This document shows, piece by piece, positions 1 to 64,000 of a stretch of DNA of 64,000 nucleotides (position 1 is its first letter; every line of letters starts with the position of its first letter). The position numbers and the translations under genes were made by a program. This DNA comes from Natronorubrum sulfidifaciens JCM 14089 (GTDB lineage Archaea; Halobacteriota; Halobacteria; Halobacteriales; Natrialbaceae). The notes under the pieces are model-generated. The model saw only the letters and a list, made by a program, of their open reading frames with translations, was not told where the DNA came from and made no database searches. The DNA lies in NCBI RefSeq assembly GCF_000337735.1, contig NZ_AOHX01000029.1, positions 51,659 to 115,658 on the forward strand, given 5' to 3'.

Positions 1-2
1 AA

Positions 3-75
3 GCCCGGGTGGTGTAGTGGCCCATCATACAACCCTGTCACGGTTGTGACGCGGGTTCAAATCCCGCCTCGGGCG
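3..75 (+). tRNA. tRNA-Asp (anticodon GTC)
   Basis: The acceptor arm GCCCGGG (3-9) pairs with CTCGGGC (68-74), followed by a G discriminator at 75. The anticodon loop contains GTC, and the T arm has the usual GGTTCAAATCC loop. No intron is seen and CCA is not encoded. A strong hairpin with a T-rich tail lies downstream (153-196). Confidence 0.93.
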
Positions 76-152
76 CTTTCTCAGAACTCAACTTCGTTAG
101 CTTGGGTTAGTTACTTATAAACATTGAATTGAGAGGAGAATTCAACGATAAA

Positions 153-196
153 CCGCTCAACGAGTTCATAAGAACTCGTTGAGCGGCTATTTTTAT
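153..196. terminator. Perfect 15-bp hairpin with T-rich tail
   Basis: Arms 153-167 and 172-186 are perfectly complementary around a 4-base loop (ATAA), followed by CTATTTTTAT. This looks like an intrinsic terminator for the tRNA-Asp transcript. It could also be a relic of a mobile element, since a broken nuclease gene begins 23 bases later. Confidence 0.6.
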
Positions 197-218
197 CAGA
201 TGCCGCAGCAGCGTTGGT

Positions 219-627
219 ATGCGCAATTCGAAGACAGTCGGAGACGAAACCGAGTCGAGGGCACTTTCGAAACTGATCACAGACGGATACAGCGTTTCGA
301 TTCCGTTCGGCGATAACGACAGCTACGACCCCATCGTCGACGACAGTGACGAACTCTATCGAATCCAGTGTAAAACTCTGGCCCAACAAAGACGACACAC
401 TTCGATTCAATACACACTCACAGACGACAACAGACGGGTCGTACCACGAACGGACGTATCACGGGGAAATCGATGCGTTTCTCGTCTACTACCCAGCAAA
501 CGGGAACTTCTACTGGATTGCTGCTGATGCAACCGAGCAGAAGATAGAGCTCCGTTTCGAGTCCACAATAGATCATCCGTCGATAAATTGGGCCTGCGAC
601 TACGAGTTCGACGGCACTATCCCGTAA
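219..627 (+). pseudogene. Frameshifted PD-(D/E)XK nuclease-like gene (PDDEXK_5 family)
   Basis: The first frame (from ATG 219) encodes the usual N-terminal half: a KTVGDETE-like start, then FGDNDSYDPIV and YRIQCKT, the D...QxK core of group I intron-type PD-(D/E)XK proteins. The rest of the family pattern (LRFNTHSQTT, DGSYHERTYHGEIDAFLVYYP) continues in a different frame to the stop at 627. The shift falls near 370-380, just after the catalytic lysine. Joined, the product would be about 135 residues, normal for the family. It is broken as read, unless there is a sequencing error or recoding. It lies alone between tRNA-Asp and a regulator gene. Confidence 0.75.
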
Positions 628-722
628 TCGGTCAGATCAAAATACTAATTATTTAGTGTCGCTCTGGTTCTAACTGAAACGCGACTCTCACGAGTGTGTC
701 TCTCCACCCGTCCACTTCGAAT

Positions 723-2828
723 ATGACCCCACCGATCTCAGTTCTCGTCGTCGATAACGAACCGGGATTCGCCGATCTCGTCGGCGAAATGCTCGAGCGC
801 GAGCACGAGGCGATCGTCGCCGAATCGGCGATGGATGCCGGGGCGGCACTGTCGATCCTCGAGGAGCGCTCGATCGACTGTATCGTCAGCGATTACGAGA
901 TGCCACAGCTGACCGGTCTCGAGTTGCTCGAGCAAGTTCGGACGGACGACCCCGAACTCCCGTTTATCCTCTTTACCGGTCGAGGGTCCGAAGAACTCGC
1001 CAGTGACGCGATCGCGGCGGGTGTGACCCAGTATCTCCAAAAGGAGTCCGGCAAGAAACAGTACGCCCTGCTCGCAAACCAGATCACCAACGCTGTCTCC
1101 CAGTATCGGACCGAAACGGCGCTCCGAGAGAGCGAGCGTCGGTACGAGCGGACGTTGACCACGTTACACGAGACGACACGGGAACTGATGCGCGCAAGCA
1201 CGAAAGGCGAAATCTACCGCTCGGCGGTCGAGACTGCGGGCGAAATCCTCGACGTCCCCGTCGCAACGGCGTACGCGTTCGAGCCGGTAGACGGACTGCT
1301 CGAGCACGTTGCATCGGCCACCGAGTCCGGAACGTTCGCCGATCCAGAACAACAGTTCGAACGCGAGTCGGGGCGCGTCTGGGATGTGTTCTCGGAAGGT
1401 GAAAGCGCCTACTACGAGGATGTGAGACGGGAGTCAAGTTGCCCAAAGGCAGTGACTCGAAGCGAGTTGCTCGTCCCGTTGGGGACACACGGGGTGTTGA
1501 TTGCAGGGACAGTGACCGTCGACGGAATCGACGAGACGATGACGGAGCTGTTGCATATCTTGGCGGCGAACACCGAAGCAGCACTTGATCGGGCCGAGCG
1601 TGAGCAGTTGCTGCGGGAAAACGACCGCACGTTGACCCAACAGAACGAGGAGTTGACGCGGCTCAACCACACGAACGAGGTCGTCCGAGAGATCACCCAC
1701 GGTGTCACACAGGCCTCGACACGGACGGAGATCGAGACGCGAGTGTGCGAACGATTGGCCGACACCGAACGCTACCGCTTCGCCTGGATCGCCTCGAGCG
1801 ATACCGATCCACCCGAGCCGACCTCGTGGGCCGGCGTCGACGGGACGTTCATCGATCAGGTTTGTGAACCCGGTGTGGACGCACCAGAGCAACAGCTGAT
1901 CGGAGACGCGCTCGAGGACGAACGCGTTCAGGTCGTCCGTAACGTTCTCGAGGCTGACGGCTGGAGCCATCGTCGAAAGGCGGCGTTGACCTACGGCTAT
2001 CAGACGATACTCGCCGTGCCGCTGCGAGACGACGAGCGCCGGTATGGCGTGTTGCTCGTCCACGTGGCCGGGACCGATTCCATCGGCGAGCGCGAGCGAG
2101 CAGTGCTTGGCGAACTCGGCGAGACGATCGGGCACGCGATTCGGGCGGTCGAGCGCACGCGCGCGATGCTCACTGACAGTCGTCTCGAGCTCGAACTCGC
2201 GTGTCACGACTCACGGCTGTTGTTGAACCGGCTCGCCGAGCACGCCGGCGGGCCGGTGGCCATCGAGGGTGTCCTCGACCGAGATGACGAAGCCGTCGTC
2301 TTTGGGAGCGTGCCGAGAGAGACGGAACTGGCGACGGTCGAGCAGTGGGCGTCGATCGAGACGCTTTCGGTCGTCTCGGAGGGCGACAGCGAGCTGTTGG
2401 TCGAGATGAGGGTTTCCTCGGCACCGGTTTTGGAGATCCTCCGAACGTCGAATATCCAGTTGCGGACCGCAACGGCCCAGAACGGGACGTCACTGCTCGT
2501 CCTCGAGGTGCCACAGCGAGTCGAAACCCGGTCGGTACTCGAGACGTTTCGACAGCGATATCCCGAGACGGAACTGGAAGCACGACGCGAAACGACGAGC
2601 GCGCGATCGACTCGACAGCTCGATACCCACCTCGAGGAGGAACTGACCGATCGACAGCTCGAAGCGCTGCAGGCGGCGTACTACAGCGGGTTCTTCGAGT
2701 GGCCCCGAGAGAGTACTGCCGAAGAGCTCGCGGCGGTACTCGACATTTCCGCACCGACGTATCATTATCACTTGCGCGCAGCGGAGCGGAAACTCGTCAC
2801 AGTGGCGCTCGATCGGAACACGGAGTGA
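723..2828 (+). CDS. Response-regulator / GAF / HTH_10 transcription regulator
   Basis: This is a cytoplasmic signal-responsive regulator. Residues about 5-120 form a receiver domain: acidic pocket DNE near residues 11-13, likely phosphorylated Asp57 in SDYEMP, and a conserved Lys in YLQKES. Two GAF-like sensory domains follow (about 145-290 and 310-480). A bacterio-opsin-activator associated region comes next, and the C-terminus is an HTH_10 domain (LTDRQLEALQ, PRESTAEELA, HLRAAERKL). ATG 723 is preferred over GTG 696 because the receiver starts right after it. No histidine kinase lies next to it, so its partner is encoded elsewhere. Targets cannot be read from the sequence. Confidence 0.85.
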   Translation: MTPPISVLVVDNEPGFADLVGEMLEREHEAIVAESAMDAGAALSILEERSIDCIVSDYEMPQLTGLELLEQVRTDDPELPFILFTGRGSEELASDAIAAGVTQYLQKESGKKQYALLANQITNAVSQYRTETALRESERRYERTLTTLHETTRELMRASTKGEIYRSAVETAGEILDVPVATAYAFEPVDGLLEHVASATESGTFADPEQQFERESGRVWDVFSEGESAYYEDVRRESSCPKAVTRSELLVPLGTHGVLIAGTVTVDGIDETMTELLHILAANTEAALDRAEREQLLRENDRTLTQQNEELTRLNHTNEVVREITHGVTQASTRTEIETRVCERLADTERYRFAWIASSDTDPPEPTSWAGVDGTFIDQVCEPGVDAPEQQLIGDALEDERVQVVRNVLEADGWSHRRKAALTYGYQTILAVPLRDDERRYGVLLVHVAGTDSIGERERAVLGELGETIGHAIRAVERTRAMLTDSRLELELACHDSRLLLNRLAEHAGGPVAIEGVLDRDDEAVVFGSVPRETELATVEQWASIETLSVVSEGDSELLVEMRVSSAPVLEILRTSNIQLRTATAQNGTSLLVLEVPQRVETRSVLETFRQRYPETELEARRETTSARSTRQLDTHLEEELTDRQLEALQAAYYSGFFEWPRESTAEELAAVLDISAPTYHYHLRAAERKLVTVALDRNTE

Positions 2829-3212
2829 TACTGTCGGACAGCACTCGTTGAAGACATGCACACGCTGACAGCGAGTGCCAACTCAGGTGTGTAACAGCCA
2901 GACCGAGACTCGAGCCCCTGTCCGTTCCGTCGGCCGGCATTCCAGCACAGGCAGTTACTACATAATTAGAACAGTAACTCACGACACACTAATCAGTTAG
3001 AGAGTATAGTTAACCCTGCTCGACTCATACGTGCATATGGCGATCTGCGATAGCCTGTCGCCACCCCCCAATCCCCCCACCCCACTTTTGAACGGTGACC
3101 CAACAGTCCGTCTCCGCGAGCGATAGATTCGAGAGCGGATGTCCCGCCGCGGGAACGAGACGAGCCGCGTGACGGTGTCGTGGCAGTTACGACGAGCCGA
3201 TCGTGGGTTCGA
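2829..3212. other. Intergenic region, nothing recognised
   Basis: This 384-bp stretch lies between the end of the HTH_10 regulator and the 3' end of the convergent isoaspartyl methyltransferase gene. It contains a C-rich run (CCACCCCCCAATCCCC, about 3061-3076). The open frames here lack family resemblance and are judged shadows. Confidence 0.5.
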
Positions 3213-3962
3213 TCACCGCGAACTGACCGAGTGCTCCCACTCGATCCAGTCCTGTTCCCAGCCACGCCGGGATTCGGCACGGCGGACCGCGTGTTCGCGG
3301 TCCTCGCGGGCCATCCGGTTTCGCTCGAGGGTGCCGGACTGTTCTCCGTCGACTAACAACGGGGCGAACGAGACGGCCTCGAACCGGGTTCGATCGCCAG
3401 TGGCCGAGATCGCCTCGAGTCGCTGGCGTTGACTGCCACGGGGGAAGACGAGTCGGCCGTCGGCAGACAGTTGCTCGAGTACCGCCCGTGGTGGCTCGAC
3501 GGCTGCGGCCTCGAGCAGGATGCGGTCGAACGGCGCGTACTCGGGGAACCCCTGTGCCCCGTCGCGGCAATCGACGAGCACGCCGTCGTAGCCCGCGCGC
3601 TCGAGGTTCTGTCGCGCTTCGATGACGATCGGTCGGGAGATGTCGACGGCGTGGACGTTCGTCGCACCGACGAGTTCGGCGACGACGGCGGCGGTGTAGC
3701 CGACGCCAGCCCCAACGATCAGGACCGAATCGTCGTCCTCGAGTGCAAGCGCCTGCAGAACGCGTGCGACTGTCCGTGGCGAGAGGACACGAGTCCCGAG
3801 CACCTCGTGCTCGCGATCCGCATACGCCAGTCTCTCGTCGTCGAAAAACTCGTGGCGAGGAACATCGCGCATCGCGACGGCGACGGCCTCGTCCTGCAGG
3901 ACGTCTTTGGTGGCAGACTCGAGGCCATCGACCATATCCTCTCGCAGTACCGCGGGGTCCAT
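3213..3962 (-). CDS. pcm: Protein-L-isoaspartate O-methyltransferase family protein
   Basis: This 249-residue protein of the PCMT family is expected to methylate isoaspartyl residues in damaged proteins using S-adenosylmethionine. The SAM-binding loop is seen as VLIVGAGVGYTAAVV, followed by VHAVDISR (motif II) and FDRILLEAA (motif III). The N-terminal family block contains VPRHEFF and LSPRTVARVLQAL. The frame is open far upstream, but the coding pattern starts at ATG 3962 (MDPAVLRED); the upstream extension has no family match. The C-terminal tail after the fold is somewhat divergent. Confidence 0.85.
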   Translation of the reverse strand: MDPAVLREDMVDGLESATKDVLQDEAVAVAMRDVPRHEFFDDERLAYADREHEVLGTRVLSPRTVARVLQALALEDDDSVLIVGAGVGYTAAVVAELVGATNVHAVDISRPIVIEARQNLERAGYDGVLVDCRDGAQGFPEYAPFDRILLEAAAVEPPRAVLEQLSADGRLVFPRGSQRQRLEAISATGDRTRFEAVSFAPLLVDGEQSGTLERNRMAREDREHAVRRAESRRGWEQDWIEWEHSVSSR

Positions 3963-4050
3963 ACGCGGAGCTATCGCCCGGGTCGTTATCAATGGCGCGC
4001 TTGCGTCACCCACGGACAAAAGCGAAAAGACGGGCTGTCGTCCGGTGTCG

Positions 4051-4710
4051 TTACCAGGCCGACCAGGCGCTGGTCTGCTCGTCGTAGGCGTACACCCGTT
4101 TCGTGTCTTTGGCGAAGATTGTATCCCCGGGTTCTTCGTAGCGGTCCCGGTGGTAGCCGGAGGCGTCCTTGCGCACAACGAAGGCGTCGATTTCGAACTC
4201 GTCATCGCCGAACGTCTCTGTCGCGCCGACTTCGAACTCGTAGTCGCCGGGGACGTGGACCGTGATGCTGTGACTGTCGTTTCTCGAGCCGTCCTGTGGG
4301 TGGACGGTGATGTTGACCGCGACGTTGTCGACCTCGCGGGTCCAGACGGCCTCAATTTCGTCTGCACTGGCCTTCTCGGTCCGTTTCTGCCCATCGAGTT
4401 CGAGACTCGTCACACGAACCGTCGAGAGCACTTCCTCGGTCTCGAGAATGAACTCGTCGCCGACTTCGATGGTCTCGTCTTCGGGCGTCGTCACGTTCGC
4501 TGTGAACGATTCGCCGTCTTGGGAGACGATGACATCAAGGGTAACCTCGCGCTCGCGTTCGGGCTGGATCTTGTGAACGTGACTGCACTCGCTACAGCGG
4601 ACGGTTACGGTGCCGCCGCCTTCGGTCGTCGTCAGCACCTCGTGGACCGTCTCGAGGTCCGGCGAACAGGACGGACACGGCACGGGAATGCGGTCCGGAA
4701 TATCAGTCAT
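4051..4710 (-). CDS. HVO_0476-type zinc finger protein
   Basis: This 219-residue haloarchaeal protein has an N-terminal CPSC...CSEC zinc ribbon (residues about 12-42). Beta-rich segments with repeated V-D-E patterns follow, matching the conserved HVO_0476 family found next to the isoaspartyl methyltransferase gene in many haloarchaea. The function is unknown. It lies upstream of pcm on the same strand (88-base gap), so the two are likely co-transcribed. Confidence 0.8.
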   Translation of the reverse strand: MTDIPDRIPVPCPSCSPDLETVHEVLTTTEGGGTVTVRCSECSHVHKIQPEREREVTLDVIVSQDGESFTANVTTPEDETIEVGDEFILETEEVLSTVRVTSLELDGQKRTEKASADEIEAVWTREVDNVAVNITVHPQDGSRNDSHSITVHVPGDYEFEVGATETFGDDEFEIDAFVVRKDASGYHRDRYEEPGDTIFAKDTKRVYAYDEQTSAWSAW

Positions 4711-4763
4711 ACCGTCCCCTATACGCTACGTCCGTAAAAGGCGATTGAACCTGCTATCGACGC

Positions 4764-5714
4764 TCACGCACTGCGTGGCAGTTCGACGGTGACGCCGTCA
4801 GCAGAGACGGTTGGCTCCCGCAGAATGCCGTCGAGGTGGATCGGCGCTTCGGTTTCGCCACCAATACCCGCGTTGTCACCGATTGCGATATGGACGGTGC
4901 CGGCGGCTTTCTCGTCTAAAAGGACCGAGCCGACGAGGTCCGTGACGGCGACGTTCGTGCCGATTCCCAACTCCGCAAGATTGTACGCCGCGTCGCCGAC
5001 GTCTTCGGCCGCGCTCTCGACCGTCTCGCGGATCTCGTCGTCCGAAATGTGCGTGACCAGACCGTCTTCGACTTCGAACGTGAGTCGTTGGTCGTCCTCG
5101 AGCAACCCGTGGGGACGCATCGTGCCGTCGACGACGAACGTCCCATCGGCACTGACGGGACTGACAAACACCTCGCCCGCAGGCAGGTTCGACATCTGGC
5201 CGGCCTCGTGGACGATCCCGGTGTCGGAGAGCCACGCTCGGTCACCGATGTCGAACGTGATGTCGGTGCCGGCGGGCGTCGTCACGCGGATTTCGTCGGC
5301 GTCGGCGACCTGTTCGACGACGGCTTCGCAGTGGGCCGCGATCGACTCGTAGTCGGCGTCGAGACCGGTGGTAAAGACTTCCTCGGTGATCCCCGGCAGC
5401 GTCGCAACACGGGCTCCGGCGTCGTTGGCCTCGGTACGAGCGCGCGTGTGACTCAGGCTCTTGGTCGTCGGCGCGAGCACGACGTCGGCACCGGCCATCG
5501 CCGCCGCGACGGGGGCTGGCGGCTCGCTTCCATGGGTCTCCCCCGGCGGATAGCGGACGATCACCGCGTCGTCGGTGATCTCGCTGGCAACTGCGTACAG
5601 CGACTCACCGATCGGCTCGCGTTTGTCGTCGGTTACGATCGCACAGGACTCGGTGGCCTCGAGGGCCAGACACTGACGAATCGCCGTCTCGGACGCAGTA
5701 CGAAGATCGGACAT
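4764..5714 (-). CDS. M29-like aminopeptidase family protein
   Basis: The 316-residue product resembles the thermophilic-metalloprotease (M29, aminopeptidase T / NicX-like) family. The middle region PAGTDITFDIG, GQMSNLPAGEVFVSP and DGTMRPHG holds the acidic and His positions expected to bind metal. The C-terminus carries NVAVTDLVGSVLLDEKAAGTVHIAIGD-type family blocks, including GDNAGIGG. ATG 5714 (MSDLRTASE) is the likely start; the frame is open further upstream but without similarity. Substrate specificity cannot be told. It is cytoplasmic, with no signal peptide. Confidence 0.65.
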   Translation of the reverse strand: MSDLRTASETAIRQCLALEATESCAIVTDDKREPIGESLYAVASEITDDAVIVRYPPGETHGSEPPAPVAAAMAGADVVLAPTTKSLSHTRARTEANDAGARVATLPGITEEVFTTGLDADYESIAAHCEAVVEQVADADEIRVTTPAGTDITFDIGDRAWLSDTGIVHEAGQMSNLPAGEVFVSPVSADGTFVVDGTMRPHGLLEDDQRLTFEVEDGLVTHISDDEIRETVESAAEDVGDAAYNLAELGIGTNVAVTDLVGSVLLDEKAAGTVHIAIGDNAGIGGETEAPIHLDGILREPTVSADGVTVELPRSA

Positions 5715-5836
5715 ACCCGTATGTACTCGAGAGTGCCGAAAGCTGTTATCCTTGGCCGATTCGTTGTTGACTGGCGAACAGGTTCGTCGTGACGTTCGCT
5801 GTGACGGTCCCGTTCGCACGGAGACCACGAACGCTG

Positions 5837-6374
5837 TCAGCAGTATCGTGCAAGCGATGTGACGACGATCAGTGCGACGACTGTGCTGGCGACACCGAAG
5901 CCGGGGGTCCCATCGCTCGAGGACTGCGTTTCGAGATCGGTGTCAGTGTCGTCCAACTCGCCGATGACGGTCACCGCGTTCGATTCCGAACCGTCGACAG
6001 TTGCGTCGTTTACGGCCTCGACCGTGTACTGCTGGTCGCCGTTGCCGTCGGCGGTGAGTTCGAACACGAGCGTCTCGCGTTCGCCGGGTGCGAGCGTGAG
6101 CGACGTCGACTGTTTCGTCTCGTCGCCCAACAGCAGTGAGACGTTGTGTGTCCCCTCGAGTGCGCCCACATTCTCGATAGTCGCCGTGACGTCGGCCGTC
6201 TCATCGCCCTCGAGCGGCGACGCTGCCGCTAACGGAGCCAGCAAACAGGATGGCAATCGCGACGAGAGAAACGCCCACAAGAAGGAGTAGACGGGATGAG
6301 ATGCGAGCACGCTGCCAACTGCTTTCGAGCACGGGCCAGTTGTATCGATCCTCGTGTGGATTCGGGGTAGACAT
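5837..6374 (-). pseudogene. Frameshifted CARDB-like PGF-CTERM surface protein
   Basis: From ATG 6374 one frame encodes a basic segment and a hydrophobic stretch (LLLLVGVSLVAIAILFAG), a signal-peptide-like start, and stops near 6202. The next frame then continues ETADVTATIENVGALEGTHNV and LTLAPGERETL, a CARDB-type Ig-like fold. It ends in GTPGFG plus a hydrophobic helix and short basic tail, the PGF-CTERM signal for archaeosortase A. The two parts are joined only by a frameshift near 6235. The stretch between signal peptide and CARDB fold is unusually short, suggesting a small deletion. Likely a dead exported protein gene. Confidence 0.65.
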
Positions 6375-6555
6375 GCCGCGATTTGCTCCCGTCATTCTAT
6401 ATAAACGTCAGCCCCATTCGGTCCGCACGAGGGGGTGGTCCACCCTCGTTTCGGCTGTAGTATTACTCAAAATCCGTGTAAAACACGCTTTCGAGTTACA
6501 ATTGAGCGTGAAGCCTCGAAACGGTTATCCCCCTCGGTAGTGGATTGCCGGACAT

Positions 6556-7569
6556 ATGATCCAGGTCGCGATCAACGGCTACGGCACGATCGGGAAACGC
6601 GTCGCAGACGCCGTCCAGCAGCAGCCGGATATGGAAGTCCTCGGCGTCGCCAAGACGCGGCCGAACTTCGAAGCGGAGACGGCTATCGACAAAGGGTTCG
6701 CACTCTATGCAGCCATCGAAGAGCGCGCCGACCAGTTCGCCGAGGCCGGCCTCGAAATCGCTGGCCCCGTCGAAGACCTCATCGACGACGCGGATATCGT
6801 CGTCGACGCCACCCCGTCGGGAATCGGCGCGGAGAACAAGACTCTCTACGAGGAGTACGAGACGCCGGCGCTCTATCAGGGCGGCGAGGACGCCGATCTC
6901 GCCGACACCAGCTTCAACGCCCGCTCGAACTACGAGGACGCCACCGGCGCCGACCACGTCCGCGTCGTCTCCTGTAACACGACCGGCCTCTCTCGAGTCA
7001 TCGCCCCACTCCGCGAGGCGTACGGCGTCGAGAAGGTGCGTGCAACGCTCGTTCGCCGCGGCGGCGACCCCGGCCAGACCAACCGTGGCCCAATCAACGA
7101 TATTCTGCCGAATCCGGTCACGATCCCCTCCCACCACGGCCCCGACGTCGAGACCATCTTCGACGACCTCGACATCGACACCCTCGGAATGAAGGTGCCC
7201 GCGACGCTGATGCACATGCACAGCCTGAACGTCACGCTCGAGGAGGAAGTCGACGCCGACGAGGTTCGTGAACTGTTCGCTGAGGAGTCGCGGCTGTTCT
7301 TGATCCCCGAACGCATGGACATCGACGGCAGCGGCAAACTCAAAGAGTACGCGATGGACGCCGGTCGCCCGCGCGCGGACATCTGGGAGAACTGCATCTG
7401 GGAGGAGTCGATCTCGACCGTTGGATCGGACCTCTATCTGTTCCAGGGAATCCACCAGGAAAGCGACGTCGTGCCGGAGAACATCGACGCGATCCGAGCC
7501 GTACTCGGTGAAGCTGACGCCGAAGCAAGCATCGAAACGACGAACGAGACGCTCGGTATCGGCCTCTAA
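6556..7569 (+). CDS. gap: Type II glyceraldehyde-3-phosphate dehydrogenase
   Basis: The 337-residue archaeal GAPDH oxidises glyceraldehyde-3-phosphate with NAD(P)+ in the cytoplasm, in glycolysis or gluconeogenesis. The Rossmann motif [15 protein letters not shown] is at the N-terminus, and the catalytic cysteine lies in [11 protein letters not shown]. Length and blocks such as RRGGDPGQ and PSHHGPDV are typical of the archaeal class. ATG 6556 directly precedes the nucleotide-binding fold. It is transcribed alone, with heat-shock gene hsp20 following after 96 bases. Confidence 0.95.
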
Positions 7570-7665
7570 CCGACGGCTCTCGCCGGTTTTCGTGTCTCGA
7601 GTGTCCCTACCCCAACAACTAGTGACGACAGAAAGTTTTTGCCGTGTGGCCCACTAGGGATTCGC

Positions 7666-8067
7666 ATGCGCCGAGACGACCGCGACGAACCCTTCGACGA
7701 CCTGTTTCGAGAGATCGAGCGGATGATGAACGAAATGATGAGCGGCGCCGACGGAAACGTCGATTTCCACTCCTCGAGCGACGTCGACAACGGCTTCGGA
7801 ATGGACACCCACGTCGACATCCACGAGACCGATGAGGAGATCCGTGTCATCGCCGACCTCCCGGGGGTCGAGAAGGACAACATCGACCTCGAATGCGATG
7901 GGAAGACCTTGACCATCTCCGCCTCGAGTGACCACCGCGAGTACGACGAACGCGTCTCGCTGCCCCAGCGTGTCAACGAGCACACGGCAGCCGCGACGTA
8001 CAACAACGGCGTCCTCGAGGTCGTCTTCGACCTCGCAGAGCAGTCTTCGGGGATCAGCCTCGAGTAG
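7666..8067 (+). CDS. Hsp20/alpha-crystallin family small heat shock protein
   Basis: A 133-residue ATP-independent chaperone. The N-terminus FDDLFREIERMMNEMM is followed by an alpha-crystallin domain (VDIHETDEEIRVIADLPGV, then LPQRVNEHTAAATYNNGVLEVVF). ATG 7666 is preferred; the frame extends upstream, but a TATA-like AAAGTTTTT lies about 30 bases before this ATG, which fits a leaderless transcript. The usual C-terminal I-x-I motif is seen only weakly (GISLE). Confidence 0.9.
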   Translation: MRRDDRDEPFDDLFREIERMMNEMMSGADGNVDFHSSSDVDNGFGMDTHVDIHETDEEIRVIADLPGVEKDNIDLECDGKTLTISASSDHREYDERVSLPQRVNEHTAAATYNNGVLEVVFDLAEQSSGISLE

Positions 8068-8181
8068 CGCGGGTGTGTCGCGGTCGAAGACAGCTCCCAG
8101 GTTGGGAGACAGAACCCGAACCACTCACCGTCGGATCGACGCGAGCGGCTCTTTTGCGATGGGCAGTTTCTGACAGCACCC

Positions 8182-9051
8182 TCACCGACACCGGGTACGT
8201 ATCGCCGCCGCCAGTCGATCGTAAAACTCCGGCTCGTACTTTGTCTCCTCGTCGATCGTTGGCCGGGCGTTCGTCTCGTTTATGACCAGCCGGTCGTCGG
8301 TCTCGAGGAGGTCCACGCCGAGAAACGGAATCTCGAGTTCGGCCGCGACCGACTCGGCGAGGTCGCGCCACCGTTCGGGGAGGTCCACACCCGTCGCCTC
8401 CGCCCCGCGGTGGACGTTGTGTTTCCACTGTCCGGACGCGACCGCGTCGTCGGGAAGGCGACGCTCGACGGCACCGACGTACTCGCCCTCGAGCACCATC
8501 ACCCGGTAGTCGGTTGCATCGGGGAGATACTCCTGGACGAGAAACGAGCGGTCACCAGTCGCGCGGTAGTCGTGAACCAGCGAGAGATAGTCACAGATCC
8601 CCAGAAACGAATCGAGATCGTGAGCTTTCGCGACGCCGACGCCACGAGTCGTCGAGTTCGGCTTGACGACGACCGGCGGCTCGAATCGCTCGAAGACGGC
8701 GGCCAACTCGGTCTCCGAAACGTCGTTCGAGACGTAGACCGAGTCCGGTACGGGCAGGTCGGCCCGTCCGAGTCGGGCGAGCACTTCGGCCTTGTTTCGC
8801 GAGGTGACGACAGTATCTCGGCCGTTGAGCCACGGCACCTCGAGGAGGGCATCGGCAACTCCACCCTCCATCAGCCGCCCGGGGTAGACGTAGCCCGCGT
8901 CGTACTCGTCGGGAGTCCACGGTGTGTCCCCATCTAGCGTGACGACGCGCTCGCTGACGGGAACGTGGTGAACCTGAATACCGCGTTCGGCCAACGGCTC
9001 GCGCATCCGCCGGAACGTCTCCTGATCGTTTGCAACCGCGAGGTCGAGCAT
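8182..9051 (-). CDS. RimK-like ATP-grasp ligase
   Basis: The 289-residue protein has an ATP-grasp fold: PPVVVKPNSTTRGVGVAKA for nucleotide binding, a central QEYLPDATDYRVMVL strand pair, and DRLVINETNARPTI, which carries the Mg-binding acidic residues. It should join an amino acid or small acid to a carboxylate with ATP; the substrate is not predictable. ATG 9051 (MLDLAVAND) starts the conserved part, and the longer open frame has no similarity. It lies downstream of rpl10e on the same strand. Confidence 0.8.
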   Translation of the reverse strand: MLDLAVANDQETFRRMREPLAERGIQVHHVPVSERVVTLDGDTPWTPDEYDAGYVYPGRLMEGGVADALLEVPWLNGRDTVVTSRNKAEVLARLGRADLPVPDSVYVSNDVSETELAAVFERFEPPVVVKPNSTTRGVGVAKAHDLDSFLGICDYLSLVHDYRATGDRSFLVQEYLPDATDYRVMVLEGEYVGAVERRLPDDAVASGQWKHNVHRGAEATGVDLPERWRDLAESVAAELEIPFLGVDLLETDDRLVINETNARPTIDEETKYEPEFYDRLAAAIRTRCR

Positions 9052-9199
9052 ACGCGAACGTTGGGAGGACGGGCAAAAAGCTGCTCGAGACGGCCCCTCA
9101 TCGCCGTCGAGCAACCGCAAGCGGCGCTCGCCGGCGTGTATTGGTGACGGTTGAAAAACGGAGTGTACTCGGTGTTAGCCCCTCGAGCAACGCGTCGGT

Positions 9200-9730
9200 T
9201 TATGCGATCAGCTGCTCTTCGCCTCGCTCGACGACGATACGGCACGGCGGCGAGATCTTGTTGTAGGAGCGACGGAGCGCGTCCTTGGCGAAGTCGGCGT
9301 CGTCGACGTCACACCAGATCGTGAAGATGCGCTCGCCCGCGCCGATTCGTGCAGCGGTGCCGACGATCTTCCCGAAGGACTGTCGCATCCCGTCGGAAAC
9401 ACGGTCTGCACCCGCACCAGTCGCCTGCTTGTTCTCTCGGATGACGTGGTGGGGGAACTTCCGGAGGATCATCTTGTAGTTGCCCTCACCGGCGTTTTTC
9501 AGCATGTGACGGTTCGCCGAGAGACGCGAGGCCTCGAGGGAGCCGTGACGGATCTGGACTTCTTCTTCGGTGATGAGGCTGATCTGGATAGGGTAGTCGT
9601 CCTGATCGGCGCTGACGTCGCCCATCTTGTGCTGTGCGATCTTCGAACCCGGGATCCCAGTAATGTATTCGCGGCGTGTGTAAGCCGGCTTACTGATTTC
9701 CCGATACATTGAGGCGGGTTTATCGGACAT
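9200..9730 (-). CDS. rpl10e: 50S ribosomal protein L10e (L16 family)
   Basis: This 176-residue large-subunit ribosomal protein near the peptidyl transferase centre is full length. It starts [12 protein letters not shown] and shows the family blocks [38 protein letters not shown] and [13 protein letters not shown] near-palindromic hairpin lies 48-89 bases upstream of the start. Confidence 0.97.
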
Positions 9731-9777
9731 GGTTGTGGTTACTTACGAAAACGCAGGCCTACCGTGCGGATAAAGGC

Positions 9778-9819
9778 TTCGAAGCACGCGCTGGAAAGAG
9801 CGCTCGAGCGCGCTTCGAA
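9778..9819. repeat. Imperfect inverted repeat upstream of rpl10e
   Basis: TTCGAAGCACGCGCT (9778-9792) faces AGCGCGCTTCGAA (9807-9819) with a one-base bulge on each alignment. The internal palindrome GAGCGCTCGAGCGC lies in the loop. It sits in the leader or promoter region of rpl10e and may be an attenuation or protein-binding site. Confidence 0.4.
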
Positions 9820-9963
9820 ACTCGGCCGTAACAGTTCCACTGAAAGCCTTCCGCTTTCGCTATATTGTTTCTCGTGTGAGTGTGCGAGGTGGGTGTTCGT
9901 CTCGAAACACGGCGGCGACGGCGCGACGACAGGGGCGACAGAACAGCACCAGAGCCGTGTGCG

Positions 9964-10194
9964 TCAGTTACACAGACTGTACTCGGTATCCTGTTTCTCG
10001 ATCAGGTTCTGCGTCGAGAGGGAGTTGAGAACGCTCAGGATCGAGATCTTCTTCATCGCCAAGAGCTCACCGAGCTCGTCGACAGTTGCGCCGCCGGTCG
10101 CATCGAGCGAGAGGTAGACGAGTTTGCCCTGTGGGGACTTGATTTCGGTTGGGAGGTGGCTGATCTCGGCGTCGGCATGGGCCTGTTCCATCAT
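9964..10194 (-). CDS. Small winged-HTH (TrmB/MarR-like) regulator
   Basis: A 76-residue protein, essentially one winged helix: GKLVYLSLDATGGATVDEL, then LLAMKKISILSVLNSLSTQNLI. It is too small to hold a ligand domain. ATG 10194 (MMEQAH) is chosen because the HTH follows at once; the longer frame adds no recognisable sequence. It stands alone, so targets are unknown. Confidence 0.65.
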   Translation of the reverse strand: MMEQAHADAEISHLPTEIKSPQGKLVYLSLDATGGATVDELGELLAMKKISILSVLNSLSTQNLIEKQDTEYSLCN

Positions 10195-10676
10195 TGTACT
10201 TCGACCGACAACGAACTCACATATAACTCTATGGTGCAATGGGTGCATATTGACCAATAACCTATTATGTGATTATATGTATTGGTCTAAGTTGGCACAG
10301 TGATTGAGGGGAGCAGTTCACAGACCTATACACGGATTAGACTTCCAGAAGAGCGAGAAAACAGCACTTCCGAATAACACTCAGGTTCCGTTCAACGAAC
10401 GAACAGCAGCTGCTGGCTCGAGTGCCGACGACCGTATTTTGTTGTACAGGCCGTCGAAACATGGCACTAAAAAACGACTTCATTCGGCCGTTGTATTCCG
10501 TTTAATGTGTATTAACATCCGGCTTCGAGCGAGCATGAGACGGTTTACTGGAGTCATACTGTCGGCTAGCAGTCAGTGAGACGTATGCGCTGTTCTCGAG
10601 GGAAAACCGGTGCTGGTACCCGCCGACACGTCGGTTCGGCGGCGTGTTTAAGGCCCTCGCACAGCTATAAGGGGAC
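10195..10676. other. Intergenic region
   Basis: This 482-bp stretch lies between two divergent genes. It is AT-rich just upstream of the small regulator (about 10240-10290), consistent with its promoter. I see no further gene. Confidence 0.5.
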
Positions 10677-11909
10677 ATGATGAAGAGTTTCCGGATCGGC
10701 TCCCTGTTCGGGATTCCGATCAAGTTGGATCTCACGTTTTTGTTGGTGTTACCGCTGTTTGCCTATCTCATCGGCGCACAGATCGGTCCTGTCGTCGACA
10801 TTCTCAACGCCAGCATGAACGCCGGGATCGACGTCAGCGCGCTCACGACCGAGTGGTGGCTGCCGTACGTCATTGGTCTCGTAGCCGCGATTGGACTGTT
10901 CGTCGGCGTCATCTTACACGAGCTCGGTCACTCGCTGACGGCCCAGCGCTACGGGTTTCCGATCGACTCGATCACGCTCTGGCTGTTTGGCGGCATCGCC
11001 GCGCTCACGGAGATGCCCGAAGACTGGAAACAGGAGTTCAACATCGCCATCGCCGGCCCGATCGTGTCGGTGCTGGTCGGTGTGGGATCGTACGCGCTGT
11101 TCGTTCTCACGCCCGTCTCGTTCAACGGTGCCCGGTTCGTCCTCGGCTATCTTGCCGTGTTGAACGTCGCACTCGCTATCTTCAACATGATCCCCGCGTT
11201 CCCGATGGATGGCGGCCGCATTCTTCGCGCGCTGCTCGCTCGCAACACGCCGTACGCGAAAGCAACCCAGCAGGCGGCGAGCATCGGCAAGCTGTTTGCC
11301 GTCTTCATGGGTCTCTTTGGGCTCCTGTCGATCAACATCATCCTCATCGGCGTTGCCTTTTTCGTCTACATCGCCGCCTCGAGCGAAGCCCAGCAGGTGA
11401 CGATGAAAGCCGCCTTCCAAGACGTCACCGTCGGCGACATCATGACGCCGGTTCCGAACCTCCATACCGTCGAACCGGACACAACGATCTCGACGCTTAT
11501 CCAGCGGATGTTCACCGAACGCCACACGGGCTACCCGGTTGTCGAATACGACGCGTTCGAAGGCGAGCGACTCGTTGGCCTCGTCACCCTCTCGGATGCT
11601 CGTGGGATCGATCCAGTCGAGCGTGACGCGTACACGGTCGAGGACGTCATGACGACTGATCTACAAACGATCTCGGCTGATTCGGATGCCATGACCGCAA
11701 TCGAGCAAATGCAAAAACACGGTATCGGTCGCTTGCTCGTCGTCGACACCGATGCACACCGCTCTGCCGACCGTCCAGCCGGTGAGACGCCACACGAGGG
11801 CGACGACCTCGTCGGCCTGATCTCGCGATCAGACGTGATGACGGCTTTCGACATCGTCCAAAAAAGTGGCTCAGTCAATCCGGTCGGCCAACCACAGACC
11901 GCAGATTGA
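10677..11909 (+). CDS. Site-2 protease family (M50) membrane metalloprotease with CBS pair
   Basis: The 410-residue integral membrane protease has the zinc site HELGH at residues 81-85 inside a transmembrane helix, and NMIPAFPMDGGRIL supplies the third metal ligand. About six hydrophobic segments span residues 18-240. Residues about 255-400 form two CBS domains (VGDIMTPVPNLHTV; VEDVMTTDLQTI), which bind adenosyl nucleotides and probably gate activity. It may cleave anti-regulators within the membrane; substrates are unknown. ATG 10677 and 10680 are both possible. Confidence 0.9.
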   Translation: MMKSFRIGSLFGIPIKLDLTFLLVLPLFAYLIGAQIGPVVDILNASMNAGIDVSALTTEWWLPYVIGLVAAIGLFVGVILHELGHSLTAQRYGFPIDSITLWLFGGIAALTEMPEDWKQEFNIAIAGPIVSVLVGVGSYALFVLTPVSFNGARFVLGYLAVLNVALAIFNMIPAFPMDGGRILRALLARNTPYAKATQQAASIGKLFAVFMGLFGLLSINIILIGVAFFVYIAASSEAQQVTMKAAFQDVTVGDIMTPVPNLHTVEPDTTISTLIQRMFTERHTGYPVVEYDAFEGERLVGLVTLSDARGIDPVERDAYTVEDVMTTDLQTISADSDAMTAIEQMQKHGIGRLLVVDTDAHRSADRPAGETPHEGDDLVGLISRSDVMTAFDIVQKSGSVNPVGQPQTAD

Positions 11910-12000
11910 GCGAGCGCTGAACCGGCAAAATAGGCCGTAACGGCCGTCTCGAGCACCGAGACCAACATTCTTAACCGCAGTCGGGGCCGACGATTCGTCG

Positions 12001-12999
12001 ATGCCACCGGCCATAGAGACCGTCGATCTCGTCAAGGAGTACGGCGATTTGCGCGCTCTGCAGGAACTCTCGCTGACCGTCGAGAAAGGGGAGTTCTTCG
12101 GCTTGCTCGGGCCCAACGGGGCTGGCAAGACGACGTTTATCAACACGCTGGTCGGGCTGGTCCGCAAGACCGGCGGCGAGGCGCGTGTGTTCGGCCACGA
12201 CGTCGAGGGCGACTACCAGCAGGCTCGAGACGCGATCGGCGTGGCGCCACAGGAGTTCAACGTCGATCGGTTCTTCCCGATCCGCGAAGTGCTCGAGCAC
12301 AAGGCCGGCTATCACGGCATACCTGCGGACGAAGCCGCCGAGCGGGCCGACGAGGTGCTCAAACGCGTCGGGATCTACGACAAGCGAAACGAGCGCTTCG
12401 ACTGGCTTTCCGGCGGGATGAAACGCCGGCTGCTGCTCGCTCGCGCGCTCGTGACCGATCCCGACCTCCTCATTCTCGACGAGCCGACGGCAGGTGTCGA
12501 CGTCCAGTTGCGCCACGACCTCTGGGAGCTCGTCACCGAACTCAACGAGGAGGGAACGACGATTTTGCTGACGACCCACTACATCGAGGAGGCCGAACGC
12601 CTCTGTGATCGGGTTGCGATCATGAACGAGGGCCGGAAGGTGACCGTCGCGACACCGGACGAACTGAAAACCCGCGGCACGGACACGATCTCGGTGCAAC
12701 TCGAGTCTACACCGGCCGTCGCACCCGACCTCAAAGCCTACGCACACGAAACGAGCGTCTCCGGGGACCACCTCGAGGTACGCGTCGATGACGGCGGCTC
12801 GATCGCACCCCGCCTGCTCAACGACCTCGAGGCGATGGGGTACGAGATCACCGACCTCGAGATCTCACGAACCTCGCTCGAGGAGATCTTCGTCGACCTG
12901 ACGCGAAGCGAGGATCGGACGGTGACCCGCTCGTCGGCGACAGCCGACGATGGTGAGAGCGACCACGATCTCGAGCGAGAACAGGAGGGGGTTGCCTGA
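12001..12999 (+). CDS. ABC transporter ATP-binding protein
   Basis: The 332-residue ATPase powers an ABC-2 exporter. It has Walker A GPNGAGKTT, signature LSGGM, Walker B LLILDEPTAGVD, and the switch histidine in LLTTHYIEEAERL. The C-terminal third is an accessory domain of DrrA/CcmA type. Its stop codon overlaps the permease start by one base (TGATG), so the two are translationally coupled. Confidence 0.93.
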   Translation: MPPAIETVDLVKEYGDLRALQELSLTVEKGEFFGLLGPNGAGKTTFINTLVGLVRKTGGEARVFGHDVEGDYQQARDAIGVAPQEFNVDRFFPIREVLEHKAGYHGIPADEAAERADEVLKRVGIYDKRNERFDWLSGGMKRRLLLARALVTDPDLLILDEPTAGVDVQLRHDLWELVTELNEEGTTILLTTHYIEEAERLCDRVAIMNEGRKVTVATPDELKTRGTDTISVQLESTPAVAPDLKAYAHETSVSGDHLEVRVDDGGSIAPRLLNDLEAMGYEITDLEISRTSLEEIFVDLTRSEDRTVTRSSATADDGESDHDLEREQEGVA

Positions 13000-13796
13000 T
13001 GTTCTCGGTCGGCTTTCGTGCGCTGTTCCGGCGCGAACTGCTTCGGTTCATTCGGCGTCCCAAGAACACGTTCATGCCGCCAGCGATCACGAACGTGCTC
13101 TACTTCGCCGTCTTCGGGGTGATTCTGGGCGGACGAATCGACGAACCGGTCGCGGGGATCGGCTACATCCTCTTTCTGATTCCGGGGCTGATCGTGTTGG
13201 GGACGATCTCGAACGCCTTCGAGAACGCCTCGTTCTCGATCTTCCACGGGCGGTGGAACGAGTACATCCACGAGACGCTCACCTCGCCGCTGTCGTATGC
13301 CGAGATGGTCGTCGCCTACGTCGGCGCCAGCGCGGTTCGTGGCCTGATCGTCGGCGCAATCATCGCCGTCATCGGCCGGCTGTTCGTCCCGATCTCGATC
13401 GAACACGGCCTGTTCCTCGTTGCCACGATGGTCGTCATCGCCGCGCTGTTTGCGGGACTGGGGATCATCGGCGGGCTGATCGCGCGGGACTTCGACGACC
13501 TCACCGTGATGAACCAGTTTATCCTTCGACCGCTGGTCTTCTTCGGGGCCGTCTTCTACTCGCTGACCATGCTTGACCCCATCTGGCAGTACGTGTCCCT
13601 CCTGAATCCGATGGTCTACATGGTCGACAGCGTTCGGTACGGCTTGCTTGGCTATTCGGACCTGCTCGAGGTTGCGCCGGCTGCCTACGCCGAACTCGCA
13701 CCGTACGCCTCGCTCGGGGTGCTCACCGCGCTCACCGGAGTCGTCATCGCGCTTGACGTCTACCTGTTTAAGATCGGCTACGGGCTGACGGACTGA
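12999..13796 (+). CDS. ABC-2 type transporter permease
   Basis: The 265-residue protein has about six transmembrane segments, the usual ABC-2 layout, including SVRYGLLGY near the C-terminus. It pairs with the ATPase just upstream to form an efflux pump of unknown substrate. The start overlaps the upstream stop. Confidence 0.92.
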   Translation: MFSVGFRALFRRELLRFIRRPKNTFMPPAITNVLYFAVFGVILGGRIDEPVAGIGYILFLIPGLIVLGTISNAFENASFSIFHGRWNEYIHETLTSPLSYAEMVVAYVGASAVRGLIVGAIIAVIGRLFVPISIEHGLFLVATMVVIAALFAGLGIIGGLIARDFDDLTVMNQFILRPLVFFGAVFYSLTMLDPIWQYVSLLNPMVYMVDSVRYGLLGYSDLLEVAPAAYAELAPYASLGVLTALTGVVIALDVYLFKIGYGLTD

Positions 13797-13889
13797 TCGG
13801 TGACGGTGGCTCGAGCGCCACTAACAGCGCTTTTTCTGCGCCGTGTGTGTAACACAGATATTATTGGTGATCGGCAGTGTCGGTCTCGT

Positions 13890-14354
13890 ATGGAAACCGA
13901 GTACTGCCGGCACTGTGGTGCAACACTTGCAGCCGATTCGAAGTTCTGTAGCGAGTGTGGCAAAGCGGTCGCTGAGTCCGGCGGCTGGGGAGGCGACGGC
14001 AGTGGACACGACCGACAGCACGAACCGACAGCCCACGCAACGACCCGCGAGAAGGAGACGACGTTCGCAGCGATCACACACATCCTCGGACTGTTGACGT
14101 GGGTTATCGGCCCGCTGATCGTGCTCGTCGCGACCGAAGACGAGTTCGTCGAGGAGAACGCGAGAAACGCATTGAACTGGCAGATCATGTTCTCGATCTA
14201 CATGCTGCTTTCGTTCGTGCTCACGTTCGTCCTCATCGGGCTCGTGTTTCTGTTCCTCGTTCCGATCGTCGACCTGATCGTCTGCATCGTTGCGGCGGTC
14301 AAGGCCAACGACGGCGAGGCGTGGAAATATCCGGCTACACCCGATCTCGTCTAG
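13890..14354 (+). CDS. Zinc-ribbon DUF4870 membrane protein
   Basis: The 154-residue protein starts at ATG 13890 with a double CxxC zinc ribbon (YCRHCGATL, FCSECGKAV), then a charged linker. The C-terminal part is a DUF4870-type membrane domain of three hydrophobic helices (THILGLLTWVIGPLIVLVA; FSIYMLLSFVLTFVLIGLVF). NARNALNWQ between helices is the family hallmark. The function is unknown. Confidence 0.85.
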   Translation: METEYCRHCGATLAADSKFCSECGKAVAESGGWGGDGSGHDRQHEPTAHATTREKETTFAAITHILGLLTWVIGPLIVLVATEDEFVEENARNALNWQIMFSIYMLLSFVLTFVLIGLVFLFLVPIVDLIVCIVAAVKANDGEAWKYPATPDLV

Positions 14355-14380
14355 CGGGGATCTCTTCCGTTCGAAACGAC

Positions 14381-15397
14381 TCAGCGATCGTCTTCTGCGA
14401 CCTTGACGAGCTGTTTGCCGATGTTCTCCCCCTCGAACAGCCCCAGAAACGCGTCGGGCGCGTTCTCGAAGCCCTCGACGACGTGCTCGCGATACTCGAG
14501 ATCACCGTCCCGGATGAACTGCGAGAGACGCTCGAGCGCCTCGCCCCAGCGTCCCTCGTAGTCGCTGACGAGAAAGCCCTCAACCGTCGCACGGGATTCG
14601 ATGAGTTTGCCGAGTTTTCGCGGCCCGGTTGGGACCTCGGTCTCGTTGTAGAGGGCGATCTGCCCGCAGACGGCGACGCGAGCACGGACGTTCAGCCGGG
14701 GCCAGACGGCATCCGTGATCGGGCCGCCGACGTTGTCGAAGTAGACGTCGACGCCGTCCGGACAGGCGTCGTCGACCGCACTCGAGAGGTCGTCGGCCGT
14801 CTTGTAGTTGATTGCGGCGTCGAAGCCGAGGTCGTCGGTGAGCCACGCGATCTTCTCCTCGCTGCCGGCGGTGCCGACCACGCGCGCCCCACTGAGTTGG
14901 GCGAGTTGGCCGACAACGGAGCCGACGGCACCGGCCGCGGCGGAGACGACGACCGTGTCGCCGGGCGTCGGCTCGGCGACGTCGAGCAGGCCGAAGTAGG
15001 CCGTGACGCCGGGCATGCCGAGAACGCCAAGCCCCGTCGAGATCGGGCCGTACTCCGGGTGTATCTGCCGGAGTTCGCCCGCGTCAGCGACGGCGTGTTC
15101 CGCCCACAGGAGATCACCCGTGACGATATCGCCGGTCGAGAACGCCGCGGCGTTGGACTCGAGGACTTCGCCGACGACGCCGGCGCGCATCGGCTCGCCG
15201 ACGGTCCACGGTTCGGCGTACGACTCCGCATCGCGCATTCGGCCGCGCATATAGGGGTCGACGGACTGATACAGCGTGCGAACGAGCACCTCGTTCGGCC
15301 CGGGTTCGGGACGGTCGACGGTAACGAGGTCGAAGTTCTCGGGTGTTGGGTCGCCAACTGGACGGCTCGCAAGCCGCCACTGTCTGGTTGTTGCCAT
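14381..15397 (-). CDS. Zinc-independent NADP-dependent oxidoreductase (MDR family)
   Basis: The 338-residue medium-chain reductase is of the prostaglandin/curcumin-reductase-like class. QSVDPYMRGRM and the nucleotide-binding VVVSAAAGAVGSVVGQLA are characteristic, as are GFLVSDY and EYREHVVEGFENAP near the end. Structural zinc cysteines are absent. It probably reduces the C=C of an enone with NADPH. ATG 15397 is the family start; the longer open frame is spurious. Confidence 0.9.
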   Translation of the reverse strand: MATTRQWRLASRPVGDPTPENFDLVTVDRPEPGPNEVLVRTLYQSVDPYMRGRMRDAESYAEPWTVGEPMRAGVVGEVLESNAAAFSTGDIVTGDLLWAEHAVADAGELRQIHPEYGPISTGLGVLGMPGVTAYFGLLDVAEPTPGDTVVVSAAAGAVGSVVGQLAQLSGARVVGTAGSEEKIAWLTDDLGFDAAINYKTADDLSSAVDDACPDGVDVYFDNVGGPITDAVWPRLNVRARVAVCGQIALYNETEVPTGPRKLGKLIESRATVEGFLVSDYEGRWGEALERLSQFIRDGDLEYREHVVEGFENAPDAFLGLFEGENIGKQLVKVAEDDR

Positions 15398-15525
15398 ACA
15401 CACGCATGGTTCGTCGGGACCGTGAAGATTCGGCTCCCGGAACCCGCCTCGCATCCGGCTCGAGCCACACCGGGATACGTGCACAAAGAGCAACCGTTTT
15501 GACGCCCATCCGCCATGTCGTTCGT

Positions 15526-16227
15526 ATGAGCGAAGACCACGACGTGTTGGACGCGTTGCTCGCAGGAAACGAGCGCCACGTAACTGACCTTCCGGACGAC
15601 TACTTCGCGGCGGTACAGGACGGCCAACAGCCCGATGTCGTCTCGGTCTGTTGTTCGGACTCCCGCGTACCACAGGAACGAATGTGGGGCGTCGACGATC
15701 CGGGGACGGTCTTTACCCCGAGCAATATCGGGAATCAGGTCTGGGACGAAGACGACGGCGAACTCATCGTCGACGGTGGCCTCCTGTATCCCATCGCCCA
15801 CGCGGACACTGGCGTCGCAGCAGTCGTCGGGCACACCGGCTGTGGTGCCGTCACCGCAGCCTACAACGCCGCGACCGACGGCGACCTTCCCGGCCCGCGG
15901 GGCGTCGACAAGTGGGTCACACAGCTTCTGCCCGTTATCGAGGACGGCCTCGAGAGCGACCAGATCGACGCTGATGCTGACGATGAGACGGTGATCAACC
16001 AGCTCGTCGAGTACAACGTGGACTATCAGACACGATTCCTTCGAGAGGCCGACGAGATCCCGGACGACGTCGACGTCTACGGCTTCGTCTACGACTTTCA
16101 GGGCGTCTACGGCAACGAACACGGTCGGACGTATCTGGTCAACGTCAACGGTGAGACGGACCCTGAAGCGATCGCCGAAGCGATTCCGGACGAGTACGAC
16201 GCAGCCGTCGAGAGTCTGATCCACTGA
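15526..16227 (+). CDS. Beta-type carbonic anhydrase
   Basis: The 233-residue enzyme interconverts CO2 and bicarbonate in the cytoplasm. Zinc ligands and the catalytic dyad are visible: CCSDSRV (residues 42-48, Cys and the Asp-Arg pair) and GHTGCGAV (His and Cys). The start is ATG 15526, after which the fold begins (VLDALLAGNERHV). It is divergent from the MDR gene, so the 128 bases between them hold both promoters. Confidence 0.92.
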   Translation: MSEDHDVLDALLAGNERHVTDLPDDYFAAVQDGQQPDVVSVCCSDSRVPQERMWGVDDPGTVFTPSNIGNQVWDEDDGELIVDGGLLYPIAHADTGVAAVVGHTGCGAVTAAYNAATDGDLPGPRGVDKWVTQLLPVIEDGLESDQIDADADDETVINQLVEYNVDYQTRFLREADEIPDDVDVYGFVYDFQGVYGNEHGRTYLVNVNGETDPEAIAEAIPDEYDAAVESLIH

Positions 16228-16322
16228 TACGGATTGCTGTAACTATGAAACGGCTCGAAAGCGATGCTTTTGGTCCCCGAGTAGTCGGTAGCGTTTTGTC
16301 GCTCGCAGCAAAATAACCGACT

Positions 16323-16541
16323 ATGCGAGCGTTCCTCGAGTCCGATACGGGGTTTTACTACGTCATCGGCCTCTTTACGATCGGCGTGTTTCTCGTGGCG
16401 CTGGCTGCCCTTGCAGTGGTCGGCCCCGCCGGTATCGGCGCAGTCGAACTGGGCGGACTCGTCGTCGGCTTTCTCGTCTTTATGCTGGTGTATTTCGTCT
16501 CGATGGCGGTCCAGCGACTCGAGGAACGAGACGGATCGTGA
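16323..16541 (+). CDS. Small two-helix membrane protein
   Basis: A 72-residue protein with two hydrophobic helices (about 12-35 and 42-62: LVVGFLVFMLVYFVSMAV) and a charged C-terminus. I recognise no family. Codon use matches its neighbours and the start is clear (ATG 16323). Confidence 0.6.
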   Translation: MRAFLESDTGFYYVIGLFTIGVFLVALAALAVVGPAGIGAVELGGLVVGFLVFMLVYFVSMAVQRLEERDGS

Positions 16542-16651
16542 TCGAGCGACGAATAGAGCAAGACAGCGCCTAAAACGCCGGTATCGACTGATATCGGCAC
16601 TTGAGGTGAGTCGCAGGCTTTATGCGTATACGGCCACTCTATTCAAAAGCA

Positions 16652-16846
16652 ATGGCGAAAGGAACCGTTGATTTCTTCAACGACACTGGCGGCTACGGAT
16701 TCATCGAGACTGAGGACGCGGACGACGACGTGTTCTTCCACATGGAAGACATCGGCGGCCCGGACCTTGAGGAAGGACAGGAGCTTGAGTTCGACATCGA
16801 GCAGGCCCCCAAAGGCCCACGCGCGACGAACGTCGAGCGCCTGTAA
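16652..16846 (+). CDS. cspA: Cold shock protein (CspA family)
   Basis: A 64-residue single OB fold that binds single-stranded nucleic acid. It starts MAKGTVDFFNDTGGYGFIE, with RNP-like motifs GYGFIE and DVFFHMEDI. Length is typical of haloarchaeal CspA. ATG 16652 is certain, because the fold begins at residue 3. Confidence 0.95.
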   Translation: MAKGTVDFFNDTGGYGFIETEDADDDVFFHMEDIGGPDLEEGQELEFDIEQAPKGPRATNVERL

Positions 16847-16951
16847 GGCGAATTCGCGGTAGTATCGGCTCTTGATTGCAGTATTTTACACCGATAAGCG
16901 ACAGCGCTTGTCACACTCGAGGCCATCGAACGTTTAGTAGCTTCGTCGCCT

Positions 16952-17398
16952 ATGGACACGGGTATGGCAACCCCAACGTCCACACCCGAACCCGAGCCAG
17001 TGATCCGTCGCAGTGACGACATCGAGTACGAAACCGTCAGCGCTGCTGACGGCCTCGAGAAAGGCGTGTTGATCAGCGACGACCACGGCGCGCCGAACTT
17101 CGCGATCCGGCGATTCGTCCTCGAGGCCGGTGCATCGGTGCCCGCACACACGAACGAGGTCGAACACGAACAGTACGTCCTCGAAGGAGAGTATACGGTC
17201 GGAATCGGCAATATGCAAGCGGCAGATAGCGCAACCGGCGACGCCGTCGACAGCGGTGAGGAGTACATGGTCGAAGCCGGCGACTCGCTGTTGATCCCAG
17301 CCGGAACGGTTCACTGGTATCGAAACGAGAGCGACGAACCGGGGGCGTTTCTCTGTGCGGTCCCCAACGGCGACGACGAGATCGACCTGCTCGAATGA
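16952..17398 (+). CDS. Cupin domain protein
   Basis: The 148-residue protein is a single cupin barrel. Motif 1 (PAHTNEVEHEQYVLEGEYTVGI) gives His, His and Glu as metal ligands; motif 2 (EAGDSLLIPAGTVHWYRN) gives the last His. The start could be ATG 16952 or ATG 16964. The substrate is not predictable. Confidence 0.85.
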   Translation: MDTGMATPTSTPEPEPVIRRSDDIEYETVSAADGLEKGVLISDDHGAPNFAIRRFVLEAGASVPAHTNEVEHEQYVLEGEYTVGIGNMQAADSATGDAVDSGEEYMVEAGDSLLIPAGTVHWYRNESDEPGAFLCAVPNGDDEIDLLE

Positions 17399-17480
17399 CA
17401 GTCGGAAAAGGCGCGACCGACGAGCCTGAACGGGCATGTGCCCGGCCAAGCGTTATACCAGCCCGTACTGACCGCCCGAT

Positions 17481-18125
17481 ATGGGCACGCTACAGGATCA
17501 CGACGCAACCCGTCGCTGGTTCGACCTCCTGGCACCGGGCTACGACGCTGTCGTTCCGTCGCTGTTCTGGCCGGAGTCACTCCAGCAGGCAGCTCTCGAT
17601 CGGATCGACCTCGAACCCACAGACCGAGTGCTCGATATCGGCTGCGGGACCGGCGAGACGATCGACCAGCTCCGTTCGGACGTCTCGGCGGTTCACGGGC
17701 TCGATCTAAGCCAACCACAGCTCGAGACCGCCGCGGACAAAGCGGAGCTCGAGGACGCCTGTTTTATCCGTGGGGATGCGCGCACGCTCCCGTATGCAGA
17801 CGAGACGTTCGACTGTGTGGTCTCAGTCGGCTCAATTCTCTACTGGTCTGCGCCCGCCGAGACGCTGCGGGAGGCCCACCGCGTCACGAAACAAGGCGGT
17901 GAGATCCTGGTTCTTGGCTTCAACCGACGGTCGCTCTCGTGGTGGAACCCGGTCCAGAACGTTCAGGACGGCGTCGCAGAGACGCTCTTTTTCCGGTACG
18001 ACCGCGAGGAGGGGACAGAACTCTTCCTCAAGGCAGGGTGGACTGACCCCACTCACGAGGTGACCGGGCCGGTCTGGGGACCCAACCTCGTAATCGCCAC
18101 CACGGCACGGAACGCCGAGTCATGA
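17481..18125 (+). CDS. Class I SAM-dependent methyltransferase
   Basis: The 214-residue protein has motif I VLDIGCGTGETI near residue 50, an acidic residue ending strand 2 (VHGLDLSQ), and a post-motif EDACFIRGDARTLPYAD, the UbiE/Methyltransf_11 pattern. It probably methylates a small molecule. It lies 82 bases after the cupin gene on the same strand. Confidence 0.88.
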   Translation: MGTLQDHDATRRWFDLLAPGYDAVVPSLFWPESLQQAALDRIDLEPTDRVLDIGCGTGETIDQLRSDVSAVHGLDLSQPQLETAADKAELEDACFIRGDARTLPYADETFDCVVSVGSILYWSAPAETLREAHRVTKQGGEILVLGFNRRSLSWWNPVQNVQDGVAETLFFRYDREEGTELFLKAGWTDPTHEVTGPVWGPNLVIATTARNAES

Positions 18126-18241
18126 TCTCGACGCTCACCAGCTGTCGACGTGTTCAGGTCTGTCAGAGCTGTCGAACGGCACCAACAGCACAGCGCACTA
18201 CACGTCGCTGTCGCCCCCGTTAAACGATCGCCGTGCGGTCG

Positions 18242-20371
18242 ATGCACGCTCAGATGTTCGACGTTTCGAACCGCTCAAGTACGACGACCGACTATGACGA
18301 ACCAGTGTCGAAGCAGGTCCAGCAGGTCGAAACGATCTTTTGTCACGAGATTGGCGACGACTATCTCGTGGTGGTCGAGCGCGACGGACAGCGACTGTTC
18401 CGGGCAAAACTCGGACTGTCAGAAACCTCGGCCGGCCCTCGTCCCGCGAAGTTCCGGCTCAAAGACGGCTCGAGCGAAGAGCCTCGCCAGCCTGACGAGT
18501 TCGTCGAACTCGCCCGGCGAGCCAAGCGGATTCGCATCTCCGAACAGACCTCGAAACAGGGACGCGAGGAACTCATGGAGATGCTCAGCGGCTACCAGCT
18601 CGAGGAGAAGGCCAAGGCCGTCCGAACCTGTCGGTACTGTGCCTCCGCGGGCCGGTATTCGCCGATTACGACCGAGACGGCCGTCAAAGACGACAACGAC
18701 TGGATCTGCCAGGACTGTGCACGACAGGAACTCGAGCGGCAACTGTCGTACTCCGGTGGCGGCGCAGTCACCGGCGCGGCCAAAGACCGCCTCGAGGAGC
18801 TCATGCTCGAGGTACAGGATTTAGAACGGATTGTCAACCTGCTAAAGGGTCAACTCGATCCCGATCTGACGAAGTTCGATACCATCTCGGCGACGACCGA
18901 CGAGGTCGACCCCGTCCGGGTCGATTCGCTGAACCTCCACCCGGGCTTACAGGGGCTGCTCGAGGATCGCTTCGAGACCCTGCTCCCGGTCCAGAGTCTC
19001 GCGGTCGAAAACGGGCTCTTCGATGGTGAGGACCAGCTTGTGGTGTCGGCGACGGCGACCGGAAAGACCCTCGTCGGCGAGATGACCGGGCTCAACCGCG
19101 TGTTGAACGGCAAGGGGAAGATGCTCTTTCTCGTGCCCCTCGTCGCGCTTGCAAACCAGAAATACGAGGACTTTCAAGACGAGTACGGCCACCTCGTCGA
19201 CGTCTCCATTCGTGTGGGTGCGAGCCGGATCTCGGACAACGGCAACCAGTTCGACCCCAATGCCGACGTGATCGTCGGCACCTACGAGGGGATCGACCAC
19301 GCCCTGCGAACCGGCAAGGACATGGGCGATATCGGAACCGTCGTCATCGACGAAGTCCACACGCTCAAAGAGGACGACCGCGGCCACCGACTCGACGGTC
19401 TCATCTCGCGGCTCAAATACACCTGCGAGCAACGCGCGAAACGGCGCGACGACTACGGCGGCGCGCAATGGGTCTACCTCTCGGCAACCGTCGGTAACCC
19501 CGAACAGCTCGGCGCAGCCCTCGAGTCGACGCTCATCGAGTTCGAGGAACGGCCGGTGCCGATCGAACGGCACGTCACGTTCGCCGACGGCCAGGAGAAA
19601 GTCCGGATCGAGAACAAACTCGTCAGACGCGAGTTCGATACGGAGTCCTCAAAAGGGTATCGCGGGCAGACGATCATCTTTACGAACTCCCGGCGACGGT
19701 GTCACGAGATCAGTCGAAAACTCGAGTACTCGGCTGCGCCGTATCACGCCGGCCTCGATTACCGGCGCCGGAAAAAGGTCGAACGCCAGTTCGGCGAACA
19801 GGAACTCTCCGCCGTTGTCACGACCGCCGCCCTCGCCGCTGGGGTCGACTTCCCGGCCTCGCAGGTCATCTTTGACTCGCTGGCGATGGGAATCGAGTGG
19901 CTTTCGGTCCAGGAGTTCCACCAGATGCTCGGCCGTGCGGGGCGTCCCGACTACCACGACAAGGGGACCGTGTACGTCCTCGTCGAACCCGACTGTGCCT
20001 ACCACAACTCCATGGAGATGAGCGAGGATGAGGTCGCGTTCAAACTCCTGAAAGGCGACATGGAGTCGGTGATGACCCACTACGACGAGGCCGCCGCGAT
20101 CGAGGAAACGCTCGCGAATATCACCGTCGGCGGGAAAGCCGCGAAGGGGCTCAACGACCGCATGCTCGGCGACGTGCCGACGAAACACGCGATCGGCAAA
20201 CTCCTGCAGTACGACTTCATCGATGGCTTCGAACCCACGCCGCTGGGCCGTGTCGTCACTGAACACTTCTTAGAGCCCAGTGAAGCGTTCACCCTCGTCG
20301 ATGGTATCCGAAAAGACGCCCACCCCTACGAACTCGTCGCGGATATCGAACTCCGCGACGCGGATCTGTAA
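18242..20371 (+). CDS. Ski2-like DEAD/DEAH-box helicase with N-terminal zinc region
   Basis: The roughly 709-residue SF2 helicase has Walker A SATATGKT, DEVH in VVIDEVHTL, YLSATVGNP (motif III), FTNSRRRCHEI (IV), AALAAGVDFPASQV (V) and QMLGRAGRPDYHDKG (VI). The first 240 residues are a euryarchaeal extension with CRYC...CQDC zinc ligands. It probably acts on RNA or DNA repair intermediates. The start is uncertain: GTG 18233, ATG 18242 and ATG 18254 are all possible. Confidence 0.85.
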   Translation: MHAQMFDVSNRSSTTTDYDEPVSKQVQQVETIFCHEIGDDYLVVVERDGQRLFRAKLGLSETSAGPRPAKFRLKDGSSEEPRQPDEFVELARRAKRIRISEQTSKQGREELMEMLSGYQLEEKAKAVRTCRYCASAGRYSPITTETAVKDDNDWICQDCARQELERQLSYSGGGAVTGAAKDRLEELMLEVQDLERIVNLLKGQLDPDLTKFDTISATTDEVDPVRVDSLNLHPGLQGLLEDRFETLLPVQSLAVENGLFDGEDQLVVSATATGKTLVGEMTGLNRVLNGKGKMLFLVPLVALANQKYEDFQDEYGHLVDVSIRVGASRISDNGNQFDPNADVIVGTYEGIDHALRTGKDMGDIGTVVIDEVHTLKEDDRGHRLDGLISRLKYTCEQRAKRRDDYGGAQWVYLSATVGNPEQLGAALESTLIEFEERPVPIERHVTFADGQEKVRIENKLVRREFDTESSKGYRGQTIIFTNSRRRCHEISRKLEYSAAPYHAGLDYRRRKKVERQFGEQELSAVVTTAALAAGVDFPASQVIFDSLAMGIEWLSVQEFHQMLGRAGRPDYHDKGTVYVLVEPDCAYHNSMEMSEDEVAFKLLKGDMESVMTHYDEAAAIEETLANITVGGKAAKGLNDRMLGDVPTKHAIGKLLQYDFIDGFEPTPLGRVVTEHFLEPSEAFTLVDGIRKDAHPYELVADIELRDADL

Positions 20372-20428
20372 GTTACTCGAGAGGCGACTGCTGTACCTGT
20401 TCTCTGTCTCGCCCCGCTCTCGGCGGCG

Positions 20429-20683
20429 TTACGGGACGAACGCGATGCCAAAGAGCGAGAAAACGAGGACGATGATCGAGCCGGGAACGCCGCCGAGGGC
20501 GACGATGGCGAGGACAACCGGCGTCACAGCAACGGAGAGTCCGAAGACGGCCTGTGAAAGGACCAACACCACCAGTCCGGCGACCGCATTAATGATGAAG
20601 GGGCTGACCGCACGGATGAGAGACGCCCCGACGAGGAGGGCCACGAGGACGAGGATCAACAGCACGATCTCGATGCCAGTCAT
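20429..20683 (-). CDS. BofA-like (pro-sigma-K processing inhibitor family) membrane protein
   Basis: An 84-residue, almost wholly hydrophobic protein. It has the BofA-family layout of several short helices, with NAVAGLVVLVLSQAVFGL and a glycine-rich turn ALGGVPGSIIV. In archaea the function is unknown, since no sporulation pathway exists. It ends close to the convergent helicase gene. Confidence 0.8.
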   Translation of the reverse strand: MTGIEIVLLILVLVALLVGASLIRAVSPFIINAVAGLVVLVLSQAVFGLSVAVTPVVLAIVALGGVPGSIIVLVFSLFGIAFVP

Positions 20684-20773
20684 GAACGTGGCCGTAAGAC
20701 GTCCATCGGCAAAAGCACTCGGTCGATAACGAAAGCCTTTAACTAATACACCTACAACTCATGAATGCAGCAC

Positions 20774-20846
20774 GGGATCGTGGGTTAGCTTGGTATACTT
20801 CGGGCCTTGGGTGCCCGTGACCCCGGTTCAAATCCGGGCGATCCCA
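20774..20846 (+). tRNA. tRNA-Pro (anticodon TGG), integration target
   Basis: The acceptor GGGATCG (20774-20780) pairs with CGATCCC (20839-20845), and the discriminator is A at 20846. The anticodon stem CGGGC/GCCCG encloses loop CTTGGGT, anticodon TGG. It is intact and intron-free. Its 3' 24 bases plus one T are repeated at 62253-62277, so the gene was kept whole by the incoming element. Confidence 0.95.
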
Positions 20847-20847
20847 T
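20823..20847 (+). other. attL: left direct repeat of the integrated element
   Basis: These 25 bases start CCGGTTCAAATCC and end GATCCCAT, covering the T arm and 3' acceptor strand of tRNA-Pro. They are identical to 62253-62277. This is the classical outcome of tyrosine-integrase insertion into a tRNA 3' end. Confidence 0.92.
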
Positions 20848-21047
20848 TTTCGCTCCCTGCGCTTAGAGTCCGAGAGTAATCGCATTATAGCTGCGGGTTC
20901 CGGGTGTTTTTCGTGGGTATTGTGGTTAGGATTCGGACTTCGGTCCGTGCGCGGGTCGCTTGCGTGCTTGGGTTTCCTGAGTTCGAACCCATGTTTAGGA
21001 TTGCGGGCGGCTTCCCAGCGTCCCGGTTGACAAGATCGCTCGGGTCG

Positions 21048-21371
21048 CTGGGATTGCAGGCTGCTCGCCCGAGCCGGTGCTGGGATTGCCAGCTACTCGC
21101 CCGCGCCGATCGTCAGGACGTGTCGTCTGCTTCGTCGTGAGGCGTCCACTCGGGAACGTCACCGGCGTAAAATTCCGCTGATGGTGGAAGGCCGCCCTCA
21201 ATCTACGGATCGGGCGGGTCCCGGTTCAGAGAGGCTCGCAAGAGCTTCACCCGGGTTGACTCGCCTGTCATACGCACGTGTAGACTCTGCACATGATTGA
21301 GGCTGACGGTGCCCAGGGGTCGTTCACAGCGTTATTGCGTGTACTGGGATTGCCAGTTGCTCGCCTGCACT
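21048..21371 (+). repeat. Three copies of a CTGGGATTGC-led motif
   Basis: CTGGGATTGC followed by a few variable bases and (G/A)CTCGCC occurs at 21048, 21080 and 21344. The first two are 32 bases apart. They lie just inside attL in a non-coding stretch. They may be integrase arm sites or remnants of a short duplicated sequence. Confidence 0.45.
21113..21271 (-). pseudogene. Small 52-codon ORF interrupted by an in-frame TAG
   Basis: From ATG 21271 the frame reads MTGESTRVKLLRASLNRDPPDP, hits TAG at 21205-21203, then continues in frame IEGGLPPSAEFYAGDV and PEWTPHDEADDTS to TGA at 21115-21113. Both halves have the acidic, GC-rich codon pattern of real haloarchaeal genes. One C-to-T change in a CAG codon would explain the break. 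I do not recognise the family. It is the first coding trace inside attL. Confidence 0.5.
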
Positions 21372-21438
21372 TCAAGGGTCAACGATGTCTCTCGTTGTTC
21401 TGATTTGATCCGGGCGATCCACCACGATCGCCCAGGTC

Positions 21439-21696
21439 GGGATTCACTCTCGGTCAATCCACACTGCATGACCAGCCGCGCCTGGTGCGCGGCATGTGTC
21501 GACAATCCGCTGTTCACTTGAACGGTTGGGATTCGACTCGCAAATTAAGGTCAAAAGTTCGGCGTTCACACGGTGATTGGCGTGTGAACGCGTGTTCACA
21601 CAGGGATATTCGCTCTCTTGTTCGCAGGTTAACCTACGAGTTAACATCTGAGTTATCTTATGAGGTAACTCATGAGTTAACATGTTATTCTCGAAA
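21439..21696. repeat. Non-coding module, copy A, with GTTAAC sites
   Basis: This region aligns in the same orientation with 27528-27758. Both begin GGGATTCACTCTC, share CAGCCGCGCC and CATGTGTCGAC, and end in an array of GAGTTAACAT-like repeats finishing GTTAACATGTTA. GTTAAC occurs at 21628, 21640 and 21676. Copy A lies just past the 3' end of the serine recombinase gene. It may be a regulatory, centromere-like or boundary sequence. Confidence 0.65.
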
Positions 21697-21733
21697 CAAC
21701 GACGTTGACAACCTTGTTCGTGTCGTGGTAATA

Positions 21734-22486
21734 TCACTCCGGGATGGTATCCAACGCTTCTGCGATACGATCATCGGTCTTTGCTGTCGCATCAAGATAC
21801 CACTGCCGTCGGTCCTCGTCCTGGTGTATTCGGGAGAGTGTCTGTCGTGTCGTGTTGAGTCCCTTTGCTTCCTGACGATAGCTACTCCCATTCTCGATCG
21901 CTTCGAGCGCGGCGCGAATTTCTAAGTACCCGTCGTCGCCTTCGTCCGGTGTGAGGGTCGGTCTTAGGTATCCCTCGGCGTTTCGCTCGAATCCGACCGG
22001 TACTTCGCCCAACCATTTCCCTTCCTTCTTGGCGCGCTTCACACCGCTGTTAACACGGCTAATTAGCTTTCTCCGCTCCTCTTCAGCAACTGCAGCTGAG
22101 ATATCGGCGATGAGCTTCCCAGTCCCGTCGGGCTTGACCGTGTCAGTCCAATCGTTCGTGATGTTGATGATCGTCCCGGCGTCGCTCGCGGTCTCGAAGA
22201 ACTCTTGGTAGATGCTCCCAAGTCGGGCTAACCGGCTGATTTCCCACACGATTATGCGATCGTACTCGCCTGCGTCGATGTCATCGGTGAGTTCGATGAA
22301 TTGCTCGCGGCCCGGGTCTGATCCGCTTTGTGAGAGGTCTACGTACCAATTGATTCCTGTGGGGTCAATGTTGTTTTGGTCGGCCCAGTCGTTGATGTCG
22401 TCGCGTTGGTGTCCGGAGTTTTGCTTGTCTGTCGATGCTCGGATGTATGCGGCAACGTTCTCGCTCGTTTCTGAGGTCTCTCTCAT
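21734..22486 (-). CDS. Serine recombinase (resolvase/invertase family)
   Basis: The 250-residue site-specific recombinase has N-terminal catalytic domain AAYIRASTDKQNSGHQ, with the nucleophile Ser in R-A-S, then IIVWEISRLARLG and EEERRKLISRVNSGVKRAKKEGKWLG. The C-terminal HTH region (SSYRQEAKGLNTTRQTLSRI) binds DNA. ATG 22486 (MRETSE) is preferred over TTG 22507, since a TATA-like box lies 25-34 bases upstream of it. A 10-bp palindrome follows the box. It may invert or excise the neighbouring block bracketed by the repeats at 21439 and 27528. Confidence 0.88.
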   Translation of the reverse strand: MRETSETSENVAAYIRASTDKQNSGHQRDDINDWADQNNIDPTGINWYVDLSQSGSDPGREQFIELTDDIDAGEYDRIIVWEISRLARLGSIYQEFFETASDAGTIINITNDWTDTVKPDGTGKLIADISAAVAEEERRKLISRVNSGVKRAKKEGKWLGEVPVGFERNAEGYLRPTLTPDEGDDGYLEIRAALEAIENGSSYRQEAKGLNTTRQTLSRIHQDEDRRQWYLDATAKTDDRIAEALDTIPE

Positions 22487-22510
22487 ACAGGGTAGCCTAA
22501 CAGTCAACTA

Positions 22511-22558
22511 CGTATAAGTAAGGAAAGTCGTGTACAGGGTCGTCGTAACCTGTACACG
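22511..22558 (-). promoter_or_regulatory. Promoter and palindromic operator of the serine recombinase
   Basis: The TATA-like sequence (read on the minus strand as TACTTATACG, 22511-22520) lies next to the palindrome CGTGTACAGG (22529-22538) / CCTGTACACG (22549-22558), perfect over 10 bp with a 10-base spacer. A third half-site, CGTACAGGGT, is at 22571. The layout suggests a repressor that blocks TBP/TFB binding. Confidence 0.55.
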
Positions 22559-22697
22559 GTCACCTGACCGCGTACAGGGTGTGATGTCCTCGAAGTGAGT
22601 TTCCGACCTAACCGATTGTGTAGAACTCGATGTGCCTCAACTCACTCACGAACCGAACCCGGACCGACTGTCTTCGAATGGGTGATTCTCGGACACT

Positions 22698-23090
22698 CTA
22701 CTCACGGTGCTCATCGTCTAGCTCGGCTTCTAACTCGGTAATCTCGGCGTCAAGCTCGTCTTCGTCCACGTCTTCCGTTGGAGTTCCTACGTATTCTTTG
22801 TCTTCGAATATTCTCTCAAGTTGGTCGAGGCTGGCGACGTACCGGTGAAGGTCTTCACGGTGATCGAGCGCGTGGTAGTGGCTGTCCCGAGTTTTCCCGA
22901 TGAAGCCGTCGTTGTAGAGCCGGGTGAGCGTTGTGGTGACGGTGCCATGGGGGAGTTCGAGGTGGTCTTCAAGTTCTTTGGGTTTGAAACCGAGTTCGGT
23001 GTTGTCGTAGAGGAATGCGATTATGTCGGATTTGGCTGTCCCGGGCGTGAGTTCGACGTCGGGTTCGTGGGTGTCAAGGTGGACAGGCAT
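22698..23090 (-). CDS. Winged-HTH regulator with acidic coiled tail
   Basis: The 130-residue protein has residues about 20-75 forming a MarR/TrmB-like winged helix (AKSDIIAFLYDNTELGFKPKELEDHLELPHGT, split by TVTTTLTRLY; recognition helix around GTVTTTLTRLYNDGF). The tail (RYVASLDQLERIF, then DELDAEITELEAELDDE) is an acidic helix and resembles the small proteins at 23225 and 26696. ATG 23090 (MPVHLDTHEPDVE) is chosen since the preceding frame is not family-like. It is upstream of the recombinase and could bind the operator at 22529. Confidence 0.65.
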   Translation of the reverse strand: MPVHLDTHEPDVELTPGTAKSDIIAFLYDNTELGFKPKELEDHLELPHGTVTTTLTRLYNDGFIGKTRDSHYHALDHREDLHRYVASLDQLERIFEDKEYVGTPTEDVDEDELDAEITELEAELDDEHRE

Positions 23091-23224
23091 GGTTGTGTCC
23101 CAATGTAGCTTTTTGTGTCTTATTGTAATTTCGGTGAGGTTCGGGGTCGGCCACATTGGGTAACACGTTGAAATTGAGAATAAATACTCAATTATCGAGA
23201 ACTGTAAGAAATCAATTCACAACT

Positions 23225-23404
23225 TCATTCACGAGTTAACCCGTCGTCTTCCAACTCTTCGAGTTCCTCGTTAGTGCGTCCCGCTCTAATTTGTTTCTCG
23301 GTCTCTTCAGGAATGGTGTCAGAATCGCGGTGGTGTCCAAACATCCGGTCTAATTGATTGAGGCTAGAGGCGTACCGTCGGATGGATTCGTTGGACTCGG
23401 GCAT
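23225..23404 (-). CDS. Small acidic protein of the RMFGHHR family
   Basis: A 59-residue protein starting MPESNESIRRYASSLNQLD. It shares RMFGHHR, P-x-E...QI-AGRT and EEL with the 61-residue protein at 26696. The function is unknown. ATG 23404 is preferred; ATG 23419 and 23452 extend it without similarity. It lies 45 bases after the gene ending at 23449 on the same strand. Confidence 0.5.
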   Translation of the reverse strand: MPESNESIRRYASSLNQLDRMFGHHRDSDTIPEETEKQIRAGRTNEELEELEDDGLTRE

Positions 23405-23448
23405 AGTAACTATATACATTCGATTGCACCAAAATTCCCTGAGAAACC

Positions 23449-24507
23449 TCACCAGTCCGCACTGATGCTAATATTCCATATGTCCTGCCGGTCAAATACC
23501 GGCGTGAAATTCTGCGCACCGATTGTGTTGATATAATACTCTCTATCTTCTGACTGTGGATGATGACTCTTCAACCGGACGTACGCATGATCGTACGACG
23601 CTAATTGCGCGTACGGATTCCGGTACTCGGGACGGTTCCGGAACTTGTCATCCGCTCTGCTGAGAACCGCTTCACGAACCCCATCATGACTCTGAATAGG
23701 ATTTTCAATAATAAGCCCCGTCACCCACGGTTCATCATTCGACCGACCCTCCTTCACCGTCGTTTCTACCACGTTCACTGGGATCTCTTCCTCCGGTGTG
23801 ATCGTGAACGTTTCAATCTCTTTATCTCGCCCGTGTTGCAGCTCGGACAGGCCGAACTGAGCAGCGAGTTTCCGGTATAGCCGCCCATCAACCGGATGCC
23901 CGTTAGTCAGGAACCCCAGCGTGAAAGACTCAACCTCACCGGAGTATGCGTCAATCTCCAAGTGAAGAGCTAGGTACTCGTTCTCACGGAATTCCAAGAG
24001 ATACACGCCGAATCCGGTCTTGTAAGTATCAAACGTCGCCTCTTCCAACCGGCCTTCTAACGTTTGAAGGCAATGGACAAAGTTCTCCATGTCCGTGCCA
24101 ACCCACGACCCGCCGAGTTGATGGAAGGTGAACCAGTCATCGTGACCACGGTCAAGGATCGAGGAAACGCGAGAAAGTCCCTCGACGATTCTGTTAACGG
24201 TAACCCGAGGTGAATACGTCTTAAATGAAACCGATTGGTATGGAATGCTCGGCTGGTGCATAAACGTACAGATATCGTTGATGTCCCGTGCTTCCTCCGA
24301 TGAGACGGGGAACACTCTCGGTCCGAGCGAGTAACTCCCCATCGACGGTTCGATGAACTGGTTCTCGGACTGAACCGGTGTCGGCATTACTCCTAATCCT
24401 TCCTTGAGAGTCTCGATGTACGCTTCTTCGATGGTCTTCTCTTCTGACTGCGCGTACTCCTTAATCTGGCCGTGTACTGACCACGGAATGTCTACATTTG
24501 GACGCAT
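23449..24507 (-). CDS. Hypothetical protein with ribbon-helix-helix-like N-terminus
   Basis: A 352-residue soluble protein. The first 40 residues (VDIPWSVHGQIKEYAQSEEKTIEEAY) look like a ribbon-helix-helix DNA-binding segment. The rest is mixed alpha/beta with aromatic strands (FGVYLLEFRENEYLALHLEID) and no motif I recognise. It is unlike the chromosomal genes in its lower GC and is probably a transferred element gene. Confidence 0.55.
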   Translation of the reverse strand: MRPNVDIPWSVHGQIKEYAQSEEKTIEEAYIETLKEGLGVMPTPVQSENQFIEPSMGSYSLGPRVFPVSSEEARDINDICTFMHQPSIPYQSVSFKTYSPRVTVNRIVEGLSRVSSILDRGHDDWFTFHQLGGSWVGTDMENFVHCLQTLEGRLEEATFDTYKTGFGVYLLEFRENEYLALHLEIDAYSGEVESFTLGFLTNGHPVDGRLYRKLAAQFGLSELQHGRDKEIETFTITPEEEIPVNVVETTVKEGRSNDEPWVTGLIIENPIQSHDGVREAVLSRADDKFRNRPEYRNPYAQLASYDHAYVRLKSHHPQSEDREYYINTIGAQNFTPVFDRQDIWNISISADW

Positions 24508-24695
24508 ACGAATGACATGAGAACGCTACGAAATAAGTCTTCTGCAAAATCATACTGAATATACTCTCGGTCCATGCGTATTCGAGGAACGCAACGTATA
24601 CACACATTTTCAGCTAATCGACCAAGTAGGAAACACCGTTTACAACAACTATAACGCGTTTTTGCGCCGCTTTAGAATCAAGACCGGGTCAGTAG

Positions 24696-25111
24696 CTACT
24701 CATCGGTCACCGCGTCTTGCTTTCCACGACTCAAACTGTTATTCACAGCTTGCCGAGGCCGACCAGTCCGAGTTCCCCACGACTGTTGATTCTGACCTTT
24801 AATATCTACAGCAAACGCGTCAGCGCCACAACCGACACTCCCGCGCTCACCAGCAAGATCACCAATTCGATGCACAACGTGCTCCTCAACGGCCTGCCAC
24901 AACGGTGGTTCCGAACAACATACGGGTACGTGTCCGCCCACGCTTCATTCATTATCCCACGAGCTAATGACCGGTGAATTCACACTGCGCCTTCATACGA
25001 ATTCAAATAATCAGACGGTCGAGTGTACTGCCCTAAGTTCAGGGCAATGTACGTGGCGTCCTGAAACACGATCTTCGCCTCATTACGACTGATTGTAGTT
25101 CCTACACACGG
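24696..25111 (-). pseudogene. Decayed gene, family unrecognised
   Basis: Read from about 25111, the frame gives CVGTTISRNEAKIVFQDA and TYIALNLGQYTRPSDYLN, meets TGA at 24982-24980, then continues IHRSLARGIMNEAWADTYPYVVRNH. A shift near 24900 leads into PLWQAVEEHVVHRIGDL, then GADAFAVDIKGQNQQSW, to the stop at 24696. The three pieces look like one protein broken by a nonsense and a frameshift change. A perfect TGCCCT/AGGGCA hairpin (25029-25046) lies inside it. No start codon survives. Confidence 0.4.
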
Positions 25112-25186
25112 TTAAGACAGGGAAGGCACATTGACAACGCCGTCACACCCGAAACCACTTTGACAGATCACCAACGACAGACAGCA

Positions 25187-25834
25187 ATGTCGGACATTGG
25201 AAGATGGGTCGTATGGGGACTCCTCCCGTCATTAATTGCAGGACTCTTGATTAACGCGGTCGTCTCCTTCGAAACGATTGACTCTGCAGTCTTCGGGGCA
25301 ATAATCAACGATCCCATCCTCCGGGTTACAGGACTCACAATCGCATTCGTCGCTCCCTTCTACTTTGGAGTCAGTTACATCGTGTCGCTCACAAAAGCCG
25401 TGATTGATCGACGGAAGGAGATACGGTCAAGTAGTACGGCAGGAGGGTTCGTCGTTCCTTCACGACCGAGTAGCCCGATTTGGCACGGTGTTACGCGTCA
25501 CTATGGAGTGGACTGGTTTGTGACGGTAGGATCGAATCGGAGTGGGAATCCGTATGCGTACATCGACAAAGGGCCATGTTGTCCGGAGTGTCAAACTGAA
25601 ATGCTTCGACGGACTGAGCCAAAACTCCTGGTTCTAAAGCGCCGTATTTGGCTGTGTCCGGATTGTGAAACTGTCGTTGACCGACCGGAGGAGATGCTGT
25701 TCGAAGAGGATAAAGGCGTGAAGAATATCGCAGAGAAACACGTAACGGCTGCATTGACTGTAGAGGATCCTGAAGAGTATATTGAGTCTGTAGACGGTAT
25801 GGATACGGGGGAGTGGGGTCGCCGCGTTAGGTAG
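25187..25834 (+). CDS. Membrane-anchored zinc-ribbon protein
   Basis: A 215-residue protein. Two hydrophobic helices (about 7-28 and 45-68) precede a soluble region with CCPECQ (about 130) and LCPDCE (about 155), a four-cysteine zinc ribbon, presumably cytoplasmic. ATG 25187 is chosen because the first helix starts at once. The function is unknown; membrane plus zinc layout occurs in some phage-sensing effectors, but this is only an analogy. Confidence 0.6.
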   Translation: MSDIGRWVVWGLLPSLIAGLLINAVVSFETIDSAVFGAIINDPILRVTGLTIAFVAPFYFGVSYIVSLTKAVIDRRKEIRSSSTAGGFVVPSRPSSPIWHGVTRHYGVDWFVTVGSNRSGNPYAYIDKGPCCPECQTEMLRRTEPKLLVLKRRIWLCPDCETVVDRPEEMLFEEDKGVKNIAEKHVTAALTVEDPEEYIESVDGMDTGEWGRRVR

Positions 25835-25895
25835 TGTGGATGTGAGTTGACAATCTACTCGGTGTCATAGGATCCTCAACTGCTAACTCGTCAGT

Positions 25896-26594
25896 TCAGT
25901 CAGTTGTGACTGACCGGAGCACGTGATCAATAATCTGCGATCCTCCACCGTATACCAGTCTTTCAAACAAGTCTCGTGCCCTCACAATCCCAACGTACTC
26001 ATTCGGGTACAGGAACACCAGTTCGATACGATCGTACGACGGGCGCGCGAATACGATCTCGCCACTTCCCCGTATCTCATCGAAAGGTACCGGGTTCAAA
26101 ACCTCGGTCAACAACTCACCGACTTTCGCAGGATTCTCCTCCAACTCATCGATCAACCGGTTTTCCCGGGTATTATCGACAGTCAGCCCGGTATTCGTGT
26201 ACTCGATCACACCCTGCTCCTCCATGTACTCTCTCGCAGCATCGAGGTCGAACGCTCCAACCAGGTCAAACTCCACGTTGTCCTCGTGAACAGGGTGAGC
26301 TAATGATCGGACGTACCCGTACATTTCTGCGACAAACTCTCCACGCTGCATGTTCCCTTTCCCTGATTCCCTATCATCGAGGTCTTCTCGGGTAAGGTGG
26401 TACAGCACAGAGTTTTCGTTGAATCCGATCGTGAAGTGCCGGTTGTTCCAATCGTTGGTGATGGAATATCCTCGACGGTTAGAAGATGGTTTGAATCCGA
26501 GAGTGTTCCCGTCGAAGCGGAGTTCTGCTCCGTCTTTCGTGGTGTCTACGTGGATCGATTCAGCGAGGGTGTTTTCGATGTTGAAAGTATTCAC
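25896..26594 (-). CDS. Hypothetical protein
   Basis: A 232-residue soluble acidic protein starting at a GTG (26594). Beta-rich N-terminal half (GYSITNDWNNRHFTIGFNENS) and a helical middle; no catalytic motif recognised. It follows the small RMFGHHR-family gene at 26696 on the same strand, in the mirrored order of the other small-protein pair. Confidence 0.5.
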   Translation of the reverse strand: MNTFNIENTLAESIHVDTTKDGAELRFDGNTLGFKPSSNRRGYSITNDWNNRHFTIGFNENSVLYHLTREDLDDRESGKGNMQRGEFVAEMYGYVRSLAHPVHEDNVEFDLVGAFDLDAAREYMEEQGVIEYTNTGLTVDNTRENRLIDELEENPAKVGELLTEVLNPVPFDEIRGSGEIVFARPSYDRIELVFLYPNEYVGIVRARDLFERLVYGGGSQIIDHVLRSVTTD

Positions 26595-26695
26595 GAGACA
26601 TTGATGCTCGCATGTGAATTGTTTCTGATTAGTTATAAAAGTACCTTCAGGGTAGACGTTCTTTACCTTGACAAGCCCGACAGTGACAGTACGCT

Positions 26696-26881
26696 CTAAT
26701 AATCTTCAGTGTCGGTCTCAGCCTTGAGTTCTGCGAGTTCCGCATCGAGTTCCTCGTCAGTGCGCCCTGCACCGATTTGATTCTCGGGTTCACACGGCGT
26801 AACGCCCTTGTTGCGGTGGTGTCCGAACATACGGTACTCTTGAAGTAGATTGGCCCTGAGTCGCCGCGCGTCCTCGTCCAT
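26696..26881 (-). CDS. Small acidic protein of the RMFGHHR family, second copy
   Basis: A 61-residue protein, MDEDARRLRANLLQEY, then RMFGHHR, then EPENQIGAGRTDEELDAELAEL. It aligns with 23225-23404 over about 45 residues and with the acidic tail of the regulator at 22698. The start ATG 26881 is clear. Two copies flanking the same block suggest a shared role with the adjacent large hypothetical genes. Confidence 0.5.
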   Translation of the reverse strand: MDEDARRLRANLLQEYRMFGHHRNKGVTPCEPENQIGAGRTDEELDAELAELKAETDTEDY

Positions 26882-26942
26882 ATCTACAGTTATCCGACTG
26901 CACAGACCTAAGAGATAGGGTGAACGGTGTGGCGTTTACAAA

Positions 26943-27443
26943 CTACCCAACCACTGTCCCTGTGATTTGAATCACGAATCCAACCGCGAGAATCACTGCG
27001 CCAAACACTCCGTGAACCGTGTGTCGACAATTCGCCCGCACCGCTCCTTGATCCGGCACACTTTGATCAGCTGCATTTATTTCGCGCGACGCGTTCTCCC
27101 GCACCCCGACTACAATCCCGGCCTTCCCGCGCACCGCACTGCGAGCTAGCGATAGACTCCCGATAGCAGACAACCATAACCCAAGTACTGTGATCGGAAC
27201 CACACCCTCAGACGCACCCCACGCAACCGGGGTAACAAATACTGCTATCACGACTGCATACACGACAACTTCCCATGTGAACACGTCAACGAACTCCTCG
27301 ATGACGATATCTGCCTTGTCCTGAAAGTCCTTCACCGAACCCGTATCGAGTTTCTCGATCCATGTGAGGCCCTGAAGCAACCACCGACCGGTCGGTTCAG
27401 TGGCGGGCTTCAACACGCGTACAAGCAGTGTGAACAATGTCAT
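26943..27443 (-). CDS. Multi-helix membrane protein
   Basis: The 166-residue protein has at least four hydrophobic segments (VVVYAVVIAVFVTPVAWGA, ITVLGLWLSAIGSLSLA, VFGAVILAVGFVIQITG among them). No family is recognised. It is the last gene before copy B of the non-coding module. Confidence 0.55.
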   Translation of the reverse strand: MTLFTLLVRVLKPATEPTGRWLLQGLTWIEKLDTGSVKDFQDKADIVIEEFVDVFTWEVVVYAVVIAVFVTPVAWGASEGVVPITVLGLWLSAIGSLSLARSAVRGKAGIVVGVRENASREINAADQSVPDQGAVRANCRHTVHGVFGAVILAVGFVIQITGTVVG

Positions 27444-27527
27444 ACTCCCGATTCACACGACTGCTAAAACTAACTTCTCGTTTCCTCATCGTGTGCCGGT
27501 CGTGCCACCACACGCGACCGGCTTAGT

Positions 27528-27758
27528 GGGATTCACTCTCTGACCGAATCCACAAATCAGCCGCGCCGGGTGGGCGCGACATGTGTCGACGCGTCGCTAT
27601 TTACTTCAATAGTTGGATATCGACTAATCGATCAGGATCAACCGTTCGAAGTTAGTTATTCGAACCAGGTGTTAACACGTTTTCACGGCAAGACATTTGT
27701 AGCCTCTCTCGCATGTTAACTTCTGAGTTAACATCTAAGTTAACATGTTACCTTCGAA
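27528..27758. repeat. Non-coding module, copy B, with GTTAAC sites
   Basis: Direct counterpart of 21439-21696 (see there for shared blocks). GTTAAC occurs at 27671, 27715, 27727 and 27739; the last three are 12 bases apart, an iteron-like spacing. It separates the recombinase block from the defence cargo and lies about 160 bases upstream of the mcrB promoter. Confidence 0.65.
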
Positions 27759-27903
27759 GCAGAGTGCGTACAATATTAGCAAGTTCGCTAGCATCGGGGG
27801 TAATGATTCTGCAACTTCTGTTATTTATTTGGGACGGTCTTCACGGTTAATGTAGACTACGACAGTATCCCTGCACACCCTATACTAGACGATAATCCAC
27901 CAG

Positions 27904-27946
27904 TTTCAGATGGATTTTATATACCCTCGACTACACCTATCTGAAA
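27904..27946 (+). promoter_or_regulatory. mcrB promoter framed by an inverted repeat
   Basis: The TATA box TTTTATATA (27915-27923) lies 24 bases before ATG 27947, indicating a leaderless mRNA. TTTCAGAT (27904-27911) and ATCTGAAA (27939-27946) are perfect 8-bp inverted arms on either side of it, so a bound repressor could cover both the TATA box and the start. Confidence 0.6.
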
Positions 27947-29179
27947 ATGGGTAATTCGTCGGACGATACGTACACGCTAGAGGAGGCCAAAGAAGAAATT
28001 GATATCCTTCGGCGTGTTGAAGATGACGTCGTTGGAGCGATCGAGAACGCCGCGAACGAGGACGTCCTCCTATACCTCATTGAGGACCAAGAACTCGATA
28101 AAGCCCATGACGGGAAACGCGGCCTCGGAAAAGTCCGTCAGGCAGTTCTAGAGTCACGACTCGCATCAGATCGATTGAAGCGCCTCGTGAGTCTCAGGGG
28201 TGATGATACGCCCGAAGACGTCCTGGTCCCTGAGGACGTTATACGAAACGCCAAAGTCGCGCTCGAAGCAGGAAAACCCGTTGTGCTCTATGGACCGACG
28301 GGAACGGGCAAGACCACGTTTGCGAAGCAGTTGGCCCGCGAAACGGGAATCGGGTACTCACTCCACACCGCGACGCCCTCGTGGACACCCTCGGACATCA
28401 TCGGTGGAATCAGTCCCGACTACACTGGTGAATCGCTCAGCTATCGGACCAAGCTCGGCTGTGTCTCGGAGGGTGTTCAACGGGCTCGTCGGTTCGACGT
28501 CAAATACGGTGTCATCCTCGACGAGATTACCCGGGCCGACATCTCGAAGATTTTCGGGCCGCTCTACACTGCTATCGAAAACCCGCACCAGACGATTTTC
28601 GAGACCGATGAGGGGGAGACCATCGAACTTGACGAGCGGGTGAACATCATCTGTACGATGAACATGTCGGACCGAACAGTGAACGAACTCGACAACGCGA
28701 TCACTCGCCGGTTCGCCATGATCGAGTTGGACGAGTACGAAGAGGACAAGCGACGGCAGCTGTTCAGAGACTGGCTCGACACACACATCTCAGGACAGAC
28801 TGATATCGACGACGACGAGTTGCTCCGTCTCTTTGAGCGAGACTACGAGGGGATCAACCACGGCAACGAATCCACGGCACAGGGAGCAATCATGCGGTTT
28901 GGTCCGATGCACTACCGCGATGTCGCCGTGTTCGTTGGTGTTGCCTGCCGAGAAGGCGGGGAGTACGAGTACGACCAGGCCGATTCGGTCGGCCAAGCCT
29001 TCCGAACCTACATCGTTCCCCGGCTGCTGAACTCCGCAGCGTTCCCACAGGTGGAGCGAATCGCAGAACACTACCGAGCGCTGAACGACGAGTTCGAGGA
29101 ATTCGATCTCGCCCCGGCGGCTGAGCTCGCCGAACGTGAACTTGAACAAGAGCGACGTCAGATGGGTTCCTACGAGTAA
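27947..29179 (+). CDS. mcrB: McrB-like AAA+ GTPase/ATPase of a type IV restriction system
   Basis: The 410-residue AAA+ motor has Walker A GPTGTGKTT (116-124), Walker B GVILDEITRAD, MNMSDRTVNELDNAITRRF (sensor and arginine finger), the McrB/MoxR hallmark. No separate methyl-DNA-binding N-domain is seen; the first 95 residues are helical and may play that part. The stop overlaps the McrC start by one base. In known McrBC enzymes the B hexamer translocates DNA and activates McrC. Confidence 0.88.
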   Translation: MGNSSDDTYTLEEAKEEIDILRRVEDDVVGAIENAANEDVLLYLIEDQELDKAHDGKRGLGKVRQAVLESRLASDRLKRLVSLRGDDTPEDVLVPEDVIRNAKVALEAGKPVVLYGPTGTGKTTFAKQLARETGIGYSLHTATPSWTPSDIIGGISPDYTGESLSYRTKLGCVSEGVQRARRFDVKYGVILDEITRADISKIFGPLYTAIENPHQTIFETDEGETIELDERVNIICTMNMSDRTVNELDNAITRRFAMIELDEYEEDKRRQLFRDWLDTHISGQTDIDDDELLRLFERDYEGINHGNESTAQGAIMRFGPMHYRDVAVFVGVACREGGEYEYDQADSVGQAFRTYIVPRLLNSAAFPQVERIAEHYRALNDEFEEFDLAPAAELAERELEQERRQMGSYE

Positions 29180-30939
29180 TGAGTAGCGTTGACGAAGTCT
29201 ATCAGTACGGGCGGGATACATTCGACGTCCCCGAGCGGGGGGAGATCCGGATAGAGGACTGTCCGTCGTCCATCACTGATCAGCTTCGTCGCGCGTCCTT
29301 CACACAAGAGAGCCCCGGTGTGTTCACGAAGCGCCAGGGGGCTCTCGACTCCGACCACCAATACGATGTTATCACGGTGACTGTGGAGGGCGACGATGGG
29401 GACGTCATTCACGTCTCTGCGACGGATATCGTCGGGGCGGTCAGTCTAACCCCGTCATCGAAGGTAACGATCTCTCCAAAGATCGACTGGGAACCGATCT
29501 TCGATATGCTCCTGGCAGTGTACGATCAGAACCGATCGATCGACTACCACGGAATCCCACTTCAGGACTTCCTCTCCGACGATATTGAACTCGAAGACGT
29601 GCTCGTGGTGATGGCGATCAACTACTTGGAGGGACTTGAGACCATCCAACGCAACGGGTACATTCGAGACCTGATCCTTCGGCGGACCAACAGCTTAGAA
29701 GGTCGAGGAGAGATCGACGTCGAACAAACCCTTCTGAATCACGCCCGCGGGACTGTCGAGCCGAATTGGATCCGCAACGAAACGGAGTACGACAACGCTG
29801 CGAACTCGTTGCTCCACTACGCAGGGAAGACGCTGCTCCGGCTGTTCCGACAGAACGCCTCGGAGTACGACCATCCTGGTTACGATCGCATCTTCTCGGA
29901 GGTTCATCGGGAGATCGAACGGTTAGAGGGTATGGGTGTTGACAGCGGGTTGGGCCGTATCGACGAGTATCAGCGCATCACTCTCGGTGACTTGCCGAAA
30001 CAACGCCAGTACTACCGAAAGGCGTTCGACGTCGCAAAGGCAGTGTTGTCGTCGTCGCTCGGCCAGCAGCTCAAGGACGGACCTCGGGAGTTGGTTGTGG
30101 ACTACGTTCTGAACATGGAGTCACTGTTCGAGCAGTACTCTCAGGTGGTGATCGAGCGCGAACTCTCATATATCAAATCGTACGACCATTTCGGTTCGGT
30201 CGCCAATGTCGTACCTGCGTCGTCACCGTCAGTAAATCCGTTCGAGGGAGAAAACCAGATCTACCATGAACCGGATCACGCTCTTCAAGAGGGCGAAGAG
30301 ACGATCGCCGTCCTCGACTCCAAGTACTACGCGGAAGGGCACGATCCGGTTAAGCAGTCCCCGTCGCGGTCACGATTGTTCAGCTACGCCTATCTCCTCC
30401 ACGCCGACAGACTCGCATTCCTGTGTCCGTTGCTCGAACCCCGACGCCGTCGAGTTACACAGACTGGCGCAGAGTTAGAGATCGTCTCTCCGACGGGCGA
30501 CTTCTCGCTAGACAAGTATGCCGAAGTCGTACACGAGTACCTCCATAGCGTTCTCGCCGAGATCCACCCGGAACTCGAACCGTTCTACGCCATCGCAGAG
30601 AACAAACTGTGTTTGGATGGTGTGGATGAGAGCGACCTCAGTAAGGCTGCCGACGCGAACGGCCCCTTCGCATTCCAAGATCCCCGAGACTTCTCACTGC
30701 AGGTGGTAAAAGCAGCTGCTGATGAACACTCGTACAACGTTCGGAACCGTTACGACTTAGAACATGGTGGGGATTGGACGCGAGAACAGATCGAAACACG
30801 GTGTGGTCGACGTAACAAATATACATGGACTTGCCTTCCCGTATTCTACGAGGAAGGTGGTGAAGACTGGGTTGACCTGTACTTCCTCAAACGGGATACA
30901 GGGGAAGTCGAGAAGGAAGGTCCGTTGAAACTCCTGTAA
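29179..30939 (+). CDS. mcrC: McrC-like nuclease subunit of a type IV restriction system
   Basis: The 586-residue protein has N-terminal beta domain SPKIDW, INYLEGLETIQRNGYIRDL and EGRGEIDVEQTL, the McrC fold, followed by a PD-(D/E)XK core with IAVLDSKYY (about residue 375), giving catalytic D...K. It is about 200 residues longer than E. coli McrC; the C-terminal third (DEHSYNVRNRY onward) is not recognised. It is coupled to mcrB. Confidence 0.85.
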   Translation: MSSVDEVYQYGRDTFDVPERGEIRIEDCPSSITDQLRRASFTQESPGVFTKRQGALDSDHQYDVITVTVEGDDGDVIHVSATDIVGAVSLTPSSKVTISPKIDWEPIFDMLLAVYDQNRSIDYHGIPLQDFLSDDIELEDVLVVMAINYLEGLETIQRNGYIRDLILRRTNSLEGRGEIDVEQTLLNHARGTVEPNWIRNETEYDNAANSLLHYAGKTLLRLFRQNASEYDHPGYDRIFSEVHREIERLEGMGVDSGLGRIDEYQRITLGDLPKQRQYYRKAFDVAKAVLSSSLGQQLKDGPRELVVDYVLNMESLFEQYSQVVIERELSYIKSYDHFGSVANVVPASSPSVNPFEGENQIYHEPDHALQEGEETIAVLDSKYYAEGHDPVKQSPSRSRLFSYAYLLHADRLAFLCPLLEPRRRRVTQTGAELEIVSPTGDFSLDKYAEVVHEYLHSVLAEIHPELEPFYAIAENKLCLDGVDESDLSKAADANGPFAFQDPRDFSLQVVKAAADEHSYNVRNRYDLEHGGDWTREQIETRCGRRNKYTWTCLPVFYEEGGEDWVDLYFLKRDTGEVEKEGPLKLL

Positions 30940-30948
30940 GTAGGCGTC

Positions 30949-31332
30949 TTAGAAGGGCGTAACGAGCCAGTTTCCATCCTCTTTCCGTTCGAGTTGAGGC
31001 CCAAACACGTCCTGTAACGAGTGGAGCTGGTCATCGTAGCGGAGATCGTACGTTTTCCCCTGGCGATGGAACGATCCCTCGACGACGAATTGAACCGTCG
31101 GATTCTGGTATTCCAAATCGTTCGCCCGTTGATCCATTGCACCCCTGAGATCAGCTCGGTGCTCGATGTCAGAGAGTGCCTCTTCAAGTCCGATTACGGA
31201 GACTTCGTCCGGGACGTCGTCATTCTGAAGCCGATTGATGAACTCCTCGATGGGCATTCGGTGATCGAAGGTATCGTACGCGCCTTCGATAATGAGATTG
31301 TAGCGTCCGGGGATGCGACCGGGTCCTGCCAT
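30949..31332 (-). CDS. Hypothetical protein convergent with mcrC
   Basis: A 127-residue soluble protein, MAGPGRIPGRYNLIIEG, with FVVEGSFHRQGKTYDLRYDD near the middle, possibly a small beta fold. No motif is recognised. It ends 9 bases from the mcrC stop on the opposite strand. A TATA-like TTTATCC lies upstream (about 31353). Confidence 0.5.
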   Translation of the reverse strand: MAGPGRIPGRYNLIIEGAYDTFDHRMPIEEFINRLQNDDVPDEVSVIGLEEALSDIEHRADLRGAMDQRANDLEYQNPTVQFVVEGSFHRQGKTYDLRYDDQLHSLQDVFGPQLERKEDGNWLVTPF

Positions 31333-31604
31333 TGGTTGATTTACAGTTTCACAGGATAAATAACGGGATGATGTCGCTCAGTCATACGGACATATCCGAC
31401 CGAAGATAAATCACATAAAGATGTAGATCGTTCTTGGCTGAAAGAGAAGTGCTCTCCAATACACATTAGCTTGAGCGATTTCAGGTCCTGTACCGGAAAT
31501 CATGGACCAAGGTGTTGAACGCGCTCATGCCAGTAGTCAGAATAAATTACGCATCGGAATCAGATGCATCTTCACGAGTTGTTATCATAAAGGATGAGTT
31601 CGAG

Positions 31605-32594
31605 TCATTTCAAACGAGTGGATTTCAAAAGCAACTCTGCCTTCTTTTGACCGATATGTTCCACAGTAGTGAGGTCATTGACCGTAGCAGAGCGGAGGTC
31701 GCCCACTGTTTCATACCCTGCTTGATTCAATTTGGAGACCAACACCCGCCCTACTCTCGGAACATCTGTCACGAAGTCCTCTATTGTGGTATCATCCGAG
31801 AGACTACTATCTACCGTTGAAGAGGGAGTCTCCGTATGATCCGCAATATAGTCGGTTAGTTTAGAAATAGTTCCTTCACCAATCTGTTCAATATCGGTTA
31901 ATTCGTCAGTTGGTGCAGTACGCACGTCTCCTACAGTCTCATATCCTGATTTTTGTATTTTCTTTCGACTAACGTCTCCGAACCCGGATATGCTATCTGA
32001 AATCTCTCGGAGATCGACATTGTCGGCGATGTCCGATGCATCTCTCGAACGACTTCCACCTCGGCCTTCTGTTTTCCTATCGTGGATAAACTCTAACAGC
32101 CGCTCAGCTGTTTCCCTTCCAACGCGGTTCACGTCCGTTAATTCGTCACGAGTAGCTCCCTCAAGGTCGCCAAATGTCTCGTATCCCTCTTTTTTTAGAT
32201 TGGCCACAATGATCTGTCCTGCACGTGGGATCTCTTTCACTATGGATTTGATCGGTGTATCTCGGGAGAACTGAACTTCACAATTCTGTGACTCCCGGAT
32301 TGCGTTGTGATACTGCTCAACGACCTCAAATGCCCTACTAAATTTTTCTGGGGGTTCACCAACAGATGCTAATTCTGTTTTTTCGGTCGTTCCAACGCCT
32401 TCCGAAGGACCCTCATACTTCTCAGGAATTCCGTCCCAGAATTCGCTAAGAGATTCTTCAACCGACTCGCTCCTTTCCTCGAACGACGTATCCGTTATTG
32501 AAAACCGATGGCTCCACCAAGCCATATGTGGCTTACGAGAGTCCTGGTTGGCCCCTCTATTTTCATTGGTACTACTATCTGTAGACCGGGTCAT
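31605..32594 (-). CDS. Protein with three helix-hairpin-helix repeats
   Basis: The 329-residue protein has an unrecognised N-terminal 110 residues, then three roughly 50-residue copies of the same unit: PRAGQIIVANLKKEGYETFGD, GFGDVSRKKIQKSGYETVGD and PRVGRVLVSKLNQAGYETVGD (each counted from its own start), followed by a second hairpin (VNRVGRETAERLLEF and equivalents). This is the Rad51-N/HhH style non-specific DNA-binding fold. Its ATG overlaps the stop of the SNF2 gene (ATGA), so it is coupled to the helicase and probably acts as a DNA-binding partner. Confidence 0.75.
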   Translation of the reverse strand: MTRSTDSSTNENRGANQDSRKPHMAWWSHRFSITDTSFEERSESVEESLSEFWDGIPEKYEGPSEGVGTTEKTELASVGEPPEKFSRAFEVVEQYHNAIRESQNCEVQFSRDTPIKSIVKEIPRAGQIIVANLKKEGYETFGDLEGATRDELTDVNRVGRETAERLLEFIHDRKTEGRGGSRSRDASDIADNVDLREISDSISGFGDVSRKKIQKSGYETVGDVRTAPTDELTDIEQIGEGTISKLTDYIADHTETPSSTVDSSLSDDTTIEDFVTDVPRVGRVLVSKLNQAGYETVGDLRSATVNDLTTVEHIGQKKAELLLKSTRLK

Positions 32595-35500
32595 ATCAGG
32601 GAGTCTGTTGATAACGAGACGAGGTTACGAAGTTCCTCATCGGAAAGTTCAGTCATCCATTCGTCGCTATCAATCAAGACCTGATCTGCCAAATCACGCT
32701 TACTCTCGATGATTTGATCGATCGATTCTTCGATCGTTCCGCTACAAATCAGTTTGTACACCTGTACGTTATTCTCTTGTCCAATGCGATACGCCCGGTC
32801 AGTTGCTTGTTTTTCGACGGCAGGGTTCCACCACCGGTCAAAGTGAATAACGTAGTTAGCCGGCGTGAGGTTAATTCCGGTGCCGCCAGCATGGAGTGAT
32901 AACAGGAACAAGCACGAACCATCTGTGTTTTCAAATTTACCGATCATCTCTTCCCGCTGCTCCTTTGCCGTATCACCGTGAAGGTAGAATACACGATAAC
33001 CCTGACCCTGTAAGTGTTCCATCAGTAACTCCGCCATCTGAGTGTACTGTGTGAATATCAGTCCTTTTTCATCATTTGCTGCAATTTTCTCGGCGAGATT
33101 ATCAAGTGCAGTGAGTTTGCCTGAACGACCGTTGATTCGCTGATCGTCGTTAAGATACTGACGTGGGTGGTTGCAAATCGATTTAAGATTGTTGATCAGT
33201 TTGAGAATTCGCCCTCTTCGCTCGATATCTCGTGACTGCTCGATTTGTTCGAAGATTTCATCGACTACCGCCTTATACAGGGTTGCTTGTTCTTTTGTGA
33301 GGGCACAGTACTCTTTTTTCTCTGATTTTTCGGGAAGATCATCAATCACCGACTTATCCGTTTTTTCGCGTCGCAATACGAATGGCCGTATGAGTTGTCT
33401 GAGTTGTTCCGTTTTTTCTACATTTCCCTGTTCCTCAATAGGCTGAGAAAAGGCATTCCTGAACTGTCTCTCAGACCCGAGCAGCCCCGGGTTACAGAAC
33501 TCCATGATGGACCACAGCTCACTCAACCGATTCTCGATAGGAGTACCGGTTAATGCCAACCGGAGGTGGGCCGACAGTGACCTAATCGCCTGTGTACGAC
33601 CTGCAGACGTGTTCTTTATTTTCTGTGCCTCATCGAGAACTATTCTGTGGAACTGAATGTCCCGGAGTTGTTTGATATCGCTCCTCGCTGTCCCATATGT
33701 CGTAATGATTATATCGTGGTGTTCAATAGCGCTGACAAGGTTGTTTCCCGACATTCGGTTTTGGCCATGGTGGATATGTACAGTCAGTCCCGGTGTGAAC
33801 TCATTCGCCTCACTTTTCCAATTATATACGACGGACAACGGACATACAATAAGTGTCGGACCAACCAGGGGATCAAGTGAACGCTCCTGAACGAGTCGAG
33901 CAAGGACCTGAATCGTTTTTCCAAGTCCCATATCGTCGGCCAAACAGCCACCAAATCCATGATCTTCGAGATACGAAATCCATCCCAACCCCGTTTTTTG
34001 ATACGGGCGTAATTTTCCATCGAACCCGGATGGTGTGTCGATTTCATCAACCCATTCCTCGTAGTCCTGCTCGAACAGTTTTCTAAATGTCCCCTCTAAT
34101 CTCTTTTCCACGACGGGAAGATTAGGCGCATCATCGCTAATTTCGGTATCCGATTGAAGCACTTCCTCAAGAGTACGTTCTTCTTCACGATGCAGGAGAT
34201 CCATCGCTGATTTGGCGTCTCCGTCCTGCAACGAGACCCATTTACCTTGGAAGTATACGAGCGATCGTTTGAGTGTGGAGAGTTGCTCCAACTCACCTTC
34301 GGAGACCGTGTCATCCCCGAGAACGATTTCCCAGTTAAACTCACAGAGTTGTTCGATGCCCAGACCACCGCCGGTAGTCTCGAATTCGTCATCGGTATCG
34401 CTGACTACCATTCGAGTGCCAAGTCGTTGTGGCGTTTCTCCCCACCAGCTTGGGAGGATCACCCCAAAGCCCGCTTCCCTGAGAACATCCGCATATTCCT
34501 GAAGAAATTCCGCTGCGTCACTGTTGGATAGCTCAATCGCAGTAGGATTTGATCGGTTGAGATCTCGTTTGAGCGGGGGATAATGTGTGGAAGCGCGCTT
34601 CAGTTCGTTCCTCAGGATTTCAGTGGGACAGTTGAGGTGACGTGCAAGTGCTTTCGATGTAGAGTGATCGGATTCCAAAAGCGCACTTGCCTCTACTACT
34701 AGGCTCGGATCGTCCTCGGATTGTAACAGCAGTTCGAGCGTCCAATTATCGGGAACAACCGGTTTTACCTCTGATTCCGATGCCAGCAGATCTGTGTCCA
34801 CTTCCGATTCTTTCAGTTGAAAACAAAGTCTGACACCTTGTTTGTCTCCCGTAACGGGAGGGCGTATCCACTCATCGAGTTGTTCTTGAAGTTCGGAAAT
34901 TGCTTTCGAATCGGAATCGATCGAATCCTCCTTTTCCTGAAGTGTGTTTATCCACTGGTGCTGAACCGGGTCTAGCCCATCCGTGGTTATATCAGTCTCA
35001 GCCGCGGACAAACGCTCCTTCGACAGCGCATTAACGAGTCGGTCGAGCGTGCGTGTAAACACCTCTCTTGGAGAGCGACCAATCGAGTCACTGCGAGTTC
35101 CACGAGCGGGGTTAGGATTCGATCCGACCTCCACCGATGTCTGTGCAAGCGGGGGCATCGCTTCCATCAACTCCACAAGCCGATCAACATCCTCTGATGT
35201 GGAGGGGAATGCGCGCCAAACGCCGGTATCTGAGCCACCCTTTTCTGCGAGGTGTGGCGCAATTTGTCCGGACTCGACGTACGTTTCTGCTATCGAACAA
35301 ACGGCGTTCCAAAATTTAATAGTATGTCCCGCTTTGGCGAGGACCTCCCAGTACTCACCCGTCTCCTCGTTGGAATGAGAAGACTGTGAAAGGTGTGAGA
35401 GTATCGATGGGGCATCCTTTGGATCGATTCCTACTGCCGGAATAAGCCACGGAGTGAGTGCTGTCTCGCTTACCGACTCATCCTCCCCACGGAGCGATGG

Positions 35501-35755
35501 TGATGGCTGAGGGGAGCGTTGGCTTGTCGGTAAATGGACCGTAAGTGTTGTCAGCTCGTCATTTGTGTTTCCACTCCCAACATTTGACAGAATATCCTTG
35601 AGAGTTGGCTTATCAACGGCGAACGGGTGTTTCTCACCACCCGACGTGTCTGTTGGTGCGTTCGATTCCGCAGATCGTGTTTGACGGAGTGTTGAATCCT
35701 CTGCCCAGACGTATAGTTCTCCGCGTTCATCCGGAATCGCATGGAAGGCGAACAT
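32591..35755 (-). CDS. Large SNF2-family helicase/translocase
   Basis: The 1054-residue protein is SF2 Snf2. Residues about 1-590 are an accessory region of the bacterial SNF2-associated type. The motor follows: RPYQKTGLGWISYLEDHG, LADDMGLGKTIQ (Walker A), VLDEAQKIKN (DEAQ instead of DEAH), ALTGTPIENRLSELWSIM, and the C-terminal lobe GLIFTQYTQMAELL, LHAGGTGINLTPANYV, DRAYRIGQ. It translocates on double-stranded DNA without strand separation in known relatives. It sits in the middle of a methylase-helicase-HhH operon. Confidence 0.88.
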   Translation of the reverse strand: MFAFHAIPDERGELYVWAEDSTLRQTRSAESNAPTDTSGGEKHPFAVDKPTLKDILSNVGSGNTNDELTTLTVHLPTSQRSPQPSPSLRGEDESVSETALTPWLIPAVGIDPKDAPSILSHLSQSSHSNEETGEYWEVLAKAGHTIKFWNAVCSIAETYVESGQIAPHLAEKGGSDTGVWRAFPSTSEDVDRLVELMEAMPPLAQTSVEVGSNPNPARGTRSDSIGRSPREVFTRTLDRLVNALSKERLSAAETDITTDGLDPVQHQWINTLQEKEDSIDSDSKAISELQEQLDEWIRPPVTGDKQGVRLCFQLKESEVDTDLLASESEVKPVVPDNWTLELLLQSEDDPSLVVEASALLESDHSTSKALARHLNCPTEILRNELKRASTHYPPLKRDLNRSNPTAIELSNSDAAEFLQEYADVLREAGFGVILPSWWGETPQRLGTRMVVSDTDDEFETTGGGLGIEQLCEFNWEIVLGDDTVSEGELEQLSTLKRSLVYFQGKWVSLQDGDAKSAMDLLHREEERTLEEVLQSDTEISDDAPNLPVVEKRLEGTFRKLFEQDYEEWVDEIDTPSGFDGKLRPYQKTGLGWISYLEDHGFGGCLADDMGLGKTIQVLARLVQERSLDPLVGPTLIVCPLSVVYNWKSEANEFTPGLTVHIHHGQNRMSGNNLVSAIEHHDIIITTYGTARSDIKQLRDIQFHRIVLDEAQKIKNTSAGRTQAIRSLSAHLRLALTGTPIENRLSELWSIMEFCNPGLLGSERQFRNAFSQPIEEQGNVEKTEQLRQLIRPFVLRREKTDKSVIDDLPEKSEKKEYCALTKEQATLYKAVVDEIFEQIEQSRDIERRGRILKLINNLKSICNHPRQYLNDDQRINGRSGKLTALDNLAEKIAANDEKGLIFTQYTQMAELLMEHLQGQGYRVFYLHGDTAKEQREEMIGKFENTDGSCLFLLSLHAGGTGINLTPANYVIHFDRWWNPAVEKQATDRAYRIGQENNVQVYKLICSGTIEESIDQIIESKRDLADQVLIDSDEWMTELSDEELRNLVSLSTDSLI

Positions 35756-35795
35756 CCCTCGTGTGTATCTCGGGTGTGTAGTAGGTTTGTGTGTT

Positions 35796-38468
35796 TCAGT
35801 AGCTCGTGATATCCCGATCCCCGAGCACTCGCGTGTAGGTATCGTCGCCGGTCACGTCCGCGAGCCGTCCGGCGAGCTCGCGCAGGTCGTCATCGACGCC
35901 CCACTTGTCCACGTAGTTTTGGACAGCTTGTCCCTTCTCGTAGCGGTACCGGAGGAATTGAAGCTTATCGAGATTCGAGAGGTGTTCATCGCCGTTGCCG
36001 TTGGTCCGCTCTTGGATGTACGCCTGGCGCTTCTCATTGTCCCACGTCCCGAGCTCGAAGCCATCGTCGGTATTGTACAAGCACGTCTCCTTGAGGTCCT
36101 CGGGCGTGGCGTTGGTGCCGCGGCAGAGCTTGTTGACGTCGTCGAACGAGGGGTCGGGGCTATCGAGCAGGTCGATGAACACATCTTCGACACCGATGTC
36201 ACTGGCTTCCTGAATGATGCCGTAGATCTCTTGGACGACCTCCTTCGCGGACATGATCTCGCCGTCGCGTTGCACCTTCCCGTGGTGCTTGGAGTACTCG
36301 CGGAAACACGCGCCCATCTCCATTACACCGATGTCGCCGCGGGAGAGGTCGCGGTTCTCTTCGAGTTGCTTGCGGGTGTGTCGAGCCGTGCGGTAGATGT
36401 CGCGGCGGAGTGACTTCCACGAGGCGGGTTCGGTGTCATCAAGCGGGCGGGCGACGACGACGATATCGAAGGAGACTGCTTCGCCAGTGATGAATTTGTT
36501 AATATCCGCGCTGATTGGGTACGTCGCCGTCACCTCAAATCCGACGTTACAGAGAGATTCAAGGAGCTCACCCCACGATTCGGAGTCGCTGTGATGGTAA
36601 GTAAACGTGAGTGTACCGTCGTCCTTGAGTGCGCGTTTGATTATCGTGAATGCCTGTTCAAGTTCGGATTCGAAGTCCTCGGCAGTTTTCTCTAGGTAGG
36701 GATTCGTGACTATGGAATCTACCCGGGGTGTTTTGTCTTGGTCAAATCCGGGGTACTCATCCTCTAGCAGGATTTTCTGCCAGACGTAGAAGTAATCAGA
36801 AACCTCGGAATAAATGATGTTGTCATAGTAAGGAGGGTCGGTGATGACAGCATCAAATTCGTCTTCGTAGTCCAAGCTACGCATATCCCCTTGATGTAGC
36901 GTGACGTTGTTCCCGATAGGGGTATTGAATGGTTCTGATTCCTTTGTTTCTCCATCCACAATATGCCTCTCAGTGGGGTTCCGTGCATATTCGACTGCTG
37001 TCCGAACTTGATCAAACATAGCCGTGAATGTCCCAGAGCCAGAACGTGTTCCCCACACGTTGTTCTCTGCAGGATATAGGGGAGGATTGAACGAATTCGT
37101 TCGAGTTAGATTGTCTATGTGGCCCCGAGAATTGTGATACCCAACCATCATAGTGTTATATCGAAGCGAGTCGGTAGCTGCTATCAGAAGAAGTTCTTTT
37201 AGATTTTGGTCCTCAATATTGTCAATAGCCATAAAGAGTTTTGCGAGCGATAGAAGTTGGCGCGAATTAAACATATCCTGCCACTTTTCTAAACCGTGTT
37301 GGAATACGTCATTTCCGCTCACAGACGACGCAGCGGTAATTGCACCCTCTGGGATTTCTTCATTGGGGATAAACTCATAGAGTTCATTACTTTCTTCCCA
37401 CTCTTTTTTCGCTTTATTGAACAGATCAATATCCGCCTGCTCAGGCTGTTTGTAGCCTTTGTAAATGTCTTTCTTTTCTCCCGCATCTTCACAGTGGGTA
37501 CAGTAGTACTCAACTGCGTATAACCGCAGATCCGGTTTACCTTGTTCTTGAATAGCATCCGTAATACCGTACTTCTGACCACAGTCCGGACAGTTGTACT
37601 TCCCTCCACGCGAAACGTTTCCTTCCTTTGGCACAAACCCGTGTCCACAGTCGTTACAGACACTTTCCGACTGCCAGTCGTCTACCAGCGTCACTGCTCC
37701 ACAGTCCGGACAGAGGACGTTGTACTTATCATCATCTTCGTATCGACCTTTCGCAACGCGGTAGTCCTTAAAAAGAGGGACCGTGTGTCCACAAGAGACG
37801 CAGTCCAACTCTTTCACCCAGAGATTGTACATCACGTCCGCTTTGTGGTCTCCGTTCGGACAGGGTGTCTTGTAATATTGTGTAATCTCGTCGGCGACAT
37901 CCTCTTTCACCTGCTCGAAGGCTTCCTCAAGTTCTTCGATGTCAGTCTGACCAGCTTCGAGTTGCTTCTTTGTAACGAACCATGCGACAGGGTTCAAGTC
38001 GTTGCCAACGACCTCAGCGCCGAAACGGGATGCCTCAACGAGCGACGTACCGCCACCCATGAATGGATCGAGGATCTTCTTATCCTCAACGCGAACGTCC
38101 TTCGGATAGAGTTCCCAGAGGCTCTCCGGGTCCGTCATGTCCACGCGTTCGAGGAGTGAGGCGACATCGAGATCGGACTCACCATCGGCGTCGTCGCCGT
38201 AGTCGGCGAGCGTGCCGCCTTCATGACCGGGTTCGTACACCGAGACCTTCTCCGGATCGTCAAGTAGCGTGTACAGAGAGATCGCACGGAAGACACAGCC
38301 GAGACGACGAGCCCACCACTTGTGCATCGTGTAGATGGGACGATAGTACATCTTCGCCCGTCCCTCCTTCTCGGCGATTTCGTTCACGCGCTCGATCGGG
38401 AATCCCCGCTCGATGGGGAGTTCCGTCCGCTCGTGCCGTTCCTGCGAGGACCCAGATTGCTCAGACAT
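35796..38468 (-). CDS. DUF1156 adenine-specific DNA methylase with zinc ribbons (COG1743 type)
   Basis: The 890-residue modification enzyme has the N-terminal DUF1156 region (IERVNEIAEKEGRAK, PIYTMHKWWARRLG). SAM motif I is DPFMGGGT (134-141) and catalytic DPPY is in VITDPPYYDNIIY (about 542-550). Between them lie four or more CxxC pairs (CVSCGH, CPDCGA, CNDCGH, CPDCGQ, CTHCED). It is expected to methylate adenine N6 in a short DNA motif. It heads the operon followed by SNF2 helicase (40-base gap) and HhH protein, and is divergent from the GmrSD gene. Confidence 0.85.
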   Translation of the reverse strand: MSEQSGSSQERHERTELPIERGFPIERVNEIAEKEGRAKMYYRPIYTMHKWWARRLGCVFRAISLYTLLDDPEKVSVYEPGHEGGTLADYGDDADGESDLDVASLLERVDMTDPESLWELYPKDVRVEDKKILDPFMGGGTSLVEASRFGAEVVGNDLNPVAWFVTKKQLEAGQTDIEELEEAFEQVKEDVADEITQYYKTPCPNGDHKADVMYNLWVKELDCVSCGHTVPLFKDYRVAKGRYEDDDKYNVLCPDCGAVTLVDDWQSESVCNDCGHGFVPKEGNVSRGGKYNCPDCGQKYGITDAIQEQGKPDLRLYAVEYYCTHCEDAGEKKDIYKGYKQPEQADIDLFNKAKKEWEESNELYEFIPNEEIPEGAITAASSVSGNDVFQHGLEKWQDMFNSRQLLSLAKLFMAIDNIEDQNLKELLLIAATDSLRYNTMMVGYHNSRGHIDNLTRTNSFNPPLYPAENNVWGTRSGSGTFTAMFDQVRTAVEYARNPTERHIVDGETKESEPFNTPIGNNVTLHQGDMRSLDYEDEFDAVITDPPYYDNIIYSEVSDYFYVWQKILLEDEYPGFDQDKTPRVDSIVTNPYLEKTAEDFESELEQAFTIIKRALKDDGTLTFTYHHSDSESWGELLESLCNVGFEVTATYPISADINKFITGEAVSFDIVVVARPLDDTEPASWKSLRRDIYRTARHTRKQLEENRDLSRGDIGVMEMGACFREYSKHHGKVQRDGEIMSAKEVVQEIYGIIQEASDIGVEDVFIDLLDSPDPSFDDVNKLCRGTNATPEDLKETCLYNTDDGFELGTWDNEKRQAYIQERTNGNGDEHLSNLDKLQFLRYRYEKGQAVQNYVDKWGVDDDLRELAGRLADVTGDDTYTRVLGDRDITSY

Positions 38469-38604
38469 GATTCAGTATATGATAGGGATTACTCAGGACC
38501 CACATAAGTGTGCATTCTTGATCGCCGGATCGCTGCATACCCACGCTGCCGACATATCCATCACCTGTGTGCTTATGGCGGTCGCTCCTCCACGATGACA
38601 TAAT

Positions 38605-40329
38605 ATGCAGATAGCTGAGCAAATTCGCCCGAAGGAGATGGGCGATCTATACGGTCAGAACGAGCGACTGAAGATCCCCTCCTACCAGAGACGGTACTCG
38701 TGGGAAGAAGAGCAGTTCGAGGATCTTTGGCGTGACCTCAACGAGATTCCTCCCGGTGGAAGTCACTTCTTCGGAACCATCGTCTTCATGTCCGGCACTC
38801 ACGTCGCACAGGGAACGAACGAGATCGATATCGTAGACGGACAACAGCGGATCACGACGATCTCGATACTGCTCTGTGCGATTCGGGATCACCTCCAAGA
38901 GAACTACGACGAGGATGCCATCGAGCAACGTGTCGAAAGCATCAACGAGGCTCTATGGATCGTCGATCGGGACGGTGAGCGACAGGGTATGCGACTAACT
39001 CTCGGGAACTTGGACCGGGAGAGCTACGAAAGTCTGGTCAACGGGTATATCGACGAGATCGAAAACGGGAAAATCGAGTCCGCTTACGAGTTTTTCCGCG
39101 AACGACTCGACACGGAGTGTGATGACCTGAGCGAGGTGAAAACCCTCCATGATCGGATTCTCGACCGACTGATCTACGTCTCGATTACGGCGAAAGGACA
39201 CTCCGAGGCCTACCAGCTGTTCGAGACCATGAACAACCGCGGCCTATCGCTCTCGCCGATCGACTTGATGAAGAACTATCTCCTAATGACGGCTTCCGAT
39301 AGAGGAGATACGAACGAGGATCGTGTAGAAGATCTCTGGGGGGACATCATAATGAATATCGATAGCCTGTCTGGCGTCCACGACTCGGGAGAGACGTTTT
39401 TCCGGCAGTATTTCATGTCCTCACATATCCTCGGAATCAACCAGAAAATCACGAAGAGCAAACTATACGACCCAACGTTTACCGAGACGATCGATGAAAC
39501 GGACGACATTGAAGAGCTGTTAGAGGACGTTCGTGAGAAGTCCGACCTCTTCCGGAAGCTCATTCAGCAGGACATCGACCAGTTCAGCGATAGTGAAAAC
39601 TCCGAGATCAACCGGCTACTTCGAGACGCGGAGATCGTCTCTATCACCCCGTTCACACTCTTCCTCAGAGCGTTCTCAGAAACCAACGATGTTGACCTGC
39701 TCAAAGGGATCATCCGTCGGTCGAACGCGCTGCTCATCCGCCGCCAGATCTGTGACCGCAACACCGGTCCCCACGACACGATCTTCAATCACCTGGCACA
39801 GAACGCGTTCGAATCGGATGACCCACTGCAGTATATGGAGGAGTACTTGGAGTCAGAGGGGAGGCTCCCCAGTGATGAACAGTTCAAACGGCATTTCGCA
39901 CAGGAAGACTTCTCGCGGAGTGACCGGACGAAATACATACTCAGCAAGATCGAAGAGGAACACTTCGGTCATGGCGGCAAGGAAGTCGTCGAAAGTCGCT
40001 ACCAGGTTCATATCGAACATATTCTACCTGAGCGACCCGGGAAGAACCTCTCCAAACTTTGGTTAGAGCCATTCGGTATCAGCGAGGACGAACACGACGA
40101 CTTCAAGAAACGGATCGGGAATCTCACGCTGTTGGAAGAGGATCCGAATATCCGCGCCTCTAATCGATCCTTAGAACGAAAACAGGAGTACTACACGGAA
40201 GAGAAAACCGATTTCAAGATGACTCACGAGCTTCAGGACCGAAGCAAGTGGGATATCTCTGAGATTGAGGAACGGAGCAAAAGGTTGGCAAATATCGCAG
40301 CGGGGGAGGTTTGGACACTAACCGGTTGA
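38605..40329 (+). CDS. GmrSD-type DUF262/DUF1524 protein
   Basis: The 574-residue protein joins two restriction modules. The N-terminal DUF262 NTPase has IPSYQRRYSW (about 24-33) and the hallmark DGQQR (78-82). The C-terminal DUF1524 His-Me finger nuclease has HIEHILP (469-475) followed by RIGNLTLLE. Family members (GmrSD, SspE) cut modified DNA in an NTP-dependent way. It is transcribed alone and divergent from the methylase, with 136 bp between them. Confidence 0.85.
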   Translation: MQIAEQIRPKEMGDLYGQNERLKIPSYQRRYSWEEEQFEDLWRDLNEIPPGGSHFFGTIVFMSGTHVAQGTNEIDIVDGQQRITTISILLCAIRDHLQENYDEDAIEQRVESINEALWIVDRDGERQGMRLTLGNLDRESYESLVNGYIDEIENGKIESAYEFFRERLDTECDDLSEVKTLHDRILDRLIYVSITAKGHSEAYQLFETMNNRGLSLSPIDLMKNYLLMTASDRGDTNEDRVEDLWGDIIMNIDSLSGVHDSGETFFRQYFMSSHILGINQKITKSKLYDPTFTETIDETDDIEELLEDVREKSDLFRKLIQQDIDQFSDSENSEINRLLRDAEIVSITPFTLFLRAFSETNDVDLLKGIIRRSNALLIRRQICDRNTGPHDTIFNHLAQNAFESDDPLQYMEEYLESEGRLPSDEQFKRHFAQEDFSRSDRTKYILSKIEEEHFGHGGKEVVESRYQVHIEHILPERPGKNLSKLWLEPFGISEDEHDDFKKRIGNLTLLEEDPNIRASNRSLERKQEYYTEEKTDFKMTHELQDRSKWDISEIEERSKRLANIAAGEVWTLTG

Positions 40330-40428
40330 TCATCCGAGTAATATAAGCACACAAAACTGGGATGCAGGCTCTGTTGAGGTCAACCACAGGAGACAAATTC
40401 TGACTCAATGCGGCCAATATGGGATATT

Positions 40429-40466
40429 GGTTGAACCCATCATTATTTACGTATATGGGTTAAACC
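40429..40466 (+). promoter_or_regulatory. Twin GGTTNAACC operator around a promoter
   Basis: GGTTGAACCCAT (40429-40440) and ATGGGTTAAACC (40455-40466) form an inverted repeat with one mismatch. Each arm also contains its own small palindrome, GGTT-x-AACC. AT-rich TATTTACGTA between the arms is a TATA-box candidate for the gene at 40487. Its layout suggests binding by a dimeric HTH repressor, perhaps the product of that gene. Confidence 0.6.
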
Positions 40467-40486
40467 AATAATTGGAGTAAGCTACA

Positions 40487-40909
40487 ATGAGCCAGAAAGA
40501 ACACACCAAGAAGAACGGAAATTGTCCGAATTGCGGCGAATCAGGCCATCAGAACTGGGAAAAGAACGAGGTGCTCCCACAAATCGAATGGACGTACATC
40601 TGCCAAAATTGCGGTAATGAAGCATACCTCTACGATAACAGCGAGCCGCCACAGCTTGGTCAGTCGTTTGTATGGGTACCTGTTTCGCACCACATGCGGA
40701 CCGTCCTCCAATTTCAGGACATTACTAGTACACAACCAGACCAAATACTATCCGACTATTACAGACAGGGATTAGAACGATCAGAAGCTATTGACTACTA
40801 TATCGTGGAGGACGAGGGAACAACACAGACCGAGTGGGCGGAACGCACTAACCGTAACCAGTCAACGGTCAGTGAGAATGTTTCCAAAGCCCGTGGAAAA
40901 TTAAAATAA
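40487..40909 (+). CDS. Zinc-ribbon plus HTH regulator
   Basis: The 140-residue protein has an N-terminal four-cysteine zinc ribbon (NCPNCGESG ... ICQNCGNEA) and a C-terminal HTH of sigma-region-4/TrfB style (TTQTEWAERTNRNQSTVSE, then NVSKARGKL). Lower GC than the neighbouring genes. It lies between the GmrSD gene and the DUF499 gene, with an inverted repeat at its promoter, so it is a good candidate regulator of the cluster and of itself. Confidence 0.6.
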   Translation: MSQKEHTKKNGNCPNCGESGHQNWEKNEVLPQIEWTYICQNCGNEAYLYDNSEPPQLGQSFVWVPVSHHMRTVLQFQDITSTQPDQILSDYYRQGLERSEAIDYYIVEDEGTTQTEWAERTNRNQSTVSENVSKARGKLK

Positions 40910-40995
40910 TAAGATTTGTTTTTGACCCTTCGTCTGAAGGTATGGAGAGATTTGTGTGGTGTATGAAGCATGGGATCACACCAGTTCCCCTTCCC

Positions 40996-43900
40996 TTACT
41001 TTTGGAAGCTAATCTCGACTTTCAGACTCGACGCCTCGTCGGGCATACGCTCGAACAAGTCCTGTACCTTTGTGTAGTCCTGCTCGGATCGGAGTGTCAG
41101 GCTCACTTGTGATCGCTCGATGTCTGCCGTTCCCTGAAGCGCGCCGGGTACGCCCTCTCGGTCCGGTAGCATGAACGTGACGTCGCCGTACTCTACGGTC
41201 CCGGTCTGATGATCTCGCCGCCACTTCTTGCGCATGGCGGCGACGTCGTCGCCGTTGTACTCGAACCGCCACGTCTCTGAACCGACATCGGGGATCCGGA
41301 ACGGATACCCCGGCACCCAATCGGATGCCTTCTCGGAGCCTGTCGGCCCGACGACGTACACCGGATCCTCCTCACGGCCGAGGTTCTGCAGTAGGAACGT
41401 CTGTACCATGTTCTCCGTAACGGTGCTGTCGAAACGATCGGCGACCTTGCTCACGGTGAACTGGTCACCGGTATCAAGGTCGTCTAGATAGTCTATAATC
41501 TGTTTGCCGATCCGGTCGGAGACTGTCGGAACGATCTTCACCGTCATCGGGTTCCGGTCGCCGAGAGCGTCCAAATACCGCCCGCCAGCTTCGAGCACGT
41601 ACTCGTCAATGAGGAATTCGTTCACTGCCTCGCGGGCAGCCGTCTCGGTTTCGTCCGGCGGAAGGAATACCGATTCGTCAGCACGAATCTCGCCGATTAT
41701 CGTTTCGAGATTTGCGTACCCCTCTGCCTCGATCGCCTCTTCAATACACTCGGCGAGATACGACCCGCCGACAGTTGTCGCACTCCCGACGTCTCGGAGT
41801 GTCGCGTCCGACTGCGGCTTATCGAGAATCTCGTTGCCCCGAACGACCACGTACTGATCCTCGCGGTTCAGCCGCCCGATAGCCCGCATCACGACATCGT
41901 GGCTGTCACCGTCGAGCCAGATCTCGCCATCCTCGACCAGTTCCAACTCGAAATCGCCGATATCGAGCACTGTCGTCCCGCTTCCGAACCGCTGGCGGAG
42001 TTCCTGTTCGACGTCGTCAACACCCCACACGTCCACGTCCTCCTTTCGGACCAGGACGGTGTCAAGCGAACTTCCGGAGAGGTCGTCACGGAAGCCGCCG
42101 GAGTCACGAGCTAACACTGGCTTCCCTTCGAGAGCTTCCACGGTTGCGTTCAACACGTCGTTCGCACTTCCGGGAATCGGGAGTTCCGGATCACGGAGGA
42201 ACTGCTCGTACACGTCCTCGATCGAGATCTCACCGCGACGCTCCATCAGGTCCGACACGATGGGCCACACGTGAGACTGCAGGTCGAAGGGATCAGCCGC
42301 TGCGGAGTCCGCTATGTTCGATGCATCGAGCTCCGGTCCATCGGAAACATAGACATCGAGGTCCATCGGTGCCACGAGATCAAACTCTTGGAGCAGGTTG
42401 TCTCCGTCTAAAACCTCCCCATAGAGCAGCTGCAGCTCTTCACGAAGCTCGCTTACCTCCTGATCTTTCATCGACTGAATTGACTCGCGGATCTCGTCAT
42501 CGAGGGACTCGTCGGCAAGGACTTGACGGGCACCTTCGATGTACCGTGCTTTATCGATGTAACGTGTCCCCGATTCAATTGCCTTGTCACCGGAGGGCTG
42601 TACAAACACGAGCGTGTTTCGCCACTCACGTCCACGGCTGTCGTTCGTGATGACGCGCTCAACCTCCTCCTGTGTCCACTGATCGTCCTTCACGACGACC
42701 TTGATGTCGCGGTCGTCCGGGACATCCCGGATATCGTCAGTTCGGAAGCCAACGGGAGACGCGTTCGACCCGAAGATGTCGGTGATAAAGTCGGCGGTTT
42801 CGGCCTTCGCCGATCGCTCGGAGACATCTACTGCGGCGTTCCGAATAAGTGCGTTCGGGTTCTGGCGATCCCGGATGGCATATTTCCCGTTCAGCTTGTG
42901 AAGGTGCCAGGCGACGCCGTGGAGTCGTTCGAGGTTGAGCACGACGTCGGAGACAAGGTCGCCTGTCTGGTACGCCCCCATCACGATTTCCGAGACCTCT
43001 GCGCCCTCACCCTCGCTCGGCTTCAGCGAGTAGAGGAGGATGGTGTTGAGAATGCGGCGACCGTGGGGGACATCGTCCTCATCCACCCGATTTTTGATGT
43101 CGCCGGTAGCAGCGTTCAGTCGTTCGTAGTTGATCTTGGAGAGCTCACCCTCGAACTCGATCCCATCGATATCCCCATGTGTGATCAGGTTTGTCTGATC
43201 CTGCATTTCGAGGAGGACCTTCGAGAAGAGGTAGATCATCCCACGCGTGTTCTGGTTCCCCTCGTCAGCGTAGTATCGCGTCTCAAGCGCGTCAAGGAGG
43301 ACAGGATGAAACGGGTAGAGATCGTGCATCTCCGAGAGGAGGTCGTCAGGGATGGTGACGTGGTCCGACTGGTCGTAGGCGTCGAAGTACCCGTTCACAA
43401 TCTCACGGGCAGCTGATTCGTCAGTGTCCTCAATCAGACGGTGGTGGAGAACTTCGCGTTTGTCCACCTGGTTGTTCATGTTGACCTCGACCGCCTGTTC
43501 CCGGTTCAAAATATCGTGGACCTCGGAGCCCTCACGGAGAACAGAGACGATGGTGTAGAGCTCTAAATCGGACAGTGCTGTCGATTCGAGCAGAGATTGG
43601 AGGAAGGCCTTGTTCGCGCTCTTGCGATCCCCTTGGAGCGTATCGAACCAGTCCTCAAGCTCGTCGACGAAGAACGCGACGGTGTCATCGCCGACGGCGT
43701 CCTGAATCGTCTGCATGTCCGGATAGCCGCCGGACTCGTACGTCCCGGGGTCGTAGTCGAGTGCCTCGAAGAACGGCTCCCAGAGGTACTCGTACTGTTC
43801 GTTCTGCATAGCGACCGTGATTGGGACTGCAGACTCCGGAAGCGATGATTCGAGCTCCTCGATTTCCTCGGTTGCCCACGAACCCGCAGCAACGGGATCA

Positions 43901-44202
43901 TCGAAACAGTGGTACAGCGCCACCATCTGGTGGGATTTCCCACTCCCATAGGGGCCGTAGAGGATGTGTGTTCCACGAGGATCATCACCGGTCAGCGAGT
44001 CACGGAGGATCGACAGGGCCTCTCGAAGCCCCTGAGTCATCAACGTGCGATCGAAGAAGAGTTCGGCGTCAGACTCGAACTCGTTCTCGTCATCCACGTT
44101 ATAGAGTTTTACCTGCCCGTCTATCTGTCCGTCCTCCCGAAGCTCACGGCTGAGGGTGACCGTGTCTTCGAGAGTCTTTGACAGGGTGTCTACTTCCGAC
44201 AT
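40996..44202 (-). CDS. DUF499 ATPase (BrxC/PglY-like)
   Basis: The 1068-residue AAA-type ATPase has Walker A GPYGSGKSH (83-91), Walker B AFFVDELEDW (176-185), and DUF499 blocks LYPFHPVLLDALETRY and GMIYLFSKVLLEM. The same family supplies BrxC/PglY in BREX and partners DUF1156 methylases in other defence loci. The C-terminal half is a divergent helical region without a nuclease motif that I can see. ATG 44202 (MSEVDTLSKTL) is chosen since the preceding frame is not family-like and a palindrome lies 53 bases upstream. It is divergent from the SNF2 gene at 44327. Confidence 0.82.
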   Translation of the reverse strand: MSEVDTLSKTLEDTVTLSRELREDGQIDGQVKLYNVDDENEFESDAELFFDRTLMTQGLREALSILRDSLTGDDPRGTHILYGPYGSGKSHQMVALYHCFDDPVAAGSWATEEIEELESSLPESAVPITVAMQNEQYEYLWEPFFEALDYDPGTYESGGYPDMQTIQDAVGDDTVAFFVDELEDWFDTLQGDRKSANKAFLQSLLESTALSDLELYTIVSVLREGSEVHDILNREQAVEVNMNNQVDKREVLHHRLIEDTDESAAREIVNGYFDAYDQSDHVTIPDDLLSEMHDLYPFHPVLLDALETRYYADEGNQNTRGMIYLFSKVLLEMQDQTNLITHGDIDGIEFEGELSKINYERLNAATGDIKNRVDEDDVPHGRRILNTILLYSLKPSEGEGAEVSEIVMGAYQTGDLVSDVVLNLERLHGVAWHLHKLNGKYAIRDRQNPNALIRNAAVDVSERSAKAETADFITDIFGSNASPVGFRTDDIRDVPDDRDIKVVVKDDQWTQEEVERVITNDSRGREWRNTLVFVQPSGDKAIESGTRYIDKARYIEGARQVLADESLDDEIRESIQSMKDQEVSELREELQLLYGEVLDGDNLLQEFDLVAPMDLDVYVSDGPELDASNIADSAAADPFDLQSHVWPIVSDLMERRGEISIEDVYEQFLRDPELPIPGSANDVLNATVEALEGKPVLARDSGGFRDDLSGSSLDTVLVRKEDVDVWGVDDVEQELRQRFGSGTTVLDIGDFELELVEDGEIWLDGDSHDVVMRAIGRLNREDQYVVVRGNEILDKPQSDATLRDVGSATTVGGSYLAECIEEAIEAEGYANLETIIGEIRADESVFLPPDETETAAREAVNEFLIDEYVLEAGGRYLDALGDRNPMTVKIVPTVSDRIGKQIIDYLDDLDTGDQFTVSKVADRFDSTVTENMVQTFLLQNLGREEDPVYVVGPTGSEKASDWVPGYPFRIPDVGSETWRFEYNGDDVAAMRKKWRRDHQTGTVEYGDVTFMLPDREGVPGALQGTADIERSQVSLTLRSEQDYTKVQDLFERMPDEASSLKVEISFQK

Positions 44203-44254
44203 TTGTTGATACGTATACTGCCTGTCACTGACCAAATAAACACTATGGTGCTCG

Positions 44255-44271
44255 GATGAGCATTGCTCATC
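44255..44271. promoter_or_regulatory. Perfect 17-bp palindrome in a divergent promoter
   Basis: GATGAGCA, one T, TGCTCATC, midway between the DUF499 ATPase (start 44202, minus) and the SNF2 helicase (start 44327, plus). A single bound dimer could control both directions. Confidence 0.65.
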
Positions 44272-44326
44272 ACAATGAAACAATCGCTACACAACATATT
44301 TGACGGTCAACTAACTCTCCAACTAC

Positions 44327-46078
44327 ATGAGCGACTTTGATCTCGTAGACATCGAGGTCACCCACGAGCCACCGGATAACGTTCTATCTGTAGATCCCGA
44401 TGAGACGAGCGAGGAGCATCTCCACACCGTTCAAGCCGTTCGGCTGAAAGCCGGCCAGCCTGACTCTGAACTCCGTTCTTTGAAGCAACTTGATGAGAAT
44501 TCGGTCAAGATGCTCGAACATCAGGTCGATGCAGCGTATCGGGCTCTGTTCGAGATGGACGGGAAGGCGTTACTCTCCGACGAGGTCGGTTTGGGGAAGA
44601 CGATCGAGGTCGGGATGATACTCAAAGAGATGCACTTCCGCGAGACCAACGATTCGGTCCTCATCTTGACGCCTGCCCAACTGGCCAAACAGTGGCAAGC
44701 GGAGCTCCGAGAGAAGTTCGGCTTAGAGTTTGTCTGCAACTACGACGACGAATTCCGCGGGTTTGACAGCCATGACTACATCATCGCCAGCATCGACACG
44801 GCCAAAAGCGATAGATACCGACAGGCGGTGCTCAGACGCGACTGGGACGTTCTTGTTCTCGATGAAGCCCATTACGTGAAGAACGAGGAGACGGATCGGT
44901 ACGAGCTGATCGACCACCTCTCGTACAACTATGCGTTCTTCCTTACGGCGACGCCGATACAGAACGAACTCACCGATCTCTACAATATTGTCTCGCTGCT
45001 TCGCCCGGGGCTGTTCGGAACACGTGACGTGTTTCACCAGTACTTCGTCAATAGCGACCAGGAAACCCTCGTCAACCGTAACGAGCTTCAGGACCGGCTG
45101 AACAAGGTCATGATCCGTAATCGGCGTGAAGACACGGATGTAGACTTCACCGATCGGCGGGTCGACACACGAAAGTTCGAGCCATCACCGGCAGAACGTG
45201 AGCTCTACCAGGCCGTATCCGATTATGTTAAGGGAGCCTACAGTCAGGATCAAGGGCAGAAACTGGTGTTGATGCTCCTTCAAAAGGAGGTAGTCAGTAG
45301 TCCTGAAGCGCTTGAGACGACGATCCGGAAGAGGCTCGATGACCAGTCCGAACTCACGCAGACGGAAGAGTTGGAGTCGATTTTGGACCTAATCAATAAC
45401 ATTGACACGGTTACCAAACAAGAGCGGCTGCTCGATATCGTTGAAGAGGCGCGTGAGAACGTCGAGAAAGGGCGTGTGATCGTCTTCACGCAGTTCCGCG
45501 CTACACAACGCCGAGTAGCTGAACGACTGGTGTCAGAAGGGTACACAGTCCACTCATTCCATGGTGGTCACTCTAGCCAAGAGAAAGAGGAGATCATCAA
45601 AAACTTCGAGGAGCAGGGAGGGATTCTCGTTTCGACAGACGCGATGTCCGAGGGACGTAATGCCCAGTTCTGCAATATTCTGGTGAACTGGGACCTTCCG
45701 TGGAACCCAATGCGCGTTGAACAGCGTATCGGTCGAATCCATCGAATCGGTCAGAACCGGCAGGTCTACGTGTTCAATATGGCGTTGACGGATACTGTCG
45801 AAGAGTACGTTCTTGAGCGTCTGTTCCACAAGATCGACATCTTCCAACAGAGCATCGGTGAGCTAAGCGAGATACTCACGAGGTTGGAGGAATCCGGAAA
45901 GAGCTTCGAGGACGAGATCTTTGAGCGGTTGGTCAACGCCGATTCCGAGGTTGATCTAGAGAACGACTTCGACGCGATGGCTGTCGATCTACAAGAGCAA
46001 CGTGACCTCGCTGAGAAATTGGAGGAGTTCAATAGCGGTGTCTTCGAGGGATTCGATCTGGGGGCCAGCGATGACTGA
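44327..46078 (+). CDS. SNF2/RapA-like helicase
   Basis: The 583-residue compact SF2 motor has SDEVGLGKTIEVG (84-96), LVLDEAHYVKN (DEAH), FLTATPIQNELTDLYNI, then VIVFTQFRATQRRVAERL, STDAMSEGRNAQ and EQRIGRIHRIGQ. It is close to the RapA/DrmD style of translocases. The last 60 residues are a charged coiled coil. Its stop overlaps the next start by 8 bases (ATGACTGA), so the two proteins are co-produced and probably form one complex. Confidence 0.88.
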   Translation: MSDFDLVDIEVTHEPPDNVLSVDPDETSEEHLHTVQAVRLKAGQPDSELRSLKQLDENSVKMLEHQVDAAYRALFEMDGKALLSDEVGLGKTIEVGMILKEMHFRETNDSVLILTPAQLAKQWQAELREKFGLEFVCNYDDEFRGFDSHDYIIASIDTAKSDRYRQAVLRRDWDVLVLDEAHYVKNEETDRYELIDHLSYNYAFFLTATPIQNELTDLYNIVSLLRPGLFGTRDVFHQYFVNSDQETLVNRNELQDRLNKVMIRNRREDTDVDFTDRRVDTRKFEPSPAERELYQAVSDYVKGAYSQDQGQKLVLMLLQKEVVSSPEALETTIRKRLDDQSELTQTEELESILDLINNIDTVTKQERLLDIVEEARENVEKGRVIVFTQFRATQRRVAERLVSEGYTVHSFHGGHSSQEKEEIIKNFEEQGGILVSTDAMSEGRNAQFCNILVNWDLPWNPMRVEQRIGRIHRIGQNRQVYVFNMALTDTVEEYVLERLFHKIDIFQQSIGELSEILTRLEESGKSFEDEIFERLVNADSEVDLENDFDAMAVDLQEQRDLAEKLEEFNSGVFEGFDLGASDD

Positions 46079-47228
46079 CGCCGCCGTACCGGTGACCCAG
46101 TCCGCAGTTGAGAATTTCACAGCGAGGTATCTCCGATCTCTCGGTTGCCAGGTCGAAATACGAGACAACGAGTGGCAGGTGACTATTCCGGAGGGTGTGG
46201 AAACAGATCTACCGAAAGGCGAACACGCTCTAGTCTGTGGTACCGCCGAAGATCTCGACGAGTCGTACGAGCAACTCCATCCTGAAAGCTCGTTCTTCCA
46301 ATCAGTCCTCGACGACGCAAGCGACCGTGCACCTCTCGGGGGCACCAGGATTGACGCGACTGGCACGGACATTATTGTGCCGGACTGGCTACAGGAGAGT
46401 CCGATCCCAGTATCGGACATCGACTTCACACCCTACTACGATCGAAGCGCACTGGTCGTTCTCTTCCGGGTGTCTGTCGAGACCGTGAGCGAGTATCAAC
46501 AGGAGTTCCTCCGAAGCATCGGTGTCGATGTTCGCTCCAAGGAGATCCTGCCTCACATTGACGAGACGTTTCTAACCTTGACGCAGTCGGAAACTGCTAT
46601 TGTCCCGTCGAGAGATATTGCGGTCAAACCCGAACAGGTAGAGCAACTGGTCGATGCATCTCGGAAAACCCTTCTCTCAGACATACAGCCACAGATCGAT
46701 AAGATCCATCAGGGGGCATCTCGGGCTGCTGACGCCGAACTTGAAGAGTACCGCCAGTTACAACGACAGCGAGAAGAGGAACTCGAAACAAAGATCACTC
46801 ACCTTCGGTCAAGGATTGACGATCTCAACAAGTCGATCGACGACAAGAATCAGACGGAACGAGTTGAGGCACTGAAAGAGCGCCGAGAATGCAAATCGAA
46901 ACTCCAAGAGGTTGAAACCGACCTCAATGAATTACGTCGCCGACGTGAACAAGGATACCCGGATCAACAGCGCGAAATTCGTGACCGACACGGATTAGAA
47001 GTGGTCGTTACTCCCGTCACCGTCACCGAGATTGAGTACGAGCGTGGCGATGCTGCATTCGAATTAACGGATTGCGATTTGACGAGAATATTGACAGTCG
47101 GATATGGTAGCGGGGTTGGTGTGACGGAAGCGGTTGACTGCGACGGCTGTGGGCGATCTCTTTCAGGTGAGAATCCACTTGGAGCGATTGCGAATGGCGT
47201 AAGATGTACAGTATGTAGGGATAGCTGA
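46071..47228 (+). CDS. Coiled-coil zinc protein paired with the SNF2 helicase
   Basis: The 385-residue protein is not a recognised family. N-terminal alpha/beta region (residues 1-190), a long charged coiled coil (about 195-290: QLQRQREEELETKITHLR), and a C-terminal domain ending in CDGCGRSL...RCTVC, a four-cysteine zinc finger. Its ATG 46071 overlaps the helicase stop. The layout resembles the accessory and C-terminal parts of RapA-like helicases split into a separate chain. Start by translational coupling; the ORF upstream extension is ignored. Confidence 0.65.
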   Translation: MTDAAVPVTQSAVENFTARYLRSLGCQVEIRDNEWQVTIPEGVETDLPKGEHALVCGTAEDLDESYEQLHPESSFFQSVLDDASDRAPLGGTRIDATGTDIIVPDWLQESPIPVSDIDFTPYYDRSALVVLFRVSVETVSEYQQEFLRSIGVDVRSKEILPHIDETFLTLTQSETAIVPSRDIAVKPEQVEQLVDASRKTLLSDIQPQIDKIHQGASRAADAELEEYRQLQRQREEELETKITHLRSRIDDLNKSIDDKNQTERVEALKERRECKSKLQEVETDLNELRRRREQGYPDQQREIRDRHGLEVVVTPVTVTEIEYERGDAAFELTDCDLTRILTVGYGSGVGVTEAVDCDGCGRSLSGENPLGAIANGVRCTVCRDS

Positions 47229-47276
47229 TCGATGGCGCATAAACTATGTTTCTATCTTTGACTTTTGTTCACATAT

Positions 47277-48407
47277 TTACAATGGATAAAAATAGGTAGG
47301 GCGAAAACCTGGTGATAACCCCCACTGTTGGTGACCGTCTAATGTCTCAAAGAAAGTAGTTCTATGCTTGTCATAGAAGGCATCAGGAAACTGATCCCAG
47401 AAGACCATACAGCAGAGATTAACAAAGATACTGGCAAGGGAATGGTAGATCTGCTCGTTGTGTGCAGTTGGATTCCGAACATTGCTCAAAAAAGAATAAA
47501 AATCATTTTCACTATCATGATACCTCAGATTTTCCATGATAGTGTCCATTTGGTCACCTAAGATATAATGGAGGTTTTTCTTTGTTTCATCGTCAAAATG
47601 CTCAATCTCACCTAATGCTTCTTTTGTAGCTGGTTCAGCATACTCTTTCTGCCACATAGGGAGTATCTCCCAGAACCGTGCTATTCTTCTGTTGACGTAT
47701 CCACTAATGCGGACCTCATCTTCATACACCCGTCTCAGTCCCTCCTTGTCTTCGTCAGATATATGCTCATTCTTTTCAATATGTTCAAAGCTGGGATCAA
47801 TAAATCTATCCTTTAACGTACCATCTTTGTTGAGCGCTTTACATCGTCTACGAAGAAGTCCTTCTAACACAGATGTAGCCATACGTGTAAGAATCCTAAA
47901 AGAATCAGTAAATATTGCGCTATAGCTTGGATTGTATTCTATCGCTGCATGTGATGGCACGTCTATCCCCCTTGCCACTAGCGACTCTTCTCTTTTTACC
48001 AAGAGACTTATTTGGAGTAGTGTGCTTAAATCTCGAAGAATATCTGAATCAAAGCGTGTCATTGAAAAAGAACCGTAATCATCACCTGTAACTTGGATAT
48101 GGTTGTGTATTCCAACCAAGCATCCTGTCCATGCCCAGTACTGAAAATGATCCTCATTGATTTCAGCGTCTGGTGTTCGCAGTGTAATATCGCACAGAAA
48201 CTTCGGGAGGTAACGAAGCTCGTCTAATGAAAGCATGTATGCAGTTCGATCTGAGAGAAGAACTCGCCTCCTTAAACGGGGACGAAAAGCATCAACACCA
48301 TCATTTTCGCTGTTTCGCTCATTCTGTGCTTCTTGGGTGTATTTTTCTACTCTTTCAGCGAAGTTGTCAATATTAGAACAGTCCCACTCATCCCCTCCTT
48401 CAGACAT
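47277..48407 (-). CDS. HEPN-like protein (RNPTAH motif)
   Basis: The 376-residue, mostly helical protein contains FLSNVRNPTAHNEQ near residues 320-333; R-N-P-T-A-H fits the Rx4-6H catalytic signature of HEPN ribonucleases, preceded by helices as in that fold. Base composition is clearly AT-richer than neighbours, a sign of separate acquisition. ATG 48407 (MSEGGDEWD) is chosen, as the frame beyond it is not similar in style. It converges on the SNF2/coiled-coil operon. If active, it would cut RNA and act as an abortive-infection effector; this is inference. Confidence 0.5.
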   Translation of the reverse strand: MSEGGDEWDCSNIDNFAERVEKYTQEAQNERNSENDGVDAFRPRLRRRVLLSDRTAYMLSLDELRYLPKFLCDITLRTPDAEINEDHFQYWAWTGCLVGIHNHIQVTGDDYGSFSMTRFDSDILRDLSTLLQISLLVKREESLVARGIDVPSHAAIEYNPSYSAIFTDSFRILTRMATSVLEGLLRRRCKALNKDGTLKDRFIDPSFEHIEKNEHISDEDKEGLRRVYEDEVRISGYVNRRIARFWEILPMWQKEYAEPATKEALGEIEHFDDETKKNLHYILGDQMDTIMENLRYHDSENDFYSFLSNVRNPTAHNEQIYHSLASIFVNLCCMVFWDQFPDAFYDKHRTTFFETLDGHQQWGLSPGFRPTYFYPL

Positions 48408-48897
48408 TTTAAAACTGTAGGATCTGTGACTACATAGTATTTTCTCAAAGCAGATGCTAACTAGATAGCTGTACTTACCGCACAGGGTGCTAAGCCTATC
48501 ATGTTCTAAGGGTTTCAACAGAGCCACACCCCTCAGTGTAAGTGGATCAGCATCATGAATGCCCTTTGGAGGGGTGTTACCTTCAGAGTGGTTGGTAAAA
48601 GTGTAGTCGAGTTAGTGCCACATCAGACCTGAACTGGTATAAATAACCGATAGACGCGACAAACACAAATCTAGCGATTCACGATGGAAGCACTACTAGT
48701 TCTGGCTGATGGATCTGAAGTATTCAAGCAGGTGCTAAAGAAGGCACACGAGCAAGGAATATTTCCCCGCCAGAACATGCCACCCAGTCGGCGTGTCTTG
48801 GTTAGCTACATGTATTGCGCCGGTTGATCGTTCCGGCAGATCGAGCCGTTCGTTGATTTTACGAACGTATAAGGGAGCTACTCCCACGTCGACAAGC
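48408..48897. other. Intergenic region with a TATA box
   Basis: AT-rich stretch between the HEPN-like gene (minus) and the exonuclease-like gene (plus). GGTATAAATAACC (about 48635-48647) is a good TATA box for rightward transcription, 37 bases before ATG 48684. A 47-codon ORF (48684-48827) follows it. Confidence 0.5.
48684..48827 (+). CDS. Possible 47-residue protein
   Basis: The ORF starts MEALLVLADGSEVFKQVLKK and ends at TGA 48825. It follows a TATA box at a distance suited to a short leader. No family is recognised and the ORF may be a gene remnant. Confidence 0.3.
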   Translation: MEALLVLADGSEVFKQVLKKAHEQGIFPRQNMPPSRRVLVSYMYCAG

Positions 48898-49569
48898 ATG
48901 CGGTATACTAACCGGATAAAACAGACTGTTGCCGATCCGTCTCCTGCCGGAGAGGGTGGCGAAATCGCTCTCGATATAGAAGCAATCAACATCGTTGAGA
49001 AACCAGATCTCAACTTCGACGACGCGTCTCACTGGTCCGTGTTCTGTGTTTCACTCGCACATCGACCAGAAGGTTCCAATGCTGTCGATACTCGTGTGTT
49101 GTGGCGACAAGGTCCCACAGTTTGTGATGAGCTTGAATTGATTGACCGAGTTACTGATTGGATCCGCGATCGGTCACCGGAGTTGCTCCTCACGTACAAC
49201 GGCAAATCGTACGCCCTGCCGATTCTGCGCCATCGGGCGTCCGTTACTAGCAAGGAGTGCCCGGGAAGCCACGTTGTAGAGGCAGATTTGGATATGCTGC
49301 TCGACTCTATCCGTCATGAGGATCTGTTCCCGAGTGTACGTGAACGATATAACCGAAACGTCTCACTCGAATCTGCACTCAAGGATAACGGAATCGAGAC
49401 TCCGACAGTAGAACTTGATGGACGAGAGGTGTCGGGGGAGGACATGCCCGTGCTGGGGCTTAGGATCCTTCGTGATGAGGCAACGGATGAAGAACTCAAA
49501 GCGGTGGCGGAGTACGCAAAATCAGATGTAAAGCAGCTGGTCACACTACGTGATTCGTTGAGCGAGTAA
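48898..49569 (+). CDS. DEDD (PolB-type) 3'-5' exonuclease-like protein
   Basis: The 223-residue RNase H-fold protein: ALDIEAINI gives the D-x-E of motif Exo I, LLTYNGKSYALPILRHR resembles Exo II (N-x3-D replaced by N-x-K-x-Y-ALP), and EYAKSDVKQL gives the final Y-x3-D of Exo III. It shares VSGEDM and the same order of blocks with the gene at 52735. Predicted to degrade single-stranded DNA or RNA ends; the altered Exo II leaves activity uncertain. ATG 48898 precedes the fold directly. Confidence 0.65.
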   Translation: MRYTNRIKQTVADPSPAGEGGEIALDIEAINIVEKPDLNFDDASHWSVFCVSLAHRPEGSNAVDTRVLWRQGPTVCDELELIDRVTDWIRDRSPELLLTYNGKSYALPILRHRASVTSKECPGSHVVEADLDMLLDSIRHEDLFPSVRERYNRNVSLESALKDNGIETPTVELDGREVSGEDMPVLGLRILRDEATDEELKAVAEYAKSDVKQLVTLRDSLSE

Positions 49570-49748
49570 ATCGAGTTCAATCATATGGGGAGGATGTGTT
49601 GAAACACACATAGTGGCCGGTCTGCTGAATAAACAGCGTTTATGAGTCACTCCGCATTACCGAACGGTTTCACATCTTGACTGCTGTGCGATCACGCAGA
49701 ATCGCTTACCAATAAAACGCGAGTCGAAAAAGTCACACAACAGTAATA

Positions 49749-51479
49749 ATGTCTCAGACAAAAGAATTGGCTCAACGCATACATCGCATGTCTGAACAGC
49801 AAACATTTAGTGAGGAATCCGCCCCCACAGAAGCCCTGGTGTTCTATAGACCCATCAAGGTCGATACGCGTGGTATTCCTCAGCCAGACGTTACGCGCAT
49901 ACCTCAGGCTGCCGAAGTCGACAAACTTCTCACTCACATTAAAGAAGACAAGCTGAAGTATCCAACCAGCCTTGAGCATGCGAAGATGGGCGAGGTTGCT
50001 TTCGACTACGCCGTCGACATCGTAGAATCAGGGACGGACAAGAAGACGAACGTCAAACTCTTTCTCGCCAATTTTTGCGACTCTCTTCAATCCAAGCAGC
50101 GAACGAAAAACAAGTACGCGATGTTGGTCTGCTACGAGACCGACTTCCTGCTCGCACACGTCAAAGCAGAACGTGGGATGTCAATCCAAGAGGAGAGTGG
50201 CGACGTGGAACTCGTCCGTCGGTTTCTCGACGTCGATAACATCCTCAGTGCTGCCTACTTCGAAGGCTTGGAAGACGAGATTATGTTCTCACACTTCACC
50301 GATACGGACTCTGGTTCGTTCCGTGACTTCCTCGGCGTCTCTGAGAAACGGTTCAACTACCGCCGGAAGAACATCCAAATCATCTGCTACTACGAGAATA
50401 AGAGCGGTATCGAATGCAAGTTCGAATTCAGCAACGACCAGATGGAAGAACGGTGGCTCGGGCAAGGATCGCTTGAGTTCTCGAATGGGAAGTTTAGTCT
50501 CTCAAACGGCCACTCACACAACATTAAGGAAATCCGTTGGGGCCGTGATTCTTACGAGACATTGCAGAGCTTCATGAGCGAGTTCAAGGAGTACAGCTAC
50601 GAACTCGATGGACAAGCTCGCCGATACAACGATTTGAAACGGCTTCCCGGTGACGATGTCCCCTCGGCCTACAGCGACGACGTGAACTTAACCGATTACA
50701 AGAGCGAGGTCATCATCAAGGACGAAGACGGCGAGCCAGAGGTACAGCCGAAGGGGGAAGTTCCTGACCATATACATGTGTTGTATGCAAACAATTCAAT
50801 CGCGTTGAGTGCTGACTTCGCGGAAGACATCTTCCGTGACCTGATCGACACTGCCGACTTTTCTCTATACCATCCATCGGAGTCGTTCGCATCAGAAGAG
50901 TTCGAACTCAACGGACTCTCTCTTCTGAACATCGACAAGGCTGAAATTGCCTCTGAGAGAGCCTCGTTGCTCGCAACCATCCATAATCACTTGGACAACG
51001 CCACGGGGCAGACGGTGCGCCGCTGCCTAGGGTTCATCTTCCTTCATGTGCTCACCGAATCAGACTGTGTCAGTGTTGGCTTCAAAAACGGCATCAAGGA
51101 ACTCATCAACCTGAATCACGGAGCAACCCGCCAACACGATGTTGTGACGACGAAGGAGCAAGAGGGTGATGGGTTGATTGAGTACAAGGACAAGGACGAC
51201 CTCAGTAAAGAGGACACTGCAGCCAGTATCGTCGAGAACATAGAAAAAGAAGGTCGGAACTACGATGAGAAGCTGTTCTTGTGGGGTGTGGACGAGGACA
51301 CTCGGCGTATCGACGGTTTGCGGAAGCAGAAGTGGGGGGACGACCGCGTATCCGGAGTTCAGCGCCACGTGCTTGACCGACTGGCCGATCGAGACGTAGA
51401 ATACACAGATTTCGAGTTATTGAACCTCCCAATCGGTGACGAGCAGGAACGGTGCATCATCGTCGGTATTCTTCACTAG
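49749..51479 (+). CDS. Large hypothetical protein of the defence region
   Basis: The 576-residue acidic soluble protein starts MSQTKELAQRIHRMSEQQ. Helical N-terminal part, a middle region of alternating strands (VDNILSAAYFEGLEDEIMF), and a late segment RCLGFIFLHVLTESDCVSV. No catalytic motif I can name. It lies in the defence cargo, monocistronic, with a TATA-free short leader (AACAGTAATA). Probably a defence or mobility protein of unknown class. Confidence 0.55.
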   Translation: MSQTKELAQRIHRMSEQQTFSEESAPTEALVFYRPIKVDTRGIPQPDVTRIPQAAEVDKLLTHIKEDKLKYPTSLEHAKMGEVAFDYAVDIVESGTDKKTNVKLFLANFCDSLQSKQRTKNKYAMLVCYETDFLLAHVKAERGMSIQEESGDVELVRRFLDVDNILSAAYFEGLEDEIMFSHFTDTDSGSFRDFLGVSEKRFNYRRKNIQIICYYENKSGIECKFEFSNDQMEERWLGQGSLEFSNGKFSLSNGHSHNIKEIRWGRDSYETLQSFMSEFKEYSYELDGQARRYNDLKRLPGDDVPSAYSDDVNLTDYKSEVIIKDEDGEPEVQPKGEVPDHIHVLYANNSIALSADFAEDIFRDLIDTADFSLYHPSESFASEEFELNGLSLLNIDKAEIASERASLLATIHNHLDNATGQTVRRCLGFIFLHVLTESDCVSVGFKNGIKELINLNHGATRQHDVVTTKEQEGDGLIEYKDKDDLSKEDTAASIVENIEKEGRNYDEKLFLWGVDEDTRRIDGLRKQKWGDDRVSGVQRHVLDRLADRDVEYTDFELLNLPIGDEQERCIIVGILH

Positions 51480-51589
51480 CAGTGACGTACCAACGGTCGC
51501 ACGGTTCGCAATAGAAGTTCAAGTGGGATGCGTTGGTCGCTCGGTTCGTACTTACCGACAATCTGTTGCGGCTGGGCTGTCGGTTCAGC

Positions 51590-51724
51590 TCAACCTCCGT
51601 TTTTCGGTTGCTCGTCACCGGTCATCAATCTCTGCATCCCGGCTAACATCCACTCGAACAGCACCGCCGTTGCTGCGATAGGTACACTGTGCCTGCGACC
51701 GTCATCACTGCGCAGTGTTTCCAT
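51590..51724 (-). CDS. Possible 44-residue protein
   Basis: METLRSDDGRRHSVPIAATA continues with an amphipathic segment VLFEWMLAGMQRLM and a short charged tail. The start (ATG 51724) follows a TGA of another short frame by one base, suggesting a chain of small coupled genes. Unrecognised. Confidence 0.4.
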   Translation of the reverse strand: METLRSDDGRRHSVPIAATAVLFEWMLAGMQRLMTGDEQPKNGG

Positions 51725-51992
51725 CTCAACGCCCCTTACTGTCCTCCATCACCTGATTCGGGGTGTAGAACTCACATACCAGATTCCGATACCATCAAAG
51801 TGATCTCACACTCCACTAACTGATGTACGTTGCTTCACTGCCACAAGCGGTGCAGTGACCGTTCACATCCTCCCTGTATGCCAGATACTAGTGTTCATAA
51901 GTGTAAGAGGCAGGCAGAATTTCACACACGCAGTTCATCGCCGTTCTGTTCCACCCGCCCGGAATTGACAAGTCGGACACTACAGGACACAG

Positions 51993-52094
51993 TCAAGAGC
52001 GGGATGGACAGGTCGTCGCTAGTTTCATCGACACTACACTACCCCGTTCCTCGATGTACAGTTCGATAAGTTTCAAAGTGGTCCCGTTCGGCAT
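51993..52094 (-). CDS. Possible 33-residue protein coupled to the TFB-like gene
   Basis: The TAA of the TFB-like gene overlaps an ATG (TAATG, 52096-52092). The frame reads MPNGTTLKLIELYIEERGSV and ends at TGA 51993. Coupling is the main support. It may be a trace of a longer gene; further in-frame sequence downstream encodes CTACGSE-like zinc-finger text after stops. Confidence 0.35.
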   Translation of the reverse strand: MPNGTTLKLIELYIEERGSVVSMKLATTCPSRS

Positions 52095-52420
52095 TACTGA
52101 GCCGGCACCTCAACGCACTCTACGTTGATCGATTCCATCTCCTCGGCGTGCTCGGCGATGGGCGGGTAGTTGTCGCGGATTGTTCCTCTTGCAATCCCTG
52201 CTGCGTCTGCGATTTCCTGTTGTGTAATGTGTTCGTCACACAGTTGTGCAGCGACGTACAGGGCTGCTGCTCCGACCGACCGGGGTGCTCGCCCCCACGT
52301 CGCAGGATCATCCTCGCAGTCCTGTGCGATTCGGTATGCTATGGTCTGTGTGTCGTATGATGCGCCGACTTTGATTGCGATTGCTTCGATGTGCGTGACT
52401 GGTGATAGTGCTGCCCTCAT
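52094..52420 (-). CDS. One-repeat TFB-like (cyclin fold) protein
   Basis: A 108-residue protein matching the second half of archaeal transcription factor B. GRAPRSVGAAALYVAAQLC and HITQQEIADAAGIARGTIRDNY are the cyclin-repeat and DNA-recognition helices. The zinc ribbon and first repeat are missing, against a usual length near 300. It could bind a BRE or act as a decoy for normal TFB. Start at ATG 52420. Confidence 0.75.
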   Translation of the reverse strand: MRAALSPVTHIEAIAIKVGASYDTQTIAYRIAQDCEDDPATWGRAPRSVGAAALYVAAQLCDEHITQQEIADAAGIARGTIRDNYPPIAEHAEEMESINVECVEVPAQ

Positions 52421-52734
52421 GTGATTCTGTTAGCGTTCACCGGATAAGAGACAGGGCACTCAGTTTCACGTTGACAACTTCGAAGCGGTCGCTGTCCGTG
52501 TAGTGTTCTGGGAAGGTGATCACTCGCGCCCTGGCATCCAAACAGGGCGTACATGTGCTCAAACAGATGTTTCCGGGGTTAAGCCGGCGTGAGAGGTTGC
52601 GAGAGAATCGACTTCAAAGGTTGCAAATCACGGTTGATTGCGGACTCCGTGGAAAACACGCACAACCCCGCTAACCTCCGAGAGAACCAATCAATTTTCC
52701 AAACCTACTTGACGATCGTCGTGAGCGAGATTAC
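52421..52734. other. Intergenic region with one GTTGACAA motif
   Basis: 314 bp between divergent genes; GTTGACAA at 52470. Nothing else is recognised. Confidence 0.45.
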
Positions 52735-53373
52735 ATGTCTCAAGAACAGCGTTTCGCGCTCGATATCGAAACAATACCGACGTGTGACAATCCGGATTTC
52801 GGCGATCCTTCAAATTGGAGTCCATTCGCAGTCGTTCTCGCGCATGAATGGGGTGATACTGCGGACGTTTCCGTGCTCTTCCGAAACGGCGATTCACTCG
52901 AATCTGAAGCCAGGTTATACACTCGTTCGCTCAATTGGGTTGCTACGCGTCTTGCCGCGGAATCCGTCGGTATACTCACGTACAATGGCGCGGAATATGA
53001 TTTGCCGATCCTCCGTCACAGGTGCGAGACCCTCGACCGTGAGCTCGGAACGTCGCTCTTTGAACGTCTTGAATCACTCGAACAAAGGGCTGAGCACATC
53101 GATTTACTGCAAATGGTGATAGCTCATCAAGGTCACAGGATGTCGATCGACGATGTTCTCGCCATGCTCATGATAGACTATGACGTCCCGCGTTGGCCGG
53201 ACGGCCGGAAAGTCTCGGGGGAAGACATGCTCGATATTGGTCCCCGAATCATCGCACAAGACATCGATCCTGACGTGCTCAATGCTGCGCGGCGATACGC
53301 CACGAGCGATGTCGCACCCCTATTCGACGTGTATGATGCGTTGTTACGGCGTAGGGGTATCGTTGAGGACTAA
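52735..53373 (+). CDS. DEDD (PolB-type) 3'-5' exonuclease-like protein, second copy
   Basis: The 212-residue protein has FALDIETIPT (Exo I D-x-E), ILTYNGAEYDLPILRHR (Exo II, with the N and D of N-x3-D kept) and RRYATSDVAPLF (Exo III Y-x3-D). It is more canonical than the copy at 48898 and shares its KVSGEDM block. Predicted nuclease of the DNA polymerase B exonuclease superfamily, typical in mobile elements. ATG 52735 begins the fold. Confidence 0.75.
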   Translation: MSQEQRFALDIETIPTCDNPDFGDPSNWSPFAVVLAHEWGDTADVSVLFRNGDSLESEARLYTRSLNWVATRLAAESVGILTYNGAEYDLPILRHRCETLDRELGTSLFERLESLEQRAEHIDLLQMVIAHQGHRMSIDDVLAMLMIDYDVPRWPDGRKVSGEDMLDIGPRIIAQDIDPDVLNAARRYATSDVAPLFDVYDALLRRRGIVED

Positions 53374-53377
53374 TCGG

Positions 53378-53596
53378 TCACTCGACCCAGTCGTACTGCT
53401 CTCGGCGTACGATCTCGCTCACCATTGGTTGCGTCATCCCGTACTCATCGGCGATATCGCACTGTGACATCTCCGACCCTGCAGCTAACCGGCGGATTTC
53501 ACGGATCTCGTTGAGTGTGAAGTGTCGGTTTACATCACGCCTGATTTTTGGGTCGCATCTGTCTGATTGATTGGTAACAAGAGAACGAGTACGGGG
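53378..53596 (-). pseudogene. HTH-coding segment without a start codon
   Basis: In the same frame as, and directly after, the stop codon of the gene at 53597-54238, the sequence reads FTLNEIREIRRLAAGSEMSQ, CDIADEYGMTQPMVSEIV and RREQYDWVE to TGA at 53380-53378. It is a clear short HTH of the kind found in mobile-element nucleases and regulators. No ATG, GTG or TTG starts it upstream. Either a remnant, or the C-terminal domain of the upstream gene cut off by TAA. Confidence 0.5.
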
Positions 53597-54238
53597 TTAA
53601 TCCGCGACGCGGACCCCGGCGTCGGAAGCGGGATTGACAACCCAGTTCTCCCCGAACGCCCACGGTTGAAGCGTGGTTTGAGCCGGGTGTTGCGCCGCCT
53701 GTTCTTTCCCTGTCGGTTTGTTCGGATCCCGCCACCTCTCCGTCGTGAACCGAGGGTGTAAATCATCGCGCTGCAGGTCCTCCACAGGCACTGGTTCCCC
53801 GTAGAGTGATTCCTGTACTGACCACCCAATGTGGTTTCGAGGGGCTTCCACGCGCGAGTCACCGGGTTTCTGTCGTGGAACGTCGGCGTACAGTTCTAAC
53901 GTGAGTTGCCCGGTCGCTTCCACACCGATCGGTTCATCGTCTCCTGCGCGTTCGATGACGTGTATCCACAGTTTCTCCGACGTTACCCAGTGACCGATTA
54001 CACGATCGGATTTGTGGATGAGGCCGCGTGCCTTAAGCTTGTGTTTCAAGCCTTCTCGAAGCCCGGATTCGCCCCACGTCCACGCCGCTGGTGGCGGGGC
54101 AAGGTGACGCGTCAAGTTGCTCCAATGCGCTGTTACAAGCGCTTTGCTGCGCTTCGAGAGTTTACCCGCTTGCGTTCGTGTTGCCGTCTTTGGTGTTGTT
54201 GACAATTCAATCACCCCCGGTTGCGCGGAGACGCCCAT
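53597..54238 (-). CDS. Hypothetical protein downstream of the primase fusion
   Basis: A 213-residue basic protein, starting MGVSAQPGVIELSTTPKTAT at ATG 54238, which overlaps the end of the primase gene by 32 bases in another frame. RGLIHKSDRVIGHWVTSEKL and later GQLTLELYADVPR suggest an alpha/beta fold. No family named. Co-transcribed with the primase operon. Confidence 0.5.
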   Translation of the reverse strand: MGVSAQPGVIELSTTPKTATRTQAGKLSKRSKALVTAHWSNLTRHLAPPPAAWTWGESGLREGLKHKLKARGLIHKSDRVIGHWVTSEKLWIHVIERAGDDEPIGVEATGQLTLELYADVPRQKPGDSRVEAPRNHIGWSVQESLYGEPVPVEDLQRDDLHPRFTTERWRDPNKPTGKEQAAQHPAQTTLQPWAFGENWVVNPASDAGVRVAD

Positions 54239-57200
54239 CCTGAGGCTCGTACACGTCGCCTTTGCGACGGAGTTTCTCCATAGCATGGTCGAATTTGTCC
54301 ATGTCGACCCCTTCCTCTTTAGCGCGGTCTCGAACCTCTTCAACCGGTGCGCCGGCGTCGTACTTCTCCTCGACTGTACTGACCGCGTTCTTAACCGCCC
54401 CGACGCGTTCTCGCTGGGATTCCGTCATAAGCCCCGTGTACTCACCGCCGTCCGTTCTCGCGGCGTCCTGTGACTCCTGACCGGTTTCTGACGCGGACTC
54501 GATCACAGCTTGCCCATCCTCAGCCTCAGCAGGAGGGATATAACCGACACCGCGCTGAACCGGGGTGATCGTCGTCCCCTTATCGAGGATAATCTGCGGT
54601 GACCCGTCATAACCAGTGACCTCTGCATTCTTGACACGCACAGTCTCTTCCTCACACAGGTGACTGATTCCGTCAGGTTCGTCGCCCAATCCGTAAGCGA
54701 ATACCACCACATCTACACGACCGGTCACATCAGTCAACGACCCTGATTCGATTGGACCGCCAGCTTGAGCAACCTCATCGGGTGTGGCGCTCCAATCGAC
54801 AACTTCCGCCGTCACCGTCACGTACCCTTCATCCTCATCGAGACTCCCGATAGGAGTCGCACCGCCACCACCGCCGTCACTGTCGCTGTTGACAATTTCA
54901 CCGTCATCGTCTTCGTCGTCAACGTCAACGAACGATTCCCGTGCGAACCCTGCAATCTCCTCAACACCGCGATCCATGTCGATCCCAGTACACCGACTAA
55001 TCCCTTGCGTGGGCTGCTTTGTCACCGTCACGAACGTGCCTTCATCCTCCAACTGCTCGAACCGCGTCTTGTAGTCTGACGCGGACTGTAAGAGGTCCTC
55101 GTTCAAGTCGTGGTCACGCGTGAACTTCGACACTTTGTCGAACGCCCTGGTGACATTCACACGCAGTTCCTCATTCGCCTTCCCCTCGTGAACAACACGG
55201 TAATCCGTGGCGTCTTCAAGATACCCGGCAGCAGCTGCACGCGACACTAACGACAGGAATTGGTGTTCGTGCGGTTGCCGACCGTCCCCGTCCACGTCCG
55301 CGACGAGTTTCAACGCGGCGTCTAAGTCGTCTGCTGATGGGAGCTTCGACAGATCTGCACCGACAGTCTGAGCGAACGACACAACTCGACGGTGTCCGAA
55401 CACAACTGTCTGCAGGCCCTGCAACTCTGTGTCGCCGAGATCAAGGTCATGCTCCGCGGCGAACTCAGCAACCTTTTCACGGGCATCGTACCACGCTGCA
55501 CGGAACTCGTCATCCGACATGTCCGCAACCCACGCGTAGTACGCAACTGCGAAGTCCTGCAACTCGAACTCCGCTTCAGGGAACACAACGTTCCCCGCGT
55601 CGTCTGTCGTCACATCACCTACCAGGTCTTTGAACGCATCACGCGCCGGATGACCGTCCTGAGTCGGCTTCGTCGTCACGTTCACCATAACCGACCGGCG
55701 GCGTTCCGCATCGTTCGTAATCTCAGACTCACCACTCACCACAATTGGAGAGCGCAGGTGCCAGTCGTCCGTTCCCATCGATTGGTTCCCACGCGGCTCA
55801 ACACCGCCCGTAGCAGCCTTCTTGAACCACGTGTGCCAGCGATCCATGATGTAATCTGGGGTGGCTTCAGGGCGGTACTCGTCGAACCACACAGGCACAC
55901 CGCGGCTTGACGTAAACCCGGTGAGAGTTGCGAATTTGGATGCATTCACCGCCAGCGGCTCGTTCGACATCCCCCACATCTGATTGAACGCGGCGAGGGT
56001 GGCAGTCTTGCCGGACCCGGACCGGCCGAACACTCCGAGCGGGTTGAACGTCGCTGTCTGCTCGAAAATGAGGGGGCGGAACGGTGCAGCGGCGAACCAC
56101 GACAGGATGGGTGTGATTCGCTCCGGGAGGCGGGACTGTGAAGCGAGTTCCAACATCCGCGCGACATCGTCGTCATCAACCTCGTCGTTTTCGTCCGGTT
56201 CAGCACTGAATGACCGGATTGTGGCGTTCGTCTGCGAGCCCTGGTCCACGTACGTGTGCCCGGGGTTATCTTCCCCCCCGTCCGGTCCAATCGAACCCGA
56301 CGGAACAACGAACTCCTCACCGTCGTCTGACAGACCCATCTCGTACTGTCCCTCACGAACCGGGACGTCTCGCGCAGCGATGTACTGCCGAACCATGTCC
56401 ATCACGTCCGCATCTGACCGGTCGGACTCGATGACCGTGCTGTACATCTGCGATAACACGGTGTCCTTGAACCGCCGCGCGTCGTTGAACACTCGCGGTT
56501 CAACTTTAATCTCGAATTCCGGTTCGTTCGGTTCAGACGGTGCCACCTTCACGGTGCTCGACCGGCCTTCGTCCTCACCGGGAAGTTCAAGAATAGAATC
56601 AACGTCGAACTCAAAGTTAAATATGGGTGTCGTGGTCAACCACACTATTCCGTGAATCTTCGACAACTTACCAGCATGGTTGACAACACTTCCCTTGTCG
56701 GCACGGATGTCCCATAATTCGCGGTGCCGGTCCATCGTATCAGTCCCTGCAGAGACGCGGGCAGACACCTCGTCAGCGTATTCCTTGTAATCCTCTTCAG
56801 TGAGGCGCGCGACCGCGCGAGCTAACGTCTGCATCTCATCTTTACCCGGTGAATCATCGTCTTCACCGCGGTCTTCCGCCAAGCCCCACTCGTCGATGAA
56901 AGCGCGCACATCACGCAATGCTTTCCGCTCTTCAACGTTCGGCCACTCCCATCCGTTCGCCTCCGCGACAGACAGTAGCGTTCCGACCGTAACGCGGTCG
57001 TCGTCGTCCTCGGCTTCGACTGATTCGAACCCGGATTTCACGATGTTGAACGCGTGCCGTTCAGTATCCTCGTCGAACGCGTCTGGCGCGGTCTTCGACC
57101 ATTCTACGATCGTGTCGACGGCATCTTCACTTTCCGCGCCGGTCCGCGCATAGTAGTCAGCGATGGCGAATCCGACGTCACGCCACCCCAACCCTCCATA

Positions 57201-58055
57201 CTCATCGTCTGCAGAGTACTTGAGACTTGCAGGGACGTGTTCAAGCGCTTCCTTGACATCGTCTTCGAGGAGCCACTCGTCGCCGTCCGGCTCGTACCCC
57301 GACTCCCCGTCACCGTTACCGAACCCACGGGTCGGGTTGTACTCGACCGCCGGTTCACCGGCCAATTGCACCCTGCAACACACGTCCTCAACGGCCAACT
57401 TGTTACGGATCGATTCGTTGTTGACAACTTCGTAACTCCCGCCAACACCCGCGATGTCAGCAGGTGCAACAACGTGATGACTGACCGCGCTCCCACGGAC
57501 GTCGATGTCGAATTCGAGATCCTCGTGAATCTCAAAGTCAGACTCTTTGAACGCGCCCTTCTGCGCGGTTACCGTGTGCCACACGTGATGCCCGCCGCTC
57601 TGCGATCGTACGATGAGCGTCCCTTCGTTGACAGTCAAGTTCTTCACGGCTGCTTCCGGATCGTCCGCTTTGTGCGTATCGAGGTCGAAAATGAGGAGCT
57701 CGCGCGACATCCGCGGGTCCTCTTCGCGGTATCCGACGACTCCCCACCATTCGTGGGGAGACTTGACAACTTCGTCATGCGTGTACACGCACTCAGCGTC
57801 TTCGAAGTCCTGGTCGTACCCGCCCCAGGACTCTGCCGGGCGCTTGTCGTCCTCGCCGCGCAGCTTGATGTACCATAACCGCTCGTAGTCAACCGCTAAA
57901 TCAACCGGTTCTTTTTCTTCTTCGTGATCCGGGAGGTCAACGCCACCATCTGTTAACAGTCGCCGACCACCAAAATCGTCGATTCGCATCTGCTCGTCAT
58001 CCCGTTCCGTTCCCTGTTCATCACCGTCACCGCCCGTACCGTTTGCTCGTGTCAT
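54207..58055 (-). CDS. Primase-polymerase / AAA helicase / OB-fold / winged-helix fusion
   Basis: The 1282-residue replication protein of the element. N-terminal AEP primase-polymerase: LLIFDLDTH (catalytic D124, D126) and QSGGHHVWH (sxH). Middle: AAA helicase of superfamily-3/D5 or DUF927 style with Walker A GRSGSGKT (about 677-684) and Walker B VPVWFDEYRPE. About 1075-1180: an OB fold (YVTVTAEVVDWSA ... LTDVTGRVDVVVFAYG), like RPA/SSB. C-terminus about 1215-1282: winged helix (VEEVRDRAKEEGVDMDKFDHAM) like the MCM tail. Likely primes and unwinds at the element origin. Overlaps the upstream gene by 4 bases (ATGA). Confidence 0.8.
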   Translation of the reverse strand: MTRANGTGGDGDEQGTERDDEQMRIDDFGGRRLLTDGGVDLPDHEEEKEPVDLAVDYERLWYIKLRGEDDKRPAESWGGYDQDFEDAECVYTHDEVVKSPHEWWGVVGYREEDPRMSRELLIFDLDTHKADDPEAAVKNLTVNEGTLIVRSQSGGHHVWHTVTAQKGAFKESDFEIHEDLEFDIDVRGSAVSHHVVAPADIAGVGGSYEVVNNESIRNKLAVEDVCCRVQLAGEPAVEYNPTRGFGNGDGESGYEPDGDEWLLEDDVKEALEHVPASLKYSADDEYGGLGWRDVGFAIADYYARTGAESEDAVDTIVEWSKTAPDAFDEDTERHAFNIVKSGFESVEAEDDDDRVTVGTLLSVAEANGWEWPNVEERKALRDVRAFIDEWGLAEDRGEDDDSPGKDEMQTLARAVARLTEEDYKEYADEVSARVSAGTDTMDRHRELWDIRADKGSVVNHAGKLSKIHGIVWLTTTPIFNFEFDVDSILELPGEDEGRSSTVKVAPSEPNEPEFEIKVEPRVFNDARRFKDTVLSQMYSTVIESDRSDADVMDMVRQYIAARDVPVREGQYEMGLSDDGEEFVVPSGSIGPDGGEDNPGHTYVDQGSQTNATIRSFSAEPDENDEVDDDDVARMLELASQSRLPERITPILSWFAAAPFRPLIFEQTATFNPLGVFGRSGSGKTATLAAFNQMWGMSNEPLAVNASKFATLTGFTSSRGVPVWFDEYRPEATPDYIMDRWHTWFKKAATGGVEPRGNQSMGTDDWHLRSPIVVSGESEITNDAERRRSVMVNVTTKPTQDGHPARDAFKDLVGDVTTDDAGNVVFPEAEFELQDFAVAYYAWVADMSDDEFRAAWYDAREKVAEFAAEHDLDLGDTELQGLQTVVFGHRRVVSFAQTVGADLSKLPSADDLDAALKLVADVDGDGRQPHEHQFLSLVSRAAAAGYLEDATDYRVVHEGKANEELRVNVTRAFDKVSKFTRDHDLNEDLLQSASDYKTRFEQLEDEGTFVTVTKQPTQGISRCTGIDMDRGVEEIAGFARESFVDVDDEDDDGEIVNSDSDGGGGGATPIGSLDEDEGYVTVTAEVVDWSATPDEVAQAGGPIESGSLTDVTGRVDVVVFAYGLGDEPDGISHLCEEETVRVKNAEVTGYDGSPQIILDKGTTITPVQRGVGYIPPAEAEDGQAVIESASETGQESQDAARTDGGEYTGLMTESQRERVGAVKNAVSTVEEKYDAGAPVEEVRDRAKEEGVDMDKFDHAMEKLRRKGDVYEPQDGRLRATGGD

Positions 58056-59008
58056 CGCGGCACCTCCGGGGAGAACCCGGCAACATCAGCAGTATCAAGC
58101 GCGAAATCACCATCGTACAGGTCATCTTGTGCGTGAACGGGACCGCAGTAACCCTGCACCGGCACTTCACAGTCTTCAAGTCTCTTATCGCACCCGTCCA
58201 TAGCGCACACACCAGTGGTGATTGGTGCATCGAAGCCGTCAACGGTGGGTCGGGGTTCAAAGGCTGCCAGATCATATCGAGTCAATGATCTTGTGAACCC
58301 TCTTCGACTGATTTCAACGTCGTCACCGTCAACTGACTCAACGGTCCACGGGTCATATTTTGCCCCTTGAAACCGCATAATCACCTTGTCGCCGACATCC
58401 ACCTCGCCAATACCGAAACCACCGTCCGTCACGAGTTGCTTCTCACTTCCGCCGCCGTCAACCTCGTCCTGACCGGTGATCTCATCCATCAAGTCTTCGA
58501 TGGTCGCCGGGTTCATCTGCGGCGGTGCGCTCGCCGGAACGTGTTCCACCGGCGCGGTGACAGGGATCTCGTCACCCTCCTCGACGTCTTCGAGGCAGGG
58601 GAGCTTTACCAGGTCAGTCCCGTTACCAGCTTCGAACCCGTACCCGGGGAGATCGCCCCAACCGAACTCTCTTACGTCGTCGATATCACGGGTCGTGATA
58701 CGACCTGTTATCCATTTCCGCGCTATTTCTCGCACCTCGCCCGTCGTCACGGTGTCCACCGTACGCCCGCCATCGGTGTCGAGTCCTAACGCCTCACGTC
58801 CACGGCCCGACCGTGCGTACGCGGGTTTATCCGAGCATAATGGGACCGTGATATCGATCCCGTCCGACCGTGCACTGAGGTACAGGTGCAGTAGGTGGTT
58901 GCGCTCGCATGTGATGTGGTGGGTTGCTTCGATTACTTCGCCGTTCAGTTCGACTGTCGCTGGTTTCGTCTGCCCATCTTTATTATGGGTCGTATCGTTG
59001 TTTATCAT
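58052..59008 (-). CDS. Hypothetical protein heading the primase operon
   Basis: A 318-residue acidic protein. Beta-rich centre (VDVGDKVIMRFQGAKYDPWTV looks like a small SH3-like barrel) and a C-terminal pair CAMDGCDKRL...CEVPVQGYCGPVH, a probable zinc knuckle with four Cys/His ligands. It is translated first in the operon, coupled to the primase. May be a DNA-binding accessory. Confidence 0.55.
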   Translation of the reverse strand: MINNDTTHNKDGQTKPATVELNGEVIEATHHITCERNHLLHLYLSARSDGIDITVPLCSDKPAYARSGRGREALGLDTDGGRTVDTVTTGEVREIARKWITGRITTRDIDDVREFGWGDLPGYGFEAGNGTDLVKLPCLEDVEEGDEIPVTAPVEHVPASAPPQMNPATIEDLMDEITGQDEVDGGGSEKQLVTDGGFGIGEVDVGDKVIMRFQGAKYDPWTVESVDGDDVEISRRGFTRSLTRYDLAAFEPRPTVDGFDAPITTGVCAMDGCDKRLEDCEVPVQGYCGPVHAQDDLYDGDFALDTADVAGFSPEVPR

Positions 59009-59995
59009 GTTGGGCTACCATTGCACACCCAACGGACAACGCGTTACACCGCGTTCGTCCACTTTTCCGATCACCAATTGATCGAATAGGGACGAATGTC
59101 CGTCGAGCTTGACTAATCATATCTAAGGATCACGTATAAAGCCTTGCACCACCCTTCCAAATACTCACACTGAATCCCAATTACAAACCCACACCTGAAC
59201 ACTCAGAACGCCGACTTCAACCCCTCTAAAACCGTATTTCACTCCCGACAGAGTGGTTCGAATTACACTAACCACTGTTGCCTTCATGCATACTATTAAG
59301 TCGGCTATCGCGCCACCTGTCAACCGTCCACGTCGATTCTCACTATTTCATTGTTGAGGTCGCCGCCGGACTCGACAGGCACCGACGCGGGCACCGCCAA
59401 CCGCACCGGTCGGGACCGAACCTCGCTGCAGCAAACCAGGCAAAACACGGGGCCACTGCTCCAACACCCTCACATTCCACCATTTTAACACCGTTTTACA
59501 ATCTGAACAGTCCAAATGTAAAACGATATTACGAGGTAGAGAGCCCAACGGGAGGGGTTAGGGTGCGATTTTACAGATTTAACAGATTTAACAGTATCTC
59601 TCAGGTCAATGTGTTCTACCCAACCACCACGCACCCAACTGATTGTCACTCCCTCCTGAGAGAACGCGTAAAATCAGTAAAATTTGTAAAATCCCCTTTC
59701 AGCCCCGTTGCCGTGTTGCGATTTTTTCGTTTTACATCCGCTGTTTTTGCTGCGTAAAACGACGTGTGATGCGGGTGTGACTTCACCTCTACTGTGGGGG
59801 AGGGGTGTCCCGAGTGTAACTGAAGGGGGAGAGTCGAAGGGAGAGGGGCATCGATCCATCAACACGAGGAAGTGAGAACGAATAGGTTAAACGGTCGTGC
59901 TATGAGCACGATTGGTGGATTGCCAACACGACCGTGTTGCTAACGGGTGTGTTGACAAGTTCAAGGCGACCGTGTGAAAAGAAGAGCGTTTCTGC
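59009..59995. other. Long non-coding region, candidate origin
   Basis: 987 bp upstream of the primase operon without a convincing gene. Its right half is repeat-rich (see 59494-59759). A 159-codon open frame here (59278-59757) is judged an artefact of the repeats. Confidence 0.5.
59494..59759. repeat. GTAAAA/TTTTAC iterons, candidate replication origin
   Basis: Eight copies of GTAAAA or its complement in 266 bases: 59494, 59518, 59569, 59668, 59677, 59686, 59730 and 59754. The copies at 59668, 59677 and 59686 are spaced exactly 9 bases apart as GTAAAATxx units. AGATTTAAC is also repeated in tandem (59575 and 59584). AT-rich iterons next to a primase-helicase gene fit a plasmid-type origin. 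Confidence 0.6.
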
Positions 59996-60712
59996 TCACG
60001 CCTCAACCGGTTCTATCGCATCGAGACGGTACAGTTCACGGCGTTCAAGCGCATTATCAATCGTCTTCGGGACGCATTCGAGGCGTCTCGCGGCAGCCGC
60101 CCGCGACATTTCCCCGTTTTCGACTCTGAACAGTGTTTGACGGACTTTCGAGTAGTTGTCGTCTGCTCGTAACATTCCGTTCTCGACTCTACACCCAACG
60201 GGTGGCCTGCCCCCTTTGTGAACGTGACCTGTCAAGGGCTCGTTCGGATCCGTTTTCGCGTCGTTCGTGTCTTTGATCGCTTCTATCGCCCGTTTCGCAG
60301 CTGGGGATAACCCACCAGTCTTCCCGGATTTGACTCTTAACCCTGCGTCGATGACGTGGACGGTTACACCTCGTTTCATCAGTATCCGCATGGGTTCCGC
60401 GGGCGGGGCGTCTCGTTCCGTGACCGTGATTAGGTGCCCGTCTTCGCGCGGGTGATCGGCGACGGATCCGGGTTTCTCGGCGTCTTCGATGCGGTCGCCG
60501 GGCGGCATATCGATCCCGATTTTAAGATTCGCGTCATCGCTTTCGTGTTGCGAGACGGTGTGTCCTTGCTGGTGTTTTCGTCTCGCTTCTCGGATCTTCG
60601 AGTGCGGGAAGTCGTGTCCGAGTTCGTCGCTGATGTATTCCACCGCGTCTTCGATTCGTGCGTTTATCGTGTCTTTTCCTTCTGCGATCGTGTATATTGC
60701 AATTCGTCTCAT
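59996..60712 (-). CDS. Serine-recombinase-like protein lacking the catalytic residues
   Basis: A 238-residue protein with the layout of haloarchaeal recombinases: N-terminal strand IAIYTIAEGKD, a middle MKRGVTVHVIDAGLRVKSG (like the strand-loop of resolvases), and GGRPPVGCRVENGML followed by SRAAAARRLECVPKTIDNAL, a Hin-type HTH. At the place of Y-x-R-x-S it has Y-T-I-A, so nucleophile Ser and partner Arg are gone. It may bind DNA only, as a regulator. ATG 60712. Confidence 0.6.
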   Translation of the reverse strand: MRRIAIYTIAEGKDTINARIEDAVEYISDELGHDFPHSKIREARRKHQQGHTVSQHESDDANLKIGIDMPPGDRIEDAEKPGSVADHPREDGHLITVTERDAPPAEPMRILMKRGVTVHVIDAGLRVKSGKTGGLSPAAKRAIEAIKDTNDAKTDPNEPLTGHVHKGGRPPVGCRVENGMLRADDNYSKVRQTLFRVENGEMSRAAAARRLECVPKTIDNALERRELYRLDAIEPVEA

Positions 60713-61110
60713 TGCATCTAACCATTTTTCTTACATACTGTAAAAAGGTGGCATCACTTTTTTCGATCGGGAGTGTGAATCGTTTGAGAGTGGCCGGGCT
60801 TTTAATCTCTCTAAAAAGATTTTCGAGCGATCTAAGTGTCTCATTTGACTTTTTACAGTGTGTTTTTCCACCGTTTTTCGTCCTAAGATGGTGTCTGGTA
60901 TAGTGGTGAGTGATGGGGGATTTACCCCACGGAGTGTGAGTGGGTTCGGCGTGATTGATTTGGGTTATATCGGGTTTTTGATAGTGGTGCGCGAGCTTGC
61001 TCAGTCACCGATCGGCTTGCCGCTCCCGCCCGCCGCGACCGGCGAGGTTGTTCCACTCACACTGAGGGGGGTGCCACGGGGCGCGGCGTTGACAAGAACG
61101 CCTGGTTCGT
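60713..61110. other. Intergenic region
   Basis: AT-rich next to 60712 (promoter for the recombinase-like gene, with further TTTTAC/GTAAAA copies at about 60740 and 60852), GC-rich towards the integrase stop. GTTGACAA at 61088. No gene seen. Confidence 0.45.
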
Positions 61111-62112
61111 TCAGAAGGGAAGGTGTTCGCGGCGTTGCTGCATTTTACTGGTCTCGTCCCTCGCATCGTAGTGCTCATCCAATACGTCCTCACTGACGTC
61201 CATGCGGTCGCTGATGACCCGGGCGGGGGTGTCTTCGCTCAGGTAGTGAGTGATCGCCCCTCGCCGAACGGCGTGCGGTGCCTCGGAACTCGGGCACTTG
61301 TACGGAGTTCGTGACTTCATTCCCTCGCACTCGTCGGGGATGCGGTCGTGGGGGCATTCGATGCCGTACGTGCACGGGCGGGTGAGCCGGTACATTTCTT
61401 GCCGCATTGTACTTTTCTTGATACGTCCGAAATCGGTCGTCAACAGTGGTTTGCGTCCGTTGTCCTCGACGTCGTGCCGGTGCGTGTCGATGTAATCTTG
61501 GAGTACTTGCGACAGTCCCGGGGATATCGAGACCGTTCTCTCGCCTCTTTCAGCGTTTTTGAGCGTGGTGTCGGTATGTGGGCGGTGTCGAAGCTCGATG
61601 TACTGAGCGTCTGTGTGCGTGTCTGTGAGATCGATGCTTTGCGCCGCGCCCATCCGCATCCCGGTCTCGAATAGCAGTTTCAAGAATGCGTGGTGTAATT
61701 TCGCGTATTCGTACTTCGAGTGGTGTGCGAGTATCGTGTTCGCGCGGTCGGCAGTGACGATCGCGTCTCTCGTGCTATCACCCTTGGATACTGTGGGGGA
61801 GACGGTTGACTCGGCAACACCGTCTGCAACCGCATCGATTTGCTCGCAGAATCGTAAGAACACTCGCAGCGTGTCCATGTAGCCTTTGAGCGTCGTCGCC
61901 TTCACGCGTTGCTGCTCGTGGATCTTGTACCGATGCGTGGTTCGCCCGGTCACACTGTTCATGTCCTCGACCCCCTGGGTTTCGCACCATTCGAGGAACC
62001 CCTTCAAACGGTATTGGTGCGATTGATGGGATTGCCTGCTCAGGTCAGTCTCCCGGTCTTTGAGGTATAGTTCGACTGCTTCTTCCGGATTCATCGAGTC
62101 TGTGTCACTCAT
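61111..62112 (-). CDS. Tyrosine recombinase (element integrase)
   Basis: The 333-residue XerC/D- or phage-type integrase has N-terminal SAM-like domain (VELYLKDRETDLSRQSHQSH, LKGYMDTLRVFLRFCEQ) and the catalytic core. Arg is in LFETGMRMGAAQSI, H-x-x-R in SEAPHAVRRGA, and the nucleophile Tyr in LDEHYDARDE. A CTYGIECPHDRIPDEC insert with cysteines is common in haloarchaeal integrases. Its position, start 20 bases from a tRNA-like sequence and 140 from attR, makes it the enzyme that inserted the element. Confidence 0.92.
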   Translation of the reverse strand: MSDTDSMNPEEAVELYLKDRETDLSRQSHQSHQYRLKGFLEWCETQGVEDMNSVTGRTTHRYKIHEQQRVKATTLKGYMDTLRVFLRFCEQIDAVADGVAESTVSPTVSKGDSTRDAIVTADRANTILAHHSKYEYAKLHHAFLKLLFETGMRMGAAQSIDLTDTHTDAQYIELRHRPHTDTTLKNAERGERTVSISPGLSQVLQDYIDTHRHDVEDNGRKPLLTTDFGRIKKSTMRQEMYRLTRPCTYGIECPHDRIPDECEGMKSRTPYKCPSSEAPHAVRRGAITHYLSEDTPARVISDRMDVSEDVLDEHYDARDETSKMQQRREHLPF

Positions 62113-62132
62113 GGTGTATCCGGGAGCGATAC

Positions 62133-62252
62133 GGGATCGTCGGTTCGCGTGAGGGCCTTGGGCCTTTGCTACCGTGACCCCGTGTTCGGCGAACGTAGTG
62201 AGCCGAACGCCTGTCTGGCGCGTGAAATGCGGTTTATTTCACGCGCCAGACT
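62133..62252 (+). repeat. Degenerate tRNA-Pro-like copy with two hairpins
   Basis: GGGATCGT (62133), GGTT, GGGCCTTGGG (62153-62162) and CCGTGACCCCG (62172-62182) follow the order of the intact tRNA-Pro (20774, then 20802-20811 and 20815-20825). Then 70 foreign bases occur before the T arm at 62253. They hold two perfect hairpins: GTTCGGC/GCCGAAC (62184-62190, 62202-62208) and a 16-bp stem (62213-62228, 62236-62251). The copy is not functional as a tRNA. Confidence 0.65.
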
Positions 62253-62277
62253 CCGGTTCAAATCCGGGCGATCCCAT
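62253..62277 (+). other. attR: right direct repeat of the integrated element
   Basis: Identical over 25 bases to 20823-20847. This is the displaced original 3' end of tRNA-Pro. Chromosomal sequence resumes at 62278. Confidence 0.92.
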
Positions 62278-62818
62278 ACGGTATATAAGTAAAGCAGATC
62301 ATTTTGCCGCTTTACTCCCACCACTTTCACACCACTTAGCAGCCGCTTTCTGGAGGTGGTCATGATGTTGACAGCGTTCAGCCCACGCGACCGACAGTTC
62401 GTGTCTCCATTGTCGCGTCCACGTTAGACTGGGCCATCTGTGAGTTCATAGAAAGGGCGTGTGCCGCCTCATCGACTCGCTACGCTCAGTGTCGCCTCGA
62501 GAGAACTCGACGACGCATGCTACCGACGAGCAAGCGGTTCGATAGCCGCCGTCCAGGGTGTGATACCAAAACAGATTGGCCGTACATACATAACCGAACG
62601 AGACTAACTTCCACTGTGGCCACGTAAACAGGGATACAGGCGGCGTGTGCGTCTTCGGCGATGCTGGAGACGGTTTTCGAACGGGGGTTCGATGTGGCCC
62701 GAACCAGTCCGTTCGGTTCAGTATTATTGCCCGACTGGGGGACGCTTGTGAGTCACCACGATCAGTTTCAGCCCGCTTTGCAATCCTTTATACACGATGG
62801 CGAACCTAGAACTGTGCA
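62278..62818. other. Chromosomal region upstream of mcm
   Basis: 541 bp, no gene. GTAAAGC...GCTTTAC inverted arms lie near 62291-62317. TTTATAC (62787-62793), 26 bases before the mcm ATG, is the likely TATA box. Confidence 0.5.
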
Positions 62819-64000
62819 ATGGCGCAAGCGGGAAATTCTGAACTCGTCGACTCGTTCGAGCAATTCTTCCGCAACTACTACGACAACGAGATCAAGCAGC
62901 TTGCGCAGCGATATCCAAACGAACAGCGCTCGCTTCACGTGGACTGGCAGGATCTCTATCGGTTCGATCCTGATCTCGCAGACGACGTTCTGAACCAGCC
63001 TGAACAGCTCCAGCGCTACGCCGAGGAAGCGCTGCGGCTGTACGACCTGCCGATCGACGTCAGCCTCGGACAGGCTCACGTCCGAATCCGCAACCTTCCC
63101 GAGACGGAATCGCCGGAAATACGCGACATTCGCGCCCGGGATATGAACTCCCTCGTGCAGGTCCATGGCATCGTTCGGAAAGCGACCGACGTTCGCCCGA
63201 AGATCGAAGAGGCCGCCTTCGAGTGTCAACTCTGTGGCACCCTGAATCGGATTCCGCAGTCGAGTGGGGATTTTCAGGAACCCCACGAGTGCCAGGGCTG
63301 TGAACGACAGGGGCCGTTCAAAGTCAACTTCGACCAATCGGAGTTCGTCGACTCCCAAAAGCTTCGGATGCAAGAGAGCCCTGAAGGCCTCCGCGGTGGG
63401 GAGACTCCACAGTCACTCGACGTCCACATCGAAGACGACATCACTGGCGAAGTCACCCCCGGCGACCACGTCTCGGCGACCGGCGTCTTGCGACTCGAGC
63501 AACAGGGCAACGATCAGGAGAAATCGCCCGTCTTCGATTTCTATATGGAGGGGATGTCCGTCGACGTCGACGAAGAGCAGTTCGAGGACATGGACATCAC
63601 CGACGAGGACAAAGAAGAGATCGTCCGCCTCTCCTCGAGTGAGGACATCTACGAGAAAATGGTCGCCTCGATCGCGCCCTCCATCTACGGCTACGACCAG
63701 GAGAAACTCGCGATGATCCTCCAGTTGTTTTCGGGCGTCACTAAACAGTTGCCCGACGGTTCGAGAATCCGAGGTGACCTGCATATGCTCCTCATTGGTG
63801 ATCCTGGTACTGGTAAGTGTGTCCACGGAGATACAAAAATAACACTCGCAGATGGCCGTAACGTCCCAATTCGGGAAATTGTCGAGTCGAATCTGGAGGA
63901 CCCGAAGCCGATCGATGATGGCTGGTACGACGAGATAGATTTCAACATCCCGTCCCTACAGGACAATGGCTCAATCGCACCGCAGCGGGCAACTAAAGTC
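62819..64000 (+). CDS. mcm: MCM replicative helicase (partial, 3' end outside window)
   Basis: The start ATG 62819 gives MAQAGNSELVDSFEQFF. The N-terminal domain carries a zinc finger (FECQLCGTLNR ... HECQGCERQG), then VDVDEEQFEDMDITDEDK, and SIYGYDQEKLAMILQLFSGV leading to Walker A GDPGTGK (about residues 327-333). There an intein begins. MCM hexamers unwind chromosomal DNA. The gene continues beyond 64000. Confidence 0.95.
   Translation, partial: MAQAGNSELVDSFEQFFRNYYDNEIKQLAQRYPNEQRSLHVDWQDLYRFDPDLADDVLNQPEQLQRYAEEALRLYDLPIDVSLGQAHVRIRNLPETESPEIRDIRARDMNSLVQVHGIVRKATDVRPKIEEAAFECQLCGTLNRIPQSSGDFQEPHECQGCERQGPFKVNFDQSEFVDSQKLRMQESPEGLRGGETPQSLDVHIEDDITGEVTPGDHVSATGVLRLEQQGNDQEKSPVFDFYMEGMSVDVDEEQFEDMDITDEDKEEIVRLSSSEDIYEKMVASIAPSIYGYDQEKLAMILQLFSGVTKQLPDGSRIRGDLHMLLIGDPGTGKCVHGDTKITLADGRNVPIREIVESNLEDPKPIDDGWYDEIDFNIPSLQDNGSIAPQRATKV
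63818..64000 (+). other. Intein start in the MCM Walker A motif
   Basis: Directly after the Walker A lysine comes CVHGDTKITLADGR, the intein block A (Cys1, then G-D-T), followed by NVPIREIVES. This is the insertion site often used in archaeal MCM inteins. The C-terminal splice site and any homing endonuclease are outside the window. Confidence 0.85.

Follow-up and report, generated by a model that had tools for sequence, protein, structure and literature searches.

SaPIBov1 Rep and SCCmec Cch, the DUF927, MCM-like helicases of staphylococcal islands, are encoded on mobile islands that also carry a recombinase. SaPI Rep binds the iterons adjoining rep through its C-terminal domain, Cch2 binds origins likewise, and staphylococcal pattern-1 SCC encodes its SSB separately, as a protein with a different fold (PMC7581432); Cch is an active helicase (PMC5862659, citing Mir-Sanchis 2016). 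A second set of related proteins, the PrimQH and all3500 fusions of the PrimPol-PV1 supergroup, is likewise encoded by mobile elements and joins primase, PriCT, a P-loop ATPase (AAA+, DUF927 included) and a C-terminal winged helix (wH) in this order (PMC5862659); the term OB-fold is absent from the main text of that study. In NrS-1 and SaPI5, too, primase and helicase form a single mobile-element protein, and Halorubrum virus CGphi46 encodes a DNA primase (HALG_00022) that proves to be related to the protein described below. For many archaeal mobile elements the mode of replication is, to our knowledge, unexplained.

The DNA analysed here is a stretch of 64,000 nt of contig NZ_AOHX01000029.1 from Natronorubrum sulfidifaciens JCM 14089 (the window), which contains on its minus strand an open frame with an ATG start (54207..58055) for a 1282-aa primase-helicase with about 25 relatives; residues are numbered with the ATG Met as 1. 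We consider it likely that replication of a 41.4-kb element inserted at tRNA-Pro is initiated by this protein: the helicase core would bind iterons, the Prim-Pol domain would prime, the OB fold would hold single-stranded DNA and the wH may dock on a partner. All domains named in an earlier note on this sequence are found, namely a predicted Prim-Pol primase, an AAA+ helicase, an OB fold of the RPA/SSB kind and a C-terminal wH that is genuinely of the MCM type, and PriCT-2 is added as a fifth, as judged from Pfam, NCBIfam, invariant motifs and a dedicated HMM (2e-24); the helicase, OB fold and wH are additionally supported by an AlphaFold2 (AF2) model.

The Prim-Pol (AEP) primase domain is assigned to about residues 52-257 (57285..57902, minus strand). 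Pfam matches residues 69-214 to PF09250 (E=1.7e-5, 25.8 bits against a cut-off of 22.8), and the motif residues D124 and D126, SQxGGxH (S151, Q152, G154, G155 and H157; SQSGGHH at 151-157 in the window protein) and D185 do not vary among six relatives. Profile, DxD, sxH and the third acidic motif are all present, which places the domain among the AEP Prim-Pol primases by sequence; the fold of the AF2 model for residues 1-480 is unusable (pLDDT 34). Comparison of the window Prim-Pol with another Prim-Pol group by hhalign gives 95%. Compared with NrS-1 and SaPI5, the window Prim-Pol belongs to a different group and the core is nearer to Cch and SaPIBov1 Rep; group-B primases found among the relatives match 7ola at 7e-17. 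The adjoining PriCT-2 domain, residues 269-364 (56964..57251, minus strand), is predicted from a PF08707 match (E=6e-4) of 20.5 bits against a cut-off of 22, and PriCT-2 reaches 42 bits in the Halovenus rubra relative (L031).

Residues from about 480 to 1041 (54933..56618, minus strand) form a predicted Cch/SaPI-Rep-type (DUF927-like) AAA+ helicase core with a C-terminal domain. The AF2 model of residues 480-1282, built from 13 sequences with the loci of the genome search left out, has a mean pLDDT of 77, with the helicase, OB and wH parts mostly at 70-95, and its best Foldseek matches are SCCmec Cch, a Sulfolobus single-stranded DNA-binding protein and archaeal OB domains. In VIA-align the core superimposes on SaPIBov1 Rep (8tch) with Z 22.2 over 439 residues and on Cch (5dgk) with Z 21.9 over 458, whereas the AAA+ parts of MCM proteins reach only Z 13-15; the modelled core thus has the Cch/SaPIBov1-Rep fold, AAA+ plus C-terminal domain, and aligns less well to haloarchaeal MCM. 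Walker A (GRSGSGKT, 677-684), Walker B (D725/E726), G775/E776 and R786/R787 are invariant in an alignment of 21 proteins. Pfam DUF927 (PF06048) is matched by 7 of 21 relatives (best 6.5e-9), the window protein falling below the threshold; Pfam and NCBIfam give no MCM match outside the wH, hence none over the whole length or in the AAA+ part, and a phmmer search of the PDB with the whole protein returned chance PPR matches only. The core ends in a C-terminal domain of about residues 925-1041 (54933..55283, minus strand). It is covered by the alignment to SaPIBov1 Rep and Cch and, by analogy with SaPI Rep and Cch2, would be the iteron-binding domain. In contrast to its staphylococcal counterparts, the window protein comes from an archaeal host and fuses primase, PriCT-2, OB fold and MCM-type wH to this core.

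The predicted RPA/SSB-like OB fold comprises about residues 1070-1170 (54546..54848, minus strand). In NCBIfam, about 1066-1167 align with the model of an ssDNA-binding protein of haloarchaea (E=5.5e-4). OB structures of the RPA/SSB type are hit at 9e-8 to 2e-5 by a profile made from the tails of the family, and the modelled domain resembles SsoSSB (1o7i) and the archaeal OB domains 2k75 and 2ken. The OB fold sits between helicase and wH, and in this the protein differs from the PrimQH and all3500 fusions, as it does in the haloarchaeal MCM type of its wH. The structure prediction that had been proposed as a check on the C-terminal part shows both modules, an SsoSSB-like OB fold and a wH with elements in the order H-H-H-E-E.

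The wH occupies about residues 1210-1279 (54219..54428, minus strand), and NCBIfam matches 1209-1276 to MCM. An HMM built from 38 haloarchaeal MCM wHs scores 2e-24 with the window protein, 7e-26 with the Natronoglomus and 5e-23 with the Halovenus relative, followed by two further members at 6e-11 and 9e-10; the remaining members score weakly or not at all, and only five distinct family members have a clear MCM-type wH by this measure. Pfam PF21120 gives 18.4 bits on the window wH against a cut-off of 26.1, and a profile of the tail only matches an MCM wH structure at 2e-5. The window wH is 49% identical to that of the host MCM and up to 57% identical to those of other haloarchaeal MCMs, and in a wH tree, based on 68 columns only, the three best family wHs branch within those of haloarchaeal MCMs. 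A haloarchaeal MCM is the probable source from which the wH was captured. Recent capture from the neighbouring host mcm was considered and rejected, given 49% identity against up to 57% for other haloarchaeal MCMs. We also looked for extra conservation on one face of the wH, with an unconvincing result.

Relatives, counted beyond the ubiquitous match of the wH to MCM, occur in about 22 of 292 haloarchaeal genomes surveyed (the window's own excluded), and genome contigs contain further ones in a nanohaloarchaeal MAG, on a 12.9-kb plasmid and in Halorubrum virus CGphi46. The core at about 480-1041 is common to all family members, the N-terminal parts fall into four groups, and the tail is missing, a wH only, or OB fold plus wH. 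In the core tree the window and Halovenus rubra proteins are sisters (100/100, 65% core identity) with primases of different groups; given the well-supported branches, the group-B primase label must have changed at least four times. An OB-like tail is found in 16 of 26 sampled proteins, that of CGphi46 included, one of the 16 being split over two frames, and three proteins (L043, L048 and L056) end directly after the core. In view of the primase swaps and variable tails the protein is modular, with OB fold plus wH as the common longer form of the tail. The core is also split over two frames in L046/L061 and in L049, possibly by frameshift or decay; L049 keeps a GTTAAATC iteron array despite its split core.

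The CGphi46 primase is 31% identical to the window protein over residues 248-1154 and shares the OB-like tail, but its primase module belongs to another subfamily (NrS-1/SaPI5 type) and its end is not clearly an MCM-type wH. For the CGphi46-type tail, a comparison of tail profiles A5 and A8 was discounted as partly circular, two proteins being common to both. The search for the same architecture in haloarchaeal plasmids and viruses that had been suggested thus yields relatives in both, the viral one lacking a clear counterpart of the last domain. In viral contigs, neither the full-length protein nor its primase part found relatives, whereas the family alignment as query retrieved 44 distant proteins, mainly through the AAA+ part. 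These proteins (L064-L107, mostly about 840 aa) are 21-34% identical in the AAA+ stretch (about 580-795) and may belong to a phage lineage of this helicase family.

The expectation that the added OB fold and wH would be unusual is only partly borne out, as OB-like tails are common within the family and primase-PriCT-helicase-wH fusions of mobile elements were already known (PMC5862659). An OB fold inside such a fusion is apparently new, as far as we found, and so are a wH of probable MCM origin and the recurring archaeal iteron array described below: a search of the open-access literature, which was not exhaustive, returned no description of any of the three.

The element itself spans about 41.4 kb, as delimited by a 25-bp exact repeat and an unoccupied site in another genome of the genus, where left flank, tRNA-Pro and right flank are contiguous. 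attL (20823..20847, plus strand) is the 3' end of tRNA-Pro(TGG) (20774-20846), and attR (62253..62277, plus strand) is a 25-bp copy of it. The attR copy is adjoined by a tyrosine recombinase (integrase) gene (61111..62112, minus strand; PF00589 E=5.9e-9), and integrases near several relatives are 44-48% identical to it. The initiator start is overlapped by 4 nt by the gene of a 318-aa protein without family match (58052..59008, minus strand), no homologue of which was found near the relatives, and farther upstream lies a 238-aa protein with a weak HTH match (59996..60712, minus strand). No element-encoded Orc1/Cdc6 was seen among the larger frames of 20.8-62.3 kb.

A candidate origin with iterons GTAAAAnn is located at 59492..59761, in the noncoding region 59009-59995. 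Eight of the element's 18 GTAAAA copies fall within these 270 bp, a number reached in none of 20,000 dinucleotide simulations. Three units with a 9-bp period form a minus-strand array (59567-59592) and three a plus-strand array of the same period (59668-59693), the two diverging from a 75-bp spacer, and single outer iterons at 59492, 59518, 59728 and 59754 flank the arrays. Two features speak against the proposed role: the spacer, with 52% GC against 56% for the window, is hardly AT-rich, and the array lies 1.4 kb upstream of the initiator gene with the 318-aa gene between. An array near the gene is nevertheless a trait shared with SaPI, where iterons lie beside it (PMC7581432), and in CGphi46 an iteron array directly follows the gene downstream.

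Similar clusters recur across the family. When 7-mer over-representation was taken over roughly 20-kb loci, the distance from the top cluster to the helicase gene was at most 300 bp at 13 of the 25 family loci and at most 1.7 kb at 20 of them, with binomial values of 7e-13 and 4e-10 that are approximate, as they assume uniform positions and independent loci. This position statistic is the fairer test, since the cluster motifs were picked after inspection and per-locus counts and geometry are descriptive. Tandem units in the relatives have a 9-bp period, minus strand to the left and plus strand to the right, and the innermost units flank a spacer of 68-101 bp in 19 of 22 clusters examined; judged by eye, many spacers contain an imperfect GGGGTGTA/TACACCCC-like inverted repeat. 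The motif varies between loci (GTAAAATC, the window type; GTAACATC, the CGphi46 type; GTCAAATC; GAAGTGWAC; and others). The GTAAAATC iteron is common to the window and L031 loci, which have sister cores and different primases, and arrays are also found at the tail-less L048 and L056. As the motif follows the core and not the primase, and tail-less members have arrays, the simplest view is that the core itself reads the iterons; L036 and L037, whose cores are sisters but whose iterons differ, are a counter-example to a strict link. From the arrays beside tail-less relatives, the OB fold and wH look like accessories and not the basis of initiation. The further claim that the protein would be nearly self-sufficient is plausible as regards initiation, and stronger support for it comes from the recurrent array near the gene and the match of the core to staphylococcal-island initiator helicases, both missed by the earlier note.

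Taken together, these features suggest a mechanism in which the element would excise before the initiator acts. Hexamers of the Cch/SaPI-Rep-like core would then bind the divergent 9-bp iteron arrays (59492-59761) via the core C-terminal domain. They would open the 75-bp spacer that separates the arrays and proceed outward as helicases, while the Prim-Pol domain would lay primers and the OB fold would hold the exposed single strand. Computation shows the domains, the structural kinship of the core, the integration site and the iteron clusters with their geometry; kinship and geometry favour loading of core hexamers at the divergent arrays, whereas we infer iteron binding by the core, unwinding, priming, single-strand holding and the docking partner. 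The archaeal MCM wH contacts the ATPase domain of Orc1/Cdc6 in Sulfolobus (PMC5333045), on which basis the C-terminal wH may dock on proteins that normally bind the host MCM, Orc1/Cdc6 being the best documented, and would thereby bring host replication proteins to the element. With few family members having a clear MCM-type wH, such docking cannot be a general requirement of the family.

Recognition of the iterons could instead fall to the wH tail, given that the wH is a common dsDNA-binding fold and that the C-terminal wH has been suggested to recognise the origin in PrimQH-type and PolpTN2 primases (PMC5862659). We regard this as quite unlikely, as clusters are retained by L043, L048, L056 or members without a recognisable MCM-type wH, several of them with a very similar GTAAAA/GTGTAAA motif, and GTAAAA arrays accompany both L036, which has an MCM-type wH, and the tail-less L048. 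The cluster might also be an operator for the 238-aa regulator, the protein replicating the element from elsewhere. The array does sit between this HTH-like gene and the initiator operon, and weak homologues of the gene occur near L031 and L053; among the relatives, however, the helicase gene has its cluster sometimes upstream and often downstream, where no regulator homologue was found, and the spaced divergent geometry recurs, which makes the operator function unlikely.

A role in repair, defence or interference, with an element that only integrates and is inherited passively, would suit the many restriction and defence-like genes of the element, and a Thermus mobile-element primase-polymerase was reported to be dispensable for replication of its element and to act against environmental DNA (PMC7693054). 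The structural kinship of the core with initiators, the iteron arrays across the family and the relatives in a tailed-virus genome and on the 12.9-kb plasmid render this role very unlikely. A last alternative leaves the iteron-binding initiator intact and competes with the docking step only: the wH may be an ordinary DNA-binding or ATPase-regulating domain without host recruitment. This has nearly an even chance, considering that in S. solfataricus MCM the wH regulates both the ATPase and the helicase allosterically (PMC11686378) and that only some family members keep an MCM-type wH; against it, in the AF2 model the OB fold and linkers of low confidence, which are probably flexible, lie between the wH and the helicase ring, and the wH appears to have been acquired from MCM, not evolved in place.

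Our preferred reading, an initiator whose core recognises the divergent arrays, can be extended, tentatively and with considerable doubt, to the proposal that haloarchaeal elements and viruses share SaPI/Cch-type self-loading replicons, with a modular initiator, exchangeable primases and a core that reads a divergent 9-bp iteron origin, and that one branch mimics MCM through its captured wH, diverting Orc1/Cdc6 or other replisome proteins. About 25 loci, one isolated virus included, allow the protein family, a candidate origin and a likely recognition module to be studied side by side, and the system is directly testable in cultivable haloarchaea. The natural primase swaps on one helicase core are ready-made controls, and an MCM wH on a foreign initiator offers a simple test of replisome recruitment by archaeal elements.

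Several further observations concern the surroundings. The host mcm, apparently intein-containing (1172 aa), runs from 62819 past 64000 (G000:C29:114477-117992) and begins about 540 bp right of attR; tRNA-Pro is near mcm in several relatives too, and the proximity of mcm to attR is explained by this recurrent neighbourhood. A perfect 16-bp inverted repeat (62213-62251) directly left of attR is possibly a recombinase or regulator site. At L033, the strongest repeat cluster, 15 ACCGTCG copies within 300 bp at 17911, is far from the helicase gene. The cargo at 27947-47228 resembles a defence island, with a McrBC-like pair, SNF2 helicases, a DUF1156 methyltransferase, a DUF262-like protein matching HEC-06/Orf5 models and a DUF499 ATPase, with matches to HmaB and HmaC models for the methyltransferase and for the DUF499 protein. 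Finally, two RNase H-like exonuclease genes (48793-49569 and 52735-53373) are both related to a single gene near L053.
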